Below, piece after piece: positions 1 through 64,000 of a DNA stretch of 64,000 nucleotides. The stretch spans positions 124,001 to 188,000 of the forward strand of contig NZ_JACHHP010000004.1 in assembly GCF_014202825.1 (NCBI RefSeq), given 5' to 3'. Position 1 is the stretch's first letter; every line of letters begins with the position of its first letter. A model generated the notes under the pieces. That model ran no database searches and was not told the DNA's origin. It saw only the letters and a program-made list of their open reading frames with translations. The position numbers and the translations under genes were made by a program. This DNA is from Chiayiivirga flava (GTDB lineage: Bacteria; Pseudomonadota; Gammaproteobacteria; Xanthomonadales; Xanthomonadaceae).

Positions 1-538
1 CGGCATGGATCGCCTTCACCCGCTCGATGTCCACGCCGATGTCCTTGCCGACCTTGATCTTCAGCGACTCGAAGCCGCGCTCCACCGCGGCGACCGAATC
101 GGCGACCATCTTGTCGATGTAGTCGACACTGATGGTGATGTCGGTGGCGATCACCGGATCGCCGCCGCCGAGCATGCGGTACAGCGGCGTGTCGTACAGC
201 TGGGCCCACAGGTCGTAGATCGCGATCTCGACCGCGGCCTTGGCGCTGGTGTTGCGTTCCAGCGCGGTCTGGATCAGGTGCACGTTGCGATTGAGATTGG
301 CGATGTCCTGCCCGATCAGGCGCGGCGCGATGTAGCGGCCGATCGCCTCGGCGATGGACCCGTGCGTGTCGCCGGTGATGACCGCCGTGGCGGCGGCTTC
401 GCCGTAGCCGACGTGGCCGGTGTCGGTGTGCACGGTGACGATGATGTCCTCCACCGCCGCCACGCTGCGCAGCGCGGTCTTGAACGGCGTCTTCAGCGGG
501 ACGCGCAGCATGGCGAGCTGGATGTCGGTGATTTTCAT
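1..538 (-). CDS. L-Ala-D/L-Glu-type dipeptide epimerase, N-terminal part (cut by window edge)
   Basis: Enolase-superfamily enzyme of the YkfB/YcjG type, expected to epimerise the L-Ala-D-Glu dipeptide released from peptidoglycan to L-Ala-L-Glu in the cytoplasm. About 179 residues are present, covering the N-terminal capping domain (GYGEAAATAVITGDT at about 45-59) and the start of the barrel. The KxK catalytic signature of this family is seen at residues 160-162 (SLKIKVG). The gene runs off the left edge, so the metal ligands and second catalytic lysine are not visible. The Met at 538 starts MKITDIQLAM, which matches the usual family N-terminus; a second in-frame ATG at 553 was created by a 15-bp tandem duplication. 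It follows the NlpC/P60 gene by 22 bases on the same strand, consistent with one operon. The subfamily is likely but the exact dipeptide specificity is inferred. Confidence 0.85.
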   Translation of the reverse strand, partial: MKITDIQLAMLRVPLKTPFKTALRSVAAVEDIIVTVHTDTGHVGYGEAAATAVITGDTHGSIAEAIGRYIAPRLIGQDIANLNRNVHLIQTALERNTSAKAAVEIAIYDLWAQLYDTPLYRMLGGGDPVIATDITISVDYIDKMVADSVAAVERGFESLKIKVGKDIGVDIERVKAIHA

Positions 539-565
539 GCGGTGCTCAGGCATGCGGTGCTCAGG
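536..565. repeat. Perfect 15-bp tandem duplication over a stop/start junction
   Basis: The unit CATGCGGTGCTCAGG occurs twice back to back (536-550 and 551-565). Read on the minus strand each copy carries an ATG, and the copies are five codons apart, so both ATGs are in frame with the epimerase. The TGA of the NlpC/P60 gene lies in the upstream copy. Confidence 0.95.
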
Positions 566-1964
566 GAGGGGTCGGCGCGCGGACGCGCTGGATGGCGGTG
601 ATGCGGTCGACGAGCGGGGTGCCGTCGCCGGCCAGCAGGGATTCGAGCGGCGTCACCGACACCGCGTTGAGCGGCACGCGTGTCGCTGCGCCGTCGGCAC
701 CGCGCACGCTCACGCCGGTGACATCGTGGATGACGAAGGTGGAGTCGTTCTCGCGCCCGATCACCATCATCACGTGGCCGGGGATGTAGACGAGGTCGCC
801 GACGTCGAGGCCGCGCACCACCGCCAGGCGCCGCGCGTGGCTGGTGTTCGGTTCGAACACGATGCGATCGAGCGCCGGGCTGCGGGCCTGGTCGCCGGTG
901 TTGCGCGGCAGCACCAGGCCGACGGCGCGATAGACCTCCGACACGAAGCCGCTGCAGTCGCGCGTGCCGTCGGCGTGGCCCCAGCCGTAGCGTTCGCCGA
1001 GGAACTTGAAGCCCTGGCGCAACAGGTTGGCTTCGGTGTACGGCAGATAGTCCGTCGCCACGTCGGCGGTTTTCGGCAGCAGCGCAGGAACCAGCGCGAG
1101 TGCTCCGTCCGCGCCGCGGATCGGAAGCTCGATCACGTACGAGGACAGCGGATGCTGGCCGTTCACCGGCACGTCCGCCGGCCAGTCGGCGCGCAGCGGC
1201 ACGCGCACGCCCATGTCGAGCTGCAGATCGGAGACCTGTGGTTGCTCGCGCGTGAAGACGGTGCGCGCGGTGGCGCCGGTCACCACCACGTGCGGCTCGC
1301 GCGTGGCGTAGTCGAGCACCGTCGCGCGCTCGCCCGATGCGAGGAAGCGCGACTCGATCCACGCTCGGTACAGCGCACTCGCGACGAAGCTCCACGCACC
1401 GTCGCGGCTGCGATGCAGCACCGCGACCGGCGTGCCGGGGAACAGTGCGCTTTCCTGGAAGCGGTCGATGTCGGTGTCGCCGGGCGTGCTGAACACGCGC
1501 AGTGTCGCTGGGAACGTGCGCAGGTCGGCGCGCTGCGTGACCAGGGCGAACGCGGGCGCGACGTTGGCGCCGATGGTCTCCAGTGCAAGGTCGTCCGCGA
1601 GCGCGTCCAGCGTCGCCTGCGGCACGGGGTTGCCGTCGCCGTCGAACAGCGCGCGTGTCGGCGGCGCCGACAACGCGCGGATCGCGGCCTCGATGTCGGC
1701 GCGCGGCAGCGTGGCGGGCACCGCCGCCAGGTCGTGCACGGCCGGATCGTCGGCGACCATGCGCGCGTTCTGCGCGGCGATCGCGGCGGCGGTCATGCGG
1801 CGTCGTTGCGCGTCGTCCTGGCGCGCGATCCAGTACGCCGGATCGAGCTGTTCGGCACGCACGCCGACGAGCGATGCCGTCGTGGCGGACGGCGGGACGG
1901 GCACGGGCCGCGTCGCGCAGCCGCCGACGAACACCGCCATCAGGAGCAACAGCAAACGCATCAT
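561..1964 (-). CDS. NlpC/P60 family lipoprotein, predicted gamma-D-Glu-diamino acid endopeptidase
   Basis: 467 residues. Begins with a short lipoprotein signal (LLLLLMAVFVGGC, lipidated Cys about 16), continues through a long region with SH3-like segments, and ends with an NlpC/P60 papain-like domain. The catalytic Cys is in RDCSGFVSEVYR (Cys about 337) and the His in YIPGHVMMVIG (His about 397). Proteins of this layout cleave the gamma-D-Glu to diaminopimelate bond of stem peptides. The start ATG at 1964 overlaps the TGA of the upstream permease (ATGA) and has a good ribosome site, GGAGGTG. The following gene on this strand is the dipeptide epimerase, which would act on the L-Ala-D-Glu product. 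Family is clear; substrate is inferred from family and context. Confidence 0.88.
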   Translation of the reverse strand: MMRLLLLLMAVFVGGCATRPVPVPPSATTASLVGVRAEQLDPAYWIARQDDAQRRRMTAAAIAAQNARMVADDPAVHDLAAVPATLPRADIEAAIRALSAPPTRALFDGDGNPVPQATLDALADDLALETIGANVAPAFALVTQRADLRTFPATLRVFSTPGDTDIDRFQESALFPGTPVAVLHRSRDGAWSFVASALYRAWIESRFLASGERATVLDYATREPHVVVTGATARTVFTREQPQVSDLQLDMGVRVPLRADWPADVPVNGQHPLSSYVIELPIRGADGALALVPALLPKTADVATDYLPYTEANLLRQGFKFLGERYGWGHADGTRDCSGFVSEVYRAVGLVLPRNTGDQARSPALDRIVFEPNTSHARRLAVVRGLDVGDLVYIPGHVMMVIGRENDSTFVIHDVTGVSVRGADGAATRVPLNAVSVTPLESLLAGDGTPLVDRITAIQRVRAPTPP

Positions 1965-3166
1965 CCACCTCCGGCGGGAGCAAGCGACGTCAGCAGCGGC
2001 GCCATGACCAAACCCACGCCGGTGCCGAGGATGTAACCGAGCAGCGCGAGCAGGACCGCGACCGGCACCAGCGCCGGGCGGTAGGCCGCGGCCAGGATCG
2101 GCGCCGACGCCACGCCGCCGATCTGCGCCAGCGACGCGATGCCGCACAGCGCCAGGTCGAACTTGAACAGCTTCGCCGCGCCGGCGAGCAGGGCGGCATG
2201 GATCGCGAGCGCGCACAGGCCGCACAGGATGAACAGCGGCGCCGCCGCGAGACCGGAGAAATCGCTTTTCGATGCCATCACCGCAACGATCAGCGCCAGC
2301 AGCGAGGAGGCGATCGGTGCCGGCCCCGGCATCCTGGCCAGCGGCGTGCGCGCAACCAGAAGGCCGGCGAGCGTGGCCAGCAGCACGGTGATCGTCGTCG
2401 GCGACAGGATCGCGATCCCGGGCAGTGCCCGTGCCACGGCCTGGGCACCGAGCGCCACCGACAAGGCGATGCCGAGCCACGCGAGCACCTGCCCCGGCGC
2501 CACGCCCGGCAGGTCGGCGGGCGGCGGCGGCGCGCACAGCATCGCGACCGGTTCGACCCGCTCCAGCGTGTCGCCCGCCGCCAGCACACGTCGCGAGGCG
2601 CCCGACCACCGATCGAACGCGTGCGCGAGCGGCGCGGTCGCGAACAGCGCCACCACCCACAGCGAATAACACACCGCGTCCGTCAGCAGGGCCGACGCGA
2701 GCGCGCTGTCCGGCAACCCGATCGCCTGCTTGACCGCCAGCAGGTTGGCCGTGCCGCCCACCCAGGTGGCATTGAGCGCGGCGAAGATCTTCGCCGCGTC
2801 GGCAGGCAATGCACTGCGGAACAGCACGAAGGTCAGCAGCAGCCCGGCGCAGATGCTCAGCATCGCGCACGCGAACACGCCGAGCACGCGCGGTCCGAGC
2901 GCGACGATGGCACGCAGATCGCACGTGACCATCAGCAGGAACAGCAGCGCGGGCAGGGCGTGCGTGGTGATCGCGTCCTGTGCCTCGCGGATCGCGTCGG
3001 TCGCGGTCCACGTCCCGGCCACCGCGAGCAGCATCACGACGAGGTAGGTCAGCACGATCGGCGGCAGGAATTCGAACACGCGCCAGCCCGTGCGCCGTTC
3101 GAGCGCGGGGAACGCACCGGCCGCGAGCAGCACCACCGCCAGAAAAGGCCACACCGTCCGGATCAT
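1961..3166 (-). CDS. DUF819 family integral membrane protein (putative permease)
   Basis: 401 residues, almost entirely hydrophobic, with about ten predicted membrane segments beginning at VWPFLAVVLLAAGAF. Sequence character (GWRVFEFLPPIVLTYL near the N-terminus, TWVGGTANLLAVKQAIG mid-protein, GGVASAPILAAAYRPALVPVAVLLA near the end in separate segments) matches the DUF819/YjcL family, whose transport substrate is not established. It is the first gene of the leftward operon and is translationally coupled to the NlpC/P60 gene by a 4-base overlap. Because the next two genes handle murein peptides, uptake of a peptide or amino acid is a reasonable guess. The 178-bp gap to the divergent transglutaminase gene should hold promoters for both directions. 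Confidence 0.8.
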   Translation of the reverse strand: MIRTVWPFLAVVLLAAGAFPALERRTGWRVFEFLPPIVLTYLVVMLLAVAGTWTATDAIREAQDAITTHALPALLFLLMVTCDLRAIVALGPRVLGVFACAMLSICAGLLLTFVLFRSALPADAAKIFAALNATWVGGTANLLAVKQAIGLPDSALASALLTDAVCYSLWVVALFATAPLAHAFDRWSGASRRVLAAGDTLERVEPVAMLCAPPPPADLPGVAPGQVLAWLGIALSVALGAQAVARALPGIAILSPTTITVLLATLAGLLVARTPLARMPGPAPIASSLLALIVAVMASKSDFSGLAAAPLFILCGLCALAIHAALLAGAAKLFKFDLALCGIASLAQIGGVASAPILAAAYRPALVPVAVLLALLGYILGTGVGLVMAPLLTSLAPAGGG

Positions 3167-3277
3167 CGAGTCCCCGTTGCGCGCGTGGGCGCCGGTCCCG
3201 GCCGTGAGGCGTCGGGAGCGCGTCCGTATCGATGCAGAATACTAATTTCTCCGCAGTTGGCAACGAGGAATAATTTA

Positions 3278-3306
3278 TTGACCACGCCGTGACGCGCGTG
3301 TTACAC
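3278..3306 (+). promoter_or_regulatory. Candidate sigma70 promoter of the transglutaminase operon
   Basis: TTGACC at 3278-3283, 17-bp spacer, then TTACAC at 3301-3306, which would start transcription near 3313, about 30 bases before the GTG of the transglutaminase gene. Placed by eye only. Confidence 0.4.
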
Positions 3307-3308
3307 AG

Positions 3309-3331
3309 TGCCAATCGGGGGCAGATTGGCA
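3309..3331. promoter_or_regulatory. Inverted repeat in the leader of the transglutaminase operon
   Basis: TGCCAATC (3309-3316) and GATTGGCA (3324-3331) are perfect 8-base arms around a 7-base G-rich spacer. It sits at the predicted transcription start and ends 13 bases before the start codon, so it is either an operator or a 5' mRNA hairpin that could mask the ribosome site. Confidence 0.6.
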
Positions 3332-3344
3332 GGGCCAGCACGCC

Positions 3345-4871
3345 GTGAAAAGCAGCGCACGCACGAGGGGGCGTCCGGAGCGGCAGTGGCGACAGCACGC
3401 CATCCTGCGCGCCGCGCTTGTCTGCGTGCTTTGCGTCGGCGCCGTCGGCGCACACGGGCGCAGCCAGCCCGAGTCGCCGGACGAGTCGCTGCGGCGCATC
3501 ATCGCCACCGTGGATGCCGGCCAGTTCGCGCTGGCCGAACGCCGCATCGACGACCTGCTCGCACAGGTCCCGGCCGACGCTCCGCTTGCGCGCGACATCG
3601 CGTTCGAACGCGAACGCATGCGCCGCATCCGGCTGGATTTTCCGCTCGACGCCGCGGCCGTGCAGCGGCGCCTGCGCGAGCAGGTGCCGGATTACCGCGA
3701 CGCCGATTTCGAGCGCTGGGACGCGGCCGGCCTGCTCGAAAAGCAGGTCATCGACGGCGACACGTTCTACTTCAAGAGCGCCGTCTCCAACCTGTTCCGC
3801 CTCGACGCGGAGGCCGCCGCGCGCCGGTCCGCGGCATTCGCGCCTGCGCCCGACGGCCCGCTGTACGCGCTGCATCCCTACCACGCCGCGCTGCGCCGCG
3901 CGGCGCTCGCCGCGAACGCCAGCCACGCCCTGCCGCAGCGCGTGCGCGTGACCTACACGCTGACCGTGGACCCGGATGCGGCGCCGGCGGGCAGTACCCT
4001 GCGTGCGTGGCTGCCGTTTCCGCGTGCGATCGCCGGCCAGCAGGACCACATCCGCCTGCTGGCGAGCACGCCTGCCGACGCCCGCATCGCGCCGGAGGCG
4101 ACGCTGCAGCGCACCGCCTACCTCGAACGCACCGCCGTCGCCGGCCAGCCCACCGAGTTTTCCATCCGCTACGAGGTCACGCTGTCCGGCCAGTACCACG
4201 CCATCGATCCGGAGCGCGTCACGCCGTCCCCGTCCACGGCCGAGCTCGCCGAGTTCACCGCCGAGCGCCCGCCGCACATCGTCTTCACGCCGGCCATGCG
4301 CGCGTTCTCGGAACGCGTCGTCGGCGACGAAACAAATCCGGCGCACATCGCGCGAAAACTCTTCGAAGCCGTCGATCGCATTCCGTGGGCGGTCGCGCGC
4401 GAGTACTCGACCCTTTCCAACATCGGCGACTACGCCCTGCACGCCGGCCACGCCGACTGCGGACAGCAGACCCTGCTGCTGATGACCCTGCTGCGCCTCA
4501 ACGGCATCCCGGCGCGCTGGCAGTCGGGCTGGGAATTCTTCGGCGACGGCTACGACTCGATGCACGACTGGGGCTGGCTGTACCTCGCGCCGCACGGCTG
4601 GGTGCCGATGGACGTGACGCGCGGCCTGCTCGCCAGCGACGACCCGGCGCTGCGCTGGTTCTACCTCGGCGGCCTCGACGGCTACCGCATCGCCTTCAAC
4701 GACGACTACGCGCGCGACTTCGATCCGCCCAAGCGGCACCCGCGCTCGGAAACGGTCGACTCGCAGCGCGGCGAAGTCGAGTGGGACGGCGGCAACCTCT
4801 ATTTCGACCAGTGGGACTACAACTTCGCGTGGGAACCGCTGCCGGCACCCGATGCCGCGGCGGCCCGCTAG
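3345..4871 (+). CDS. Exported transglutaminase-like cysteine protease superfamily protein
   Basis: 508 residues from a GTG start. A basic N-terminus and hydrophobic stretch (AALVCVLCVGAVGAHG) suggest export. The C-terminal half holds a transglutaminase-like core with a complete Cys-His-Asp triad: Cys372 in HADCGQQTLLL, His407 in SMHDWGWLY and Asp423 in WVPMDVTRG. Bacterial members of this superfamily are often peptidases rather than cross-linking enzymes. The N-terminal half is of unknown fold. It heads a rightward group and is followed 35 bases later by the TonB receptor, so the two are probably co-transcribed. The start is supported only by position, since the ribosome site is weak; family assignment is firm, substrate unknown. 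Confidence 0.8.
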   Translation: MKSSARTRGRPERQWRQHAILRAALVCVLCVGAVGAHGRSQPESPDESLRRIIATVDAGQFALAERRIDDLLAQVPADAPLARDIAFERERMRRIRLDFPLDAAAVQRRLREQVPDYRDADFERWDAAGLLEKQVIDGDTFYFKSAVSNLFRLDAEAAARRSAAFAPAPDGPLYALHPYHAALRRAALAANASHALPQRVRVTYTLTVDPDAAPAGSTLRAWLPFPRAIAGQQDHIRLLASTPADARIAPEATLQRTAYLERTAVAGQPTEFSIRYEVTLSGQYHAIDPERVTPSPSTAELAEFTAERPPHIVFTPAMRAFSERVVGDETNPAHIARKLFEAVDRIPWAVAREYSTLSNIGDYALHAGHADCGQQTLLLMTLLRLNGIPARWQSGWEFFGDGYDSMHDWGWLYLAPHGWVPMDVTRGLLASDDPALRWFYLGGLDGYRIAFNDDYARDFDPPKRHPRSETVDSQRGEVEWDGGNLYFDQWDYNFAWEPLPAPDAAAAR

Positions 4872-4906
4872 GCCTCCATCAACACCGCTCCGGGGAAGGG
4901 AACGAC

Positions 4907-7900
4907 ATGCACGCAGGAACGTTGCGAAAGACGGCGCTGGTCGCAGCGCTGGGACTGTGCCTGGCCTCGCTGGCCGCACTGCAGCCCGCCGCTGCCGCGA
5001 GCAACGACGGCGCGCTGAGCGGCCAGCTGCTCGGCGCCGGCGAGAGCGCGGTCGAGGGCGCCACGGTCACGGTGCGCAACACCGACACCGGCCTCACCCG
5101 CACCGTGCGCGCGGACGCCGACGGCGGCTTCCGCTTCCCCTTCCTGCCGATCGGCGACTACGTGCTCGAGGTGGAGAAGGACGGCGTGCGCTCCGCCCGC
5201 GTCGAGGACGTGCGCATCAGCCTCGGCAACTCGACCAACCTCACCGTGCCGCTGAACACCACCTCGCTCGACGTGGTGGAGGTGGTCGCCTCCAACGCGC
5301 TCGCCGCCATCGACGTGACCTCGACCGAATCGGCCACCAACCTCACCCGCGAGCAGCTGCAGGTGTTGCCGGTGGAGCGCGATCCGCTTGCGGTCGCGTT
5401 CCTCGCGCCGGGCCTGGTGAAAGGCGATCCGGCCTTCGGCGGCATGTCGTTCGGCGGCTCGTCGGCGGCGGAGAACTCGGTCTACATCAACGGCCTCAAC
5501 GTCACGGACTTCTACAACCGCGTCGGCTTCTCGTCGGTGCCGTATGCGTTCTACAAGGAATTCCAGATCAAGACCGGCGGTTATTCGGTCGAGTTCGGCC
5601 GCACCACGGGCGGCGTGATCAACGCGGTGACGCGCAGCGGCACCAACGAGTTCGAATTCGGCGCGGAAGTGCTGTGGGAGCCGAGCTCGCTGCAATCGGC
5701 CGCGGAGGACCGCTACGACGCCGACGGCAACCGCTACATCGCCGCCAGCCGCGACGAATACGACCGCAGCAGCCTCAACGTGTTCGCGTCCGGCCCGATC
5801 GTGCAGGACCGGCTGTTCTTCTTCGCGATGTACGAGGCGCGCGACTACCAGCCGGTGAACACCTCCAACAGCGGCAGCACCTTCAGCGACGAGAGCAACG
5901 ACGACGGGTTCTGGGGCACCAAGCTCGACTGGCAGATCACCGACAACCACCTGCTCGAACTGCTCGCCTTCTCCGACGGCAACGAGGCGGTCACGGACGT
6001 CTACGGCTACGACTTCGACACGGGCACGCGCGGCCCGCTGAGCAACACCACCTTCACCGAATCGGGCGGCGACAACTACGCGCTCACCTACACCGGCTAC
6101 CTCACCGACGACCTGTCGATGAAGGTGCTGTACGGCGGCAACGAGCGCAACCGCTCGGTCAACAGCACCAACGACATCAACTGCAACCGCGTGTTCGACA
6201 ACCGTCCGGCGCCGCTGCGCGGCGACCAGGGCTGCACGATCAGCTCGATCATCGAGGATCGCGTCGACGACCGCGAAGCGCTGCGCTTCGACTTCGAATG
6301 GGCGCTCGGCGACCACCTGCTGCGCTTCGGCCTCGATCGCGAAGTGAACACGTCCGAGTACAGCCGCTTCAACCCGGGCCCGGGCGGGCTGCGCTACGAC
6401 GTGTTCTCCACCACGCCCGGTGCCACGCTGGCGAACGGCGGCGTCGTGCCCGAGGGCGTCGAGGCCTACGTGCGGACGCGACGGCTGGAGGTCGACGGCG
6501 AGTTCGAGACCGAGAACTCGGCCTACTACATCGAGGACAACTGGTCGGTCTCCGACAACGTGGTGCTCAATCTCGGCGCGCGCCTGGAAGGTTTCGACAA
6601 CAAGAACGGCGAAGGCGACAGCTACATCAAGATCGACGACATGTTCGCGCCGCGCCTCGGGTTTTCGTGGGACGTGAACGGGGAGGGCACCTCGAAGGTG
6701 TTCGGCAATCTCGGGCGCTATTTCCTGCCGGTGGCGAACGTCATCAACATCAAGCAGGCTGGCGGTTTCCTCGACGAGCGCGTGTTCTACGCATTCGAGG
6801 GCTACGAGGAACTGGTCAACAACGGCCAGGAGTATCTGCTGCCGATCCTGGGTGCACAGATCGGACCGGTCGACAACTCGCAGGGCGACGGCACGGTCGG
6901 CGACCTGCGCGGCGAGGTCGATGCCGACATGGATCCGGTGTACCAGGACGAACTGATCCTCGGCTACCAGGGCATGCTCGGCGAACGCTGGTCCTGGGGC
7001 GTGCGCGGCATCTACCGCAAGCTGCACAACGCCATCGACGACATGGAGATCACGTCCAACGGCATCCTCTGCGACGGCGAGCCCGGTTCGGTCGGCTACG
7101 TGATGGGCAACCCGGGCGAGGAGGTCACCGTCTACACCGACAGCGATTGCGACGGCGAGAACGACGGCTACGTCACCATCGACACCTCGCAGGCCGGGTG
7201 GGCGCTGTACGACGACGACGGCAACTACGTCGGCGAGCGCGGCTTCGACAAGCCGCGCCGCAACTACAAGGCGCTGGAATTCCAGATCGACCGCGTCTGG
7301 GACGATGTCTGGGCGTTCAATGCCTCGTACACGCTGGCCTACAGCCGCGGCAACGCCGAAGGTCCGGTGAACTCCGATACCGACTTCGCCGATGCCGGCC
7401 GCACCGAAAACTTCGACGATCCGTTCGTGAATCTCGATGGCTACGGCTACCTGCCGAGCGACCGCCGCCACCAGATCAAGGTGCGCGGTTCGTACGCGCT
7501 CGGCGACCACTGGCAGGTCGGTGCCACGCTCAATGCCAGTTCGGGCGGACCGATCACCGGCTTCGGCGTCGGCAACCCCTTCGACGGCACGAACTACCAC
7601 AGCTTCTACGTCTGCGTGGAGAACTGCACGTCCGACACGCCGTCCGAACGCGTCTACCGGCTCTCGCCGCGCGGCGGCTACGGCCGCCTGCCGTGGACGT
7701 ACGAAGTCGGTGCCAGCGTGACGTATCTGCAGGAGCTGGGCGAAGACGTGGATCTGCGCGTGAAGCTCTCGGTCTTCAATCTGTTCGACCAGCAACGCAA
7801 GATCGAGGTCGATCAGGAGGCCGATGCCGATATCGGCGAGCCGAACGAGTCCTTCCTCCAGGCCACGAGCTTCCAGTCCCCGCGTTACGCGCAACTGCTG

Positions 7901-7918
7901 GTGTCCCTGAATTTCTGA
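4907..7918 (+). CDS. TonB-dependent outer membrane receptor, Oar-like with carboxypeptidase-type regulatory domain
   Basis: 1003 residues. A signal peptide ends near AAAAS, then a carboxypeptidase-regulatory-like (CnaB-type) beta domain (GALSGQLLGAGESAVEGATV, about 37-56) as in Oar-family receptors, a plug domain with YINGLNVTDFYNR and EFGRTTGGVINAVTRSG, and a long 22-strand-type barrel ending in the aromatic residue of LLVSLNF. Such receptors use TonB-ExbBD energy to import oligomeric nutrients through the outer membrane; several in Xanthomonadales take up peptides or sugars. It lies between the transglutaminase-like gene and a lysA-like gene, and the context suggests stem peptides as cargo. 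The ligand itself cannot be read from the sequence. The ribosome site GGGGAAGGG precedes the ATG. Confidence 0.9.
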   Translation: MHAGTLRKTALVAALGLCLASLAALQPAAAASNDGALSGQLLGAGESAVEGATVTVRNTDTGLTRTVRADADGGFRFPFLPIGDYVLEVEKDGVRSARVEDVRISLGNSTNLTVPLNTTSLDVVEVVASNALAAIDVTSTESATNLTREQLQVLPVERDPLAVAFLAPGLVKGDPAFGGMSFGGSSAAENSVYINGLNVTDFYNRVGFSSVPYAFYKEFQIKTGGYSVEFGRTTGGVINAVTRSGTNEFEFGAEVLWEPSSLQSAAEDRYDADGNRYIAASRDEYDRSSLNVFASGPIVQDRLFFFAMYEARDYQPVNTSNSGSTFSDESNDDGFWGTKLDWQITDNHLLELLAFSDGNEAVTDVYGYDFDTGTRGPLSNTTFTESGGDNYALTYTGYLTDDLSMKVLYGGNERNRSVNSTNDINCNRVFDNRPAPLRGDQGCTISSIIEDRVDDREALRFDFEWALGDHLLRFGLDREVNTSEYSRFNPGPGGLRYDVFSTTPGATLANGGVVPEGVEAYVRTRRLEVDGEFETENSAYYIEDNWSVSDNVVLNLGARLEGFDNKNGEGDSYIKIDDMFAPRLGFSWDVNGEGTSKVFGNLGRYFLPVANVINIKQAGGFLDERVFYAFEGYEELVNNGQEYLLPILGAQIGPVDNSQGDGTVGDLRGEVDADMDPVYQDELILGYQGMLGERWSWGVRGIYRKLHNAIDDMEITSNGILCDGEPGSVGYVMGNPGEEVTVYTDSDCDGENDGYVTIDTSQAGWALYDDDGNYVGERGFDKPRRNYKALEFQIDRVWDDVWAFNASYTLAYSRGNAEGPVNSDTDFADAGRTENFDDPFVNLDGYGYLPSDRRHQIKVRGSYALGDHWQVGATLNASSGGPITGFGVGNPFDGTNYHSFYVCVENCTSDTPSERVYRLSPRGGYGRLPWTYEVGASVTYLQELGEDVDLRVKLSVFNLFDQQRKIEVDQEADADIGEPNESFLQATSFQSPRYAQLLVSLNF

Positions 7919-7984
7919 GCGTCCCCGCCGCGGTCCAGGGACGGACCGCGGCGTCATCGGGCGCGCGCGCCCAGGAAACCTGCC

Positions 7985-9259
7985 TTGACCCCCATCACGG
8001 AACAGGACGGCGTCTGGCGGCTCGACGGCGTCGACCTGCATGCGCTCGCCGACGCCGTCGGCACGCCGACCTACGTCTATTCGTCCGCGACGATCCGCGC
8101 GCGCATCGCGGAGCTGCAGCAGGCGGTGCGCGGGCTCGATGCGCGCATCTGCTACGCGGTGAAAGCCAATCCCAACCTCGCCGTGCTCGCGCTGATGGCC
8201 CATGCCGGCCTCGGCGCGGACATCGTCTCCGGCGGCGAGCTGCAACGCGCGCTGCGCGCCGGCATTCCCGCGCAACGCATCGTGTTTTCCGGCGTCGGCA
8301 AGACGGAGGCCGAGATCGTCGCGGCCGTCGAGGCCGGCATCTGGCGTTTCAACATCGAGTCGCGCGACGAGCTGCATCTGCTGTGCCGCGTGTCCTCGCG
8401 CCTGGGCACGCTCGTGAACGCCGCGCTGCGCCTGAACCCCGATGTCGACGCCCGCACGCACGCCAAGATTTCCACCGGACGCGCGCAGAACAAGTTCGGC
8501 GTCGACCGCGACGAGGCCTGGCGCTGCTTCGCCGACGCGGCCGAATGCGCCTACGTGCGGCTCGACGGCCTGCACATGCACATCGGCTCGCAGATCGTCG
8601 AACTCGATCCGTTCCGCGAGGCGCTGGGCCATGTTGCCGGCTTCCGGAAGGAACTCGATGCCGCCGGCTATCCGGTCCGCAGCATCGATGTCGGCGGCGG
8701 TCTGGGCGTGCGTTACGCGCTGCACGCGCCGGCTCCCGTGCCGGTGCAGGACTACGCCGACGCGATCCGTTCCGCCTTCGCGGACTTCGACGGCACGCTG
8801 GTGCTCGAACCCGGCCGCTGGCTCGTTGCCGACGCGGGCATCCTGCTCACGCGTGTCATCCGCGTGAAGCCGGGCGCGGAGCGGCCGTTCCTGATTCTCG
8901 ACGCCGGCATGAACGATCTGCTGCGACCGGCGCTCTACGACGCCTGGCACGGCATCGTGCCGCTGCATGCGCGCGAGGCGTCCACGCGGCGCTACGACGT
9001 CGTCGGCCCCGTGTGCGAAAGCTCGGACACCTTCGCCGTCGATCGGGACCTGCCGATGTGCGGCGCGGGCGATCTCGTCGCGATCCTCGGCGCCGGTGCC
9101 TACGGCGCATCGATGGCGTCGACATACAATTCCCGCCCGCTGCCCGCCGAGGTGCTGGTCGATGCCGGGTGCCATGCCGTGGTGCGGGAACGGCAGACGG
9201 TCGAGGCCATGCTGGCCGGCGAGGCCGCGCGCGGGCCGGGTATCGAACCGGCGCCATGA
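7985..9259 (+). CDS. lysA: Diaminopimelate decarboxylase (LysA-type)
   Basis: 424 residues, PLP-dependent fold-type III decarboxylase that converts meso-diaminopimelate to L-lysine. The PLP lysine is Lys60 in CYAVKANPN. Other family landmarks are HMHIGSQ, the phosphate-binding GGGLG, LVLEPGRW and the active-site CESSDTF (Cys344) followed by GAGAYG. The start is TTG, chosen because AGGAAA lies just upstream and the N-terminus DGVWRLDGVDLHALA fits the family. The stop overlaps the next gene by ATGA. In Xanthomonas the biosynthetic lysA is known as a fusion with an aspartokinase, so this free-standing copy inside a murein-peptide gene set might have a catabolic job. That role is inference; the enzyme family is clear. 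Confidence 0.88.
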   Translation: MTPITEQDGVWRLDGVDLHALADAVGTPTYVYSSATIRARIAELQQAVRGLDARICYAVKANPNLAVLALMAHAGLGADIVSGGELQRALRAGIPAQRIVFSGVGKTEAEIVAAVEAGIWRFNIESRDELHLLCRVSSRLGTLVNAALRLNPDVDARTHAKISTGRAQNKFGVDRDEAWRCFADAAECAYVRLDGLHMHIGSQIVELDPFREALGHVAGFRKELDAAGYPVRSIDVGGGLGVRYALHAPAPVPVQDYADAIRSAFADFDGTLVLEPGRWLVADAGILLTRVIRVKPGAERPFLILDAGMNDLLRPALYDAWHGIVPLHAREASTRRYDVVGPVCESSDTFAVDRDLPMCGAGDLVAILGAGAYGASMASTYNSRPLPAEVLVDAGCHAVVRERQTVEAMLAGEAARGPGIEPAP

Positions 9260-10839
9260 GAACGAGGTGCGGGATGGGCTGCCGGACGTTGCTGCTGTGC
9301 TGCGCGCTGCTCGGGTGGAGCGGGGTCCGGGCCGATGCCCGCGCCGACCTCGATGCCATGTTCGACGACACGATGGCACGCTACCGCCTGCCCGGGCTCG
9401 CCGTCGGCGTGATCACCGACGGCGAGGTCAGCTACGTCCGCACCGCCGGCGAGTTGCGCGCGGGCGAGGGCAAGGCCATCGACCGCGACACGCTGTTCAA
9501 GATCGCGTCCAACAGCAAGGCCATGACCACCGCGCTGCTGGCGCGCCTCGTCGATGCCGGCAGGCTGCGCTGGGACGACCCGGTGACCCGGCACCTGCCC
9601 GCGTTCCGCATGCACGACCCGTGGGTCACGCGCGAGATCCAGGTGCGCGATCTGCTGATCCACAACAGCGGCCTCGGCGAGGGTGCGGGCGATCTGATGC
9701 TGTGGCCGGAGCCGAATGCCTACACGCGCGCCGACATCCTCGCGGGCCTTGCGCACCTGAAACCCACCCACAGCTTCCGCGCGCACTACAGCTACGACAA
9801 CCTGCTGTACGTGGTGGCTGGCGAAGTGGCCGCGGCCGCGGGCGGTGCGCCGTACGAGACGCTGCTGCAGCGCGAAGTGTTCGAGCCCCTGGGACTGGCG
9901 CGCTGCCGCGTCGGCGAATTCGGGCTCGACGCCGTCGGCAATGTCGCGCAACCGCACATGCGCGAGGGCGACGGCAACCGCGTGATCCGCGAGGACGCGG
10001 CGGTGGTGCCGGCCAGCACCTCGGCGGCCGCGGGCGGCGTGCGCTGCAGCCTCGGGGCGATGTTGCGCTGGGCCCGCGTCTGGCTCGACCCGGACCACAC
10101 CCTGCCGTCCGGCGCGCCGTGGCTCTCGCCCGAACAGCGGCGCATGCTGTGGACGGCACACATGCCGATGCCGCTGTCGGCGCGGCAGCGCGCCTGGGAC
10201 GACGGCCACTTTCTCGCCTACGGCTTCGGCTGGCGCCTCTCGGACGTCGACGGCGAATACCGCGTCTCGCACACCGGCACGCTCGCCGGCATGTATTCGC
10301 TGCTGACGCTGCTGCCGGACCGGCGCAGCGGCTTCGTGATCCTGATCAACGGCGACGGCAGCGATGCGCGCACCGTGCTCGGCCAAGCGCTGGTCAAGCA
10401 TTTCACCGCGCCGGGGCAGCAGCGCGGCGTGGCGTACTACGCCGACGCGCTGGCGGCCGAGCGGGCGGAGGCGAGCGCGGGCGGGAGCGCGCCGCGCGAT
10501 GCGGCGGCACGCGCGCCGACGGCGCCGGCCGCACTGGGCCCGTGGCTCGGCGTCTACCGCGATCCGTGGTTCGGCGAGGTGCGGCTGTGCGCGGAGGGCG
10601 AGCGCGTGGTGTTCCGCGCGCGCAAATCGCCGCGGCTGGTCGGCACCGTGCAGCGCGTCGGCGCGCGCGATCTCGTCGACTGGGACGACCCGAGCGTCGA
10701 TGCCGAGCCGTGGCTCGCGTTTGCCGCGGCCGACGGCGGTGCGGACGTGCGCCTGACGCTCTCGCACGTCGATCCGCAGGCCGATTTCAGCTACGACTAT
10801 GCCGACCTCGCGTTCACCCGCGTGCGCGGCTGCGACTGA
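9256..10839 (+). CDS. Exported class C beta-lactamase-fold serine hydrolase
   Basis: 527 residues. A signal peptide (LLLCCALLGWSGVRADA) is followed by the beta-lactamase/penicillin-binding protein fold with all three elements: SxxK at Ser85-Lys88 (KIASNSKAM), YxN at Tyr180-Asn182 (HYSYDN), and the HTG box at about 339-341 (SHTGT). After about residue 410 comes a low-complexity Ala-rich linker and a C-terminal beta domain of the type found in D-aminopeptidases and AmpC-like esterases. Candidates are D,D-peptidase, D-aminopeptidase or esterase; sequence alone does not choose. It overlaps the lysA stop by four bases, so translation is coupled, and the VanX-like gene follows four bases after its stop. 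Confidence 0.85.
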   Translation: MRTRCGMGCRTLLLCCALLGWSGVRADARADLDAMFDDTMARYRLPGLAVGVITDGEVSYVRTAGELRAGEGKAIDRDTLFKIASNSKAMTTALLARLVDAGRLRWDDPVTRHLPAFRMHDPWVTREIQVRDLLIHNSGLGEGAGDLMLWPEPNAYTRADILAGLAHLKPTHSFRAHYSYDNLLYVVAGEVAAAAGGAPYETLLQREVFEPLGLARCRVGEFGLDAVGNVAQPHMREGDGNRVIREDAAVVPASTSAAAGGVRCSLGAMLRWARVWLDPDHTLPSGAPWLSPEQRRMLWTAHMPMPLSARQRAWDDGHFLAYGFGWRLSDVDGEYRVSHTGTLAGMYSLLTLLPDRRSGFVILINGDGSDARTVLGQALVKHFTAPGQQRGVAYYADALAAERAEASAGGSAPRDAAARAPTAPAALGPWLGVYRDPWFGEVRLCAEGERVVFRARKSPRLVGTVQRVGARDLVDWDDPSVDAEPWLAFAAADGGADVRLTLSHVDPQADFSYDYADLAFTRVRGCD

Positions 10840-10843
10840 CGCG

Positions 10844-11548
10844 ATGCGTGCGGCGAGCGCCGTTCGCGCACTGGGCGCCGCCGCCGCGCTCCTGCTTGCC
10901 GGCTGCGCGCGCGTGCCGCAGACCGGCGAGCCCGGCCCCGCCGGCTTCGTCGACGTGCACGCGCTCGTTCCCGACCTGTCGGTCGACATGCGGTACGCCG
11001 GCAGCGACAACTTCGTCGGACGCCCGATCGCCGGTTACGGTGCGGCACGGTGCCTGCTGCTGCGGCCGGCCGCCGCCGCGCTCGCGCGCGTGGAAGCGGA
11101 CCTGCGCCGCGACGGCTACCGGCTGCGCGTGTACGACTGCTACCGTCCGGAGCGGGCGGTGCGCGACTTCGTCGCGTGGGCGCGCGATGCGGACGACCAG
11201 CGCACCCGGTCGGCGTACTACCCCAACCTCGACAAGTCGGCGCTGCTCGGCGACTACATCGCCGAGCGGTCCGGTCACAGCCGGGGCGCCACGCTCGATG
11301 TGACGCTGCTGCGCTGCGATGCCGACGGCAGCTGCGTGGCGCTCGACATGGGCACGGACTTCGATTTCTTCGATCCGCGCGCCCACACCGATGCCGCCGG
11401 CCTCGACCCTGCCCAGCGCAGCCACCGCGACCGCCTGCGCGCGGCCATGGCGCGCCACGGCTTCGTCAACTATCCGCTCGAATGGTGGCACTACACCCTG
11501 CAGCCCGAGCCCGCGCCCGAGCGCGCCCACGACGTGCCGATCCGCTGA
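10844..11548 (+). CDS. VanX/DdpX-type D-alanyl-D-alanine dipeptidase, lipoprotein
   Basis: 234 residues, peptidase family M15D. A lipobox (LLLAGC, Cys21) predicts membrane anchoring in the periplasm. The zinc ligands and catalytic residues of the family are present: His145 and Asp152 in SGHSRGATLDV, and Glu213 with His216 in PLEWWHY. The DCYRPERAVRDF segment is also typical. The enzyme hydrolyses D-Ala-D-Ala dipeptide. The ATG is four bases after the stop of the serine hydrolase, making it the last gene of the rightward group. In E. coli the homologue DdpX serves D-Ala scavenging rather than vancomycin resistance; no vanHA partners are nearby, so scavenging is the better reading here. Confidence 0.88.
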   Translation: MRAASAVRALGAAAALLLAGCARVPQTGEPGPAGFVDVHALVPDLSVDMRYAGSDNFVGRPIAGYGAARCLLLRPAAAALARVEADLRRDGYRLRVYDCYRPERAVRDFVAWARDADDQRTRSAYYPNLDKSALLGDYIAERSGHSRGATLDVTLLRCDADGSCVALDMGTDFDFFDPRAHTDAAGLDPAQRSHRDRLRAAMARHGFVNYPLEWWHYTLQPEPAPERAHDVPIR

Positions 11549-11582
11549 ACGCCCACGCAAGGCCCTGATTCACAAGAGCCCC

Positions 11583-11600
11583 GCCTCGCCCGCGCGAGGC
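11583..11600 (+). terminator. Hairpin after the dipeptidase gene
   Basis: GCCTCGC and GCGAGGC form a 7-bp stem with a 4-base loop 35 bases after the stop codon. No U-run follows, so it may only be an attenuated or processed 3' end. Confidence 0.35.
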
Positions 11601-11663
11601 ATGATCCGCGCTCGACGCCCCCCGCGTAGGTAACAGCATTAACAGCATCGAGGGGGTTGCACC

Positions 11664-12221
11664 GTGACTTGCGCCGTTCCGCTCACACCGTTCGACCTGC
11701 GTCCGCCGCCCGCCCGCACGCGACCGGCCCCCGTCCGGGGCGCGGCGACGCAGGCAGCGCCGGCGCGCGACGCCGCGTCCGTGCGCCGCAGCACCAGCCC
11801 CTGCCCGTTTCCGCTGCGCGTGGTCGCGCTCGGCCACGGCGGCGCGGACGCCGACCTGCTGCTCGCGCCGAGTCCGATGATCACCGTGCAGGCCGAGCTT
11901 GCGATGACGCCGCAGGCGATCCGCGAACTCGTGATGCTCGGTCCGGACGTGGCGGTGGTCGACCTGCGCGACGTGCCGCTGGCGTGCGTCGCGGCCCAGC
12001 TGCGGCGCATCCACGGGGCCTCGCGGCGCACCCGCATCGTGGCGCTGGTGCCGGACGAGGTGGCCTGGGCGCAGCAGGCCCTGCTCGGCGGCGCCACCGC
12101 CTGCATCCCGGCCGCCGCCGATCGCGTCGCCGTGCTGCGTGCCGTGCACGACGCCGCACGCAACCGCCTGCACCTGGGCGGCGCCGCGCGCACGGTGCTG
12201 CAGCGCGCGACGGCACCCTGA
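11664..12221 (+). CDS. Orphan receiver-like protein without an output domain
   Basis: 185 residues from a GTG preceded by GAGGGGG. The first 50 residues are Pro/Arg/Ala-rich and probably disordered. From about residue 50 the order of strands and helices resembles a response-regulator receiver: an acidic strand end at DVAVVDLRD, a strand TRIVALV, and the helix-rich end AVLRAVHDAARNRLHLGG that in NarL-type regulators leads to the DNA-binding domain. No helix-turn-helix follows, so this is either a stand-alone atypical receiver or a truncated regulator. A 9-base direct repeat, TAACAGCAT twice (11631-11648), lies just upstream. No histidine kinase is adjacent. Function is unknown; the receiver fold is inferred from pattern only. 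Confidence 0.55.
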   Translation: MTCAVPLTPFDLRPPPARTRPAPVRGAATQAAPARDAASVRRSTSPCPFPLRVVALGHGGADADLLLAPSPMITVQAELAMTPQAIRELVMLGPDVAVVDLRDVPLACVAAQLRRIHGASRRTRIVALVPDEVAWAQQALLGGATACIPAAADRVAVLRAVHDAARNRLHLGGAARTVLQRATAP

Positions 12222-12273
12222 TCCGCGGGCCGATCGACGACGGAACGTCAATCAGATCACGCAGGAAGCAGAC

Positions 12274-12522
12274 ATGGATCACGCCCGCTGGCTGGAATTG
12301 CGCGCAGCGTTCGAGGCTGCCGTCGAGGTGCCCGTGCACCGCCGGGCGGCCTACGCGGCGTCGCTCGAGCTCGCGCCGGACGTGCGCGAGGAACTGATCG
12401 GCATGCTGGAGGCCGACGCACGCAACCAGGACGGACGCCGCGGCGCGGACGCGGGCTCGCGCCTGCACCGGCTGCTGCGCGCCATCGCCGAGGCGACCGG
12501 CCCCGCGCTGGCCTCGGACTGA
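12274..12522 (+). CDS. Small hypothetical protein resembling the N-terminus of Ser/Thr kinases
   Basis: 82 residues, ATG start with AGGAAG upstream. The pattern MDHARWLELRAAFEAAVE, followed by RRAAYAAS and then REELIGMLEADA, resembles the roughly 60-residue N-terminal helical segment of Xanthomonadales/Planctomycete-type protein kinases that are paired with ECF sigma factors. Here nothing resembling a kinase domain follows, so it may be a remnant or a free small regulator. It lies just before rnpB and 52 bases after the receiver-like gene. Coding potential is moderate and the resemblance is from memory of the family pattern, not from a search. Confidence 0.5.
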   Translation: MDHARWLELRAAFEAAVEVPVHRRAAYAASLELAPDVREELIGMLEADARNQDGRRGADAGSRLHRLLRAIAEATGPALASD

Positions 12523-12602
12523 CCGCGACGCGGACCACGGCCGGACGCCGTCGCCGCCGGACAGCGCCGCCGCGCCGTGCCGCACGCGGCGCGCCATCGG
12601 GG

Positions 12603-12608
12603 TACACT
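12603..12608 (+). promoter_or_regulatory. Candidate -10 element of rnpB
   Basis: TACACT ends ten bases before the predicted 5' end of RNase P RNA. No convincing -35 hexamer was found at the right distance. Confidence 0.35.
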
Positions 12609-12617
12609 GCGCGCGGC

Positions 12618-12969
12618 GAAGTCGGCCAGGCAGTCGCGCCATCCTTCGGGATGTCGAGGAAAGTCCGGGCTCCGCAGGGCAGAGTGCCAGGTAACGCCTG
12701 GGCGGCGCGAGCCGACGGAAAGTGCAACAGAAAGATACCGCCCAAGACTGCGCAGGCAGGACGGCAAGGGTGAAATGGTGCGGTAAGAGCGCACCGCGAG
12801 TCCGGCAACGGACCGGCACGGCAAACCCCACTCGGAGCAAGGCCAAATAGGGATGCGATGCCACGGCCCGTGGCGCATCCGGGTAGGCTGCTTGAGCGCT
12901 GCGGCGACGCAGCGCCTAGAGGAATGACTGTCCCAGACAGAACCCGGCTTATCGGCCGGCTTCGCCACT
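12618..12969 (+). ncRNA. rnpB: RNase P RNA, bacterial class A
   Basis: Catalytic RNA that removes 5' leaders from tRNA precursors. Conserved elements appear in order: the P1 strand GAAGTCGGCCAGGCAGTCGC at the 5' end, GAGGAAAGTCCGGGCTCC (P4 and flanks), the central ACAGAAAGATACC, the AAGAGCGCACCGCGAGT region, and CAGAACCCGGCTTATCGGCC at the 3' end, whose last bases pair back with the 5' strand. A T-run (12967-12972) directly follows and may serve in termination. The boundaries are set by comparison with the remembered E. coli M1 RNA ends and may be off by a few bases. Confidence 0.95.
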
Positions 12970-13028
12970 TTTTCGCGCCGGACCGCTGTCGCCGTCGGCG
13001 GTGCGGGACGCCTCGTGCGGGCCTGCGC

Positions 13029-13667
13029 TCACGTGGCGGCGGGTGCGTGGCGCGCGGTGCCCGTTGCGGCGCGCCGTGCCTGCCAGTCCCGCGCCAGCAG
13101 ACCGAACACCAGCGAATCCTGCAGTTCGGCCTGGTTGCAGAAGTTCTCGCGCAGCGTGCCCTCGCGGCGGAATCCGAGCCGCTCCAGCACGCGCGCCGAG
13201 GCGTCGTTGCCGGGCGCCACGTCTGCCGCCACGCGGTTGAGTCCGAGCCAACCGAACGCCCAGTCCAGCGCCGTACCGATCGATTCCTGCGCAAGGCCGC
13301 GGCCCCACGCGTCCGCGCGCAACGCATAACCGATCTCGCAGCGGAAATGCCGGGCACGCATCTCGTACAGCGTGACCTGGCCGAGGCAGCGATCGTCCGC
13401 CGCGTCCGCCACGATCCACGCACACACCTCGCGTGCGCGGAAGCCCGCACGCATCCGGGCTGCATACGCCACCGACTCCTCGCGCGACGTCATCGCGGGA
13501 CGGCTCCAGTACCGCATCACGCGCGCGTCGGAAAAGATCGCGAACAGGCCGTCGACGTCGTCGTCGCGCACCGGCCGCAGCCGAACGCGTGCGCCGTCGA
13601 GCACGGGGAGGTCGGGCAGGGCCTGCAGGCGCGCGCCGAGGGCATCGGCACGTTCGACAAAATCCAT
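13029..13667 (-). CDS. GNAT N-acetyltransferase, RimJ/RimL-like
   Basis: 212 residues. Contains the GNAT fold with the pattern of the ribosomal-protein/aminoacid acetyltransferase group: ARVRLRPVRDDDVDGLFAIF at the N-terminus, IGYALRADAWGRGLAQES covering the acetyl-CoA loop (Q/RxxGxG-like, here WGRGLA), and the closing helix motif NDASARVLERLGFRREG. The target amine cannot be predicted. The gene is divergent from pyk with a 51-bp gap between the two start codons, so the promoters must overlap. It reads towards rnpB and ends 60 bases past it. Confidence 0.85.
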   Translation of the reverse strand: MDFVERADALGARLQALPDLPVLDGARVRLRPVRDDDVDGLFAIFSDARVMRYWSRPAMTSREESVAYAARMRAGFRAREVCAWIVADAADDRCLGQVTLYEMRARHFRCEIGYALRADAWGRGLAQESIGTALDWAFGWLGLNRVAADVAPGNDASARVLERLGFRREGTLRENFCNQAELQDSLVFGLLARDWQARRAATGTARHAPAAT

Positions 13668-13718
13668 CGGGAGATCTCGTGGCTGTGCTAGCGTTATCGA
13701 TGGTATCCGGGAGGCACG

Positions 13719-15185
13719 ATGAGCGCACAGAAGCGACGCACCAAGATCCTGGCCACACTGGGGCCGGCCACCGACGCACCGGGCGTGCTGGAGGAATTGC
13801 TGCGCGCCGGCGTCAACACCGTGCGCCTGAATTTTTCCCACGGCACGGCGGAGGCACACGCCGCACGCGTGGCGCGCGTGCGCGAGGCCGCCCTCGCCGC
13901 GGGGCGCGAGGTTGCCATCCTCGGCGACCTGCAGGGCCCGAAGATCCGCATCGAGAAATTCGCCATCGGCAAGGTGGCGCTGAAGGCGGGCGAGAAATTC
14001 GCGCTCGAGTGCCGCGCCGACGCCGCGCCCGGCGATGCCACGCGCGTGGGCGTGAGTTATCTCGGCCTGGTCGACGATGTGCTTGCCGGCGACACGCTGC
14101 TGCTCGACGACGGCCTCATGAGCCTGAAGGTCGACCGCATCGACGGCGACACCATCCACACCACCGTGCTCACCGACGGCTTTCTCTCCGACCGCAAGGG
14201 CCTGAACCGCCTCGGCGGCGGCCTCTCGCTCGGCGCGCTGACCCAGGCCGACCGCGCCCACATCCGGCTCGCGGCGGAACTGGGCGTCGAATTCCTCGCC
14301 GTGTCGTTCTGCCGTTCCGCGGCCGACATGGACGAAGCCCGCGCACTGGCGCGCGACGCCGGCAGCGACGCCCACCTCGTGGCCAAGATCGAACGCGCCG
14401 AGGCCATCGAGAACCTCGGCGAGATCATCGAGGCCAGCGACGTGGTGATGGTGGCGCGCGGCGACCTGGGCGTCGAGATCGGCGACGCCGAACTGCCCGG
14501 CCTGCAGAAGAAGATCATTCGCGAATCGCTGGCGCGCAACAAACTCGTCATCACCGCCACGCAGATGCTGCAGTCGATGGTGGAATCGCCGATTCCCACA
14601 CGCGCCGAAGTGCTCGACGTGGCCAACGCGGTGATCGACGGCACGGATGCCGTGATGCTGAGCCAGGAAACCGCGGCCGGCAGCTACCCGGTAAAGGCCG
14701 TGGAAGCGATGGCGCGCATCTGCCTCGGCGCCGAACGCCAGTTCGAACCCGACCACGATTTCGAATCCGCGCCGCGCGAACTGCAGCGCACCGACCAGGC
14801 CATCGCGATGGCCTCGATGTTCCTCGCCGAACACATCCAGGTGCGCGCGATCATCGCGCTCACCGAGTCGGGCGGCACCGCGCGTTACCTCTCGCGCTTC
14901 CGCTCCAGCGTGCCGATCTATGCGCTGTCCAAGCACGTGCCGTCGCGCCGCCGCATGGGCCTGATGCGCGACGTGTTCCCGATCGAGTTCGACTCGAAAG
15001 GCGAATCCCCGCGCAAGGCGGCGCGCGCCGCAGTGCGGCACCTGTTCTCGCTCGGCCTGCTGGCCGACGGCGATCGCGTGCTGATCACCAGCGGCGACCA
15101 CATGGAGAAGCTCGGCGCGACGAACACGCTGCGCCTGCTCGCCGTGGGGCCGGACGGCGTGGCGGAAGGCCTGGGCGAGCTCTGA
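13719..15185 (+). CDS. pyk: Pyruvate kinase
   Basis: 488 residues, close to the usual length of type II bacterial pyruvate kinase. Converts phosphoenolpyruvate and ADP to pyruvate and ATP at the end of glycolysis. Recognised by RRTKILATLGPAT at the N-terminus, VRLNFSHG, the inserted B domain, VMVARGDLGVEIGDAELP, and the signature IRESLARNKLVITATQML, then the C-terminal regulatory domain (IIALTESGGTARYLSRFR). GGGAGG precedes the ATG. The GNAT gene is divergent. After the stop lies a hairpin built partly from a 13-bp tandem duplication. Confidence 0.97.
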   Translation: MSAQKRRTKILATLGPATDAPGVLEELLRAGVNTVRLNFSHGTAEAHAARVARVREAALAAGREVAILGDLQGPKIRIEKFAIGKVALKAGEKFALECRADAAPGDATRVGVSYLGLVDDVLAGDTLLLDDGLMSLKVDRIDGDTIHTTVLTDGFLSDRKGLNRLGGGLSLGALTQADRAHIRLAAELGVEFLAVSFCRSAADMDEARALARDAGSDAHLVAKIERAEAIENLGEIIEASDVVMVARGDLGVEIGDAELPGLQKKIIRESLARNKLVITATQMLQSMVESPIPTRAEVLDVANAVIDGTDAVMLSQETAAGSYPVKAVEAMARICLGAERQFEPDHDFESAPRELQRTDQAIAMASMFLAEHIQVRAIIALTESGGTARYLSRFRSSVPIYALSKHVPSRRRMGLMRDVFPIEFDSKGESPRKAARAAVRHLFSLGLLADGDRVLITSGDHMEKLGATNTLRLLAVGPDGVAEGLGEL

Positions 15186-15201
15186 GCGGCGGCGGGGCAT
15201 G

Positions 15202-15240
15202 ATGCCGGAGCGTGACGCCGGAGCGTGACGCGTCCGGCAT
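15202..15240 (+). terminator. Hairpin with internal 13-bp tandem duplication after pyk
   Basis: ATGCCGGA (15202-15209) pairs with TCCGGCAT (15233-15240). The loop contains the end of a perfect 13-bp direct duplication, GCCGGAGCGTGAC at 15204-15216 and 15217-15229. No U-run follows, so termination activity is uncertain. Confidence 0.4.
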
Positions 15241-15307
15241 TCCGGCGACGGAACTTCGGCTACGCTGCAGCGATCGTTTTGCACACCACATGCAACGGGA
15301 GCAGGAC

Positions 15308-15850
15308 ATGAAGATTGTGAAGATCGCGGGAGGGCTGTCGGCATGCGTGTTGTCGGCATGTTTGCTTGCGGGGCCGGCGCTGGCGGAGCAGGTGTCCGAA
15401 CCGTCGGGCGTTGCCGCGAGCGACGAAAGCCTGCTGCTGGTCGAGCATGGCAGCGACAATCTGTGGGTCGCGGAACGCGTCGGCGGCAAGCCGCCGCGGT
15501 ATTCGGACAAGCTGTTGCATCGGCGCGTCGAGAGTTGCGCGGCCGTCGGCATGATCATCGAGGCCGACGGCACCACCTCCGGCCATCGCATCCTCGACGT
15601 GCGCGTGCGCCCGCAGGCGCGTGCGAACGACGCCGAACTGGTCGCGTTGGTCGAGGAATGGGCGATTGCCAATGCGCGCCAGTACCGGTTCAAGCCCGGT
15701 ATCGATAACCCCGCCGCCCAGCCGGGTTTCACGGCGATGTGGTTCGGCGCCTCGCGCGGCGGCACGTCGTCGGTGGTCGACGAATGTGCGGTGCGTGATC
15801 TGAAGCAGGCGCTCGCTCAGCTCGACACTGCAAGGCCTGCCGGGCGCTGA
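15308..15850 (+). CDS. Exported protein with a possible TonB C-terminal-like domain
   Basis: 180 residues. A signal peptide with LSACLLAGPALA predicts export. The middle (VGMIIEADGTTSGHRILDVRV, read as two overlapping short patterns, then ANARQYRFKPGI) resembles the C-terminal domain of TonB-type energy transducers, where a polar strand-turn-strand is followed by an A-x3-W/Y-x-F/Y-x-P pattern. There is no transmembrane anchor apart from the signal and no Pro-rich spacer, so it is unlikely to act as a normal TonB. Preceded by GGAGCAGGAC. The stop codon lies inside a perfect 34-bp palindrome. Function unknown. Confidence 0.6.
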   Translation: MKIVKIAGGLSACVLSACLLAGPALAEQVSEPSGVAASDESLLLVEHGSDNLWVAERVGGKPPRYSDKLLHRRVESCAAVGMIIEADGTTSGHRILDVRVRPQARANDAELVALVEEWAIANARQYRFKPGIDNPAAQPGFTAMWFGASRGGTSSVVDECAVRDLKQALAQLDTARPAGR

Positions 15851-15877
15851 CGTTCCGCGCGCGCGGAACGTCAGCGC
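15844..15877. terminator. Perfect 34-bp palindrome across a stop codon
   Basis: Two exact 17-base arms, GCGCTGACGTTCCGCGC at 15844-15860 and its reverse complement at 15861-15877, with no spacer. The TGA stop of the preceding gene is in the left arm. RNA would fold into a very stable hairpin; no U-run follows. Confidence 0.8.
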
Positions 15878-15992
15878 GTGCTGCACGCCGGCCTTCGCCC
15901 ACTGCTGTCTGGTTGAAACGTCGTGCCAACGCAGCGCAGCGCGGCGCGCGCTTCACCACAGCAACGCCGAGTGAGACTCGAATCTCGCATTT

Positions 15993-16116
15993 CCTCCCCA
16001 CCGTCGTCCCGGCGAACGCCGGGACCCAGCGGCGTTGCTCGGTACTGCTCTCTTTCGGGTTGAAGCCAAAGAAACGTCACTGGGTCCCGGCGTTCGCCGG
16101 GACGACGGTGGGGAGG
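15993..16116. repeat. REP-like element, perfect 36-bp inverted repeat (family A, copy 1)
   Basis: The arms 15993-16028 and 16081-16116 are exact reverse complements over 36 bases with a 52-base loop. Each arm also contains a short inner palindrome, TCCCGGCGAACGCCGGGA. Similar elements occur at 31144-31272 and 44477-44582. Elements with this core are common between genes in Xanthomonadales. Confidence 0.85.
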
Positions 16117-16454
16117 TTCTGCGATCGAGTCGGTCGAGCGTCGCTTGGCCCGGAACAGCGGCATGAGGGGTGTCCGCGACGCAACAAGACGTTCTTGTCG
16201 GACAGCAGTGGGCCTTCGCCGGGATGGCGGAGAGGAGGGTTGCCGCACGCGTACCTCGCGCATTTCCACCACTACGCCGCGTCACGCCGCGCGTCGCGCC
16301 TCCTGCCATCCCGTTCAGCAAAATCTCGCCCTTTTTCTCATAAACAGCCGCTAAATCCCTGTCCTGCAACAGCTTTGTCGCAGATCCTGCGACGAGTCGA
16401 AAAACCCCAATCACGCCAATCAGTTGCGTGACGTGATTCACGTCGAAATTTCGA
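16117..16454. other. Intergenic stretch with no recognisable gene
   Basis: No convincing coding sequence is seen; open frames here lack ribosome sites and family features. From about 16310 the base composition becomes AT-richer than the surroundings, as expected upstream of the strong mra promoter. Confidence 0.5.
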
Positions 16455-16482
16455 TTGACAGCCCCTTTGCGAGTGCTAAGGT
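16455..16482 (+). promoter_or_regulatory. mra promoter of the dcw cluster
   Basis: A consensus TTGACA at 16455-16460, a 16-bp spacer, and TAAGGT at 16477-16482. It lies 45 bases before the mraZ ATG, the position of the main dcw promoter in other gammaproteobacteria. Confidence 0.65.
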
Positions 16483-16525
16483 GGCGCCTCGTGTGAAATC
16501 CGGGGAAGAAGTGGGTTTTCGTGGC
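16481..16525 (+). promoter_or_regulatory. Candidate MraZ operator, five pentamers in 10-bp register
   Basis: Starting every ten bases are GTGGC (16481), GTGTG (16491), CGGGG (16501), GTGGG (16511) and GTGGC (16521). MraZ is known to bind several G-rich pentamers spaced by five bases just upstream of its own gene, so this array fits autorepression of the cluster. The middle copies are degenerate. Confidence 0.6.
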
Positions 16526-16527
16526 GT

Positions 16528-16974
16528 ATGTTCCAGGGCGAAACAGCAATCACCATCGACGACAAGGGGCGACTGGCCATTCCGACGGCCTATCGCGATC
16601 TCGTCGCGCGCGTGGGCGCCAACCGCCTGGTCGTCACCTACAACCCCTACGAACTCGGATGCCTCTGGCTCTATCCGCCGGCGGAGTGGGAAACGGTGCG
16701 CGACGAGGTGAACAAGCTGCCGAAGGCCATCAAGGTGCATCGCAACCTCCAGTTGAAACTGGTCGGCGCGGCCACCTTCGTCGACGTGGACGGCAGCGGT
16801 CGCCTGTTGCTGCCCGGCAGCCACCGCAACGCCACCGGCATCGAGAAGAAAGCGGTGCTGCTCGGGATGGGCAGCAAGTTCGAATTGTGGAGCGAGCAGG
16901 CGCACCTCGCGCAGATCCGTCAGACCATCGGGGAAGACGAGATCAGCGAGGCGATGCTCGGATTGACGCTGTAG
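16528..16974 (+). CDS. mraZ: Transcriptional regulator MraZ
   Basis: 148 residues, two SpoVT/AbrB-like halves. Family landmarks: [19 protein letters not shown] with the DxKGR motif in the first half and [12 protein letters not shown] in the second half (DxxGR). MraZ forms a ring and represses the dcw cluster from sites just upstream of its own gene. First gene of the cluster; rsmH starts five bases after its stop. The ribosome site is weak because the leader is occupied by the G-rich operator repeats. Confidence 0.97.
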
Positions 16975-16979
16975 TCCGG

Positions 16980-17918
16980 ATGAGCGCCGGTGGCGACCTC
17001 CCCCGCGCTCATGTCCCGGTGCTGTACGCCCAGACCCTCGCGGGGCTGAACGTACGCGGGGACGGGCGCTATCTGGACGGCACGTTCGGTCGCGGCGGGC
17101 ATGCGCGCGGCGTGCTGGAACGGTTGGGGCCGGCGGGACGGCTGCTGCTGATGGACAAGGATCCCGAGGCGATTGCGGTGGCGCAGCGCGAGTTTGCCGG
17201 CGATGCGCGCGTGGCGGTGCGGCAGGGCAGTTTTGCCGGGCTGGCGGATTGGAGCGAGACGGACGCCGGGCTGGACGGCGTGCTGTTCGACCTGGGCGTG
17301 TCCTCGCCGCAGATCGACCAGCCGCAGCGTGGTTTCAGCTTCATGCAGGACGGTCCGTTGGACATGCGGATGGACCCGGCGACGGGGATGCCTGTTGCGC
17401 AGTGGCTGGCGCAGGCGGACGAGCGGGAGATCGCGGACGTGTTGTGGGCGTACGGCGAGGAAAAGCAGAGCCGCAGGATTGCCCGCGCCATCGTGGCGCG
17501 CGCCGCGTCGCCGTCGCCGCTTGCCACCACCGCCGAGCTCGCCGATCTCGTCGCCGCCACCATCGGCCGACGCGATCCGCACAAGCATCCGGCCACGCGC
17601 ACGTTCCAGGCGCTGCGGATCTTCATCAACCGCGAACTGGACGACTTGAACACAGGCCTGGTCGCCGCGGTCTCCCGCCTGCACATCGGCGGGAGACTCG
17701 CGGTCATCAGTTTCCATTCGCTCGAGGATCGGGCGGTGAAGCGTTTCATCGCCGAGCTCGCCAAGGCGCCGCCGGGCAACCGCCGCCTGCCCGAACCCAC
17801 GGCGTTCGTGCCGACGCTGCGCGCTGTCGGCGACGCGATCACCGCCGACGCCGACGAGCTGGCGCACAACCCGCGCGCCCGCAGCGCGGTCCTGCGCGTG
17901 GCGGAGAAGCTGCAGTGA
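16980..17918 (+). CDS. rsmH: 16S rRNA m4C1402 methyltransferase RsmH
   Basis: 312 residues, SAM-dependent N4-methyltransferase acting on 16S rRNA position C1402. Motifs: [26 protein letters not shown] (SAM site), [22 protein letters not shown], and the C-terminal signature [17 protein letters not shown]. The ATG at 16980 is five bases after the mraZ stop. Its TGA overlaps the GTG of ftsL. Confidence 0.97.
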
Positions 17919-18184
17919 GCGTGCGCCTCGTCGTGTTCTCGGTGCTGATCCTCGCCACCATCGGCAGTGCGATCGGCGTGGTCTACACGCGCCACGAGCA
18001 CCGCCAGTTCTTCATCCAGTCCAGCCGTCTGGAGCGCGAGCGCGACGAGCTCGACATCGAGTTCGGCCGGCTGCAGCTGGAACAGGCCACGTGGGCCGAG
18101 ACCAGCCGCATCGAGCAGGTGGCCGCGCAGCAGCTGGGCATGAAGTTTCCCGACAGCGCCGACATCGTGGTGATCAAGCCATGA
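17915..18184 (+). CDS. ftsL: Cell division protein FtsL
   Basis: 89 residues from a GTG start that overlaps the rsmH stop (GTGA). One membrane segment ([20 protein letters not shown]) is followed by a periplasmic coiled-coil stretch ([20 protein letters not shown]) ending in [13 protein letters not shown], the usual short FtsL layout. FtsL joins FtsB and FtsQ to activate FtsWI septal synthesis. Very short and divergent in sequence, so identity rests on size, topology and position between rsmH and ftsI. Confidence 0.92.
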
Positions 18185-19989
18185 GGCGGACACGCGGCGT
18201 CAACACGCGGGCCAGGCTGCTGGCCGTGGTGGCCGTGCTCGGGCTCGGCGCCACGGTGCTGATCGCGCGCGCGGTCGACATGCAGCTGCTCAACGACGAC
18301 TTCTACCAGCAGCAGGGCGACGCGCGCTTCCTGCGCGAGATCGAGATCCCGACCTCGCGCGGCATGATCACCGACCGCAACGGCGAGCCGCTGGCGGTGT
18401 CCACGCCGGTGGAGTCGATCTGGTGCAGCCCGCTGGAGCTGCTGCAGCACACCGACCGCCTGCCGCAGCTGGCGGAGGCGGTGGACATCGACCTCGACAC
18501 GCTGACCCAGCGCCTGTCCGAGCGCGCCGACAAGGAATTCATGTTCCTGCGCCGGCACATGAATCCGGACGACGCCGACGCGATCCTCGAACTCGGCATT
18601 CCGGGCGTGTTTTCGCAGCGCGAGTTCCGCCGCTACTACCCGCTGGGCGAGGTGGTGGCGCATGTGCTCGGCAAGACCAACATCGACGACCACGGCCAGG
18701 AAGGTCTCGAGCTCGCGTTCGAGGACTGGCTGTCGGGCACGCCCGGCGCCAAGCGCGTGATCCGCGACCGGCGCGGGCGCATCGTCGAGAACGTCGACCT
18801 GATCCGCGCGCCGGAACCGGGGCAGGCGCTCGCGCTGAGCATCGATCGCCGCATCCAGTACCTGGCCTACCGCGAGCTCAAGACCGCGCTGACCGAAAAC
18901 CAGGCGGCGAGCGGTTCGATCGTGGTGCTGGACGTGTCCAACGGCGAAATCCTCGCGATGGTCAACCAGCCCTCGTACAACCCCAACCTGCGCGAACCCG
19001 GCGACGCCGGCAGCCACCGCAACCGCGCGCTCACCGACGTGTTCGAGCCCGGCTCGGTGATGAAATCGTTCACCATCGCCGCCGCGATCGAGGCCGGCAA
19101 GTTCACGCCGGACACACCGGTGCCGACCGCACCCGGCTACATCTCCATCGCCGGCTATCCGATCCGCGACTTCAAGAATTACGGCACGCTCACCGTGTCC
19201 GGCGTGCTGTCCAAGAGCTCCAACGTCGGCGCCACGAAGATCGCGTCGACCCTGAGCAACGAGCACCAGTACGACATGTACCGCCGCTTCGGCCTGGGCC
19301 AGGCGAGCGGCAGCGGCTTTCCCGGCGAATCGGCCGGCGTGTTGCCCGGCCCGAACACCTGGGGCCCGACCGAGAAGGCGACGATCTCATACGGTTATGG
19401 CCTCAACACCACGCTGCTGCAGCTGGCGCGCGCGTACGCGGCGATCGGCAACGGCGGGCGCCTGATCGAGCCGACCTTCGTGAAGGACGCCAACAATCCG
19501 TCCGAGCAGATCATCGATCCGGAACTCGCGCAGCAGATGCTGACCATGCTCGAAGGCGTGACCGCGCCGGGCGGCACCGCCACGCGCGCCAACGTGCTCG
19601 GTTACCGCGTGGGCGGCAAGACCGGCACCTCGCGCAAGGCCGCCGGCGGCGGCTATGCCGACAAGAAATACACCGCCGTGTTCGTGGGGCTGGTGCCGGC
19701 CTCGCAACCGAAGTTCGTCACCGCGGTGGTGATCCACGAACCGAATTCGTTCGACGCCGCCGGCGCCCTGGTGTACGGCGGCGGCGCGGTGGCCGCGCCC
19801 GTGTTCCATCGCGTGATGGACGGCGCGCTGCGGCTCATGGACGTGCAGCCGGACAACGTGCAGCAGTGGTATGCGGCGGCGCCGGCGCCAACCGATCCAA
19901 CCGCCGAACAGGTGCCCGATTCGGACCCCATGCCCGAGGCGATCGGCGTGCCCACTGCCGCCGCCTCGGCACCCGGAGCGACGCCGTGA
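18181..19989 (+). CDS. ftsI: Septal peptidoglycan transpeptidase FtsI (PBP3)
   Basis: 602 residues. One N-terminal membrane anchor ([19 protein letters not shown]), a pedestal domain ([19 protein letters not shown]), and a class B transpeptidase domain with Ser292 in GSVMK, SSN at 346-348 and KTGT at 480-483. It cross-links septal peptidoglycan as the partner of FtsW. The C-terminal about 40 residues are Pro/Ala/Asp-rich and probably unstructured. Start codon overlaps the ftsL stop by four bases. Confidence 0.97.
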
Positions 19990-21548
19990 TGCGCCTGGAC
20001 ATGCTGCTCGGCGACAGCCACGCACCGCCGATCGAGATCGACGCGCTCACGCTCGACAGCCGCGCGGTGACGCCGGGTGCCGCGTTCGTCGCGCTCGGCG
20101 GCGGCAGCACGCACGGCCTGCGCCACGCACCGCAGGCGCTGGCCGCCGGCGCCGCGTGCGTGCTGTTCGAGCCGCCGGCTCCGGACGACATCGTGCTGCC
20201 CGATGCCGCCATTCCCGTGCCCGGCCTGCGCGCCACACTCGGCGCGATGGCCGATCGATTCTTCGGGGCACCGTCGCACGCGCTGACCGTCATCGGCGTC
20301 ACCGGCACCAACGGCAAGACGTCCACCGTGCAGTTGCTGGCGCAGGCGTTCAGCAATGCGGGCGCCGTCGCCGGCAGCATCGGCACGCTCGGCGCCGGCC
20401 TGCACGGTGCCATCGCCGCGGGCGAGCGCACCACGCCGGACGTGATCGGCGTGCACGGCCTGCTCGCACGCATGCGCGACGCGCGGGCCAGCCATGTGGC
20501 GATGGAAGTCTCGTCGCATGCGCTGGACCAGGGCCGTGTCGACGCGGTGGCGTTCGACGTGGCCGTGTTCACCAACCTCACGCGCGACCACCTCGACTAC
20601 CACGGCACGATGGCGGCCTACGGCGCGGCCAAGGCGCTGCTGTTCGACTGGCCCACGCTCGACGCGGCAGTGATCAACATCGACGATGCCTTCGGCCCGA
20701 CACTCGCCACGCGCCGCGGCGCCGCGCCGCGGCAGATCACGCTGAGCTCGCGTGGTGCGCAGGCGACGCTGCGTGCCGACGCCATCGTGCCGAATGCGGC
20801 CGGCCTGCACTTCGACCTGATCCACGAGGGTCGCAGCCTGCCGGTGCGCAGCCGCCTGCTCGGCCGCTTCAACGTCGACAACCTGCTGGCGGTCGCCGGC
20901 ACGCTGCTCGCGCTCGACTGGGCGTTCGCGGACATCGTCGACGCACTCGCCGCGCTCGAACCCGTGCCCGGCCGCATGAGCCGACTCGGCGGCGACGCCG
21001 CGACACCGCTGGTGGTGATCGACTACGCCCACACCCCCGACGCACTCGAACAGGCGCTCGCGACGCTGCGCTCGCACACCGCCGGCCGGCTGTTCTGCGT
21101 GTTCGGCTGCGGCGGCGAACGCGATCGCGGCAAGCGTCCGCAGATGGCGCGCATCGCAGACGCCGCCGCCGATGTCGTCATCGTCACCGACGACAATCCG
21201 CGACGCGAACCGGGCGACGCGATCGTCGCCGAGATCGTCGCGGGCTTCGCCACGGCAGCAGTCCCCCTCGACGCCAACACCTCGAACCCTTCGGCGGCAC
21301 GCATCGAAGGAACGCTTCTCCCGCAACGCGGGGGAAGCTGCCGGCAGGCTGAAGGGGGGGCTCTTGCTCGGATCTTCATCCAGCGCGACCGCGCCAAGGC
21401 CATCATCGCCGCCATCGCCGCCGCATTGCCCGGCGACACGGTGCTGATCGCCGGCAAAGGCCACGAGCCCTGCCAGGAAGTCGACGGCATCAAGCATCCC
21501 TTCGACGACCTCGCGCACGCCCGCGCCGCGCTGGAGACGCGCGCATGA
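19989..21548 (+). CDS. murE: UDP-MurNAc-tripeptide synthetase MurE, with an in-frame repeat insertion
   Basis: 519 residues, about 25 longer than E. coli MurE (495). Adds meso-diaminopimelate to UDP-MurNAc-L-Ala-D-Glu. ATP site GTNGKTS at 106-112; the DNPR motif (402-405) that selects meso-diaminopimelate is present, followed by [11 protein letters not shown]. Between [10 protein letters not shown] (about 420-429) and IQRDRAKAI (about 461-469) lies an extra segment rich in Ser, Gly and Arg that is encoded by a dispersed palindromic repeat (21293-21360). The surrounding reading frame is intact, so the enzyme is presumably active with an extra surface loop. ATG overlaps the ftsI stop by one base. 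Confidence 0.96.
21293..21360. repeat. Palindromic repeat inserted in frame within murE
   Basis: Contains imperfect arms GCTTCTCCCGC and GCGGGGGAAGC (21314-21338) followed by TGCCGGCAGGCTGAAGGGG. The core matches the CTTCTCCC/GGGAGAAG elements found between genes elsewhere in this window (family B). It adds roughly 25-30 codons to murE without a stop or frameshift. Confidence 0.75.
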
Positions 21549-22930
21549 GGCCGTTCCTGCTATCGGATGCCGCCGGCTGGTGCGAAGGCCGCCTGCTCGG
21601 CGCCGACGCCACGGTGGGCGGCGTCGGGATCGACTCGCGCACGGTCGAGGCCGGCGGGCTTTTCGTCGCGCTGCGCGGCGAGCAGGTCGACGGCCATGCA
21701 TTCGTCGCCGCGGCCGCCGAACGCGGTGCGGCGGGGGCGCTGGTCGCGCGGCCGGTGGACGCGGATCTGCCGCAGATCGTCTGCGGCGACACGCAGACCG
21801 CGCTCGGCGACATCGCCGCCGCGCTTGCCGAAACGCGCAGCACCACCGTCATCGGCATCACCGGCAGCAACGGCAAGACGTCGACGAAGACGCTCACGCA
21901 CGCGATCCTGTCGCAGGTCGGCAGCACCTACGCCAATCCCGGCAACTTCAACAACGAGCTGGGCCTGCCGCTGGCGCTGATCGACCAGCCCGAAGACGCG
22001 CGCTTCGGCATCTGCGAGATGGGCGCGGGCCAGCCCGGCGACATCGCCTATCTTGCCGCCATCGCGCGGCCGCGCATCGCGCTGGTCAACAACGTCGCCG
22101 CGGCGCATCTGGAGCGCATGGGTTCGCTGCTGGGCGTGGCGCAGACAAAGGGAGCGATCTACGACGCCCTGCCGCCGGACGGCGTGGCGGTGATCAATGC
22201 CGACGACGCCTTCGGCCCGTATTTCGCGCAGCGCGCCGCGCCGCGCCGGGTAGTGCGCTTCGGCATCGACGCCACCGCCGAGGTGTTCGCCACCGCCATC
22301 GAAGCCTCGGACGAGGGCACGCGGTTCACGCTGCACACGCCGATCGGCGAGATTGCCGTCGCGCTGCCGCTGGGTGGGCGTCACCAGCTGATGAACGCGC
22401 TCGCCGCGGCGTCGATCGCGCTTGCGGCCGACGCGCCGCTGCAGGCCATCGCGGCCGGGCTCGCCGCCGCGCCGCGCGTGCCCGGACGCCAGCAGCCGCA
22501 CCGGCTCGAGAGCGGCGCGCTGCTGCTCGACGACAGCTACAACGCCAACCCCGGCTCCGTGGCCGCGGCCATCGCGAGCCTTGCGGCCGCAGCACGGCGC
22601 GAATCCGGCGCCGAAGCCTGGCTCGTGCTCGGCGACATGCGCGAGCTCGGCGAAGGCGCGCGGCACCTGCATGCGGAGGTCGGCGACGCGGCGCGCGATG
22701 CGGGCATCCGCCGCCTGTTCACCGTCGGCGAACTCAGCGCCGCGGCAACCCGGGCCTTCGGTCCCGGCGCGCGGCATTTTGACGATCAGGCCGGTCTCGC
22801 CGACGCCTTGCGCGACGCGCTGCACGGCAACGTGATCTGCCTGGTGAAGGGCTCGCGCGGCAGCCGCATGGATCGCATCGTCGCCATGTTGCTGGGCGCG
22901 GAGAGCAGCGGGGTGCATCATGCTGCTTGA
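21545..22930 (+). CDS. murF: UDP-MurNAc-tripeptide-D-Ala-D-Ala ligase MurF
   Basis: 461 residues. Adds D-Ala-D-Ala to the tripeptide precursor, the last cytoplasmic step of UDP-MurNAc-pentapeptide synthesis. Mur-ligase ATP site GSNGKTS at 107-113; NAVN-like [13 protein letters not shown], and [14 protein letters not shown] in the C-terminal domain are typical. ATG overlaps the murE stop by four bases. Its last 11 bases overlap the start of mraY. Confidence 0.97.
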
Positions 22931-24004
22931 ACTCGCACGCTGGCTCGAACAGTTCGCCGGCGTGTTCGCCGTGTTCAACTACATCACGCTGCGTTCGATT
23001 CTGGCTGCGCTGACCGCGCTGGCGGTGTCGCTGCTGTTCGGACCGTACGCGATCCGCAAACTCGCGAGTGTCAAGCACGGCGGCCAGCCGATCCGCACCG
23101 ACGGCCCGCAGTCGCATTTCTCCAAGGCAGGCACGCCGACGATGGGCGGCGCGCTGATCCTGTTCGCGGTGCTGATCGCAACGCTGCTGTGGGCCAATCT
23201 GGCAAACCGCTACATCTGGATCGTGCTTGCGGTCACCGTCGCGTTCGGTGCCATCGGCTGGCTCGACGACTGGATCAAGATCGTGCGGCGCGATCCGAAC
23301 GGCCTGAAGTCGCGCTGGAAGTATCTGCTGCAGTCGATCTTCGGGCTCGCCGCGGCGCTGGTGCTGTACTACACGGCCGATGCGCCGTCCAACACCACGT
23401 TCTACCTGCCGCTGCTGAAGGATTTCGCGCTGCCGCTCGGGATCGGGTTCGTTGCCGTGGCCTACCTGGGCATCGTCGGATTCTCCAACGCGGTCAATCT
23501 CACCGACGGCCTCGACGGACTCGCGATCATGCCGGCGGCGCTCGTGGCGTGCGCGCTGGGCGTGTTCGCCTACGTCGCGGGCAATGCGGTCTTCGCCAGC
23601 TACCTGCAGATGCCGCAGGTGCCGGGCGCGGGCGAGCTGACGATCATCTGTGCCGCCATCGCCGGCGCCGGGCTCGGCTTCCTGTGGTTCAACACCTATC
23701 CTGCGATGGTGTTCATGGGCGACATCGGCGCGCTCGCGCTCGGTGCCGCGCTCGGCACCATTGCGCTGATCGTGCGGCAGGAAGTGTTGCTGGCGCTGAT
23801 GGGCGGCGTGTTCGTGATCGAGATGTTCTCGGTCATCGCGCAGGTCGCGAGCTTCAAGCTCACCGGCAAACGCATTTTCCGCATGGCACCGATCCACCAT
23901 CACTTCGAGCTCAAGGGCTGGCCGGAACCGCGCGTGATCGTGCGCTTCTGGATCATCACCGTGGTGCTCGTGCTCGTGGGTCTTGCGACCCTGAAGGTGC
24001 GGTG

Positions 24005-24005
<1 letters not shown>
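22920..24005 (+). CDS. mraY: Phospho-MurNAc-pentapeptide translocase MraY
   Basis: 361 residues, ten membrane segments, makes lipid I on the inner membrane. Signature segments: [12 protein letters not shown], the Asp pair 116-117 in [23 protein letters not shown], and the C-terminal [15 protein letters not shown]. Start ATG lies 11 bases inside murF. Its stop shares one base with the ftsW ATG. Confidence 0.98.
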
Positions 24006-25332
<1,327 letters not shown>

Positions 25333-25336
<4 letters not shown>

Positions 25337-26415
25337 GCGCCGCGCCCGTGGCCATCCTCGCCGGCGGCACCGGCGGACACATCTTTCCGGGCCTGGCCGT
25401 GGCGCGGACGCTGCGCGATCGCGGCGTGCCGGTGATCTGGCTCGGTGCGCGCGGCCGCATGGAAACGCGGCTGGTGCCGGCGCAGGGTTTCGCACTGGAA
25501 ACCATCGAGATCTCCGCACTGCGCGGACAAGGGTCGCTGTCCACGCTCACCGCGCCGCTGCGCGTGCTGCGCGCGGTGTGGCAGGCGCGCTCGGTGCTGC
25601 GCCGGCATCGTCCACGCGCGGTGATCAGTTTCGGCGGGTTTGCCGCAGGCCCCGGCGGCCTTGCCGCGCGGCTTTCGGGCCTGCCGCTGCTGGTGCACGA
25701 GCAGAACCGCGTGCCCGGCCTCACCAACCGCGTGCTCGCGCGGCTCGCGCGGCGCGTGCTGCAGGGGTTTCCCGGCAGCTTCGCCGCCGTGCTGCAGCCC
25801 GTGACGGTGGGCAATCCGGTGCGCCGCGAGATCGCCGCGCTGCCGTCGCCGGACGAACGCCTGGCCGGGCGCAGCGGTCCGGTCCGCGTGCTCGTGCTCG
25901 GCGGCAGCCAAGGCGCGCGCGCACTGAACGATGGCGTGCCGCAGGCGCTCGCGATGCTTGGCGCCGAGGCGCGGCTGGAGGTGCTGCATCAGTGCGGGGA
26001 GCAGTTCGCCGAGCGCACCGCGCAGGCGTATGCGCAGGCCGGAATCGCGGCGACGATCGAGCCCTTCATCGCCGACATGGCGCACGCGTATGCCTGGGCC
26101 GATCTCGTGATCTGCCGCGCCGGCGCGCTGACGCTTGCCGAAGTGTGCGCCACCGGCGTCGGCAGCGTGCTGGTGCCGTTCCCGCATGCCGCCGACGATC
26201 ACCAGACGCGCAATGCCGAATTTCTCGTGACCCACGCCGCGGCCGCGCTGGTGCCCGAGAGCGACGCGTTCGCCGAGCGTCTTGCCGACAGCCTGCGCGT
26301 GCCGCTCGCCGATCCCGCCCTGCGCCTGCAGTGGGCCAACGCATCGCGCGCGCTGGCCCGCCCCGAGGCGGCCGAACGCGTCGCCGACGAAATCCTTGCC
26401 GAGGCCAGTGCATGA
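25333..26415 (+). CDS. murG: UDP-GlcNAc transferase MurG
   Basis: 360 residues, family 28 glycosyltransferase that adds GlcNAc to lipid I on the cytoplasmic face of the membrane. N-terminal [10 protein letters not shown] (11-20), [24 protein letters not shown] and the UDP-binding segment [13 protein letters not shown] followed by [14 protein letters not shown] are all present. ATGA overlaps join it to ftsW and murC. Confidence 0.98.
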
Positions 26416-27839
26416 AACGTCTCCGTGCCGGCAGCGATTTCGCCAGCGCCTTCCGCCGCGTGCACTTCATCGGCATCGGTGGCGTCGGCATGAGCGGCAT
26501 CGCGGAAGTGCTGTGCACGCTCGGCTACAGCGTGTCGGGCTCGGACAAGGGCGAGTCTGCGGCCACGCGACGGCTGGCGGCGATGGGAGCGACGGTGGCG
26601 CTCGGACACGACGCGGTCAACGTCGAGGGCGTGGATGTGGTCGTCGTCTCCAGCGCGATCCGGCGCGACAACCCGGAGCTGAAGGCCGCGCGCGCGCAGC
26701 GCATTCCGATCGTCCCGCGCGCGGAAATGCTGGCCGAACTCATGCGCTTCCGCCGCGGCATCGCCGTGGCCGGCACGCACGGCAAGACAACGACGACGAG
26801 CCTCGTCGCCAGCGTGCTGAGCGAAGGCGGCATGGACCCGACCTTCGTGATCGGCGGCCAGCTGCTGTCGGCAGGCGCCAACGCGCGCCTGGGCGGCGGC
26901 GAATGGCTCGTGGCGGAAGCCGACGAGAGCGACGGATCGTTCCTGCGCCTCACCCCGCTCATCGCCGTCGTCACCAACATCGATGCCGATCACCTCGAAA
27001 ACTACAACAACGACTTCGCCAACGTGCGGGCCGCGTTTTCCGAATTCCTGCACCGCCTGCCGTTCTACGGCCTCGCCATCCTGTGCATCGACGACGACGA
27101 AGTGCGCGCACTCGCCGCCGAGATGCCGCGCCACGTCATCACCTACGGCCACGCGCCGGATGCGGAAGTGCGCGCGGAAAACGTCACGCAGCAGGGCAAC
27201 TTCAGCCGCTTCACGCTGTGCCTGCCCGGCGCCGCGCCGCAGCCGGTGACGCTGAACCTGCCCGGACGCCACAACGTGCAGAACGCGCTCGCCGCGGCCG
27301 CGATCGGCTGGCAGCTCGGTGTCGAAGCCGGCGCCATCGCGCGTGCGCTGGAGAACTTCCAGGGCATCGGCCGGCGCTTCAACCTGCTCGGCGAACTGAG
27401 CCTGGAACACGGCAGCGCCACGCTGGTCGACGACTACGGCCACCATCCGCGCGAACTGGCCGCCGTCTTCGCCGCGGCCCGCGCCGGCTGGCCGGACAAG
27501 CGTCTGGTGGTCGCGTTCCAGCCGCACCGCTACAGCCGCACGCGCGACCTGCTCGACGACTTCGCTGCCGTGCTGGCGGAGGTCGATGCGCTGGTGCTGA
27601 CCGAGGTCTATCCGGCCGGCGAAACGCCGATTCCCGGCGCCGACGGCAAGGCGCTGGCACGCACCATCCGCGCGCGCGGCAAGGTCGATCCCGTGCTCGT
27701 GCCGCATCCGCGCGAACTCGCCGACGTGCTGCCCGGCGTGCTGCAGGACGGCGATCTGCTGATCCTCGCCGGCGCCGGCGACATCGGCCACGCGGCGCAG
27801 GAACTCGCCGCGCACGGACTGCATGGAGGCAAGGCATGA
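26412..27839 (+). CDS. murC: UDP-MurNAc-L-alanine ligase MurC
   Basis: 475 residues. Adds the first L-Ala to UDP-MurNAc. Rossmann GIGGVGMSG at 21-29, ATP site GTHGKTTTT at 121-129, [10 protein letters not shown], the [10 protein letters not shown] signature and [10 protein letters not shown] are typical. Four-base overlaps with murG before and ddl after. murB, often the next dcw gene, is absent here, so the enzyme must be encoded elsewhere. Confidence 0.98.
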
Positions 27840-28927
27840 ACGACAGCATCACCATCCCGCCGCAGCGCATCGCCAACAGCGCCGACTTCGGTCGCGTCGC
27901 CGTGCTGCTCGGCGGCACCTCGTCCGAACGCGAGGTCTCGCTGGACTCCGGCGGCAACGTCGTCGATGCGCTGCGCGCGCGCGGTGTCGATGCCTTTCCG
28001 GTTGACGGCATTCCGGCGCTGATCGAAGCCCTCCGCAACCAGCTGGTCGACCGCGTCTTCAACATCCTGCACGGCAACAAGGGCGGCGGCGAAGACGGCG
28101 TGGTGCAGGGCCTGCTCGAAGCGTTCGGCGTGCCGTGCACCGGCTCTGGCGTGCTCGGCACCGCGCTCGCGATGGACAAGATCCGCAGCAAGCAGGTGTG
28201 GCTGGCGCTTGATCTTCCGACGCCGCGCTACAGGCGCCTGTCGAAAGGCGACGATGTGCATGTCGCCGCACGCGAACTCGGCCTGCCGGTGATCGTGAAG
28301 CCGGCGTGCGAAGGCTCGAGCGTCGGCGTCAGCCGCGTGTTCGACGACAAGGACCTCGATGCCGCCGTCGAACTCGCCGCGAAGTACCCCGGCGAACTGC
28401 TGATGGAACAACTGATCCATGGTGATGTGGAGCAGGGCACGGACAACGGCGCCGGCGAATACACCGTAGGCATCCTCGATGGCGTCGCGCTGCCGAGCAT
28501 CCGCATCGTGCCGGCCACCGAATACTACGACTACCACGCCAAGTACGTTGCCGACGACACGCAATACGTTTGCCCCGGCCTCGAGGGCGCAGCCGAAGCT
28601 CGGATGCGCAGGCTCGCCCTCGCGGCTTTTCATGCGGTCGGCTGCAGCGGCTGGGGCCGCGTCGACCTGATGCGCGACGGCGAAGGTCGCGATTTCCTGC
28701 TCGAGGTGAACACCGCGCCCGGCATGACCAGCCACTCGCTCGTGCCAAAGGCCGCGCGCGCGGTCGGCATCGATTTCGAGGAACTGTGCTGGCGCGTGCT
28801 GGAAACGTCGCTGCCCGCCGTTTCTCGGGATTCGGGATTCGCGATTCGAGATTCGAAAGAGCATGTCGCCCGCTCTTCCACGAATCACCAATCACCAATC
28901 ACCAGTCCCGCCCCGGAGGGCCGCTGA
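27836..28927 (+). CDS. ddl: D-alanine-D-alanine ligase, with repeat-derived C-terminal tail
   Basis: 363 residues, ATP-grasp ligase that makes D-Ala-D-Ala for Mur[17 protein letters not shown] at the N-terminus, [29 protein letters not shown] and [20 protein letters not shown] are the family patterns. The conserved fold ends near [13 protein letters not shown] (about residue 329). The final 35 residues ([14 protein letters not shown] onward) are encoded by tandem GATTCG-type repeats at 28826-28910 and have no counterpart in the family. Four-base overlap with murC; the TGA shares one base with the ftsQ ATG. Confidence 0.96.
28826..28910. repeat. GATTC-type repeat cluster captured in the ddl 3' end (family C)
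   Basis: Runs of the 8-base theme GGGATTCG / GCGATTCG / GAGATTCG (28829-28857) are followed by AATCACC repeats on the opposite sense (28882-28903), so the two halves can pair. The same theme occurs at 29622-29812 and 38645-38795. Confidence 0.75.
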
Positions 28928-29820
28928 TGCACGGCCTCGCCCGCCTGCTTGCCTGGGTCATCGCGCTCTCGCTGGTGACGCTGCCGGTGGTCGCCGTGCT
29001 CAACGGCTGGATCGCCTCGGACCACTGGCCGTTGCAGACCCTGCGCGTCACCGCGCAGTACGAACGCGTGAGTGCGGAGCAGATCCGCGCCGCGGCGTCG
29101 GCGCAGCTGGGAAAGGGTTTCTTCGCGGTCGATCTCGCCGAAGTCCGCTCCGCGGTTGCGTCGCTGCCGTGGGTGGAGCGCGTGGAGGTGCGCAAGCGCT
29201 GGCCCGACGTGCTCGACATCACGGTCGCCGAACACCGCGCGTTCGCGCGCTGGGACGGCGATCGCCTGCTGTCGGATCACGGCCAGCTGTTCCGCGCCCC
29301 CGGTGGCGACGATCTGCAAGGCCTGCCGGAGCTGTTCGGACCGGACGAGCGCATCGCCGAGGTGGTGGCGTTCCACGCCAACGCCCTGCGCATCCTCGCC
29401 GGGACCGGCCTGCAGGTGCGCGGTGCGCGTCTGTCCGCGCGCGGCAGCTGGAGCCTGGTGCTGGGCAACGGTGCACGCGTGATGGTGGGCCGCAGCGCAC
29501 AGCCGCAGGAGCGGCTCGCGCGGCTGGTGCGGGTGTTGCCGCAGCTGCTCACCGAACGCCGCCCGTTCGAGCGCATCGATCTGCGCTACACCAACGGCTT
29601 CGCGGTGCATTGGGCGGCGGAGCCGGGAGTCGGGAATGGAGAGTCGGGAATCGATGAAGAGCGGGTGGCAACGCCCGACCTGACCTTCGTTACCCCGCCC
29701 CTTCGCGGACCCGCACATGCGCCGTTCCTGATCCCGACGACTCCAGAGTCCCGATTCCCGATTCCCGGCTCCACCCCGCGTCCCGACTCCCGATTCCCCA
29801 TTCCCGGCGTTAACGCATGA
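28927..29820 (+). CDS. ftsQ: Cell division protein FtsQ, with repeat-derived C-terminal extension
   Basis: 297 residues. One membrane segment (LLAWVIALSLVTLPVVAVLN), a POTRA domain (LQTLRVTAQYERVSAEQIRA to FFAVDLAEVRSAVASLPWVE in pieces) and the beta domain ending near DLRYTNGFAVHW (about 232). The last 65 residues, including FLIPTTPESRFPIPGS and RPDSRFPIPGV, are translations of GATTCGGGAATC-type repeats and are not part of the FtsQ fold. FtsQ recruits FtsB and FtsL to the division site. Overlaps ddl by one base and ftsA by four. Confidence 0.94.
   Translation: MHGLARLLAWVIALSLVTLPVVAVLNGWIASDHWPLQTLRVTAQYERVSAEQIRAAASAQLGKGFFAVDLAEVRSAVASLPWVERVEVRKRWPDVLDITVAEHRAFARWDGDRLLSDHGQLFRAPGGDDLQGLPELFGPDERIAEVVAFHANALRILAGTGLQVRGARLSARGSWSLVLGNGARVMVGRSAQPQERLARLVRVLPQLLTERRPFERIDLRYTNGFAVHWAAEPGVGNGESGIDEERVATPDLTFVTPPLRGPAHAPFLIPTTPESRFPIPGSTPRPDSRFPIPGVNA
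29622..29812. repeat. GATTC/GGAATC repeat clusters in the ftsQ 3' end (family C)
   Basis: GGGAGTCGGGAATGGAGAGT with GGGAATCG at 29625-29655, and the opposite-sense GATTCCCGATTCCCGGCTCC, GACTCCCGATTCCCC at 29752-29805. Arms are complementary, so the whole block can fold back on itself. It is fully translated in the ftsQ frame. Confidence 0.75.
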
Positions 29821-31052
29821 ACCGCAAGGGCGACAAATCGCTGATCGTCGGCCTCGACATCGGCACCTCGAAAGTGGTGGCGCTGGTCGGCGAGTTTTCG
29901 CCGGGCAATCCGATCGAGGTGATCGGCATCGGCTCGCACGCCTCGCACGGGCTCAAGCGCGGCGTGGTGGTGGACATCGAATCGACGGTCAATTCGATCC
30001 AGCGCGCGATCGAGGAAGCCGAACTCATGGCGGGCTGCGAGATCCGCAGCGTGTATGCGTCGATCTCCGGCAGCCACACGCAGTGCAAGAACTCGCCGGG
30101 CATCGTGCCGATCAAGGACGGCGAGGTCACCTACGCCGACATGGATCGCGTGCTGGAAGCGGCGAAGGCCGTGGCGATTCCGAGCGACCAGCGCATCCTG
30201 CATGCGATTCCGCAGGAGTACATCGTCGACAACTCGCAGGAAGGCATCCGTCATCCGGTGGGGATGTCGGGCGTGCGGCTCGAAGTGCGCGCCCATCTGG
30301 TGGTCGGCGCGCTGAGCGCGGCGCAGAACATCGGCAAGTGCGTGAACCGTTGCGGGCTGCAGGTCGACGATTTGATCCTCGGCTCGCTCGCATCGAGCCA
30401 GGCCGTGCTGACCACGGACGAGAAGGAACTCGGAGTGGCGCTGGTCGACATCGGCGCCGGAACCACCGACATCGCCGTGTTCGCGCAAGGCGCGATCCGG
30501 CACAGCGCGAGCCTGCCGATCGCGGGCGACCAGGTGACGAACGACATCGCGCACCTGCTGCGCACGCCGACGCCGCACGCCGAGGAAATCAAGGTGCGCT
30601 ACGCCTGCGCGCTCGCGCAGCTCGCCACCGCGGAAGAATCGATCCAGGTGCCGAGCGTGGGCGATCGCCCGCCGCGGCGTCTCGCGCGGCAGGCGCTGGC
30701 GGAGGCGGTGCAGAACCGTTACGAGGAAATCTTCGAGATGGTGCAGGCGGAGCTGCGCCGCTCCGGCTTCGAGGAATTGGTGCGCGCCGGCCTCGTGCTG
30801 ACGGGCGGCGCCGCGAAGATGGAAGGCGTCACCGAGCTTGCCGAGGAAATGCTGCACATGCCCGTGCGCATCGGCATTCCGCAGTACGTGACGGGCCTGG
30901 GCGAAGTGGTGGGCAATCCGGTGCATGCCACCGGCGTGGGCCTGCTGTTGTGGGGCAGCCAGATCGAGAACCCGCGCCGTCCGGCAAGTGCGCCGGGCAG
31001 GGCGGGGACGTTCTGGTCGAAGGTCAAGAACTGGTATCGGGGGGAGTTCTGA
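29817..31052 (+). CDS. ftsA: Cell division protein FtsA
   Basis: 411 residues, actin-like ATPase that tethers FtsZ filaments to the membrane. Phosphate loops IVGLDIGTSKVVALVGE near the N-terminus and VDIGAGTTDIAVF mid-protein; LTGGAAKMEGV is the adenosine motif. The C-terminus (GTFWSKVKNWYRGEF) is the amphipathic membrane-targeting helix. ATGA overlap with ftsQ. Unusually, 489 bp separate it from ftsZ. Confidence 0.98.
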   Translation: MNRKGDKSLIVGLDIGTSKVVALVGEFSPGNPIEVIGIGSHASHGLKRGVVVDIESTVNSIQRAIEEAELMAGCEIRSVYASISGSHTQCKNSPGIVPIKDGEVTYADMDRVLEAAKAVAIPSDQRILHAIPQEYIVDNSQEGIRHPVGMSGVRLEVRAHLVVGALSAAQNIGKCVNRCGLQVDDLILGSLASSQAVLTTDEKELGVALVDIGAGTTDIAVFAQGAIRHSASLPIAGDQVTNDIAHLLRTPTPHAEEIKVRYACALAQLATAEESIQVPSVGDRPPRRLARQALAEAVQNRYEEIFEMVQAELRRSGFEELVRAGLVLTGGAAKMEGVTELAEEMLHMPVRIGIPQYVTGLGEVVGNPVHATGVGLLLWGSQIENPRRPASAPGRAGTFWSKVKNWYRGEF

Positions 31053-31143
31053 CGAGCGACGTGGCGCGACAGGTCTGCGCGATACGTGCGGCGTGACGAG
31101 CGGGTGTGTGACGCAGGAACGCGGTTCTCGCGACACCACCCAC

Positions 31144-31272
31144 CCGTCATTCCCGCGAATGCGGAAATCCAGTGCCCCTTCTCGGTTCTGACTTTGACTT
31201 GATCGGTTGGCGACGCAGCGGAGAGCAACACCAAGAAGGGGCGCTGGATTCCCGCATTCGCGGGAATGACGG
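31144..31272. repeat. REP-like inverted repeat between ftsA and ftsZ (family A, copy 2)
   Basis: Arms 31144-31182 and 31234-31272 are reverse complements over 39 bases with two mismatches; the inner palindrome is TTCCCGCGAATGCGGAAA in one arm and TTCCCGCATTCGCGGGAA in the other. The core differs in a few bases from copies 1 and 3 but the layout (arm, about 50-base loop, arm) is the same. Confidence 0.85.
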
Positions 31273-31307
31273 AAGAGGGGTAGAGGCAAGCGGCGAGTTG
31301 GTCGCGA

Positions 31308-31359
31308 AAGCGCGAGACGAAAGCGCGAGACGAAAGCAGAAGACGGAAGCAGAAGACGG
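31308..31359. repeat. Four 13-bp tandem units upstream of ftsZ
   Basis: AAGCGCGAGACGA occurs twice (31308-31333), then AAGCAGAAGACGG twice (31334-31359). The rest of the 489-bp gap holds no gene; a good ribosome site, GGAGGAAA, precedes the ftsZ ATG, and no clear promoter hexamers were found. Confidence 0.9.
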
Positions 31360-31541
31360 AAGCGGGCAGGGCAGACATCGGCAACACACAGCAACACGGC
31401 AAGCGCACCAAACATCACGCGCTGCCGGCAGCAACAGGGAATAGACGAGCGCAGCGACGAGGCTGACGCCCGTGTGGTTCCTGGAACTGACCGGCATCGC
31501 ATCCAAACACAGGGCTAGTTGTTTTACGGAGGAAACAGGCA

Positions 31542-32744
31542 ATGTTCGAATTGGTCGATCGAGTGGCACCCAACGCGGTAATCAAGGTGATCGGTGTGGG
31601 CGGCGGCGGCGGCAACGCCGTGGCGCACATGGTCAATTCCAATGTCGACGGTGTGGAGTTCATCTGCGCCAACACCGATTCGCAGGCGATCCGCAACGTC
31701 GGCGCGAAACAGATCCTCCAGCTCGGTGGCAACGTCACCAAGGGGCTGGGCGCCGGCGCGAATCCGGAAGTCGGTCGCCAGGCCGCGCTGGAAGACCGCG
31801 AGCGCATCGTCGAAGCGCTGGAAGGCGCCGACATGGTGTTCATCACCGCCGGCATGGGCGGCGGCACCGGCACGGGCGCGGCCCCGGTCGTGGCCCAGCT
31901 CGCGAAGGAAATGGGCATCCTCACCGTGGCCGTGGTCACCAAGCCGTTCCCGTTCGAAGGCCGCCGCCGCATGCAGGTGGCGCTCAAGGGCATCGAGGAA
32001 CTGAGCCACCACTGCGACTCGCTGATCACCATCCCGAACGAGAAGCTCATCACCGTGCTCGGCCGCGAGGCAACGATGGTGCAGGCGTTCCGCGCTGCCA
32101 ACGACGTGCTGCAGGGCGCGGTGCAGGGCATCGCGGACCTGATCGTCCGACCGGGCCTGATCAACGTCGACTTCGCCGACGTGCGCACCGTGATGTCCGA
32201 GATGGGCATGGCGATGATGGGCAGCGGCACGGCGCGCGGCGACGAACGCGCGATGGAAGCGGCCGAGAAGGCGATCAGCAACCCGCTGCTCGACGATGTG
32301 AACCTGGCCGGCGCCAACGGCATCCTCGTCAACATCACCGCCGGCCCGGACTTCACGATGCGGGAATTCGACGAAGTCGGCCGCGCCATCGACGAATTCG
32401 CGTCCGAAGACGCCACGGTGGTCATCGGCACCGTGCTCGACCACGAGATGCAGGACGAAGTCCGCGTCACCGTGGTGGCGACCGGCCTCAACCGCGTCGC
32501 CGTGCGCCAGCCGGTCAAGACGCCGGAGCGGGGCGAGCGCGAGATGCACCAGCGCCCGCAGGTGAAACTCGTGCGAAATGCCACCACCGGCGCCATCGAC
32601 TACGGCGCGATGGCCGAGCCGATGCCCGGAACCACCTCGCACGTGGCCACGGCACCGTCCCGGAACCGCCACGAGGCGCCGTCGAACGACGTTGCGATCG
32701 ATTACCTGGACATTCCGGCCTTCCTCCGGCGCCAGGCGGACTGA
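31542..32744 (+). CDS. ftsZ: Cell division protein FtsZ
   Basis: 400 residues, tubulin-like GTPase that forms the division ring. Nucleotide motif GGGTGTG at 106-112, NTDSQAI, and the T7 loop NVDFADVRTVM. A variable linker leads to the conserved C-terminal peptide DYLDIPAFLRRQAD (387-400), the docking site for FtsA and ZipA. Preceded by GGAGGAAACAGG. The long upstream gap suggests it has its own promoter. Confidence 0.99.
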   Translation: MFELVDRVAPNAVIKVIGVGGGGGNAVAHMVNSNVDGVEFICANTDSQAIRNVGAKQILQLGGNVTKGLGAGANPEVGRQAALEDRERIVEALEGADMVFITAGMGGGTGTGAAPVVAQLAKEMGILTVAVVTKPFPFEGRRRMQVALKGIEELSHHCDSLITIPNEKLITVLGREATMVQAFRAANDVLQGAVQGIADLIVRPGLINVDFADVRTVMSEMGMAMMGSGTARGDERAMEAAEKAISNPLLDDVNLAGANGILVNITAGPDFTMREFDEVGRAIDEFASEDATVVIGTVLDHEMQDEVRVTVVATGLNRVAVRQPVKTPERGEREMHQRPQVKLVRNATTGAIDYGAMAEPMPGTTSHVATAPSRNRHEAPSNDVAIDYLDIPAFLRRQAD

Positions 32745-32963
32745 TCGTGCAAAACGCGCGTCAGGTCCGGTTCAGTCGTGCAAACGCCTGCCCGGACCGG
32801 ACCGCGGACGCGGCCGGCGCGGCGCGAATTCGAGCGCCGGCGCGGCTTTCACGTGCGGACGGGAGCACGCGGACGGCGCCGAGAGGCGGAACGGGGTGGC
32901 CAGCATGACGGCAGGATGTTGCAGAAAAGCGACATGGCGTGGCGATTCCGCCGCGCGGAGCAT

Positions 32964-32991
32964 TTGTCGGCCAGTGGCGCCATGCTATTCT
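32964..32991 (+). promoter_or_regulatory. Candidate lpxC promoter with extended -10
   Basis: TTGTCG (32964-32969), a 16-bp spacer, and TGC-TATTCT (-10 at 32986-32991), 44 bases before the lpxC ATG. The rest of the 291-bp gap after ftsZ shows no gene. Confidence 0.5.
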
Positions 32992-33035
32992 CCGGACGCT
33001 TTTTGCCGCGCTCCTGCCCCGGAGATAGCACCGTA

Positions 33036-33950
33036 ATGATCAAACAAAGAACACTGAAAAACGCCATCCGCGCCACCGGCGTCGGATTGCACTCGGGCGA
33101 CAAGGTCTACATGACATTGCGCCCCGCCGCCGTCGATACCGGCATCGTCTTCCGCCGCACCGATCTTCCCGTTCCCGTCGATATCCGCGCCACCGCGGAA
33201 AACGTCGGCGACACCATGCTCTCCACCACGCTGATGGAGAACGGTGCGCGCGTGGCCACGGTCGAACACCTGCTGTCCGCGCTCGCGGGCATGGGCATCG
33301 ACAATGCCTACGTGGATCTGTCCGCGCCGGAAGTGCCGATCATGGACGGCTCCGCCGGCCCGTTCGTCTTCCTGCTGCAGTCGGCCGGCATCGTGGAACA
33401 GGCGTCAGCCAAGCGCTTTGTCCGCATCAAGCGCACGATCACCGTGAAAGACGGCGACAAGTGGGCCCGCTTCGAGCCGTTCGACGGCTTCAAGGTCGGC
33501 TTCTCGATCGACTTCAACCACCCGGTGTTTTCCAAGAACCTCTCGAAGGCCGAGATCGACTTCTCCACGACCTCGTTCGTGAAGGAAGTGTCGCGCGCCC
33601 GCACCTTCGGCTTCATGAAGGACATCGAGATGCTGCGCGAGCGCAACCTCGCGATGGGCGGTTCGATGGACAACGCCATCGTGCTCGACGACTACCGCGT
33701 GCTCAACGAAGACGGCCTGCGTTACGAGGACGAATTCGTCAAGCACAAGATCCTCGACGCCATCGGCGACCTCTACCTGCTCGGCCACAGCCTCGTGGGT
33801 GCCTTCTACGGCTACAAGTCCGGCCACCAGCTCAACAACATCCTGTTGCGCACGCTGCTGGCGGACCAGACGGCCTGGGAAGAGGTCACCTACGAGGACA
33901 ACGACGCCGCGCCGATCTCGTACGCGCATCCGGCCCACGCCGCGCTCTGA
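33036..33950 (+). CDS. lpxC: UDP-3-O-acyl-GlcNAc deacetylase LpxC
   Basis: 304 residues, zinc enzyme for the first committed step of lipid A synthesis. [20 protein letters not shown] at the N-terminus, the first zinc His78 in VEHLLSAL, and the second pair in [17 protein letters not shown] (His and Asp four residues apart), then the catalytic [18 protein letters not shown]. Length matches E. coli LpxC (305). It follows ftsZ as in E. coli but behind a promoter of its own. Confidence 0.98.
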
Positions 33951-34060
33951 GCGCGCGCCCGGGCCGGGCGACTGCGTGTCGATCCACTTCGCTCGCCGGA
34001 TGCCGGCCGGGCAGCGTGCAATGCACGCGACCGGTTCCGGTCCGACGTACGCCGTTTGCC

Positions 34061-34076
34061 TGTGACACGTCTCACA
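34061..34076. promoter_or_regulatory. Consensus Crp/Clp-type site in a convergent intergenic region
   Basis: TGTGACACGTCTCACA is an exact TGTGA-N6-TCACA. It lies between the 3' ends of lpxC and the leftward dciA-like gene, where no annotated gene has a promoter. Confidence 0.55.
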
Positions 34077-34161
34077 TTTGCGACGAAGCGTTGTCGCGAA
34101 ATGCACAGTGTTGCGAATTGGCGACTAGCAAACCGCCCGAAAGTGTGAAATAAAGACACGC

Positions 34162-34175
34162 CCCCCGCTCGGGGG
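34162..34175. terminator. GC-rich hairpin between convergent lpxC and dciA-like genes
   Basis: CCCCC-GCTC-GGGGG, followed at 34179-34192 by GGGCC and GGCCC arms. It lies between the lpxC stop and the end of the leftward gene, a suitable place for a terminator, but there is no U-run on either strand. Confidence 0.4.
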
Positions 34176-34205
34176 CACGGGCCATCGGCCCGCACGGACG
34201 AACAA

Positions 34206-34658
34206 TCAGGCCACGGAGGCCATGGTCAACAGCTGCGACTTCAATTCCGGGTCTTCCACTGTTGCCGCCGCCGCCCGCAATGCATCGCGCGCGGCCTGGG
34301 TTAGGGGTGAAGGCGATGCCGCGTCCGGGGGGACGGGCAGCATCGTTGCCACTTTCACGGTCATTGCGCTGGCGGAAATTCCAGCTGCCGATGCCGCGTC
34401 TCGGATGACGTCGGCGTACAGACGCAGCTTGGCTTTCCACACCGGCGAATCGACCAGAAAGACAAGCCTGCCGTCGCGCACGTTTCCCAATCTGACGTGG
34501 GATGCGAGCGGTTCGGGCAGGGACTGGCGCAGTTGCTTGTCGAGTGTCCGCAGATGCGCGGCACGCTCGACCACGCTGCCCGTATCGCCGGAGGTGGCGG
34601 CCGTCAGGGCCGCACGGAAGGTGGACGGACCGGCGGTGGATGGATTGAAGCGCTGCAT
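34206..34658 (-). CDS. DUF721 (DciA-like) protein
   Basis: 150 residues. The N-terminal half (about 25-110) has the DUF721 pattern LRTLDKQLRQSLPEPLASHV, then RDGRLVFLVDSPVWKAKLRLY. DUF721 includes DciA, the replicative helicase operator that replaces DnaC in most bacteria. The C-terminal about 40 residues are Pro/Ala-rich. The gene sits divergently from the M23 peptidase (31 bp apart) and convergent to lpxC, the arrangement usual in Xanthomonadales. The ribosome site is weak, so the start is less certain. DciA function is inferred from family membership. Confidence 0.8.
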   Translation of the reverse strand: MQRFNPSTAGPSTFRAALTAATSGDTGSVVERAAHLRTLDKQLRQSLPEPLASHVRLGNVRDGRLVFLVDSPVWKAKLRLYADVIRDAASAAGISASAMTVKVATMLPVPPDAASPSPLTQAARDALRAAAATVEDPELKSQLLTMASVA

Positions 34659-34688
34659 GGGCGAACGATCAGAATCAGTGTGGTATCG

Positions 34689-35612
34689 ATGAACGTCATC
34701 ATCGTAGCGAAGTTCCTTCGGGCTCCGCAGAAGTTTTCTTTCGACCAGCCCCGCACCATCGCGCTGTTTGCGGCGGGACTGTTGGGAATCCTCTCGCTCG
34801 GTGCGGGAGTGGGTTACGCAGCCAGCCTCGTCGCTGGCGACAACGGTGTCCAGGCACAGACCCTGCGCGAGGAGATCGAGCAGCAACGCGACGAACTCGA
34901 CGCCGCCCGCGGCGATGCCCAGCGCGAACTCAACGCCATGGCGATCAAGCTCGCCGAACTGCAGGCCCAGGCCACCCGGCTCAACGCCCTCGGCGAACGC
35001 CTGACCCAGATCGCACGTCTGGACGATGGCGAATTCAATTTCGCCGACACCCCCGCCGTCGGCGGTCCGCAGACCGACGCTCTGGCCGCGGTGCCGACCG
35101 GAACCGAGCTGCACTCCTCCATCGACGAGCTGGGCATGCGCCTGTCGATGCAGTCCGAACAGCTGCTGCTGCTCGAAAGCCTCCTGTCCGATCGCGACCT
35201 CGATGCAGCCCTGCTGCCGACCGGCCTGCCGGTGCGGTCCGGCTATGCCTCGTCGGGCTACGGCACACGCGCCGATCCGTTCAGCGGCTACAGCGCGTTT
35301 CACCGTGGCGTCGATTTCAACGGCCCGCGCGGGTCCGACGTGCTGAGCGTCGCCGATGGCGTGATCTATTTCGCCGGGAAGCGGTCCGGCTACGGCAATG
35401 TCGTCGAGATCGACCACGGTAACGGCTACCGCACGCTGTACGCGCACAACCAGCAGAACCTGGTGAAGGAAGGCGAGCGTGTGAAGGCCGGCGACGTGAT
35501 CGCCAAGATGGGCTCCACCGGCCGCGCCACCGGCAACCACGTGCACTTCGAGGTGTGGTTGAACGGCAAGGTGGTCAATCCGAGCCAGTACCTGCGCAAC
35601 GCGCGGGGGTGA
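34689..35612 (+). CDS. M23 family metallopeptidase with coiled coil
   Basis: 307 residues. One N-terminal membrane segment ([23 protein letters not shown], in two parts), a periplasmic coiled coil ([20 protein letters not shown] and onward to about 110), and a C-terminal LytM/M23 domain with zinc ligands in [10 protein letters not shown] (His and Asp) and GNHVHFEVW (HxH). All ligands are kept, so it may be an active peptidoglycan endopeptidase, though EnvC-like activator roles are also known for this layout. Located between the dciA-like gene and secA as in related genomes. Confidence 0.9.
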
Positions 35613-35681
35613 GTTCCTTCCGGGCGCCGCGCCTCGCGCCACGCTAAGCGCTGCAACCAGCGCCAACCCGGCCAGCCTGAA

Positions 35682-35706
35682 TTCCTTCTCCCGCCGGGAG
35701 AAGGAA
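35682..35706. repeat. Short palindrome (family B, copy 1)
   Basis: TTCCTTCTCCC and GGGAGAAGGAA around GCC, preceded by GCCAGCCTGAA. Nearly identical to the copy at 40065-40089, including the leading bases. Confidence 0.8.
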
Positions 35707-35831
35707 CCCAGAGTGGGGACAGCGGCAAGCGCCGGGCGTCCGGGCGACAGATCGATCGACGGCGCAGCCGATCCGATCGCCGCATTTCCCCATCGCCCCC
35801 GCCTTGATTCGCCCTCCCGGCTCCCACAGGT

Positions 35832-35837
35832 TAAAAT
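35832..35837 (+). promoter_or_regulatory. Candidate -10 element of secA
   Basis: TAAAAT about 68 bases before the secA ATG. A TTGATT at 35804 is 22 bp upstream, too far for a standard promoter, so the assignment is weak. Confidence 0.3.
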
Positions 35838-35904
35838 CCCCGTCTTTGCCCGGTCGGGCGCGCCGCGTCGCGCCGCCCGCCCATCGTCCTTTCCGGAACC
35901 CCGC

Positions 35905-38640
35905 ATGTTCAACAAGCTCCTCACCAGCATCTTCGGCAGCCGCAACGAACGCCTGCTCACGCAGCTGAGCAAGAACGTCAAGCGCATCAACGCGCTGGAG
36001 CCGGAGTTCGAGAAGCTCGACGACGACACCCTGCGCGGCAAGACCGCCGAATTCCGCGCCCGCCTGGACAAGGGCGAAACCCTCGACCAGCTGCTGCCCG
36101 AAGCCTTCGCCACCATGCGCGAAGCCGCGCGCCGCGTGCTCGGCATGCGCCACTACGACGTGCAGCTGATCGGCGGCATGGTGCTGCACATGGGCAAGAT
36201 CGCCGAGATGCGCACCGGCGAAGGCAAGACCCTCGTCGGCACGCTGCCGGTGTACCTCAACGCGCTCGCCGGCAAGGGTGTGCACGTGGTGACGGTCAAC
36301 GACTACCTCGCACGCCGCGACTCGGCCTGGATGGGCAAGGTCTACACCTGGCTCGGCCTGACGGTGGGCGTGGTGTATCCGGGCATGCCGCACTCGGACA
36401 AGAAGGGTGCCTACGCCGCCGACATCACCTACGGTACCAACAACGAATACGGCTTCGACTACCTGCGCGACAACATGGCGCTGTCGAAGGACGACCGTTT
36501 CCAGCGCGGCCTCAACTTCGCCATCGTCGACGAGGTCGACTCCATCCTCATCGACGAAGCGCGCACCCCGCTGATCATCTCCGGTCCGGCCGACGAATCG
36601 CCGGAACTGTACGTCAAGGTCAACCGCATCGTGCCGAAGCTGCAGCGGCAGGCGGCCGAAGACAGCGAGGGCGACTACTTCGCGGACGAAAAATCCAAGC
36701 AGGTGCACCTGTCGGAAACCGGCATGTCGCACGCGGAAGAGCTGCTGCTGGAGGCCGGCATCATCGCCGAAGGCGACGGACTGTATTCGGGCTCCAACCT
36801 CGCCGTGGTGCATCACCTCAACGCCGCGCTGCGCGCGCACGTGCTCTACCAGCGCGACGTGGAATACATCGTGCGCGACGGCGAAGTCATCATCGTCGAC
36901 GAATTCACCGGCCGCACCCTGCCGGGCCGGCGCTGGTCCGACGGCCTGCACCAGGCCGTGGAAGCGAAGGAAGGCGTGCCGATCCAGCGCGAGAACCAGA
37001 CGCTCGCGAGCATCACGTTCCAGAACTTCTTCCGCATGTATTCGAAGCTCTCGGGCATGACCGGCACGGCCGACACCGAGGCCTACGAGTTCCAGTCGAT
37101 CTATGGGCTCGAGGTGGTCGTGATCCCGACCCATCGTCCGATGGTGCGCAAGGATGCGCCGGATCTGGTGTTCCTCAAGAAGCCGGCGAAGTACCAGGCG
37201 ATCATCGAGGACATCCAGGACTGCCACAAGCGCGGCCAGCCGGTGCTGGTGGGCACGACGTCCATCGAAACCTCCGAACTGCTCGCCAACCTGCTGCGCG
37301 AGGCCGGCATCCCGCACGAGGTGCTCAACGCCAAGCAGCACGAGCGCGAGGCGCACATCGTGGCCAATGCCGGTGCGCCGGGTGCGGTGACGATCGCCAC
37401 CAACATGGCCGGCCGCGGTACCGACATCGTGCTCGGCGGATCGCTCGAAGCGCAGCTGCACGCGCTGGGCGAGGATGCGACCGAACTCGACCGCGCCCGC
37501 GTCAAGGCCGAATGGCAGAAGCGCCACGACGAAGTGCTGGCCGCCGGCGGCCTGCACATCATCGGCACCGAACGCCACGAATCGCGCCGCATCGACAACC
37601 AGCTGCGCGGCCGCTCGGGTCGCCAGGGCGACGCGGGGTCCAGCCGCTTCTTCCTGTCGCTGGAAGACAACCTCATGCGCATCTTCGCCGCCGACTGGGT
37701 GCAGCGCGCGATGAAGTTCATCGGCATGAAGGAGGACGACCGGATCGAGGATCGCCTCGTCAGCCGCCAGATCGAGAAGGCGCAGCGCAAGGTCGAAGGC
37801 CACAACTTCGACATCCGCAAGCAGCTGCTCGAATACGACGACGTCGCCAACGACCAGCGCAAGGTCATCTACCAGCAGCGCAACGAGCTGCTGGACACCG
37901 ACTCGGTGCAGGACACCGTGGCCGGCGTGCGCGAGGACGTGGTGCGCGGCGTGGTGCACAAGCACGTGCCGCCCGAATCCATCGACGAGCAGTGGAACCT
38001 GCCGGCGCTGGAGAAGGAGCTGGAAACCGACTTCGGCCTGCGCTTCGACCTGCAGTCGCTGCTGCGCGAGAAGGAGGAAATCACCGCCGAGGAAATCGCC
38101 GCGCACGTGATGCAGGCGGTGGACGCGCTGTTCGCCGACAAGGAAGCGCAGATGGGCGCGGAGATGATGCGCTCGCTGGAAAAACACGTGATGCTCAACG
38201 TGGTCGACTCCAACTGGAAGGAGCACCTCGCGCGCATGGACTACCTGCGTCAGGGCATCCACCTGCGCGGCTACGCGCAGAAGCAGCCGAAGCAGGAGTA
38301 CAAGCGCGAAGCCTACGAGCTGTTCTCGGAGATGCTCGACAAGATCAAGCGCGACATGACGACCTTGCTCGCGCGCGTGCGCATCCGCTCGGAGGAAGAA
38401 GTGGCCGCGATGGAAGCGGCCGATCGTCAGCGCATGGAGGCGCAGGCGCGCCGCATGCAGTTCCAGCACGAGGACAGCGGCGGCCTGGGCGCCGACGAGG
38501 AAGCCGCGCAGGTGCAGGCGGCGCAGGCGGCAGGCGCGGTCTCGCCGACGTTGCGCGATGCGCCGAAGGTCGGGCGCAACGACCCGTGTCCGTGCGGCTC
38601 GGGCAAGAAGTTCAAGCATTGCCACGGGCAGCTGGCCTGA
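35905..38640 (+). CDS. secA: Preprotein translocase ATPase SecA
   Basis: 911 residues, near the E. coli length (901). Walker A GEGKT at 105-109, [19 protein letters not shown] (DEAD-like box), [14 protein letters not shown] and [20 protein letters not shown] of the second motor domain, then helical scaffold and a zinc-binding tail [16 protein letters not shown]. SecA drives export through SecYEG. Located after the M23 peptidase with a palindromic element in the 292-bp gap. Confidence 0.99.
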
Positions 38641-38644
38641 GGGT

Positions 38645-38795
38645 TGGAGACTCGTGATTCGGCATTCGTGATTCGGGATTCGTCGACAACGAAGGCGTCG
38701 CGCGTGCGGACCGTGCTGTTCACGCGTTCACTTCGGCGGACCACGCTGCCGTGACCGCTGCACGAATCGCGAATCGCGAATCACGAATCACGGCT
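38645..38795. repeat. GATTCG / GAATCG inverted repeat between secA and the Nudix gene (family C)
   Basis: CTCGTGATTCGGCATTCGTG and GATTCGGGATTCG on the left (38650-38684), with CGAATCGCGAATCGCG and AATCACGAATCACGG on the right (38762-38790). The right arm is the coding start of the next gene. Confidence 0.75.
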
Positions 38796-39758
38796 GCACC
38801 GATCCACGTCGCCGCCGGCATCCTCAAGGATGCGCGCGGCCGCATCCTGCTGGCGCGTCGCGGCGACGGGCGCGATCTGGCGGGGCTGTGGGAGTTTCCC
38901 GGTGGCAAGGTGGAGCCGGGCGAGACGCCGCACGAAGCCCTTGCGCGCGAACTGCGCGAGGAAGTCGGCATCGAGATCGGTGCGATCGATCCGCTGATCG
39001 CGGTGCCGCATGCGTATCCCCACAAACGCATCCTGCTCGACGTGTCCTGCGTGCGCAGCTTCACCGGCCGTGCGCGCGGGCTCGAAGGGCAGGCGCTGGC
39101 ATGGGTGCCGCGCGAGCGGCTGCACGCCTATGCGATGCCCGCGGCGGACAGGCCGGTCGTGGCGGCGCTGCTGCAGCCTGCGGAGTACCTGATCACGCCC
39201 GAGCCCGGTCCGGATCTCGACACCTTCGCCAACACCCTGCTTGCAGCCGTGCGTGGCGGCGTGCGGCGTGTGCAGCTGCGAGCGCTGGCGCTCGGTGCGG
39301 ACGCCGCGGCGGCACTGGTCGCCGCGCTCAAGCCGCAGCTGCGCGAACAGCGCGCCGAACTGCTGCTCGGCGGCCGGCTCGGCGGCGATCTCGATGCCAC
39401 GCTTGCGCTCTGCGCCGCATACGGTTGCGGGCTGCATGCCACCGCCTCGCAGCTGATGTCGCTCACGCGGCGGCCGGCGCTCGATGCCGTGTTTGCCGCG
39501 TCCTGCCACACGCTCGACGAACTGCACCATGCGCAGGCGCTGGGCGCGGACTTTGCCGTCGCGGGCCCGATCGCGCCGACACCGACGCATGCGGATGCGA
39601 GGCCGCTCGGCTGGGCCGCATTCGCGGCGCTGCGCGAGCAGGTGGCGTTGCCGATCTACGCGCTCGGCGGCTTGCGGCGGGAGGACCTTGCGATCGCGCG
39701 CGAACACGGCGCGCAAGGCATCGCGGCGATCCGCGCGTTGTGGTCGGGCGACGCTTGA
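38751..39758 (+). CDS. Nudix (MutT-type) hydrolase fused to a thiamine-phosphate-synthase-like domain
   Basis: 335 residues. Residues 18-140 are a Nudix domain with a complete box from Gly52 to Ile74 (GKVEPGE, then RELREEVGI), typical of 8-oxo-dGTP diphosphatase MutT. Residues 148-335 form a ThiE-like TIM barrel (YLITPEPGPDL, GLHATASQLM, FAVAGPIAPTPTH, LPIYALGGL). This fusion is known in several gammaproteobacteria; the ThiE-like part may not make thiamine phosphate. The only start codon in frame is GTG at 38751, placing about 13 N-terminal residues (RIANRESRI) in a family C repeat. Confidence 0.88.
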   Translation: MTAARIANRESRITAAPIHVAAGILKDARGRILLARRGDGRDLAGLWEFPGGKVEPGETPHEALARELREEVGIEIGAIDPLIAVPHAYPHKRILLDVSCVRSFTGRARGLEGQALAWVPRERLHAYAMPAADRPVVAALLQPAEYLITPEPGPDLDTFANTLLAAVRGGVRRVQLRALALGADAAAALVAALKPQLREQRAELLLGGRLGGDLDATLALCAAYGCGLHATASQLMSLTRRPALDAVFAASCHTLDELHHAQALGADFAVAGPIAPTPTHADARPLGWAAFAALREQVALPIYALGGLRREDLAIAREHGAQGIAAIRALWSGDA

Positions 39759-40173
39759 GTTTGCTCGCTCCGCATTCGCTTCGTTCAAAGCCGCACGCTC
39801 GAGCCTGAGTTCCTTCTCCCAACGGGAGAAGGTGGCGGCAGCCGGATGAGGACGAGTCGGTACGTGCTGGCCCGAACATTCCGTCGCTACGACGTCCGGT
39901 GCAAACCTATGATCGAGAGCGAGTCCGCTCCGACCCTGCGCCTCTCACGATTGCGATGTGGCGCCCTCATCCGCCTGCCGGCACCTTCTCCCACCGGGAG
40001 AAGGGATGTGTCGTGCGGACCGAAGCAAGTCCGGCGCGTTCGGAGCCAGCGCTGCCAGCCTGAATTCCTTCTCCCGACGGGAGAAGGAATGTGGTGTGCG
40101 GACCGAGGCAAGTCTGGGGCGTTTCGGCGCGATCGCTGCACCGAAAGCGCGGTGGGTTGGGTAGAGTCCACCC
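39759..40173. repeat. Gene-free gap with three family B palindromes
   Basis: Copies at 39810-39851 (CCTTCTCCC-AAC-GGGAGAAGG then TGGCGGCAGCCGGATGAGG), 39964-40005 (opposite orientation, CCCTCATCCG first) and 40065-40089 (short form). No coding sequence is convincing in the 415 bp. Confidence 0.8.
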
Positions 40174-41184
40174 ATGGATTCCCTGACCCAGATCGTCCTC
40201 GGCGCGAGCGTCGCCGCCGTCGTCGTGCGCGCCGCCCACCGCCGCCGCGCGCTTGCCGTCGGCGCCGCACTCGCCACGCTGCCGGACCTCGACGTGCTCC
40301 CGCTTGCGTTGATCGACGACCCGGTCGCGGTGATGACCTGGCACCGCAGCTTCTCGCATTCGCTGCTGGTGCTGATCCCGTTCGGCTGGCTGCTGTGGCG
40401 CCTGCTGCGCACGCGCTGGACGCCCGTGCGCAGGGCGCCGCGTGCGTGGCTGTGGGCGATCCAGCTCGCGCTCGTCACGCATCCGCTGCTCGATGCCTTC
40501 ACCGTCTACGGCACGCAGCTGTTGTGGCCGTTGATGCCGCCGCCGACGATGTGGTCGAGCGTGTTCATCATCGATCCGGCGTACACGCTGTGGCTGCTGC
40601 TTGGCGTCGTCGCGGCGGCATTCCTCGGTGCACGCCGCGCGGCGCAGCGTTTCGTCGTCGCCGGCCTCGTGCTGAGCACGGCCTACCTGGGCTGGTCGCT
40701 CATCGCGAAATGGCAGATCGAACGTGTGGCGGACGCCTCGCTCGCGGCACTCGGCCTGCAGGACGCGCCGCGCTTCTCGGTGCCGTCGCCGCTCAACACG
40801 CTGCTGTGGCGCGTCGTGGCGATGACGCCGGACGGCTTCGTCGAAGGCGAGTACTCGCTGGTAGCCGACAATGGCCGCCCGATGCGTTTTCGCCGTTACC
40901 TCTCAGACACCGCCGCGCTCGCCGCTGCGAGCAAGGTGCCGACGGTCGAGCGCCTGCGCTGGTTCAACCACGGCTTCATGAAGGCCACGGTGGATGACGA
41001 CCGCCTCGTGCTGTCGGACCTGCGCATGGGCGAGGAACCCGACTACAGCTTCACCTTTGTCGTGGCCGAGCGCCGCGACGGTGCATGGCAGGCGATTCCG
41101 CCCGAGCAGCGCGTGTGGACGGTCCGCGCGGGCGACCGCCTGCCGTTGCTGTGGCAGCGCATCTGGAATCCGGCAGTCGACTGA
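40174..41184 (+). CDS. YdjM-like membrane-bound metal-dependent hydrolase (DUF457)
   Basis: 336 residues. The N-terminus MDSLTQIVLGASVAAVV with DLDVLPLALIDDP, HRSFSHSLLVL and THPLLDAFTVYG is the DUF457/YdjM pattern of conserved Asp and His on membrane helices. At least four to five membrane segments follow to about residue 175, then a soluble C-terminal domain of about 150 residues (FVEGEYSLVADNGRP). The family is predicted to be hydrolytic and is LexA-regulated in E. coli; no LexA box was sought here in detail. Role unknown. Confidence 0.82.
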   Translation: MDSLTQIVLGASVAAVVVRAAHRRRALAVGAALATLPDLDVLPLALIDDPVAVMTWHRSFSHSLLVLIPFGWLLWRLLRTRWTPVRRAPRAWLWAIQLALVTHPLLDAFTVYGTQLLWPLMPPPTMWSSVFIIDPAYTLWLLLGVVAAAFLGARRAAQRFVVAGLVLSTAYLGWSLIAKWQIERVADASLAALGLQDAPRFSVPSPLNTLLWRVVAMTPDGFVEGEYSLVADNGRPMRFRRYLSDTAALAAASKVPTVERLRWFNHGFMKATVDDDRLVLSDLRMGEEPDYSFTFVVAERRDGAWQAIPPEQRVWTVRAGDRLPLLWQRIWNPAVD

Positions 41185-41248
41185 GGCTGCACGACCGCAC
41201 AGTGGAACGAATCGCGAGGGGTGCGACGAAGCGCGCCCGGCACTGGGC

Positions 41249-42247
41249 TCACGCGGCCTTCGGCAGCTCCGCCGGCGCACCCGCGGCCAGCGCCGAGAAA
41301 TAATCCGCCGTCAGCCGCCTCTGCGCGTCGGCGCTGTCGGCCCGGTTGACCACCTGCCGGAACGCCGCATTCTCCGGCCGATCCTTCGCATACCAGCCGA
41401 GGTGCTTGCGCGCGATGCGCACGCCCGCCTCTTCGCCGTAGAACGCGTACAGCGCGTCGAGGTGGCCGAGGAGGATGTCGCCGACGGTGCGGGCGTCGGG
41501 TTCGGGCAGCAGGTCGCCGGTGGCGAGGTAGTGGGCGATGCCGCGGAAGATCCACGGACGGCCCTGCGCGGCGCGGCCGATCATCACCGCGTCCGCGCCG
41601 GTATGGCGCAGTACGAACGCGGCCTTGTCCGGCGAATCGATGTCGCCGTTGGCGAACACCGGGATCGAGATCGCGGCCTTGATCGCGGCGATGGTGTCGT
41701 ATTCGGCCTCGCCGTTGTAGAGATCGGCACGGGTGCGGCCGTGCACCGCGAGCGCCGCGATGCCGGCCTGTTCGGCGATGCGCGCGACGGTGAGTCCGTT
41801 TCTGTGCTCGCGATCCCAGCCGGTGCGGATCTTCAGCGTCACCGGCACCTCGACCGCGCCGACCACGGCATCGAGGATGCGTGCGACGAGGTCTTCGTGC
41901 TGCAGCAGCGCCGAGCCGCACCACGCGTTGCAGACCTTCTTTGCGGGGCAGCCCATGTTGATGTCGATGATCTGCGCGCCGTGGTCGGCGTTGAAGCGCG
42001 CGGCATCGGCCAGGGCGCGCGGGTCGGCGCCGGCGATCTGCACGCTGATCGGGTCCGGCTCGCCGACGTGGTCCATGCGCCACAGGCTTTTTTTCGTCGA
42101 CCACATGCGCGGATCGGACGTGGTCATTTCCGACACGGCCAGCCCCGCGCCGAGCCGTTTGCACAGCTGGCGGAAGGGCTTGTCGGTGACGCCGGCCATC
42201 GGTGCGAGCACGACGGGCGGGTCGATGCGGTACGGGCCGATCAACAT
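41249..42247 (-). CDS. dusB: tRNA-dihydrouridine synthase DusB
   Basis: 332 residues, FMN enzyme that reduces uridine to dihydrouridine in tRNA. VVLAPMAGVTDKPFRQL, EMTTSDPRMW, DINMGCPAKKVCNAWCGSAL with the catalytic Cys in the last stretch, HGRTRADLYNG and MIGRAAQGRPWIF define the DusB/NifR3 branch. In E. coli dusB is followed by fis; here no fis is adjacent and the LytTR gene lies 31 bases upstream on the same strand. Confidence 0.95.
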   Translation of the reverse strand: MLIGPYRIDPPVVLAPMAGVTDKPFRQLCKRLGAGLAVSEMTTSDPRMWSTKKSLWRMDHVGEPDPISVQIAGADPRALADAARFNADHGAQIIDINMGCPAKKVCNAWCGSALLQHEDLVARILDAVVGAVEVPVTLKIRTGWDREHRNGLTVARIAEQAGIAALAVHGRTRADLYNGEAEYDTIAAIKAAISIPVFANGDIDSPDKAAFVLRHTGADAVMIGRAAQGRPWIFRGIAHYLATGDLLPEPDARTVGDILLGHLDALYAFYGEEAGVRIARKHLGWYAKDRPENAAFRQVVNRADSADAQRRLTADYFSALAAGAPAELPKAA

Positions 42248-42278
42248 GCGCGCAGTTTACCGCGTGCCGCCGCGCCGC

Positions 42279-43169
42279 TCAGTCGCCGGTGCGTTCGCGC
42301 AGCGCCTGCCGATAGGTCCGGCTGCAGGGCAGGGCGGTGCCGTCGTGCAGGTGGATGCGCGCGTCGCCCGAGTCCAGCGGCTCGATCGAGGCGACACGGT
42401 CGAGGTTGACGATGTAGCTGCGGTGCACGCGGGCAAAGCGGCCGCCGTCGAGCCGGGCTTCGATGCCGGCGATCGTGCTGCGCAGCGGGTAGTCGTGGCC
42501 GCGCACGCGCAGATTCACGTAGTTGCCGGCGGCCTGCAGCCACTCGATATCGTTGGCGGCAACGAGGAAATCGCGCCCGAGCTTGCGCACGAGAAAGCGT
42601 TCCGGGCGTTCGACCGGTTCCAGCGGCGGGCCTTCGTCCGGCGCGGCCAGCAGCGTGGCTTCGCCCTGCAGACGGCGCAACGCGAATCGGTAAGCTTCGA
42701 TGGTGACGACGATGCCGGCGTAGTCGCGGATGTCCTTGAGGTATTCGTAGAGCAATCCGAGTGGCCAGGCGCCGAAGTCGTAGCTCGATCCCATCGCGCG
42801 GTACGCCAGCATGCGCAGCGCCACCATGCCGACCACGTGCAGCACGCACATCGCCACCGAAAATCCGACGTGCAGCGCGAGGTACCGCGGCACGCCGTGC
42901 CACTGGAACGGGACGCGCCGCGTGAACCACGCCACGCACGGGATGATGGCCATCCAAAGCAGTGCGCTGGAGGTTTCCCACACGGCCGGTTCCCAGGCCT
43001 GCGTGTCCAGGCCCGCGCGGCGCACGTCCATCAGCACGGTGATGCTGTTGCCGACGGCGTTGGCGACGATCACCGCCAGCCAGAAGCCGATCTCGAACCA
43101 GCGTCGCCACGGCAGGTAGCGTTCGTAGGCGTTGCGCGGGGGCGGAGCGACGTCGGGCATGGCGCGCAT
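42279..43169 (-). CDS. LytTR-type DNA-binding protein with N-terminal membrane domain
   Basis: 296 residues. About four membrane segments in the first 165 residues (for example FWLAVIVANAVGNSITVLM and LALHVGFSVAMCVLHVVGMV), then a LytTR domain (FLVRKLGRDFLVAANDIEWL, GNYVNLRVRG, FARVHRSYIVNLDRV). Such proteins are transcription regulators that sense a membrane signal without a separate kinase. It is divergent from the acyltransferase gene with about 146 bp between them and upstream of dusB on the same strand. Start could be 43169 or the Met at 43160. Confidence 0.85.
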   Translation of the reverse strand: MRAMPDVAPPPRNAYERYLPWRRWFEIGFWLAVIVANAVGNSITVLMDVRRAGLDTQAWEPAVWETSSALLWMAIIPCVAWFTRRVPFQWHGVPRYLALHVGFSVAMCVLHVVGMVALRMLAYRAMGSSYDFGAWPLGLLYEYLKDIRDYAGIVVTIEAYRFALRRLQGEATLLAAPDEGPPLEPVERPERFLVRKLGRDFLVAANDIEWLQAAGNYVNLRVRGHDYPLRSTIAGIEARLDGGRFARVHRSYIVNLDRVASIEPLDSGDARIHLHDGTALPCSRTYRQALRERTGD

Positions 43170-43315
43170 TCTACGGACGCGGCTGGTCGCGACGGGCGCG
43201 GCTGGCCCCCGGCAGCGTGCGGCTCGTCCCTCGGCCCGCTCGGCCGGTCACCCGGCAATGGCGTCGCGCGTCGCGGCCGCGCCAGGGTGGCGACTTCGCC
43301 ATCACCGGAACGTCC

Positions 43316-44452
43316 ATGGAACGCCGCTACGATCTCGACTGGGTCCGCGTCTGCGCCTTCGGGCTGCTCGTGCTCTACCACGTCGGCATGTACTACGTGA
43401 CCTGGGACTGGCATGTCAAAAGCCCGCACGCAAGCGACACGCTGGAACCGTTCATGCTGCTCAGTTCGCCGTGGCGGCTGTCGCTGCTGTTCGTCGTGTC
43501 GGGCGCGGCCACGGCGTTCCTTCTGGGCAAGGGGCGCGAAGGATTCCTGCGACGGCGTTCATGGCGGCTGCTGGTGCCGCTGCTGTTCGGCATGTTTGTG
43601 GTGGTGCCGCCGCAGACCTACTACGAGATCGTCGAGAAGGCGGGCTACGACGGTGGCTGGTGGCACTTCTACAGGCTCTACGTGACCGCGAATGTCTGCC
43701 GCGGCGAGGAGTGCATCGACACGCCGACGTGGAATCACCTGTGGTTCGTGGCCTACCTGTGGGTGTACACGCTGGTGCTGGCTGGCGTGTTGCTGCTGCC
43801 GCAACGCGCGATCGAGCGCGCGCGCACCGCTGCGGAACGGGCGCTGTCGGGAATGGGCGTCCTGCTGTGGCCGCTGCTGTACCTCGCCGTGGCGCGGCTG
43901 CTGCTGGTGGCGCGCTTCGAATCGACGCACGGACTGGTCGACGACTGGTACAACCACGCGCAGTACCTGCCGCTGTTCCTGCTCGGCTGGCTCGTTGCGC
44001 GTGCGACCCCGGTGTGGGATGCGATGGTTCGCGTTCGCCGGGTCGCGCTCGGGCTGGCGTGCGCGAGCTGGATCTACATCGTGTGGTACTTCTGGCTGTA
44101 CGCGGCCGACGACCCGGCCATCGGGCTCAAGCTGCTGCAGCGCGTGCTGTGGGCGGTGCAGCAGTGGTGCACGATCGTGGCGATCTTCGGTGTCGCGCGC
44201 CGCCACCTGCGGCGGGACAGCTCCGCGCTGCGCTACCTGCGCGACGCGGTGTTCCCGGTGTACATCCTGCACCAGACGCTGATCGTGGTGTTTGCGCACA
44301 ACCTCAAGCCGCTCGGGATGAGTCCGGCGGCCGAGGGGCCGCTGCTGGTGGCGCTGACGTTTGCCGGGTGTCTGGCGGGATACGAGATCGTGCGGCGTGT
44401 CGCGTGGCTGCGGCCCTTGTTCGGGTTGAAGCGGATCGAAACGCGGGTCTGA
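43316..44452 (+). CDS. Acyltransferase family 3 membrane protein
   Basis: 378 residues, about ten membrane segments. The N-terminal RRYDLDWVRVCAFGLLVLYH with the conserved Arg and late His (LYHVGMYY) is the acyltransferase-3/OafA pattern, as are FMLLSSPWRLSLLFVVSGAA and the C-terminal VFPVYILHQTL. These enzymes acylate exported sugars or glycans. The divergent LytTR gene could be its regulator; that is a guess from position. Confidence 0.85.
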   Translation: MERRYDLDWVRVCAFGLLVLYHVGMYYVTWDWHVKSPHASDTLEPFMLLSSPWRLSLLFVVSGAATAFLLGKGREGFLRRRSWRLLVPLLFGMFVVVPPQTYYEIVEKAGYDGGWWHFYRLYVTANVCRGEECIDTPTWNHLWFVAYLWVYTLVLAGVLLLPQRAIERARTAAERALSGMGVLLWPLLYLAVARLLLVARFESTHGLVDDWYNHAQYLPLFLLGWLVARATPVWDAMVRVRRVALGLACASWIYIVWYFWLYAADDPAIGLKLLQRVLWAVQQWCTIVAIFGVARRHLRRDSSALRYLRDAVFPVYILHQTLIVVFAHNLKPLGMSPAAEGPLLVALTFAGCLAGYEIVRRVAWLRPLFGLKRIETRV

Positions 44453-44476
44453 TCCGAACGTTCGCGCTCTACCTTA

Positions 44477-44582
44477 CCGTCGTCCCGGCGAACGCCGGGA
44501 CCCAGCGACGTTGCTTTCGCAGGTCGTTGCCGAGGACAACGGGAGGAACGCCGCTGGGTCCCGGCTTTCGCCGGGACGACGG
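44477..44582. repeat. REP-like inverted repeat (family A, copy 3)
   Basis: Arms 44477-44507 and 44552-44582 are reverse complements over 31 bases with one mismatch, sharing CCGTCGTCCCGGCGAACGCC with copy 1. It lies between the convergent acyltransferase and NupC genes. Confidence 0.85.
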
Positions 44583-44635
44583 GGAAGGGTGTTGTGGCGT
44601 TGACGCCCGTCCGCGATCCAGACGCGATGCAGTCC

Positions 44636-45967
44636 TTACGGAGTCACCGCACACGCCACCGCGTTCGCCGCCTCGGCGCTGTGCTGCAGCATGTAGATCA
44701 CGCCGGCAATCGTCGCGGTCATGAACGTCGCGATCGAACCGCCCAGCACCGCGCGCAGGCCGAAGCGCGCCAGGTCCTGCCGCCGCTCCGGCGCCAGCCC
44801 GCCGATGCCGCCGATCTGGATCGCGATCGAGCTGAAGTTGGCGAAGCCGCACAACGCATAGGTCGCGATCAGCGCACCCTGATTGGTCAGCGCCACGCCC
44901 GTCGTCTTGCAGTTCACGATGTCGGCGAGCTGCAGGTACGCGACGAATTCGTTGATCACGACCTTCTGCCCGATGAGGCCGCCGACCACGGTGGCGTCCT
45001 GCCACGGCACGCCGATCACCCACGCCAGCGGCGCCAGCAGAAGACCGAGAAGATTGGCCAGGTCGGTCGGGCGTCCCAGTGCCGACGCGAGGCCCGTGAC
45101 TTCGCCCAACCACGTCAGCGGTGCGTTCAGCAGCGCGATCAAGGCAATGAACGCAAGCAGCATTGCGCCGATGTTCAGCGCCAGACGCAGGCCGTCGGCC
45201 GCGCCGGCGGCAGCCGCGTCGATGACGTTGCTGGTGGTCTTCTCGACCTCCATCTTCACCGTGCCGCGCGTCAGCGGCGTGCCGGTTTCCGGGATCAGGA
45301 TCTTCGCGATCACGAGCGTGGCCGGCGCGGCCATGATCGACGCGGCGAGCAAATGCTTGGCGTAGAACGCCTGCTGTTCCGCATCGCCGCCGCCGAGCAT
45401 GCCGACGTACGCGGCCAGCACGCCGCCGGCGATGTGCGCCATGCCGCCGATCATCATCGTGATCAGCTCGGATTCGGTCATGCGCGAGATGTACGGCCGC
45501 ACGGTCAGCGGCGCCTCGGTCTGGCCGATGAACACCGATGCGCACACCGAGGTGGTTTCGGCACCCGACACGCGCATCACCTTGGTGATGGCCCAGGCCA
45601 TGCCGCGCACGATCGCCTGCATCACACCGAGGTGATACAGCACGCCCATGAACGCGGCGAAGAAGATGATCGTCGGCAACACCTGGAACGCGAAGATGAA
45701 GCCGAATTTCGAGGTGTCCATCAGATCGCCGAAGATGAACTTCGAGCCTTCCCCGACGAAGCTCAGGATGGCGACGAAGCCGTGCCCGAGCGAATCGAAC
45801 ACCTCGCGCCCGCCCGGCACCATCAGCACCAGCACCGCGAAGGCGATCTGCAGCCCGATGCCGGTCCCCACCAGCACCCAGTCGACCTTGCCCCTGTTGT
45901 TGGAGCAAAGCCACGCGATGCCGATCAGCACCGCCAATCCGAACAGCCCGAACAGGATATGCAGCAT
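44636..45967 (-). CDS. NupC-type concentrative nucleoside transporter
   Basis: 443 residues with about ten membrane segments. Family landmarks: TEAPLTVRPYISRMTESEL, GMAHIAGGVLAAYVGML, GQKVVINEFVAYLQL and GFANFSSIAIQIGG. These proteins import nucleosides with Na+ or H+. The start at 45967 matches the N-terminus MLHILFGLFGLAVLIGIAWL. The next gene upstream on the strand (GDT1-like) ends 110 bases away. Confidence 0.93.
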   Translation of the reverse strand: MLHILFGLFGLAVLIGIAWLCSNNRGKVDWVLVGTGIGLQIAFAVLVLMVPGGREVFDSLGHGFVAILSFVGEGSKFIFGDLMDTSKFGFIFAFQVLPTIIFFAAFMGVLYHLGVMQAIVRGMAWAITKVMRVSGAETTSVCASVFIGQTEAPLTVRPYISRMTESELITMMIGGMAHIAGGVLAAYVGMLGGGDAEQQAFYAKHLLAASIMAAPATLVIAKILIPETGTPLTRGTVKMEVEKTTSNVIDAAAAGAADGLRLALNIGAMLLAFIALIALLNAPLTWLGEVTGLASALGRPTDLANLLGLLLAPLAWVIGVPWQDATVVGGLIGQKVVINEFVAYLQLADIVNCKTTGVALTNQGALIATYALCGFANFSSIAIQIGGIGGLAPERRQDLARFGLRAVLGGSIATFMTATIAGVIYMLQHSAEAANAVACAVTP

Positions 45968-46077
45968 GACGATCCCCTGCCTCCCGCGCGGAGGCCCAAC
46001 CGGCAGGGTATGCCGCCGCGCGCGCCGCGCGCAAGGCGCGGCGACGCGGCGTCGCGATCGGCCCGCCGGACGGCAGG

Positions 46078-46638
46078 TCAGAGCCGCGTCGCGAGCACCC
46101 ACACGCCGAGCGCGGCGAACACCGCCGCCGCGGTGTAGCGTGCGGCGCGCAGCGGCAGACGGTTCGCGAACCGCGCGCCGAGCGCCACGACCGGAAGGTT
46201 GGCCAGCAGCATGCCGAGCGTGCTGCCGACCACCACCAGCCACAGCGGGCTGTATTGCGCCGCCAGCAGCACGGTCGCGATCTGGGTCTTGTCGCCGATT
46301 TCGGCCAGAAAGAACGCCACCGTGGTCGCGACGAAGGGACCGAAACGCGGTGCCGGCGCATCCGCGTCGTCGAGCGTGTCGGACTTGAGCGTCCACAGCG
46401 CGACGGCGAACATCGACAGCGCCACCAGCCATGTCAGCGTCGCGGGCGACAGCCACGAGGCCACGAGCGCACCGATCCAGCCGGCCAGCGAGTGATTGAG
46501 TGCGGTCGCGACGAAGATGCCGACGGCGATCGGCCAGAAACGCCGGTAGCGCGCGGCGAGCAGCAGCGACAGCAACTGCGTCTTGTCGCCGATTTCAGCG
46601 ATTGCGACGGCGAAGGTCGAAACGAGCAGGGTGTCCAA
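46078..46638 (-). CDS. GDT1/MntX-type cation exporter (UPF0016)
   Basis: 186 residues from a TTG start, six membrane segments in two repeats, each with the family signature EIGDKTQ (EIGDKTQLLSLLLA near the N-terminus and EIGDKTQIATVLLA in the second half). Bacterial members export manganese; the Xanthomonas homologue MntX is a known example. The TTG at 46638 gives the usual N-terminus (DTLLVSTFAVAIAEIGDKTQ); an in-frame ATG at 46710 would add 24 atypical residues. A yybP-ykoY riboswitch lies upstream, which strongly supports manganese efflux. Confidence 0.9.
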   Translation of the reverse strand: MDTLLVSTFAVAIAEIGDKTQLLSLLLAARYRRFWPIAVGIFVATALNHSLAGWIGALVASWLSPATLTWLVALSMFAVALWTLKSDTLDDADAPAPRFGPFVATTVAFFLAEIGDKTQIATVLLAAQYSPLWLVVVGSTLGMLLANLPVVALGARFANRLPLRAARYTAAAVFAALGVWVLATRL

Positions 46639-46751
46639 GGGCGGATCTCGATGCGGGCCGGGCGACGGAAACGCGATGGTCGACACGGCGCCGGCCCGGC
46701 GGGGCGGCATCGCATCAACCAGCGGTCTCGTCCGATTCGCACCCGCGGCGC

Positions 46752-46830
46752 CATGGTCTGTGGACCAAGTGTGTTGACGCCGCGACGGCCCGCAGACGGC
46801 GGGCCGGGACTACTCCCCGATGGGGATGCG
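46752..46830 (-). promoter_or_regulatory. yybP-ykoY manganese riboswitch
   Basis: Read on the minus strand: CATCCCCATCGGGGAGTAGT (46828 downward), then the conserved CGTCAACACACTTGGTCC, and AGACC at 46759-46755. The GGGGAGTAG, the CAACA-ACTTGG loop and the closing AGACC are the invariant parts of this Mn2+-binding class. It precedes a GDT1/MntX gene, the usual target. Boundaries approximate. Confidence 0.8.
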
Positions 46831-46831
46831 C

Positions 46832-46840
46832 AGTCTAGCA
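46832..46840 (-). promoter_or_regulatory. Candidate extended -10 of the riboswitch transcript
   Basis: On the minus strand TGC-TAGACT, an extended -10, placing the transcription start near 46825 at the 5' edge of the riboswitch. No clear -35 is present. Confidence 0.4.
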
Positions 46841-46879
46841 GGCTCCGGCGGGGCACTGCGCCCGTAGACCCCAAAAAAC

Positions 46880-46925
46880 TGTGCGTCACATCACGGTTGT
46901 CTCGAAAATCGTGATCCGCGTCACG
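46880..46925. promoter_or_regulatory. Pair of Crp/Clp-type sites 30 bp apart
   Basis: TGTGCGTCACATCACG at 46880-46895 and CGTGATCCGCGTCACG at 46910-46925, each 8 of 10 matches to TGTGA-N6-TCACA, centres exactly 30 bp apart. Relative to the riboswitch promoter the near site is centred about 62 bp upstream; the six-cysteine gene starts about 115 bp away on the other side. Confidence 0.45.
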
Positions 46926-47040
46926 CATTGCAGCGTATGCCTTGTCAGGCGCACTGCAATTCTGCCGTGCGCCTGGCGGCATTCGCCGCACTCCGGCCGG
47001 AGCGTCGGAGTTCGCTTCATTCATCAAGGAGAGTCACATC

Positions 47041-47244
47041 ATGAAGATCCGCATCCGTACGGCGCTGGTCGCCCTGTCCTTCCTGTTTGCCCTGGGCAGC
47101 GGCGTGGCGTTCGCGGCCGGCAACACAGCCTGCCTCAAGAGCTGCAGCCTCGATCAGGCCGCCTGCCTCTCCGACGCCGTCGGCTCGGGCAAGGCCGCCT
47201 GTGTCGCGCAATACACCGCGTGCAAGAAGTCCTGCGGCGCATAA
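47041..47244 (+). CDS. Small secreted six-cysteine peptide
   Basis: 67 residues. A signal peptide with ALVALSFLFALGSGVAFAAG is followed by a mature peptide of about 43 residues with six Cys. Their spacing reads C-x3-C-x6-C-x11-C-x6-C-x3-C, a mirror image about the central GSG turn, which suggests two antiparallel helices joined by three disulfides or a metal site. Aligned as CLKSCSLDQAAC against CVAQYTACKKSC. AAGGAGAGTCACATC precedes the ATG. The next gene, 55 bases on, encodes a membrane-tethered glutaredoxin-like protein, so redox partnership is plausible. No known family is recognised. Confidence 0.75.
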   Translation: MKIRIRTALVALSFLFALGSGVAFAAGNTACLKSCSLDQAACLSDAVGSGKAACVAQYTACKKSCGA

Positions 47245-47299
47245 CTACAGTGCAACCTCGATGCGGGCGGTGCACCGCCCGCATCGACCCGGAGACAAC

Positions 47300-47770
47300 A
47301 TGATCAAGCGCGTGATCTGGATCGTCGTGGTGTGTGCCCTCGTGCCGCTGGCCGGGTTCGTTGCCGGAAGCGGCGTGCTGCGCGCCACGCAGTGGCTGAC
47401 GCAGGAGCCCCCCCGCCGCGATGGCGATTTCGCGGCACTCGTTGCCGCCGTCGGCAGTCCGGTGGTGCTGCTGTCGACGAGCACCTGTCCCTGGTGCGAG
47501 CGCACGCGCCAGTGGCTGCGGGCGAATCGCGTCGCGTACCGCGACTGCGTGGTCGATCGAGACCCCTACGCCGCAGGAGTGTTGCGCACGCTGCGCAGCG
47601 ATTCGGTGCCGCAGCTTGTCACTGCGCAGTCGGTAGTGGTCGGCTACGATCCGGACCTGTTCGCGGCGCTCGTGCCGCGCGACCCTGCGACACCGATGGA
47701 GCCGGCCGCTGTCGCCACCTCGGACGGCTTGCGCTGCGCCGCGCCGGAGCCGGCGCCGACGACCCACTGA
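47300..47770 (+). CDS. Membrane-tethered glutaredoxin-like protein
   Basis: 156 residues. One N-terminal membrane segment (VIWIVVVCALVPLAGFVAGS) places the rest outside the cytoplasm. A compact thioredoxin-fold domain follows with the redox motif CPWC at 63-66 (STSTCPWCERTRQWL) and the cis-Pro region SVPQLV. The layout is that of glutaredoxin-family disulfide reductases or isomerases. Ribosome site GGAG precedes the ATG. Probably co-transcribed with the six-cysteine peptide. An additional Cys near the end (GLRCAAPEP) is outside the fold. Confidence 0.8.
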   Translation: MIKRVIWIVVVCALVPLAGFVAGSGVLRATQWLTQEPPRRDGDFAALVAAVGSPVVLLSTSTCPWCERTRQWLRANRVAYRDCVVDRDPYAAGVLRTLRSDSVPQLVTAQSVVVGYDPDLFAALVPRDPATPMEPAAVATSDGLRCAAPEPAPTTH

Positions 47771-47817
47771 CGCCGCCCGGACGTACACTCGGCGGATCGT
47801 CCCCGCGGAGTGGTTCC

Positions 47818-48792
47818 ATGCAGTACCGCCGTCTCGGAAATTCCGGCCTGAGGCTGTCCGCACTGTCGTTCGGCGCGTGGATCACGTTCGGCGGCAGGGT
47901 CGGACGCGGCGAGGCGCGCGAGCTGATCGCCTGCGCCTTCGATGCCGGGATCAATTTCTTCGACAACGCCGAAACCTACGCGAACGGCGAGGCCGAGCGC
48001 GTGATGGGCGATGCGCTCGCCGATCTGCGCCTGCCGCGCGACGCCTGGTGTGTGTCGAGCAAGGTGTTCTTCGGCGCCGTGGACGACCCGGCGCCGACCC
48101 AGCGCGGGCTCTCGCGCAAGCACGTGCGCGACGCCTGCGACGCGGCGTTGCGGCGGCTGCGCGTGGAGTACCTCGATCTCTTCTTCTGCCACCGTCCCGA
48201 TCCCGACACCCCGATCGCCGAAACGGTATGGGCGATGGACAACCTCGTGCGCGCCGGAAAGATCCTGTACTGGGGCACGTCGGAATGGTCGGCCGAGAAG
48301 ATCCGCGAGGCGGCGACGATCGCGCGCCAGCACGGTCTCCACGGTCCGACGATGGAGCAACCCGAATACAACCTGCTGCATCGCGAGCGCGTCGAAGTCG
48401 AGTACGCACCGCTGTATTCCGAACTTGGCCTCGGCACCACGACCTGGTCGCCGTTGGCGTCCGGGCTGCTGAGTGGCAAGTACGGGGCGCAGGCGCTGCC
48501 CGACGACTCGCGCCTGGCGCGCGCGGACAACGGCTTCCGCGAGCGCATGCTCTACCGCGGCGAGAAGCAGACGCGGGAGGCAAAGGTGGCGCGATTCGTC
48601 GCGATCGCGCAGGAGCTCGGCGTGGCGCCGGCGCCGCTGGCCATCGCGTGGTGCCTGCACAACCCGAACGTGAGTTCGGTGATTCTTGGTGCGTCGCGCA
48701 CCGAGCAGATCACGCAGAACCTGACGGCGATTGATGTGATGGGACAGCTCGATGATGCGACGCTGACGCGGATCGAGGCGGTGTTTGGGTGA
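47818..48792 (+). CDS. Aldo/keto reductase (Kv beta-subunit-like)
   Basis: 324 residues, NADPH-dependent TIM-barrel oxidoreductase. MQYRRLGNSGLRLSALSFGA at the N-terminus, NFFDNAETYANGEAE with catalytic Asp and Tyr, VSSKVFFG (Lys), FFCHRPDPDTPIAETV (His), YWGTSEWSAEKI, and PLASGLLSGKY are typical of the YghZ/Kv-beta group. Natural substrate unknown. Followed by family B repeats and then the Fur-controlled heme locus. Confidence 0.93.
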   Translation: MQYRRLGNSGLRLSALSFGAWITFGGRVGRGEARELIACAFDAGINFFDNAETYANGEAERVMGDALADLRLPRDAWCVSSKVFFGAVDDPAPTQRGLSRKHVRDACDAALRRLRVEYLDLFFCHRPDPDTPIAETVWAMDNLVRAGKILYWGTSEWSAEKIREAATIARQHGLHGPTMEQPEYNLLHRERVEVEYAPLYSELGLGTTTWSPLASGLLSGKYGAQALPDDSRLARADNGFRERMLYRGEKQTREAKVARFVAIAQELGVAPAPLAIAWCLHNPNVSSVILGASRTEQITQNLTAIDVMGQLDDATLTRIEAVFG

Positions 48793-48816
48793 GCATCCGG
48801 GCGGGTGCGAGGCCGT

Positions 48817-48986
48817 CCCTCATCCGGCTGCCGCCACCTTCGCCCGGCGGGAGAAGGACTGCACCGTCGGAGACCTCGACAAGCCTGGAGTTGTTCACGA
48901 GACATGCACGAGCGCTCAACGTCTGCGAGCGCGACACGCAGAAGCCCTTCTCCCGGCGGGAGAGGGTGGCGGCAGCCGGATGAGGG
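48817..48986. repeat. Two family B elements in inverted orientation
   Basis: 48817-48857 begins CCCTCATCCGGCTGCCGCCA and ends at the short palindrome; 48945-48986 is nearly its reverse complement, ending GGCGGCAGCCGGATGAGGG. Together they can form a large hairpin with a loop of about 87 bases. No gene lies in 48793-49045. Confidence 0.8.
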
Positions 48987-49045
48987 AGCCACCTCCCAGG
49001 CCAGCGCGTGCCTGGGTACGCGTCTAGGCACCCATCTGTCACCGC

Positions 49046-49075
49046 TTGACTGGCGAATGAGAATCATTATCATCG
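49046..49075 (+). promoter_or_regulatory. Promoter with overlapping Fur box for hemP and heme receptor
   Basis: TTGACT (49046-49051), 17-bp spacer, TATCAT (49069-49074). The spacer and -10 are covered by GCGAATGAGAATCATTATCA (49053-49072), close to the Fur consensus with its GATAATGAT-type hexamers. Iron-loaded Fur should block this promoter. Confidence 0.85.
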
Positions 49076-49121
49076 TCTCCGCCAACAGCTGCAGCCGCAG
49101 CGTCGACCCGGAGACCGCGAC

Positions 49122-49310
49122 ATGAGCCACGTCTTTTCCGTTGCCCCGTCCATCATTCCGACCGTGCCCCGGGCGATGACCACTGCCTCGCGCCAGCGCG
49201 TCGACAGCCGCGAGCTGTTGCAGGGCGAGCGCGAGGTGATCATCCAGCACGGCGATCAGGAATACCGCCTGCGCCATACCCAGAACGACAAGCTGATCCT
49301 CACGAAATAA
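49122..49310 (+). CDS. hemP: Hemin uptake protein HemP
   Basis: 62 residues. The C-terminal part (RVDSRELLQGEREVIIQHGD, then EYRLRHTQNDKLILTK) is the HemP/HmuP signature; the N-terminal 25 residues are variable. HemP proteins are small regulators that in some bacteria activate the adjacent heme-receptor gene. It is the first gene after the Fur box, followed after about 180 bp by the receptor. Confidence 0.93.
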   Translation: MSHVFSVAPSIIPTVPRAMTTASRQRVDSRELLQGEREVIIQHGDQEYRLRHTQNDKLILTK

Positions 49311-49492
49311 CAACGCCGTGCCGGCCCTGTGCCGGCCGATCGCATGCACGCCAGGTGGCCCGGCGCGTGCGATGCGCTCAAGCTGCTCGTTGTCCACACG
49401 GTCGCAAGCACCCATCGCGGGCCTCCCGCGCGCCAGCCGCCTCGTTTCCTGCACCCGTTCCTGTCCCGGGAACCTGCGCGCCTGGAGTTTCA

Positions 49493-51757
49493 ATGCGTCA
49501 CACCCCGCTGTTCCTCGCCCTGCTCGGCGGTCTCGCCGTGCTGCCCGCCGCCTCGGCCGCGCCTGCGCCCGATGCCGCCGACCTCTCGACGTCGAGCCTC
49601 GATCGCATCACCGTCACCGCGACGCTCACCGAGCGCGAAATCGCCGACGTGCCGGCCACGGTGGAAGTGATCGACCGCGAGCGCCTCGACCGCGAACTGG
49701 TCAACGACCTCGAAGACCTCGTGCGCTACGAGCCCGGCGTCTCGGTCGGTTTCTCGAACGGCCGCTTCGGCATCCAGGACGTGCGCATCCGCGGCCTCGG
49801 CGGCAACCGCGTGCAACTGCGCGTGGACGGCATTCCGCTGTCGGACGGCTTCTCGATCGGCAGCTTCTCCGCCGCCGGCCGCGACCTGATCGACCTGGAT
49901 GAGTTGAAGTCCGTCGAAATCCTGCGCGGCCCATCGTCGGCGCTGTACGGCTCCGATGCCCTCGGCGGTGTCGTGTCTTTCGTGACCAAGGATCCCGAGG
50001 ACTACACCGCGCTGTTCGGCAACCCGGTTTACGTCGGCCTCAAGACCGGCTTCGACACCGAGGACGACAGCGCGTTTGCCACCGCCACGCACGCGTGGAG
50101 CGGCGATCGCTTCTCGACCTTGCTCGTGGCCACGCGCCGCGACGGCCAGGAGCGCGACAACCAGGGCGAGAACGATGTTGCCGGTTCCGCGCGCACCACG
50201 CCGAATCCGCAGAGCACCGGCGGCGGCAACGTGCTGGCGAAGTTCGTCTACAAGGCCAGCGACGACCAGCGCTTCCGCCTCACCATCGACGGCAACGAAA
50301 GCACCGCCGACACCGATGCGCAGAGCTCGCTCGGCCCGGTCTTCCTCGGTGGCCCGTCGCCGTCGGCGGTCACGCAGGCGCTGCTCGGCGAAGACCGCCA
50401 GACGCGTGCGCGCATCGCACTCGAACACGAGTTCGAGAACCTCGGGTTCGGCTTTGCGGACGGCGGCCACTGGCAGGTCTACCGCCAGGATTCGGAGACC
50501 ACGCAGTACACGCGCGAGGAACGCCAGAGTTTGGCCGGCGGCGTGCCCGGTGCGGTCACACTGCGCCAGCGCGAGTTCAATTTCGACCAGCGCGTGTACG
50601 GCATCGACGCCGTGCTGCACAAGGACTTCGCCACCGGCAGCGCCGAACACGCGCTCACCTACGGTGTCGAAGTGATCCAGACCGACACGCGCCAGAAGCG
50701 TGACGGCACCGCGACCAACCTCACCACCGGCGTCACCACGCCGGTGATCTCGCCCGACGTGTTCCCGGTGCGCGATTTCCCGGTCAGCCGCACCACCGAG
50801 GCCGCGCTGTTCGTGCAGGACGAAATCACGATCGGCAACCTGTCGCTGACGCCCGGCCTGCGCGTGGATCACTACGATCTCGATCCGCGCATCGACAACA
50901 TCTTCGCGGAAGACAACCCGGGCGTTGCCGCCACCGGCATCACCGAGACGCGCGTGTCGCCGAAGTTCGGCGCGGTGTGGCGCTTCGACGACACGTGGTC
51001 GCTCTACGGCGCCTACACCGCGGGCTTCCGCTCGCCGCCGTACGACGATGCCAACATCGGCTTCACCAACATCGCGTTCGGGTACACGGCGCTGCCGAAT
51101 CCGGACCTCAAGCCCGAGACCAGCGACGGCGTCGAGATCAGCCTGCGCGCCAGCGGCGAGCACGCCTACATGAGCCTCGGCGCGTTCTACAACCAGTACG
51201 ACGACTTCATCGAATCGCTGATGTACGTCGGCGACGATCCGCTCACCGGGCTGATGCAGTTCCAGTCGCGCAACATCGCCGAGGTCGAGATCAAGGGCAT
51301 CGAGCTGAAGGCCGGCGTGAACCTCGGCCTGTGGTCGGATGCGCTGGAGAATCTGTCGCTGCGCACCGCGATCTCGTACGCCGAAGGTGACGACAAGACC
51401 GCGGACGTGCCGCTGGCATCGGTGGATCCCACGCGCGCCGTGCTCGGTCTGGGCTACGACAACGGCCGCTTCGGTGCCGAACTCGTCGGCCGCTTCGCGC
51501 AGCGCAAGCGGCGCATCGAAGCGCCGGCCGACGGTGCGGCACCGACGTTTGCACCGCCAGGGTACGGCGTCGCCGACCTGCTGCTGCACTGGGAGTTCTC
51601 CGAGCACGTGCGTCTCAACGGCGGTGTGTTCAACCTCGCCGACAAGCACTACTGGGACTGGTCGGATGCGTCGTCGCTGAGTTCGACGAGCGCCGCGCTC
51701 GACCGCTTCACTGCACCGGGCCGCAGCGCCTCGGTGTCGCTCGACCTACGCTGGTAA
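49493..51757 (+). CDS. TonB-dependent heme/hemoglobin-type receptor
   Basis: 754 residues. Signal peptide to about residue 22 (LFLALLGGLAVLPAASA), TonB box region LDRITVTATL, plug with DVPATVEVIDRERLDREL and RGPSSALYGSDALGGVVSFV, then a barrel ending in SVSLDLRW. The heme-receptor hallmark FRAP/NPNL appears as FRSPPYDD and NPDLKPETS. GGAG precedes the ATG. The Fur box and hemP upstream support heme uptake. Whether free heme or hemoproteins are bound is not resolved. Confidence 0.92.
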   Translation: MRHTPLFLALLGGLAVLPAASAAPAPDAADLSTSSLDRITVTATLTEREIADVPATVEVIDRERLDRELVNDLEDLVRYEPGVSVGFSNGRFGIQDVRIRGLGGNRVQLRVDGIPLSDGFSIGSFSAAGRDLIDLDELKSVEILRGPSSALYGSDALGGVVSFVTKDPEDYTALFGNPVYVGLKTGFDTEDDSAFATATHAWSGDRFSTLLVATRRDGQERDNQGENDVAGSARTTPNPQSTGGGNVLAKFVYKASDDQRFRLTIDGNESTADTDAQSSLGPVFLGGPSPSAVTQALLGEDRQTRARIALEHEFENLGFGFADGGHWQVYRQDSETTQYTREERQSLAGGVPGAVTLRQREFNFDQRVYGIDAVLHKDFATGSAEHALTYGVEVIQTDTRQKRDGTATNLTTGVTTPVISPDVFPVRDFPVSRTTEAALFVQDEITIGNLSLTPGLRVDHYDLDPRIDNIFAEDNPGVAATGITETRVSPKFGAVWRFDDTWSLYGAYTAGFRSPPYDDANIGFTNIAFGYTALPNPDLKPETSDGVEISLRASGEHAYMSLGAFYNQYDDFIESLMYVGDDPLTGLMQFQSRNIAEVEIKGIELKAGVNLGLWSDALENLSLRTAISYAEGDDKTADVPLASVDPTRAVLGLGYDNGRFGAELVGRFAQRKRRIEAPADGAAPTFAPPGYGVADLLLHWEFSEHVRLNGGVFNLADKHYWDWSDASSLSSTSAALDRFTAPGRSASVSLDLRW

Positions 51758-51762
51758 CGGCC

Positions 51763-52356
51763 ATGGGCAGCGTCGCGCCGACCCATCTGCGTGTGCTGTC
51801 CCCGCCAGCGACCGGCGCCACGCCGTGTCGCTGGTTGTGGCTCGGCGACGCACTCGCCGACCTGGGCGTGGTGCTGTACGTCTACGCGCAGCGCGAGAGC
51901 CGTACGTGGTTGGCACCGCAGGCGCCGTGGCCGGCACGGCGCGAGCTCGTCGGGCTGGTGGCGGCGGAACGTGTCGTCGCGTCGGTGGCTGTCGATAGCG
52001 ACGGGCCGCACGAGTGCCTGCGCTTTCTCGACACCGACGGCGACACGCTGGCGAGTCTGTGGCTGCTGCCGGACAGCGATTTCCTCGCGTGGGAGACGCT
52101 GCTGGCGGCGTTGCCCGGGGACGCGATCGTGCGCGAGCGTGGTCGGCGCGAGGCGCCGATGCGGACGTCGTCCGCGCGCGTGCTGCGCCTGCAGCGGGCG
52201 AGGGTGGGTGGGGTGGATCTGCTCGATGCGCAGACACCGGCGCGGCTGTCGGTGCTGGGCCTTGCCTGCGCGCGGCGCTTCGCGCTGGCGGAGCACGCGA
52301 CGCTCGAACCGTTGCCGCATGACTGTTGCTGCCAGCGCGCCGCTGCGCTGGCTTGA
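51763..52356 (+). CDS. Hypothetical protein downstream of the heme receptor
   Basis: 197 residues, starting five bases after the receptor stop, so translationally linked to it. No signal peptide or membrane segment; predicted cytoplasmic. A central pattern ECLRFLDTDGDTLASLWLLP is loosely like the strand pairs in HutX/ChuX-type heme-handling proteins, but no heme-binding residues could be identified. A Cys-rich end (HDCCCQRAAAL) follows. Not recognised as any family with confidence; position suggests a role in heme handling or its regulation. Confidence 0.6.
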   Translation: MGSVAPTHLRVLSPPATGATPCRWLWLGDALADLGVVLYVYAQRESRTWLAPQAPWPARRELVGLVAAERVVASVAVDSDGPHECLRFLDTDGDTLASLWLLPDSDFLAWETLLAALPGDAIVRERGRREAPMRTSSARVLRLQRARVGGVDLLDAQTPARLSVLGLACARRFALAEHATLEPLPHDCCCQRAAALA

Positions 52357-52364
52357 AAGCCCCT

Positions 52365-52394
52365 GAGCCCTTCCCCCTCGAGGGAGAAGGGCTC
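52365..52394. repeat. Palindrome after the heme operon gene (family B-like)
   Basis: GAGCCCTTCCCCCTC and GAGGGAGAAGGGCTC, complementary over 15 bases with one mismatch, ending 36 bases before the next ATG. Could act as a terminator stem between the two genes. Confidence 0.7.
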
Positions 52395-52429
52395 AAGAGC
52401 GAACTCTTACGAATCCGGAACTTCTTGCA

Positions 52430-53410
52430 ATGAACATCAAACACTCGCTCGCCCTCGCGGCGACATTCGCGCTCACCGCGTGCGCCACCACACCGCCGCC
52501 GATCACGAAGGCAGACGCCGCACCCGCGCCGCAACGCGACACCACCGCCTTCAACCGCGACCGCACCGCCATCCTCGCCATGGCCGGCGACTACCGCGTC
52601 GACTTCGACTTCCGCGAAACCGTCGCCCTCGCCGCCAACTACAAACTCCACGAACCCCACCACAGCGGCGCCACCGAGTGGGTCAACGTCATCGAAGACC
52701 GCGGCGATTTCATCTCGCTGCAGCACATCCTCGTGATGGGCGACGACGACGACCGCCACGTCATCAAGCACTGGCGCCAGGACTGGCAGTACGAACCCGC
52801 GCAGATCGTCAGCTTCCGCGGCGAGGAACAGTGGGAACGCGTCGACATCGCCGCCGAAGACCGCACCGGCGCCTGGTCCCAGATCGTCTACCACGTCGAC
52901 GATTCCCCGCGTTACGGCGGCACCGGCCGCTGGACCCACGACGGCGCCGTCGCCACCTGGACCTCGGCGCCCACCTGGCGCCCGCTGCCGCGCCGCGAAT
53001 ACACCACGCGCAGCGACTACCAGGTGCTCGACGTGATCAATCGCCACATCGTCACGCCCGCCGGCTGGGTGCACGAGCAGGACAACACCAAGCGCATCCT
53101 CGCCGCCGACGGCAGCATCACGCCGCTGGCGAAGGAACTGGGCGTCAACACCTACACCCGCATCACCGACCACGACTTCACCGCCGGCCGCGATTACTGG
53201 CAACGCACCGCCCCGTTCTGGCGCGAGGTGCGCGCGGCCTGGGATGCGCGTCTGTGGCGGGGCCCGGCCAGCCTGGCGATGTTCGAGACCGTCGACGACG
53301 ACCTGCTGTACGAGCGCATGTTCGCGCTCGCGAACGCCCGCAGCTTCGACGCCGCGCAGGTGCGCGCCGACGTGGACCGGGAGCTGCGGCGCTTCGAACG
53401 CGCGCCGTGA
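52430..53410 (+). CDS. DUF6607-like lipoprotein
   Basis: 326 residues. Lipoprotein signal with LALAATFALTACATT (Cys about 18). The body has a conserved look: AILAMAGDYRVDFDFRETVA, HHSGATEWVNVIEDRGDFIS, QHILVM, then HWRQDWQYEP and VYHVDDSPRYGGTGRW. I recall this pattern as DUF6607, a family of unknown function often next to heme or siderophore receptors. It lies directly after the Fur-regulated genes, in the same orientation, separated by a palindrome. Function unknown. Confidence 0.65.
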   Translation: MNIKHSLALAATFALTACATTPPPITKADAAPAPQRDTTAFNRDRTAILAMAGDYRVDFDFRETVALAANYKLHEPHHSGATEWVNVIEDRGDFISLQHILVMGDDDDRHVIKHWRQDWQYEPAQIVSFRGEEQWERVDIAAEDRTGAWSQIVYHVDDSPRYGGTGRWTHDGAVATWTSAPTWRPLPRREYTTRSDYQVLDVINRHIVTPAGWVHEQDNTKRILAADGSITPLAKELGVNTYTRITDHDFTAGRDYWQRTAPFWREVRAAWDARLWRGPASLAMFETVDDDLLYERMFALANARSFDAAQVRADVDRELRRFERAP

Positions 53411-53610
53411 GGCACCCGCGTCCGAGCGCGCACCGCCCTCGCGACGGGGCACTGCTCCGGCGCGAGGGCTCGGGTACGGGGACGTACGTGGCAAAACGCA
53501 AGGTCCGCACAAAACCTGTCGTCCGTGACATTTGTTTTCAATTGGCGGTGAGCAGCGTGCGCCGGGTCACGGCCTGCGAAACCCAGACGTGATGCGGGAT
53601 CCGCGCAGAA

Positions 53611-53680
53611 CGTGAGCTTCGTCACACATGTGCAAACGTGTGTGACGGTCATCACGAAATCGTTTTCACGCCTTTAGAAT
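53611..53680 (+). promoter_or_regulatory. Promoter of the giant repeat protein with two Crp/Clp-type sites
   Basis: CGTGAGCTTCGTCACA (53611-53626) and TGTGACGGTCATCACG (53641-53656) each match TGTGA-N6-TCACA at 9 of 10 positions; centres are 30 bp apart. A -10 TAGAAT at 53675-53680 without a -35 puts the near site about 38-41 bp upstream of the start, the geometry of a class II activated promoter. Between them CGTCACACA and TGTGTGACG form a further inverted repeat. Confidence 0.55.
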
Positions 53681-53734
53681 GCCGCCCGATCGCACGCGAC
53701 ACCCACCAAAAACGCGATCCGGGGGTTCCAACTC

Positions 53735-56700
53735 ATGCTCAGTCCGAATCGGCGCCTCCGCGTCGCCGTCTCCCTGCGTGCCGTTTTTGCGGCGGTCTCC
53801 GGTGTCCGGCGCGCGACAGCAGTCGCGGTCCTGGCGCTGCTGGCCTCGCTGGCGCTGCCGCTGTCCGCACAGGCGCAGGCCGTGTGCGCGTTGCCGGGCA
53901 GCAGCGGTTCGGGCGATGCGACCGGCATCGTCAACACTTACTACCAGGGCAACGGCAACCTCGCCGCCGGCGCCACCGGCCTCACGCTCGGCACGCGCGA
54001 CACGCGCGGTTCGGCCACGGGCGTGGCGGTCGGCGACCTGCTGCTGGTGATCCAGATGCAGGACGGGGCGATCAACGCCTCCAACAACAGCAACTACGGC
54101 GCCGGCACCGGCACCGGGCAGGGCACCACCACAATCGGCAACGCCGGTCGGCACGAATTCGTGCGGGTCGACACCGTGGTCGGGAACGCGATCACGTTCT
54201 CGCCGGCGCTGACCCATGCCTACACCCAGGCGCCCGCCACCGCCACGCTCGGCCAGCGCCGCTACCAGGTGGTGCGGGTGCCGCAGTACATCAGCACCAC
54301 GGCGCGCGGCGTGACCGCGCCGGCCTGGGGGCTGGGCGTCGGGGCCACCGGCGAGACCGGCGGCGTGGTGGCGATGGACGTGCGCGACACGCTGACCCTC
54401 GGCGACGGCGTCGGCGCCACGATCGAGAACAATCCGAACCGCGCGATCTTCGTCGCGGGCAAGGGCTTCCGCGGCGGTGCGGGCTTCGGCTCGGAGGCCA
54501 ACAGTCCGGACACCGACTGGCGGTCGTCCGCCGACACCGTACGCCCGCACGGCGGCAAGGGCGAGGGCATCGCCGGCACGCCGCGGTTCCTCGCGGTGAA
54601 GGACAGCTGGGGCTTCCAGAACACGAATGCGCCGATCGCGGCCGGCACCAACCTGGTGCGGCTCAACACCGGCGCGGAAGGCTACCCGGACGGCTCGCGC
54701 GCGCGCGGCGCGCCGGGCAACGCGGGCGGCGGCGGCACCGACGGCGGCTCGAACAACAACCAGTACAACGCGGGCGGCGGCGGCGGCGGCAACTACGCGC
54801 CCGGCGGCCTCGGCGGACGGCCGTACAACCGGCCGCTGAACGACACCAACGGCCGCGGCGGCGCGGGCTATGCCGGTACGCTGTCGTTCAGCCGCGTGTT
54901 CCTCGGCGGCGGCGGCGGCTCGGGCGGCAGCAACAACGCCACCGTCGATCCGGGCGTGCACGAGAACCAGGCCATGGCCTGTCCGATCACGACCTCCGGC
55001 AACGGCGACCAGGCCGGCGCGCGCTGCTCGTCCGGCGCGGCCGGCGGCGGCGTGGTGATCCTGCGTGCACGCAGCGTGACGGGCCCCGGCATCATCGACG
55101 CGCGCGGCGCGCACGCCTACAACGTCGGCAACGACGCGGCCGGCGGCGGCGGCGCGGGCGGTTCGGTGGTGATCTACTCGATCGAAGGCGGCACCGCCAC
55201 GATCAACGCGTCCGGCGGCGACGGCGGCAACGCCTGGGCCAACTGGACCGGCACCGGCTGCACCGGCGCGGTGGCCTGCCGGCACGGACCGGGCGGCGGC
55301 GGCGGCGGCGGCTTCGTCGCGTTCTCGCCGGCGGCGATGGCGATCAACGCCACGCTCGACGGCGGCCGTCCCGGCCGCACCACCAACGGCGCCAACGACA
55401 CCTACGAGGCGAGCGGCTACAACGGCGGCACCAGCGCCTTCGTCACGCCCGACACGCCCGGCGTCGTGCCCGGCGCGCTGTGCGCGCCCGATCTGCGCCT
55501 GGCCAAGTCCAACGGCGGCACCACGCTGGTGTCGCCGGGCACCTCGATCTACAGCCTCACGGTCTCGAACGTGGGCAGCGCCGCGAGCGCCGGCACCATC
55601 ACCATCGTCGACGTGTTGCCCGGCGGGCTGTCCATCGCCAACGGCGCGGTGCCGCTGACCGGGCCGCAGGCTGCCAACTGGGCCTGCACCGCGGCCACCA
55701 ACGTCGTCACCTGCACGTCCGCCACCGTCATCGCGGCGGCCGGCAGCAGCAGCTTCTCGTTTGCCGCCAACGTGATCGGCAGCAACGGCACCGCCGCGGT
55801 CAACCGCGCGCGCGTCGGCGGCGGCGGCGATCCGGGCAAGCCCACCCCCACGGCCGGCAGCGCCGGCGCCTGCACCGGCGACAACACGCCGGCCGGCTGC
55901 GCCACCGATGCCGACACGATCAACGCGCCGCTGCTGGGCATCACCAAGTCCGGCGGCGCGAACATGATCGCCGGCGGCAACGCCAGCTACACCGTCACCG
56001 TCACCAATCTCGGCGCCGCGCCGACGGCCGGTGCGATCCGCGTGGTCGACGTACTGCCCACGGGGCTCACCTACACCGGCACCTCGCCCTTCGTCACCGG
56101 CGGTTTCAGCTGCACCTACACGGCCGGCACGCCGGCCTTTTTCCAGTGCGACCGCAGCACGCCGGTGCTTGCCGCCGGTGCGTCGGCGGCGCTGGTGTTC
56201 CCGGTGCAGGTCGCGGGCACGGCGCCGTCGGCGCTGACCAACCGCGCCGGTGTCGGCGGCGGTGGCGATCCGACCAAGCCGGGCCTGCCGACCACCACCA
56301 CCGTCGGCGCCTGCCCCGCGCCGGTGCCGCCGGCGACGGCGTATTCGGACGTGGCGTCGGGTTGCGCATCGCTGACTTCGCCGGTCGGCCGCGTGGACCT
56401 GCGCCTGGAGAAGGACGACGGCCAGAACTTCGTCCCGGTCAACGGCCAGACCACGTACCAGTTCATCGTGCGCAACACCGGCAACGCGGCGTCCACCGGC
56501 ACGATCGCGTTGCGCGACGTGCTGCCGGCCGGCCTCACCTGGCCGGTGGCGCTCACGCTCGGCGGCCCCAACGCCGCGGCCTGGGCCTGCGTGCGCGATG
56601 CCAACACCGTCACCGTGACCTGCAGCTCGCCGGTGAGCATCCCGGCCGGCGGCTTCAGCCAGTTCAGCCTCGTCGCCAACGCCAGCGCGGTGACCGCGGG

Positions 56701-59700
56701 CACGCTCTACACCAACAAGGCGCGCATCACCGGCGGCGGGGATCCGGATCTGGGCGCGGTGGCCGACGATGCCGCCGTCAACGCCTGCACCGCCGACAAC
56801 ACCCCGGCCGGCTGCGCGCTCGACATCGACGTGGCGCAGAACGCCGCGCAGATCCGCCTCGCCAAGTCGCATCCGGCCGGCGGGGTGAATCCGGGCAGTG
56901 CGGTGACGTTCAATCTCGTGGTCAGCAACACCGGCGGTACCGCATCGAGCGGTACCATCACGGTGGTCGACGTGCTCCCTGCCGGGGTCACGCCGCCGGC
57001 GAACTTCAGCTCCGGCGGCTTCACCTGCACCGTGGCCGGGCAGGTCATCACCTGCACCTCGGGCGCGTCGCTCGCGGCCGGCGCCAGCGTCACGATCAGC
57101 TTCAGCGCGACGGTCACGGCGTCGGCCGCGACGCCCGTGGTCAACCGCGCCCAGGCCGGCGGCGGCGGCGATCCGCAGAACGGCACACCGCCCACCGGCA
57201 CCACCACGGCCGAGTGCGCATCCGCCGCACAGCCGTACCTGGGCTGCGCGGTCGACACCGTGCTGCTCAACGCCAACCTGCAGATGGTCAAGACCCAGCG
57301 CGCCGGCACCGGCGGCACCTTCGTCGGCACGCCGATCACGATCGACAACGGCCAGACGATCCAGTTCCAGCTCACCGTCACCAACGCCGGACCCGCCACC
57401 GCGGCCAATGTCGCCATCAGCGACACGCTGCCGTCGCAGTACACCGGGCTGTCCCTGGTCTCGGCCACGCCGACCGGCACCGTCGCCGGCTGCGCCACCG
57501 GCAGCTTCGCGTTCGCCGGCCAGGTGCTGTCCGGCAGCATCGCCTCGCTCGCCAGCGGCGCGAGCTGCGCGCTGATCGTGCAGGCCACGGTCAACGGCAC
57601 GGGCACGGCGATTGCCAATACCGCCACCGTGCTGGTGCCGCCGGGCATCGTCGACCCGACGCCGGGCGACAACAGTTCCACCGTCAACACCACCATCGCG
57701 GCGGCGGATCTGGCGCTGGTGAAGGCCGACGGCAACGTCACCGCGGTGCCGGGCGGCAGCATCGCCTACACCCTGACGGTCACCAACAACGGGCCGTCCA
57801 CGGCCAGCGCGGTCAGCGTCAGCGACACGATTCCCGCGGGCCTCACCTTCGTCAGCGCCGCCGGCACCGGCTGGAGCTGCGGCTTCGCCGCCGGCACCGT
57901 CACGTGCACGCGCGCCACGCTCGCCGCGGGCGTGGCGCCGACCATCACGCTGACGCTCGGCGTGCCGGCGGGTTACGCCGGTGCCAATCCGGTGTCGAAC
58001 ACCGCCAGCGTGACCAGCAGCACCACCGATCCGTCGCCGGGCAACAATGCCGACAACGAAACCACGCCGGTCGGTGCCGCGCCGCAGGCGGTGGACGACA
58101 GCGCGACGACGCCGTTCCAGACGCCGGTCACCACCACGGTCCTCGCCAACGACCTGGCCGGCGGGGCGCCGCCGCTGAACCCGGCCTCGGTGACCATCGT
58201 CAACAGCAACAACGGCACCGCGGTGCCGAATCCGGACGGCACGATCACGTTCACGCCGGCGGCCGGCTTTACCGGGATCACGACATACGTCTACAGCGTG
58301 TGCGACAGCTCGACGCCGACACCGGTGTGCGACACCGCCACCGTCACCGTGGCCGTCGGACCGCAGGCCAACGACGACAACGCGCAGACGCCTTACCAGA
58401 CCCCGCTGCCCGGTACCGTCACCGGCAACGACATCGCGCCACCCGGCGCGCAGTACACGCAGGTGACGGCGCCCGCCGGCGGTTCGGTGGTGCTCAATGC
58501 CAACGGCACGTACACCTATTTCCCGAACCCGGGTTTCTCCGGCATCGATACGTTCACCTACCAGGTGTGCCTGCCGGCACCGAACCAGACCCTCTGCGAC
58601 CCGGCCACCGTGACCATCGCGGTCGGCCCCGATGCGCAGAACGACACCGCATCCACGCCGCAGAACACCCCGCTCGTGTCCACGGTCGCCGGCAACGACA
58701 CCGCAGCACCGGGCTCGACATACAGCATCGTCACTCCGCCGACGAGCGGCAGTCTCGTGCTCGGGCCGAACGGCGGCTACACCTACACGCCGGTGCCCGG
58801 TTTCAGCGGCCCGGTGACATTCACCTACCAGGTCTGCCTGCCGGCGCCGAACCAGCTGCTGTGCGACATCGCCACGGTCACCATCACCGTGGGCGGCAAC
58901 ACCCTCGTCGCGAACGACGACAGCGACAGCACCGCGCAGAACACGCCCGTCACCACCGTGGTGCTGCAGAACGACACCGTCACCGGCGCGCCGCTCGATC
59001 CTGCCAGCGTCAGCATCGTGACGCCGTCGCCGAACGGCACCGCCACGCCGAACCCGGACGGCACGGTGACCTTCGTGCCGGCGCCGAACTTCTCCGGCGT
59101 CACCACGTACAGCTACGAGGTGTGCGACACATCGACGCCGACGCCGCTGTGCGATACCGCGACGGTCACGATCACGGTGGCGCCGAACACCGTCGATGCC
59201 GTCGACGACGGCGACAGCACTGCGCAGAACACGCCCGTCACCACGCCCGTGATCGGCAACGACACCGTGCCGCCGGGCGGCGCGCCGCTCGACCCGGGCA
59301 GCGTGGCCATCGTCACGCCGTCGCCGGACGGCACCGCCACGCCGAATCCGGACGGTTCGATCACCTTCACGCCGAACCCGGGCTTCAGCGGCACGACCAC
59401 GTACACCTACGAGGTCTGCGATCTCTCGACCCCGACGCCGGTGTGCGACACCGCGACGGTGGAAATCGTGGTCGGCGCCAATCTGGTCGCGGCCGTCGAC
59501 GACAGCGACAGCACCCCGCAGAACACGCCGGTCACCACCGCCGTGCTCGGCAACGACACCACCACCGGTGCGGCGCTCGATCCGGGCAGCGTTACGATCA
59601 CCGTGCCGTCGGCCGACGGCACGGCCACGGTGAATCCGGACGGCAGCATCACGTTCACGCCTGCGCCGAACTTCTCCGGCACCACCACGTATTCGTACCA

Positions 59701-62700
59701 GGTCTGCGATCTGTCCACGCCGACGCCGGTGTGTGATGCGGCACAGGTCACGATCACCGTGGACCCGAACGTGGTCTCCGCACTCAACGACGGCGACACC
59801 ACGCCGCAGAACACGCCCGTCACCACCACCGTGCTCGGCAACGACAGCGTACTGCCGGGCGGCGCAGCGCTCGATCCGGGCAGTGTCAGCATCGTGACGC
59901 CGTCGCCGGACGGCACGCTCGTGGTGAACCCGGACGGCAGCATCGAATTCACCCCGGCCACCAATTTCTCCGGCACCACCACGTACACCTACGAAGTCTG
60001 CGATCTCTCCACGCCGACGCCGGTGTGCGACGAGGCCATCGTCACGATCACGGTGGACCCGAACACCATCGCCACGCAGGACGACAGCGACACCACGCCG
60101 CAGAACACGCCGGTCACGACCACCGTGCTGCTCAACGACAGCAGCACCGGCGCACCGCTCGATCCGGGCTCGGTCTCGATCGTCGCGCAGTCGGCGGACG
60201 GCAACGCCGTCGCCCATCCGGACGGTACCGTCACGTTCACGCCGGACCCGGGGTTCAGCGGCGTCACCACGTACTCGTACGAAGTCTGCGACCTCTCGAC
60301 GCCGGTGCCGGTCTGCGCCACCGCGCTGGTGACGATCACGGTCGAGCCGAACACCGTGGTCGCCAATCCCGACACCGACAACACGCCGCAGAACACGCCG
60401 GTGACGACCACCGTGCTCGGCAACGACAGCGTCGATCCGACCGGCGCGCCGCTCGACCCGGGTTCGGTGAGCATCGTCACGCCGTCGCCGGACGGCACCG
60501 CCGTGCCGAATCCCGACGGGACGGTCACCTTCACGCCGAACCCGGATTTCTCGGGCGTGGCCACCTACATCTACCAGGTCTGCGACACGTCCGTGCCGGA
60601 TCCGGTGTGCGTGCAGGCCGTGGTGCAGGTGACGGTGGAGCCGAACGTGGTGTCGGCGCTCAATGACGCCGACACCACGCCGCAGAACACGCCGGTGACG
60701 ACCACCGTGCTCGACAACGACACCGTGCTGCCGAACGGCGCGGCGCTCGATCCGGGCAGCGTGAGCATCGTCACGCCGTCGCCGGACGGCACACTCGTGG
60801 TGAACCCGGACGGCAGCGTCGAATTCACCCCGAACACCAACTTCTCCGGCACCACCACCTACACGTACCAGGTGTGCGACGTGTCCGTGCCGACGCCGGT
60901 CTGCGACCAGGCCGTGGTCACGATCACTGTCGGCGACAACACGCTCGACCTGCAGGACGACAGCGACACCACGCCGCAGAACACGCCGGTCACCACCACC
61001 GTGCTACTCAACGACAGCAGCACCGGCGCGCCGCTCGACGTGACCTCGGTCACCGTCGTTGCCGCGTCGCCGGACGGCAGCGCGGTGCCGAACGCGGACG
61101 GCACCATCACGTTCACGCCGGCATCGAACTTCAGCGGCACCACGAGCTACAGCTATCAGGTGTGCGACTTGTCGACGCCGGTGCCGGTGTGCAGCACGGC
61201 GCTCGTCACGATCACGGTGGAGCCCAACGTGGTCGCCGCCGTGGACGATGGCGCCGTCACCGAACAGAACACGCCGGTGACCACGCCCGTGCTCGGCAAC
61301 GACACCGTGCTGCCGAACGGCGCGCCGCTCGATCCGGCCAGCGTCGCGGTCACCGTGCCGTCGCCGGACGGCAGCGCCGTGGTCAACCCGGACGGCACGA
61401 TCACCTTCACGCCGAACCCGGGCTTCAGCGGCACCACCACGTACACGTACGAGGTCTGCGACCTGTCCACGCCGACGCCGGTGTGCGACAGCGCCGTGGT
61501 GACGGTGAGCATCGGCGACAACCTCGTCGCCGCCAACGACGACAGCGACACGACGCCGCAGAACACGCCCGTCACCACGCCCGTGCTCGGCAACGACACC
61601 ACCACCGGCGCGCCGCTCGATCCCGCGTCCGTGGTCGTCACCGTGCCGTCGCCGAACGGCAGCACGGTCGTCAATCCGGACGGCAGCATCACGTTCACCC
61701 CGGACGACGGCTTCTCCGGCAGCACGACCTACAGCTACCAGGTTTGCGACACGTCCGTGCCGACGCCGGTGTGCGACACCGCGGTGGTCACGATCACGGT
61801 CGGCGACAACCTCGTGGTCGCCGTCGACGACGCCGACAGCACGCCGCAGAACACGCCGGTCACCACCGTGGTGCTCGGCAACGACAGCACCACCGGCGCG
61901 CCGCTCGATCCTTCGAGCGTCACCGTCACGGTGCCGTCGCCCGACGGCAGCACCGTCGTGAATCCGGACGGCAGCATCACGTTCACGCCGAACGACGGAT
62001 TCTCCGGCACCACCACCTACAGCTACGAGGTCTGCGACCTGTCGACGCCGACGCCCGTGTGCGACACCGCCGTGGTGACGATCACCGTGGCGCCGAACGA
62101 CATCGACGCGTTGAACGATGCCGACAACACGCCGCAGAACACCCCGGTCACCACGTCGGTGCTGAGCAACGACACCGTCACCGGTGCGCCGCTCGATCCT
62201 GGGTCCGTGGTCGTCACCACGCCGTCGCCCGACGGCACCACCGTGGTCAACCCGGACGGCACGATCACGTTCACGCCGGCGCCGAACTTCTCCGGCGTCA
62301 CCACGTACAGCTACCAGGTCTGCGACACCTCGACGCCGACCCCGCTGTGCGACATCGCCGTGGTCACGATCACCGTCGGCGCCAGCACCGTGGTCGCCAA
62401 CAACGACTTCGACAGCAGCACGCAGAACACGCCGGTGACGACGCCGGTGCTCGGCAACGATTCGAGCTCCGGTGCGTCGCTCGATCCGGGCTCGGTCAGC
62501 ATCGTCACGCCGTCGCCCGACGGCACTGCCGTGGCGAACCCCGACGGCAGCATCACGTTCACCCCGAATCCGGGCTTCTCCGGCACCACGACCTACGTGT
62601 ACCAGGTCTGCGACGTGTCCACGCCGACGCCGGTGTGCGACACCGCGCTCGTCACGATCACGATTCCGCCGAACGTCGTCGCCGCACTCAACGACAACGA

Positions 62701-64000
62701 CGAAACCCCGCAGAACACGCCGGTCACCGTGCCCGTGCTCGGCAACGACAGCAGCACGGATTTGCCGCTCGATCCGGGCTCGGTGGTGGTCACCGTGCCG
62801 TCGCCGGACGGCAGCACCGTGGTCAACCCGGACGGCAGCATCACCTTCACGCCCACTCCCGGTTTCTCCGGCGTTACCACGTTCTCGTACCTGGTGTGCG
62901 ACACGTCTGCGCCGGTGCCGGTGTGCGACGAGGCGGTGGTCACGATCACCGTCGGAACCAGCACCGTGACGGCGGTCGACGACAGCGGCGCGACGCCGCA
63001 GGACACCCCGATCACGCTCGGTGTGCTCGGCAACGACACCAGCACCGGTCCGGCGCTCGATCCGGGCTCGGTCGCCATCGTGGCGCAGTCGGCCGACGGC
63101 ACGGCCGTGGTCAATCCGGACGGCAGCATCACCTTCACGCCGAATCCCGGATTCGCGGGCACCACCACGTACAGCTACGTGGTGTGCGACCTCTCCACGC
63201 CGACGCCGCAGTGCGACACCGCGCTCGTCACCATCGTGGTCGGCGGCAGCACCGTGATCGCCAACGACGACACCGGCACCACGCCGCAGGACACGCCGGT
63301 CACCGTGCCGGTCATCGGCAACGACACCGGCTCGGGCCCGCCGCTCGATCCGGGATCGGTCACCATCGTGGTGCCGTCGCCGGACGGCAACCTCGTCGTC
63401 AATCCCGACGGCAGCATCACCTTCACGCCGAACGACGGTTTCTCGGGCGAAACCACCTACACCTACGAGGTGTGCGACACCACGATCCCGGTGCCGGTCT
63501 GCGACACCGCCGTCGTCACGATCGAGGTGGGCGAAGGCGCGATTGCCGCGGCGGACGACAGCGACACCACGCCGCAGGACACGCCGGTCACCACCGACGT
63601 GCTCGCCAACGACAGCGCCAGCCAGCCGCTCGATCCGGCCTCGGTGACGGTGACGGTGCCGTCGCCGGACGGCAGCACCGTGGTCAATCCGGACGGCAGC
63701 ATCACGTTCACGCCGGACGCGGACTTCTTCGGCGTGACCATGTACACCTACCGCGTTTGCGACACCTCGACGCCGACGCCGGTGTGCGACACCGCCGTGG
63801 TCACGATCACCGTACCGCAGGGCGCGACCTCGGCCGACCTCGCGGTGCTCAAGACCGGCCCGGCGAACGCGGACGCCGGCGAGCAGATCGTGTTCTCGAT
63901 CGTCGTCACCAACCTCGGCCCCGACGCGGCGGACAACGTGGTGCTGGTCGATCCGACCCCGGCGGGTCTGGTCTTCGTCGGCAACGGCGGCGACTGCGCG
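53735..64000 (+). CDS. Giant exported repeat protein (DUF11 and Ig-like repeats), C-terminus outside window
   Basis: Open for at least 3422 codons to the right edge. Signal peptide to about residue 47 (ALLASLALPLSAQAQ). Residues 50-320 form an unassigned N-terminal domain; about 319-530 is glycine-rich (runs such as NAGGGGGGNYAPGGLGG). Six DUF11 domains span about 585-1448, each with LRLAKS/ADLALVK at the start and DVLPAGLT. Then about twenty Ig-like repeats of 96 residues (1449-3366), and a further DUF11 (ADLAVLKTGP) at the edge. Such proteins are cell-surface or secreted structural or adhesive proteins. GGGGG precedes the ATG. The missing C-terminus should show the sorting signal. Confidence 0.85.
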   Translation, partial: MLSPNRRLRVAVSLRAVFAAVSGVRRATAVAVLALLASLALPLSAQAQAVCALPGSSGSGDATGIVNTYYQGNGNLAAGATGLTLGTRDTRGSATGVAVGDLLLVIQMQDGAINASNNSNYGAGTGTGQGTTTIGNAGRHEFVRVDTVVGNAITFSPALTHAYTQAPATATLGQRRYQVVRVPQYISTTARGVTAPAWGLGVGATGETGGVVAMDVRDTLTLGDGVGATIENNPNRAIFVAGKGFRGGAGFGSEANSPDTDWRSSADTVRPHGGKGEGIAGTPRFLAVKDSWGFQNTNAPIAAGTNLVRLNTGAEGYPDGSRARGAPGNAGGGGTDGGSNNNQYNAGGGGGGNYAPGGLGGRPYNRPLNDTNGRGGAGYAGTLSFSRVFLGGGGGSGGSNNATVDPGVHENQAMACPITTSGNGDQAGARCSSGAAGGGVVILRARSVTGPGIIDARGAHAYNVGNDAAGGGGAGGSVVIYSIEGGTATINASGGDGGNAWANWTGTGCTGAVACRHGPGGGGGGGFVAFSPAAMAINATLDGGRPGRTTNGANDTYEASGYNGGTSAFVTPDTPGVVPGALCAPDLRLAKSNGGTTLVSPGTSIYSLTVSNVGSAASAGTITIVDVLPGGLSIANGAVPLTGPQAANWACTAATNVVTCTSATVIAAAGSSSFSFAANVIGSNGTAAVNRARVGGGGDPGKPTPTAGSAGACTGDNTPAGCATDADTINAPLLGITKSGGANMIAGGNASYTVTVTNLGAAPTAGAIRVVDVLPTGLTYTGTSPFVTGGFSCTYTAGTPAFFQCDRSTPVLAAGASAALVFPVQVAGTAPSALTNRAGVGGGGDPTKPGLPTTTTVGACPAPVPPATAYSDVASGCASLTSPVGRVDLRLEKDDGQNFVPVNGQTTYQFIVRNTGNAASTGTIALRDVLPAGLTWPVALTLGGPNAAAWACVRDANTVTVTCSSPVSIPAGGFSQFSLVANASAVTAGTLYTNKARITGGGDPDLGAVADDAAVNACTADNTPAGCALDIDVAQNAAQIRLAKSHPAGGVNPGSAVTFNLVVSNTGGTASSGTITVVDVLPAGVTPPANFSSGGFTCTVAGQVITCTSGASLAAGASVTISFSATVTASAATPVVNRAQAGGGGDPQNGTPPTGTTTAECASAAQPYLGCAVDTVLLNANLQMVKTQRAGTGGTFVGTPITIDNGQTIQFQLTVTNAGPATAANVAISDTLPSQYTGLSLVSATPTGTVAGCATGSFAFAGQVLSGSIASLASGASCALIVQATVNGTGTAIANTATVLVPPGIVDPTPGDNSSTVNTTIAAADLALVKADGNVTAVPGGSIAYTLTVTNNGPSTASAVSVSDTIPAGLTFVSAAGTGWSCGFAAGTVTCTRATLAAGVAPTITLTLGVPAGYAGANPVSNTASVTSSTTDPSPGNNADNETTPVGAAPQAVDDSATTPFQTPVTTTVLANDLAGGAPPLNPASVTIVNSNNGTAVPNPDGTITFTPAAGFTGITTYVYSVCDSSTPTPVCDTATVTVAVGPQANDDNAQTPYQTPLPGTVTGNDIAPPGAQYTQVTAPAGGSVVLNANGTYTYFPNPGFSGIDTFTYQVCLPAPNQTLCDPATVTIAVGPDAQNDTASTPQNTPLVSTVAGNDTAAPGSTYSIVTPPTSGSLVLGPNGGYTYTPVPGFSGPVTFTYQVCLPAPNQLLCDIATVTITVGGNTLVANDDSDSTAQNTPVTTVVLQNDTVTGAPLDPASVSIVTPSPNGTATPNPDGTVTFVPAPNFSGVTTYSYEVCDTSTPTPLCDTATVTITVAPNTVDAVDDGDSTAQNTPVTTPVIGNDTVPPGGAPLDPGSVAIVTPSPDGTATPNPDGSITFTPNPGFSGTTTYTYEVCDLSTPTPVCDTATVEIVVGANLVAAVDDSDSTPQNTPVTTAVLGNDTTTGAALDPGSVTITVPSADGTATVNPDGSITFTPAPNFSGTTTYSYQVCDLSTPTPVCDAAQVTITVDPNVVSALNDGDTTPQNTPVTTTVLGNDSVLPGGAALDPGSVSIVTPSPDGTLVVNPDGSIEFTPATNFSGTTTYTYEVCDLSTPTPVCDEAIVTITVDPNTIATQDDSDTTPQNTPVTTTVLLNDSSTGAPLDPGSVSIVAQSADGNAVAHPDGTVTFTPDPGFSGVTTYSYEVCDLSTPVPVCATALVTITVEPNTVVANPDTDNTPQNTPVTTTVLGNDSVDPTGAPLDPGSVSIVTPSPDGTAVPNPDGTVTFTPNPDFSGVATYIYQVCDTSVPDPVCVQAVVQVTVEPNVVSALNDADTTPQNTPVTTTVLDNDTVLPNGAALDPGSVSIVTPSPDGTLVVNPDGSVEFTPNTNFSGTTTYTYQVCDVSVPTPVCDQAVVTITVGDNTLDLQDDSDTTPQNTPVTTTVLLNDSSTGAPLDVTSVTVVAASPDGSAVPNADGTITFTPASNFSGTTSYSYQVCDLSTPVPVCSTALVTITVEPNVVAAVDDGAVTEQNTPVTTPVLGNDTVLPNGAPLDPASVAVTVPSPDGSAVVNPDGTITFTPNPGFSGTTTYTYEVCDLSTPTPVCDSAVVTVSIGDNLVAANDDSDTTPQNTPVTTPVLGNDTTTGAPLDPASVVVTVPSPNGSTVVNPDGSITFTPDDGFSGSTTYSYQVCDTSVPTPVCDTAVVTITVGDNLVVAVDDADSTPQNTPVTTVVLGNDSTTGAPLDPSSVTVTVPSPDGSTVVNPDGSITFTPNDGFSGTTTYSYEVCDLSTPTPVCDTAVVTITVAPNDIDALNDADNTPQNTPVTTSVLSNDTVTGAPLDPGSVVVTTPSPDGTTVVNPDGTITFTPAPNFSGVTTYSYQVCDTSTPTPLCDIAVVTITVGASTVVANNDFDSSTQNTPVTTPVLGNDSSSGASLDPGSVSIVTPSPDGTAVANPDGSITFTPNPGFSGTTTYVYQVCDVSTPTPVCDTALVTITIPPNVVAALNDNDETPQNTPVTVPVLGNDSSTDLPLDPGSVVVTVPSPDGSTVVNPDGSITFTPTPGFSGVTTFSYLVCDTSAPVPVCDEAVVTITVGTSTVTAVDDSGATPQDTPITLGVLGNDTSTGPALDPGSVAIVAQSADGTAVVNPDGSITFTPNPGFAGTTTYSYVVCDLSTPTPQCDTALVTIVVGGSTVIANDDTGTTPQDTPVTVPVIGNDTGSGPPLDPGSVTIVVPSPDGNLVVNPDGSITFTPNDGFSGETTYTYEVCDTTIPVPVCDTAVVTIEVGEGAIAAADDSDTTPQDTPVTTDVLANDSASQPLDPASVTVTVPSPDGSTVVNPDGSITFTPDADFFGVTMYTYRVCDTSTPTPVCDTAVVTITVPQGATSADLAVLKTGPANADAGEQIVFSIVVTNLGPDAADNVVLVDPTPAGLVFVGNGGDCA
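55490..58081 (+). repeat. Six DUF11 domains in the giant protein
   Basis: Domain starts near 55490, 55930, 56394, 56850, 57280 and 57709. The first four are separated by a Gly-Gly-Gly-Asp-Pro linker (VGGGGDP, ITGGGDP), giving units of about 145 residues; the last two are shorter. Most contain a Cys pair. Confidence 0.85.
58082..63837 (+). repeat. Twenty tandem 288-bp Ig-like repeats
   Basis: Each unit reads DDxxxTxQNTPVTTxVLxNDT, then PLDPGSVxIVxPSPDGT, NPDGSITFTPxxxFSG and TTYxYxVCD, and ends with the conserved CDxSxPxPVCDxAxVTI. Starts recur about every 288 bp (for example near 59512, 59800, 60092, 60380). The first three units are the most divergent, the rest close copies. Confidence 0.9.

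Follow-up and report, generated by a model that had tools for sequence, protein, structure and literature searches.

In the YkfABC-Dpp systems of Bacillus subtilis and B. cereus, as described in excerpts of PMC2954226, the gene for a YkfB-like epimerase adjoins that for an NlpC/P60 gamma-D-Glu-diaminopimelate enzyme, and B. cereus, too, exports its NlpC enzyme, with presumed import of L-Ala-D-Glu for use by YkfB. The same excerpts place adjoining epimerase and SH3b-NlpC/P60 genes in Bacteroides, Gramella, Acidobacterium and Solibacter, and include L-Ala-D-Glu epimerisation in Escherichia coli, where MpaA-YcjG-PepD degrade the tripeptide and Mpl serves recycling (PMC2954226). The Chiayiivirga flava locus analysed here shares the epimerase–NlpC/P60 pair with the former, and its genome shares Mpl with the latter, whereas the E. 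coli pathway, as far as the partial account goes, uses a metallocarboxypeptidase (MpaA) and has neither a receptor nor a dedicated diaminopimelate decarboxylase (LysA). Compared with YkfABC-Dpp, the C. flava locus has a DUF819 permease instead of an ABC importer and an NlpC enzyme lacking the YkfC-defining Asp, and adds an outer-membrane receptor, a dedicated LysA, M15 and S12 hydrolases, a transglutaminase-fold protein and an RpiR regulator. Tannerella forsythia is likewise a Gram-negative that uses other bacteria's peptidoglycan fragments, but takes them up in sugar-linked form via AmpG, with TonB, NlpC and epimerase not named in the excerpted text (PMC5388701), while the GlcNAc clusters of Caulobacter encode a TonB receptor for a wall component together with catabolic enzymes and a regulator, the component being a sugar rather than a peptide and the regulators of GntR type (PMC13046382, excerpts). 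On the best reading, the core of the C. flava locus resembles YkfB/YkfC and its new part consists of the receptor, DUF819, the dedicated LysA and the regulator. No description of this locus was found in those parts of the open-licence PubMed Central literature that were covered, and one may still be published elsewhere.

The window is a stretch of 64,000 nucleotides of the C. flava genome. An earlier note had proposed a divergent, tightly packed set of eight gene families at its left end, and Pfam and NCBIfam profiles recovered every one of them, closely packed, within positions 1–11548:

1..553, minus strand: L-Ala-D/L-Glu-type dipeptide epimerase, N-terminal part (Pfam MR_MLE N and C; PDB match; active-site motifs)
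561..1961, minus strand: NlpC/P60 endopeptidase with SH3b domain (Pfam SH3_6, NLPC_P60; lipobox-like N-terminus, VGGC, by eye)
1961..3166, minus strand: DUF819 permease (PF05684, 224.5 bits)
3237..3283, no strand: double operator-like site GMATANNTNATTS (31-base repeat spacing; overlaps a TTGACC box; between the divergent arms)
3345..4871, plus strand: exported-looking transglutaminase-fold cysteine hydrolase (Transglut_core; conserved Cys/His/Asp; structure-model match)
4907..7918, plus strand: TonB-dependent receptor with N-terminal carboxypeptidase-regulatory-like domain (Plug, TonB_dep_Rec_b-barrel, OMP_b-brl_4, CarboxypepD_reg)
7985..9259, plus strand: second diaminopimelate decarboxylase, LysA (TIGR01048; PDB 3vab)
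9256..10839, plus strand: serine hydrolase of beta-lactamase/S12 fold (PF00144, 195.7 bits; SxxK, YxN and HTG motifs)
10799..11548 (start 10799 or 10844), plus strand: M15 D-Ala-D-Ala-dipeptidase-like protein (PF01427, 153.5 bits; lipobox-like N-terminus by eye)

The NlpC/P60 and DUF819 genes have base 1961 in common, and the LysA and hydrolase genes overlap at 9256–9259, provided that the hydrolase begins at its ATG. The locus is not confined to the window: the epimerase crosses the left edge (whole gene 373 aa at G000:C4:123432-124553) and is followed on the same strand by genes for an RpiR/MurR-type regulator, a YkuD-fold protein and an APC amino-acid permease. This block of about 12 genes looks like a jointly controlled uptake and breakdown system for cell-wall peptides, with its own receptor and a second lysine-forming enzyme. 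To call it complete, as had been suggested, is too strong, since no S66 LD-carboxypeptidase was found in the C. flava genome and its two Amidase_2 genes both lie outside the locus. The genome also encodes Mpl (607 bits), so the tripeptide could be recycled by another route.

Many relatives of Lysobacter and Rhodanobacter keep this block. The DUF819 subfamily of this locus occurs in at least 75 other genomes among 397 of the order, and within 20 kb around it (a gene being counted as present when its best match anywhere in the stretch reached ≥40% identity) the epimerase and the NlpC/P60 enzyme were each found in 75/75 loci, the YkuD-fold protein in 72/75, the transglutaminase-fold protein in 65/75 (absent in ten), the TonB receptor in 61/75 and LysA in 45/75; rpiR was absent from nine. 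Counts for the M15 protein and the serine hydrolase are lower bounds where the 20 kb stretch ended, and one counted hydrolase (L068) sits apart from the block. Other comparison batches contained LysA in 3/20 and 4/19 loci, and one of them this TonB receptor in 1/19. The expectation that relatives keep these genes together was borne out in the 75 DUF819-anchored loci, in 80 named loci (taken from 515 confirmed places and overlapping with the 75) and in 39 epimerase-anchored loci, the last chosen among genomes without this DUF819, which is hence present in 0/39. Chance synteny was ruled out by this recurrence around DUF819 and in the named loci, with flank genes as the control: a membrane-protein gene beyond the APC permease occurred in 0/75 loci. 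The APC permease (1/75) was itself initially taken as an unrelated flank, an assignment revised after it appeared in 16/39 loci of the second set. Where a different DUF819 subfamily served as anchor (four stretches, L143–L146), no other query gene had a match.

The content of relatives' loci adds to this picture. Amidase_2 genes lie inside the loci of three relatives (3/3 candidates scanned), and a D-amino-acid-dehydrogenase-like gene inside that of one. The alphaproteobacterium Pseudokordiimonas carries the epimerase, NlpC, DUF819, LysA, receptor, hydrolase and RpiR genes in a different order, together with an S66 LD-carboxypeptidase and a DAO-family oxidoreductase and without a YkuD match. 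Because relatives add Amidase_2, a D-amino-acid-dehydrogenase-like protein and S66 LD-carboxypeptidase in the same place, a role in murein-peptide use is supported.

We consider it likely, from the genes present and their conservation, the intact active sites, the additional LysA and an operator-like site that tracks rpiR, that the locus is one RpiR-controlled unit for the use of murein stem peptides. The earlier proposal of stem-peptide scavenging is supported in part, by the conserved neighbourhood, the dedicated LysA, the extra murein enzymes of relatives and the operator-like site between the arms; completeness is overstated, the receptor is not universal, LysA is patchy and the NlpC enzyme is by sequence no strict YkfC. 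In the proposed scheme, whose substrates, transport directions and regulator ligand are predictions, murein fragments would cross the outer membrane through the TonB receptor and be trimmed by the exported transglutaminase-fold enzyme, serine hydrolase, M15 protein and YkuD-fold protein, with peptides freed by an amidase encoded elsewhere or, in some relatives, in the locus. The NlpC/P60 enzyme would cut the gamma-D-Glu/diaminopimelate bond; DUF819, perhaps with the APC permease, would import L-Ala-D-Glu together with free amino acids; in the cytoplasm the epimerase would convert L-Ala-D-Glu to L-Ala-L-Glu, splittable by ordinary dipeptidases, and the dedicated LysA would turn diaminopimelate into lysine. 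Acting at the double site, the RpiR/SIS protein may repress or activate both arms, its signal probably being a sugar phosphate derived from murein.

The regulator matches HTH_6 (77.7 bits) and SIS (47.8 bits) in Pfam and falls below both MurR equivalog cut-offs (NF012026, 87.3/408 bits; NF008590, 158.2/355 bits). An operator-like site between the arms was present in 96/96 loci with rpiR and in 0/19 without, a correlation resting on only three joint changes on the tree (2–3 independent pairs), too few for significance. In the named set the corresponding figures were 65/68 and 0/12, the three misses being L148 (slice ends inside the site), L202 (60-base slice) and L226 (alphaproteobacterial, looser match). 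The double site occurs once in the 4.07 Mb C. flava genome, with a control of 0; the promoter boxes around it were called by eye. That both arms have this putative operator in common argues for their joint control.

The decarboxylase is a dedicated extra copy. It scores 469.6 bits against TIGR01048 (cut-off 297.9, NCBIfam), with 3vab as its best PDB match, and its PLP Lys, HIGSQ, EPGR and CE motifs are kept in 92/92 copies, apart from neighbouring positions (here and below, copies from genomes in both collections were included, and those with an internal stop or <75% length were left out). Among the matches listed for the 75 genomes, all 45 stand-alone LysAs lie inside the locus, and every genome also shows a 275–330-bit LysA match in a long frame, which in C. 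flava is a bifunctional aspartokinase-decarboxylase (1299.8 bits). An ordinary lysine-biosynthesis role for the locus LysA was rejected on account of this bifunctional enzyme. Pseudokordiimonas has another LysA outside its locus. Transfer of LysA to Pseudokordiimonas together with the locus was considered, and in a quick LysA tree with long-branch warnings its locus copy did not join the other locus LysAs.

Alternatively, the locus may serve self-recycling or wall remodelling, with periplasmic handling of the cell's own turnover products and a receptor that recaptures lost fragments instead of feeding on other bacteria. In favour of this, the same enzymes would suffice, some loci do without this receptor, and the YkuD-fold protein is nearly constant (72/75). 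We hold it to be possible though doubtful: Mpl, the usual recycling ligase, is already present in C. flava (607 bits), a dedicated LysA and receptor fit the catabolism of supplied peptides better, and a regulator of its own would point to a nutrient system used only under certain conditions.

The epimerase is closest in the PDB to the B. subtilis L-Ala-D/L-Glu epimerase (1jpm/1tkk, 337 bits), and KIK, LDAN, LEQP, ADES, KLMK, Arg29, Asp326 and Asp328, all as in 1jpm, are kept in 137–138 of 138 copies. The PFKTALR Arg, the C-terminal DxD and the enolase-superfamily Lys/acid motifs are what we take to be the marks of an L-Ala-D/L-Glu (YkfB-type) epimerase. The YkfB-type assignment is thus backed by nearest structures and motifs, with scores below both NCBIfam equivalog cut-offs (NF041118, 251.4/500 bits; NF011708, 110.4/343 bits).

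The NlpC/P60 enzyme is nearest, by sequence and fold, to gamma-D-Glu-L-diamino-acid endopeptidases. Its supposed YkfC type holds for the SH3b and NlpC/P60 domains and for the catalytic Cys336 and His396 (140/140 copies). According to excerpts of PMC2954226, YkfC enzymes are defined by an Asp that binds the free amine of L-Ala, with a Tyr of an SH3b strand as second mark. At the position of BcYkfC Asp256 the copies have Asn in 133/140 and Asp in 7/140 (PRNTS in the locus profile vs PRDSG in BcYkfC 3h41; LPRN in 3m1u), and by sequence the enzyme is no strict YkfC. The AlphaFold2 model (pLDDT 92.0) matches 3m1u best (Z 33.0, rmsd 4.0, 405 aligned), with Z 21.6 for YkfC 3h41 and Z 20.3 for the BT_1314 structure 4r0k. 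We take 3m1u, a Desulfovibrio NlpC/P60 enzyme, to be a wall lysin acting on intact murein or muropeptides. Its Asn and its fold score favour a locus that starts from digestion of foreign walls by this enzyme rather than from free stem peptides, which we judge unlikely. On the other side, all 140 copies have Tyr198, where the first SH3b domain ends and 3m1u has Ala; a Tyr in that strand is the second mark of YkfC, and Tyr198 may correspond to YkfC Tyr118.

The DUF819 gene is the only one found in the C. flava genome, and no substrate was found stated in the open-licence PubMed Central papers on DUF819 that were covered. The receptor exceeds the Pfam cut-offs for Plug (25.8 against 23.9 bits) and beta-barrel (36.6 against 27 bits). 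The YkuD-fold protein scores just below the Pfam YkuD cut-off (22.9 vs 23.4 bits) and keeps the active-site motif His202, Gly213 and Cys214 in 136/136 copies; a single-sequence PDB search gave 0 matches and the best profile hit, Pgp2 (E 0.45), was not significant. Because the Pseudokordiimonas locus has S66 and no YkuD match, the YkuD-fold protein may stand in for S66. We tentatively extend this to a bolder view, in which the locus would do for peptides what a polysaccharide-utilisation locus does for glycans. Switched by RpiR, it would combine a TonB receptor that takes murein fragments, DUF819 as the L-Ala-D-Glu importer and its own LysA, and would let relatives of Lysobacter and Rhodanobacter live off cell walls of bacteria that have died or been killed; the YkuD-fold protein would be a new LD-carboxypeptidase that replaces the missing S66. 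If true, the DUF819 family gains a concrete, testable substrate, a TonB receptor is assigned to murein peptides, and a second LysA, easily annotated as lysine biosynthesis, is tied to murein use in many genomes; how Gram-negatives feed on other bacteria's walls becomes a directly testable question.

Members of the NlpC/P60, S12, M15 and M19 families accept a range of peptides containing D-residues, but it is very improbable that the locus serves non-murein peptides with gamma-glutamyl links or D-amino acids (poly-gamma-glutamate, secondary metabolites), with LysA, the YkfB-like epimerase and the relatives' Amidase_2 and S66 LD-carboxypeptidase all pointing to murein. The remaining hydrolases have intact active sites. 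Cys372, His407 and Asp423 of the transglutaminase-fold enzyme are kept in 131/131 copies (model pLDDT 89.8; closest solved structure 3isr, with Z 19.9, rmsd 3.4 and 263 aligned), as are the motif Ser, Lys, Tyr, Asn and HTG of the S12-fold hydrolase in 119/119. The M15 protein, described earlier as a VanX-type dipeptidase, is indeed nearest to VanX in the PDB (1r44, 154 bits) but lies below the NCBIfam equivalog cut-offs for VanX (187.2/320 bits) and DdpX (121.9/176 bits); among its zinc ligands and catalytic residues, Arg116, His160 and Asp167 are kept in 96/96 copies and Glu228 and His231 in 89/96, the other seven being gaps.

Two divergent arms occupy positions 1–11548 of the window, and Pfam and NCBIfam confirmed the gene families that the earlier note had named there. 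Three further genes lie past the window edge on the epimerase strand:

from 553, running off the window, leftward arm: epimerase
561–1961, leftward arm: NlpC/P60 protein
1961–3166, leftward arm: DUF819 protein
3345–4871, rightward arm: transglutaminase-fold protein
4907–7918, rightward arm: TonB receptor
7985–9259, rightward arm: LysA
9256–10839, rightward arm: serine hydrolase
to 11548, rightward arm: M15 protein
past the window edge, epimerase strand: RpiR regulator (HTH_6 and SIS domains)
past the window edge, epimerase strand: YkuD-fold protein (22.9 bits, slightly below the 23.4 cut-off)
past the window edge, epimerase strand: APC permease

The locus is real and conserved, and we regard it as a probable locus for murein stem-peptide use that differs in make-up from known systems of this kind. 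The window's DUF819 subfamily (≥55% identity) is found in at least 75 other genomes of the 397 searched in the order, with a distant subfamily (about 30–35% identity) present in other genomes. Scoring of neighbours by tblastn in the 20-kb stretches that surround the 75 DUF819 genes recovered the epimerase and NlpC in all 75 loci, YkuD in 72, RpiR in 66, the transglutaminase in 65, the receptor in 61, the hydrolase in at least 60, M15 in at least 58 (many stretches stop at M15) and LysA in 45, with the APC permease in one and the flank gene beyond it in none. In 54/75 loci there is also a match to an M19 membrane dipeptidase (316.6 bits in Pfam), positioned after LysA or after the receptor in the loci inspected, and between LysA and the hydrolase in the relative's stretch L069 (16665–17873) and its equivalents. 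Seven loci (L079, L082, L093, L102, L106, L107 and L115) are reduced to YkuD, epimerase, NlpC, DUF819 and M15; they lack RpiR and the operator, and their epimerases (64–75% to the window's) are less similar than those of full loci. Two more are reduced to YkuD, epimerase, NlpC and DUF819. Stretches L068 and L175 (Lysobacter daejeonensis) keep the left arm and lack the right, with L068 retaining the operator-like site followed by sequence resembling a tRNA gene (by eye).

A scan of 84,980 species, in which 80 of 515 places were kept, gave an overlapping set whose counts are kept separate from those of the 75 loci and not summed. Genera include Rhodanobacter, Dyella, Luteibacter, Frateuria, Lysobacter, Tahibacter, Dokdonella, Steroidobacter and Povalibacter, among others, with NlpC in 79/80, the epimerase in 76/80, the receptor in 62/80 and LysA in 46/80. 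In the most distant place, from Pseudokordiimonas caeni (Alphaproteobacteria), the gene order differs: RpiR, LysA, hydrolase, epimerase, NlpC, DUF819 and receptor are all present, and close by are genes for an S66 LD-carboxypeptidase, a DAO-family oxidoreductase and an NhaC-type antiporter, together with two further beta-lactamase-fold genes.

The gap that separates DUF819 from the rightward genes contains two GMATANNTNATTS sites at a spacing of 31 bases; the second overlaps TTGACC, and a conserved TGTTACACA follows downstream. This double site occurs in 66/66 DUF819-anchored loci with rpiR versus 0/9 without; adding the own genome and a second set of loci lacking the window-type DUF819, the counts are 96/96 and 0/19 (≤2 mismatches in the sixteen-base core). 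On the tree, rpiR and the operator each change three times, in step, a number too small for a test. The own genome holds one occurrence of the double pattern (reversed control, none), its left site with two mismatches. The regulator's recognition segment hardly varies among 134 copies, and we infer that the RpiR protein binds the double site as a putative operator.

Among the matches listed, epimerase and receptor lie near each other in many genomes without the window-type DUF819. The second set comprised 39 such loci, 20 picked for a nearby receptor match and 19 drawn from lower in the epimerase list. The former have the receptor in 20/20 (the selection criterion), RpiR in 20/20 and LysA in 3/20; the latter have RpiR in 9/19, the transglutaminase in 5/19, LysA in 4/19 and the receptor in 1/19, so the window-type receptor is not general to such loci. 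Stretch L244 encodes a second, different TonB receptor (Pfam), as L240, L268 and L277 appear to by eye. Three of these stretches (L244, L262 and L277) encode Amidase_2 proteins, and L260 a similar one (by eye); L277 additionally encodes a D-amino-acid-dehydrogenase-like protein.

The epimerase is nearest to Bacillus subtilis YkfB (1jpm/1tkk) and retains the YkfB motifs. Against 3m1u the NlpC model (pLDDT 92.0) aligns 405 residues at Z 33.0 and rmsd 4.0, and against YkfC 3h41 it aligns 258 residues at Z 21.6 and rmsd 3.2. Two features together define YkfC according to PMC2954226, an SH3b Tyr and an Asp that follows the PR motif, whereas the locus NlpC mostly has Asn at the Asp position (Asn in 133/140 copies, Asp in 7/140) and keeps a Tyr in 140/140; it is therefore predicted to work like a gamma-D-Glu-diaminopimelate endopeptidase and is not assigned to YkfC. 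The transglutaminase-fold protein (best match 3isr, Z 19.9, rmsd 3.4, 263 aligned) retains Cys, His and Asp in 131/131 copies, and the serine hydrolase carries the HTG motif, a feature of D-peptidases.

PMC8396727 assigns the DUF819 family to the CPA/AT transporters and places it close to Glt symporters and to aspartate-alanine exchangers. Since its tightest partner is NlpC (75/75 and 79/80 loci), we tentatively suggest that its cargo is a product of that enzyme, L-Ala-D-Glu or diaminopimelate. In four named stretches (L199, L209, L210 and L216) NlpC and DUF819 stand side by side with no epimerase or RpiR match. In 75 of the 128 genomes of PMC12671195, the methylcitrate cluster of Neisseria meningitidis pairs an M15 peptidase gene with a DUF819 gene behind it. 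In L144 and L145 (~9400–15100), genes that read by eye as S9 peptidase, OPT oligopeptide transporter and CstA adjoin a DUF819 gene of another subfamily.

The own genome encodes Mpl, and it has two Amidase_2 genes that lie outside the locus; S66 LD-carboxypeptidase was not found in it, with Escherichia coli and B. subtilis controls giving matches. The earlier suggestion of a complete peptidoglycan-peptide scavenging locus is partly supported: the locus is conserved and probably jointly controlled, but the missing S66 makes "complete" too strong, and the window-type receptor is not universal. The LD-carboxypeptidase step may be supplied by the YkuD-fold protein: no YkuD match turns up in the Pseudokordiimonas locus, which does have S66, and in a profile comparison with the PDB the protein comes closest to Pgp2, an LD-carboxypeptidase (E 0.45, not significant).

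Apart from the window LysA, the own genome encodes a bifunctional aspartokinase-decarboxylase (1299.8 bits to NF006515, whose cut-off is 802), and a third match there is weak (86 bits). Across the 75 genomes, 45/45 stand-alone LysA matches listed (449–485 bits) fall inside the fetched locus stretches (positions checked), and all 75 have, among the matches listed and by match scores only, an additional match of 275–330 bits in a frame of 870–1469 codons. In Pseudokordiimonas, too, one LysA belongs to the locus and another lies elsewhere.

Right of the locus, an open frame at 13719–15185 reads by eye as pyruvate kinase. Mpl-model matches at 20754–21083 (own-genome contig G000:C4:144754–145083; 26.7 bits, weak) and 26457–27593 (G000:C4:150457–151593; 168.3 bits, moderate) are likely to represent Mur ligases and may thus mark a cell-wall synthesis cluster ~9 kb right of the locus.
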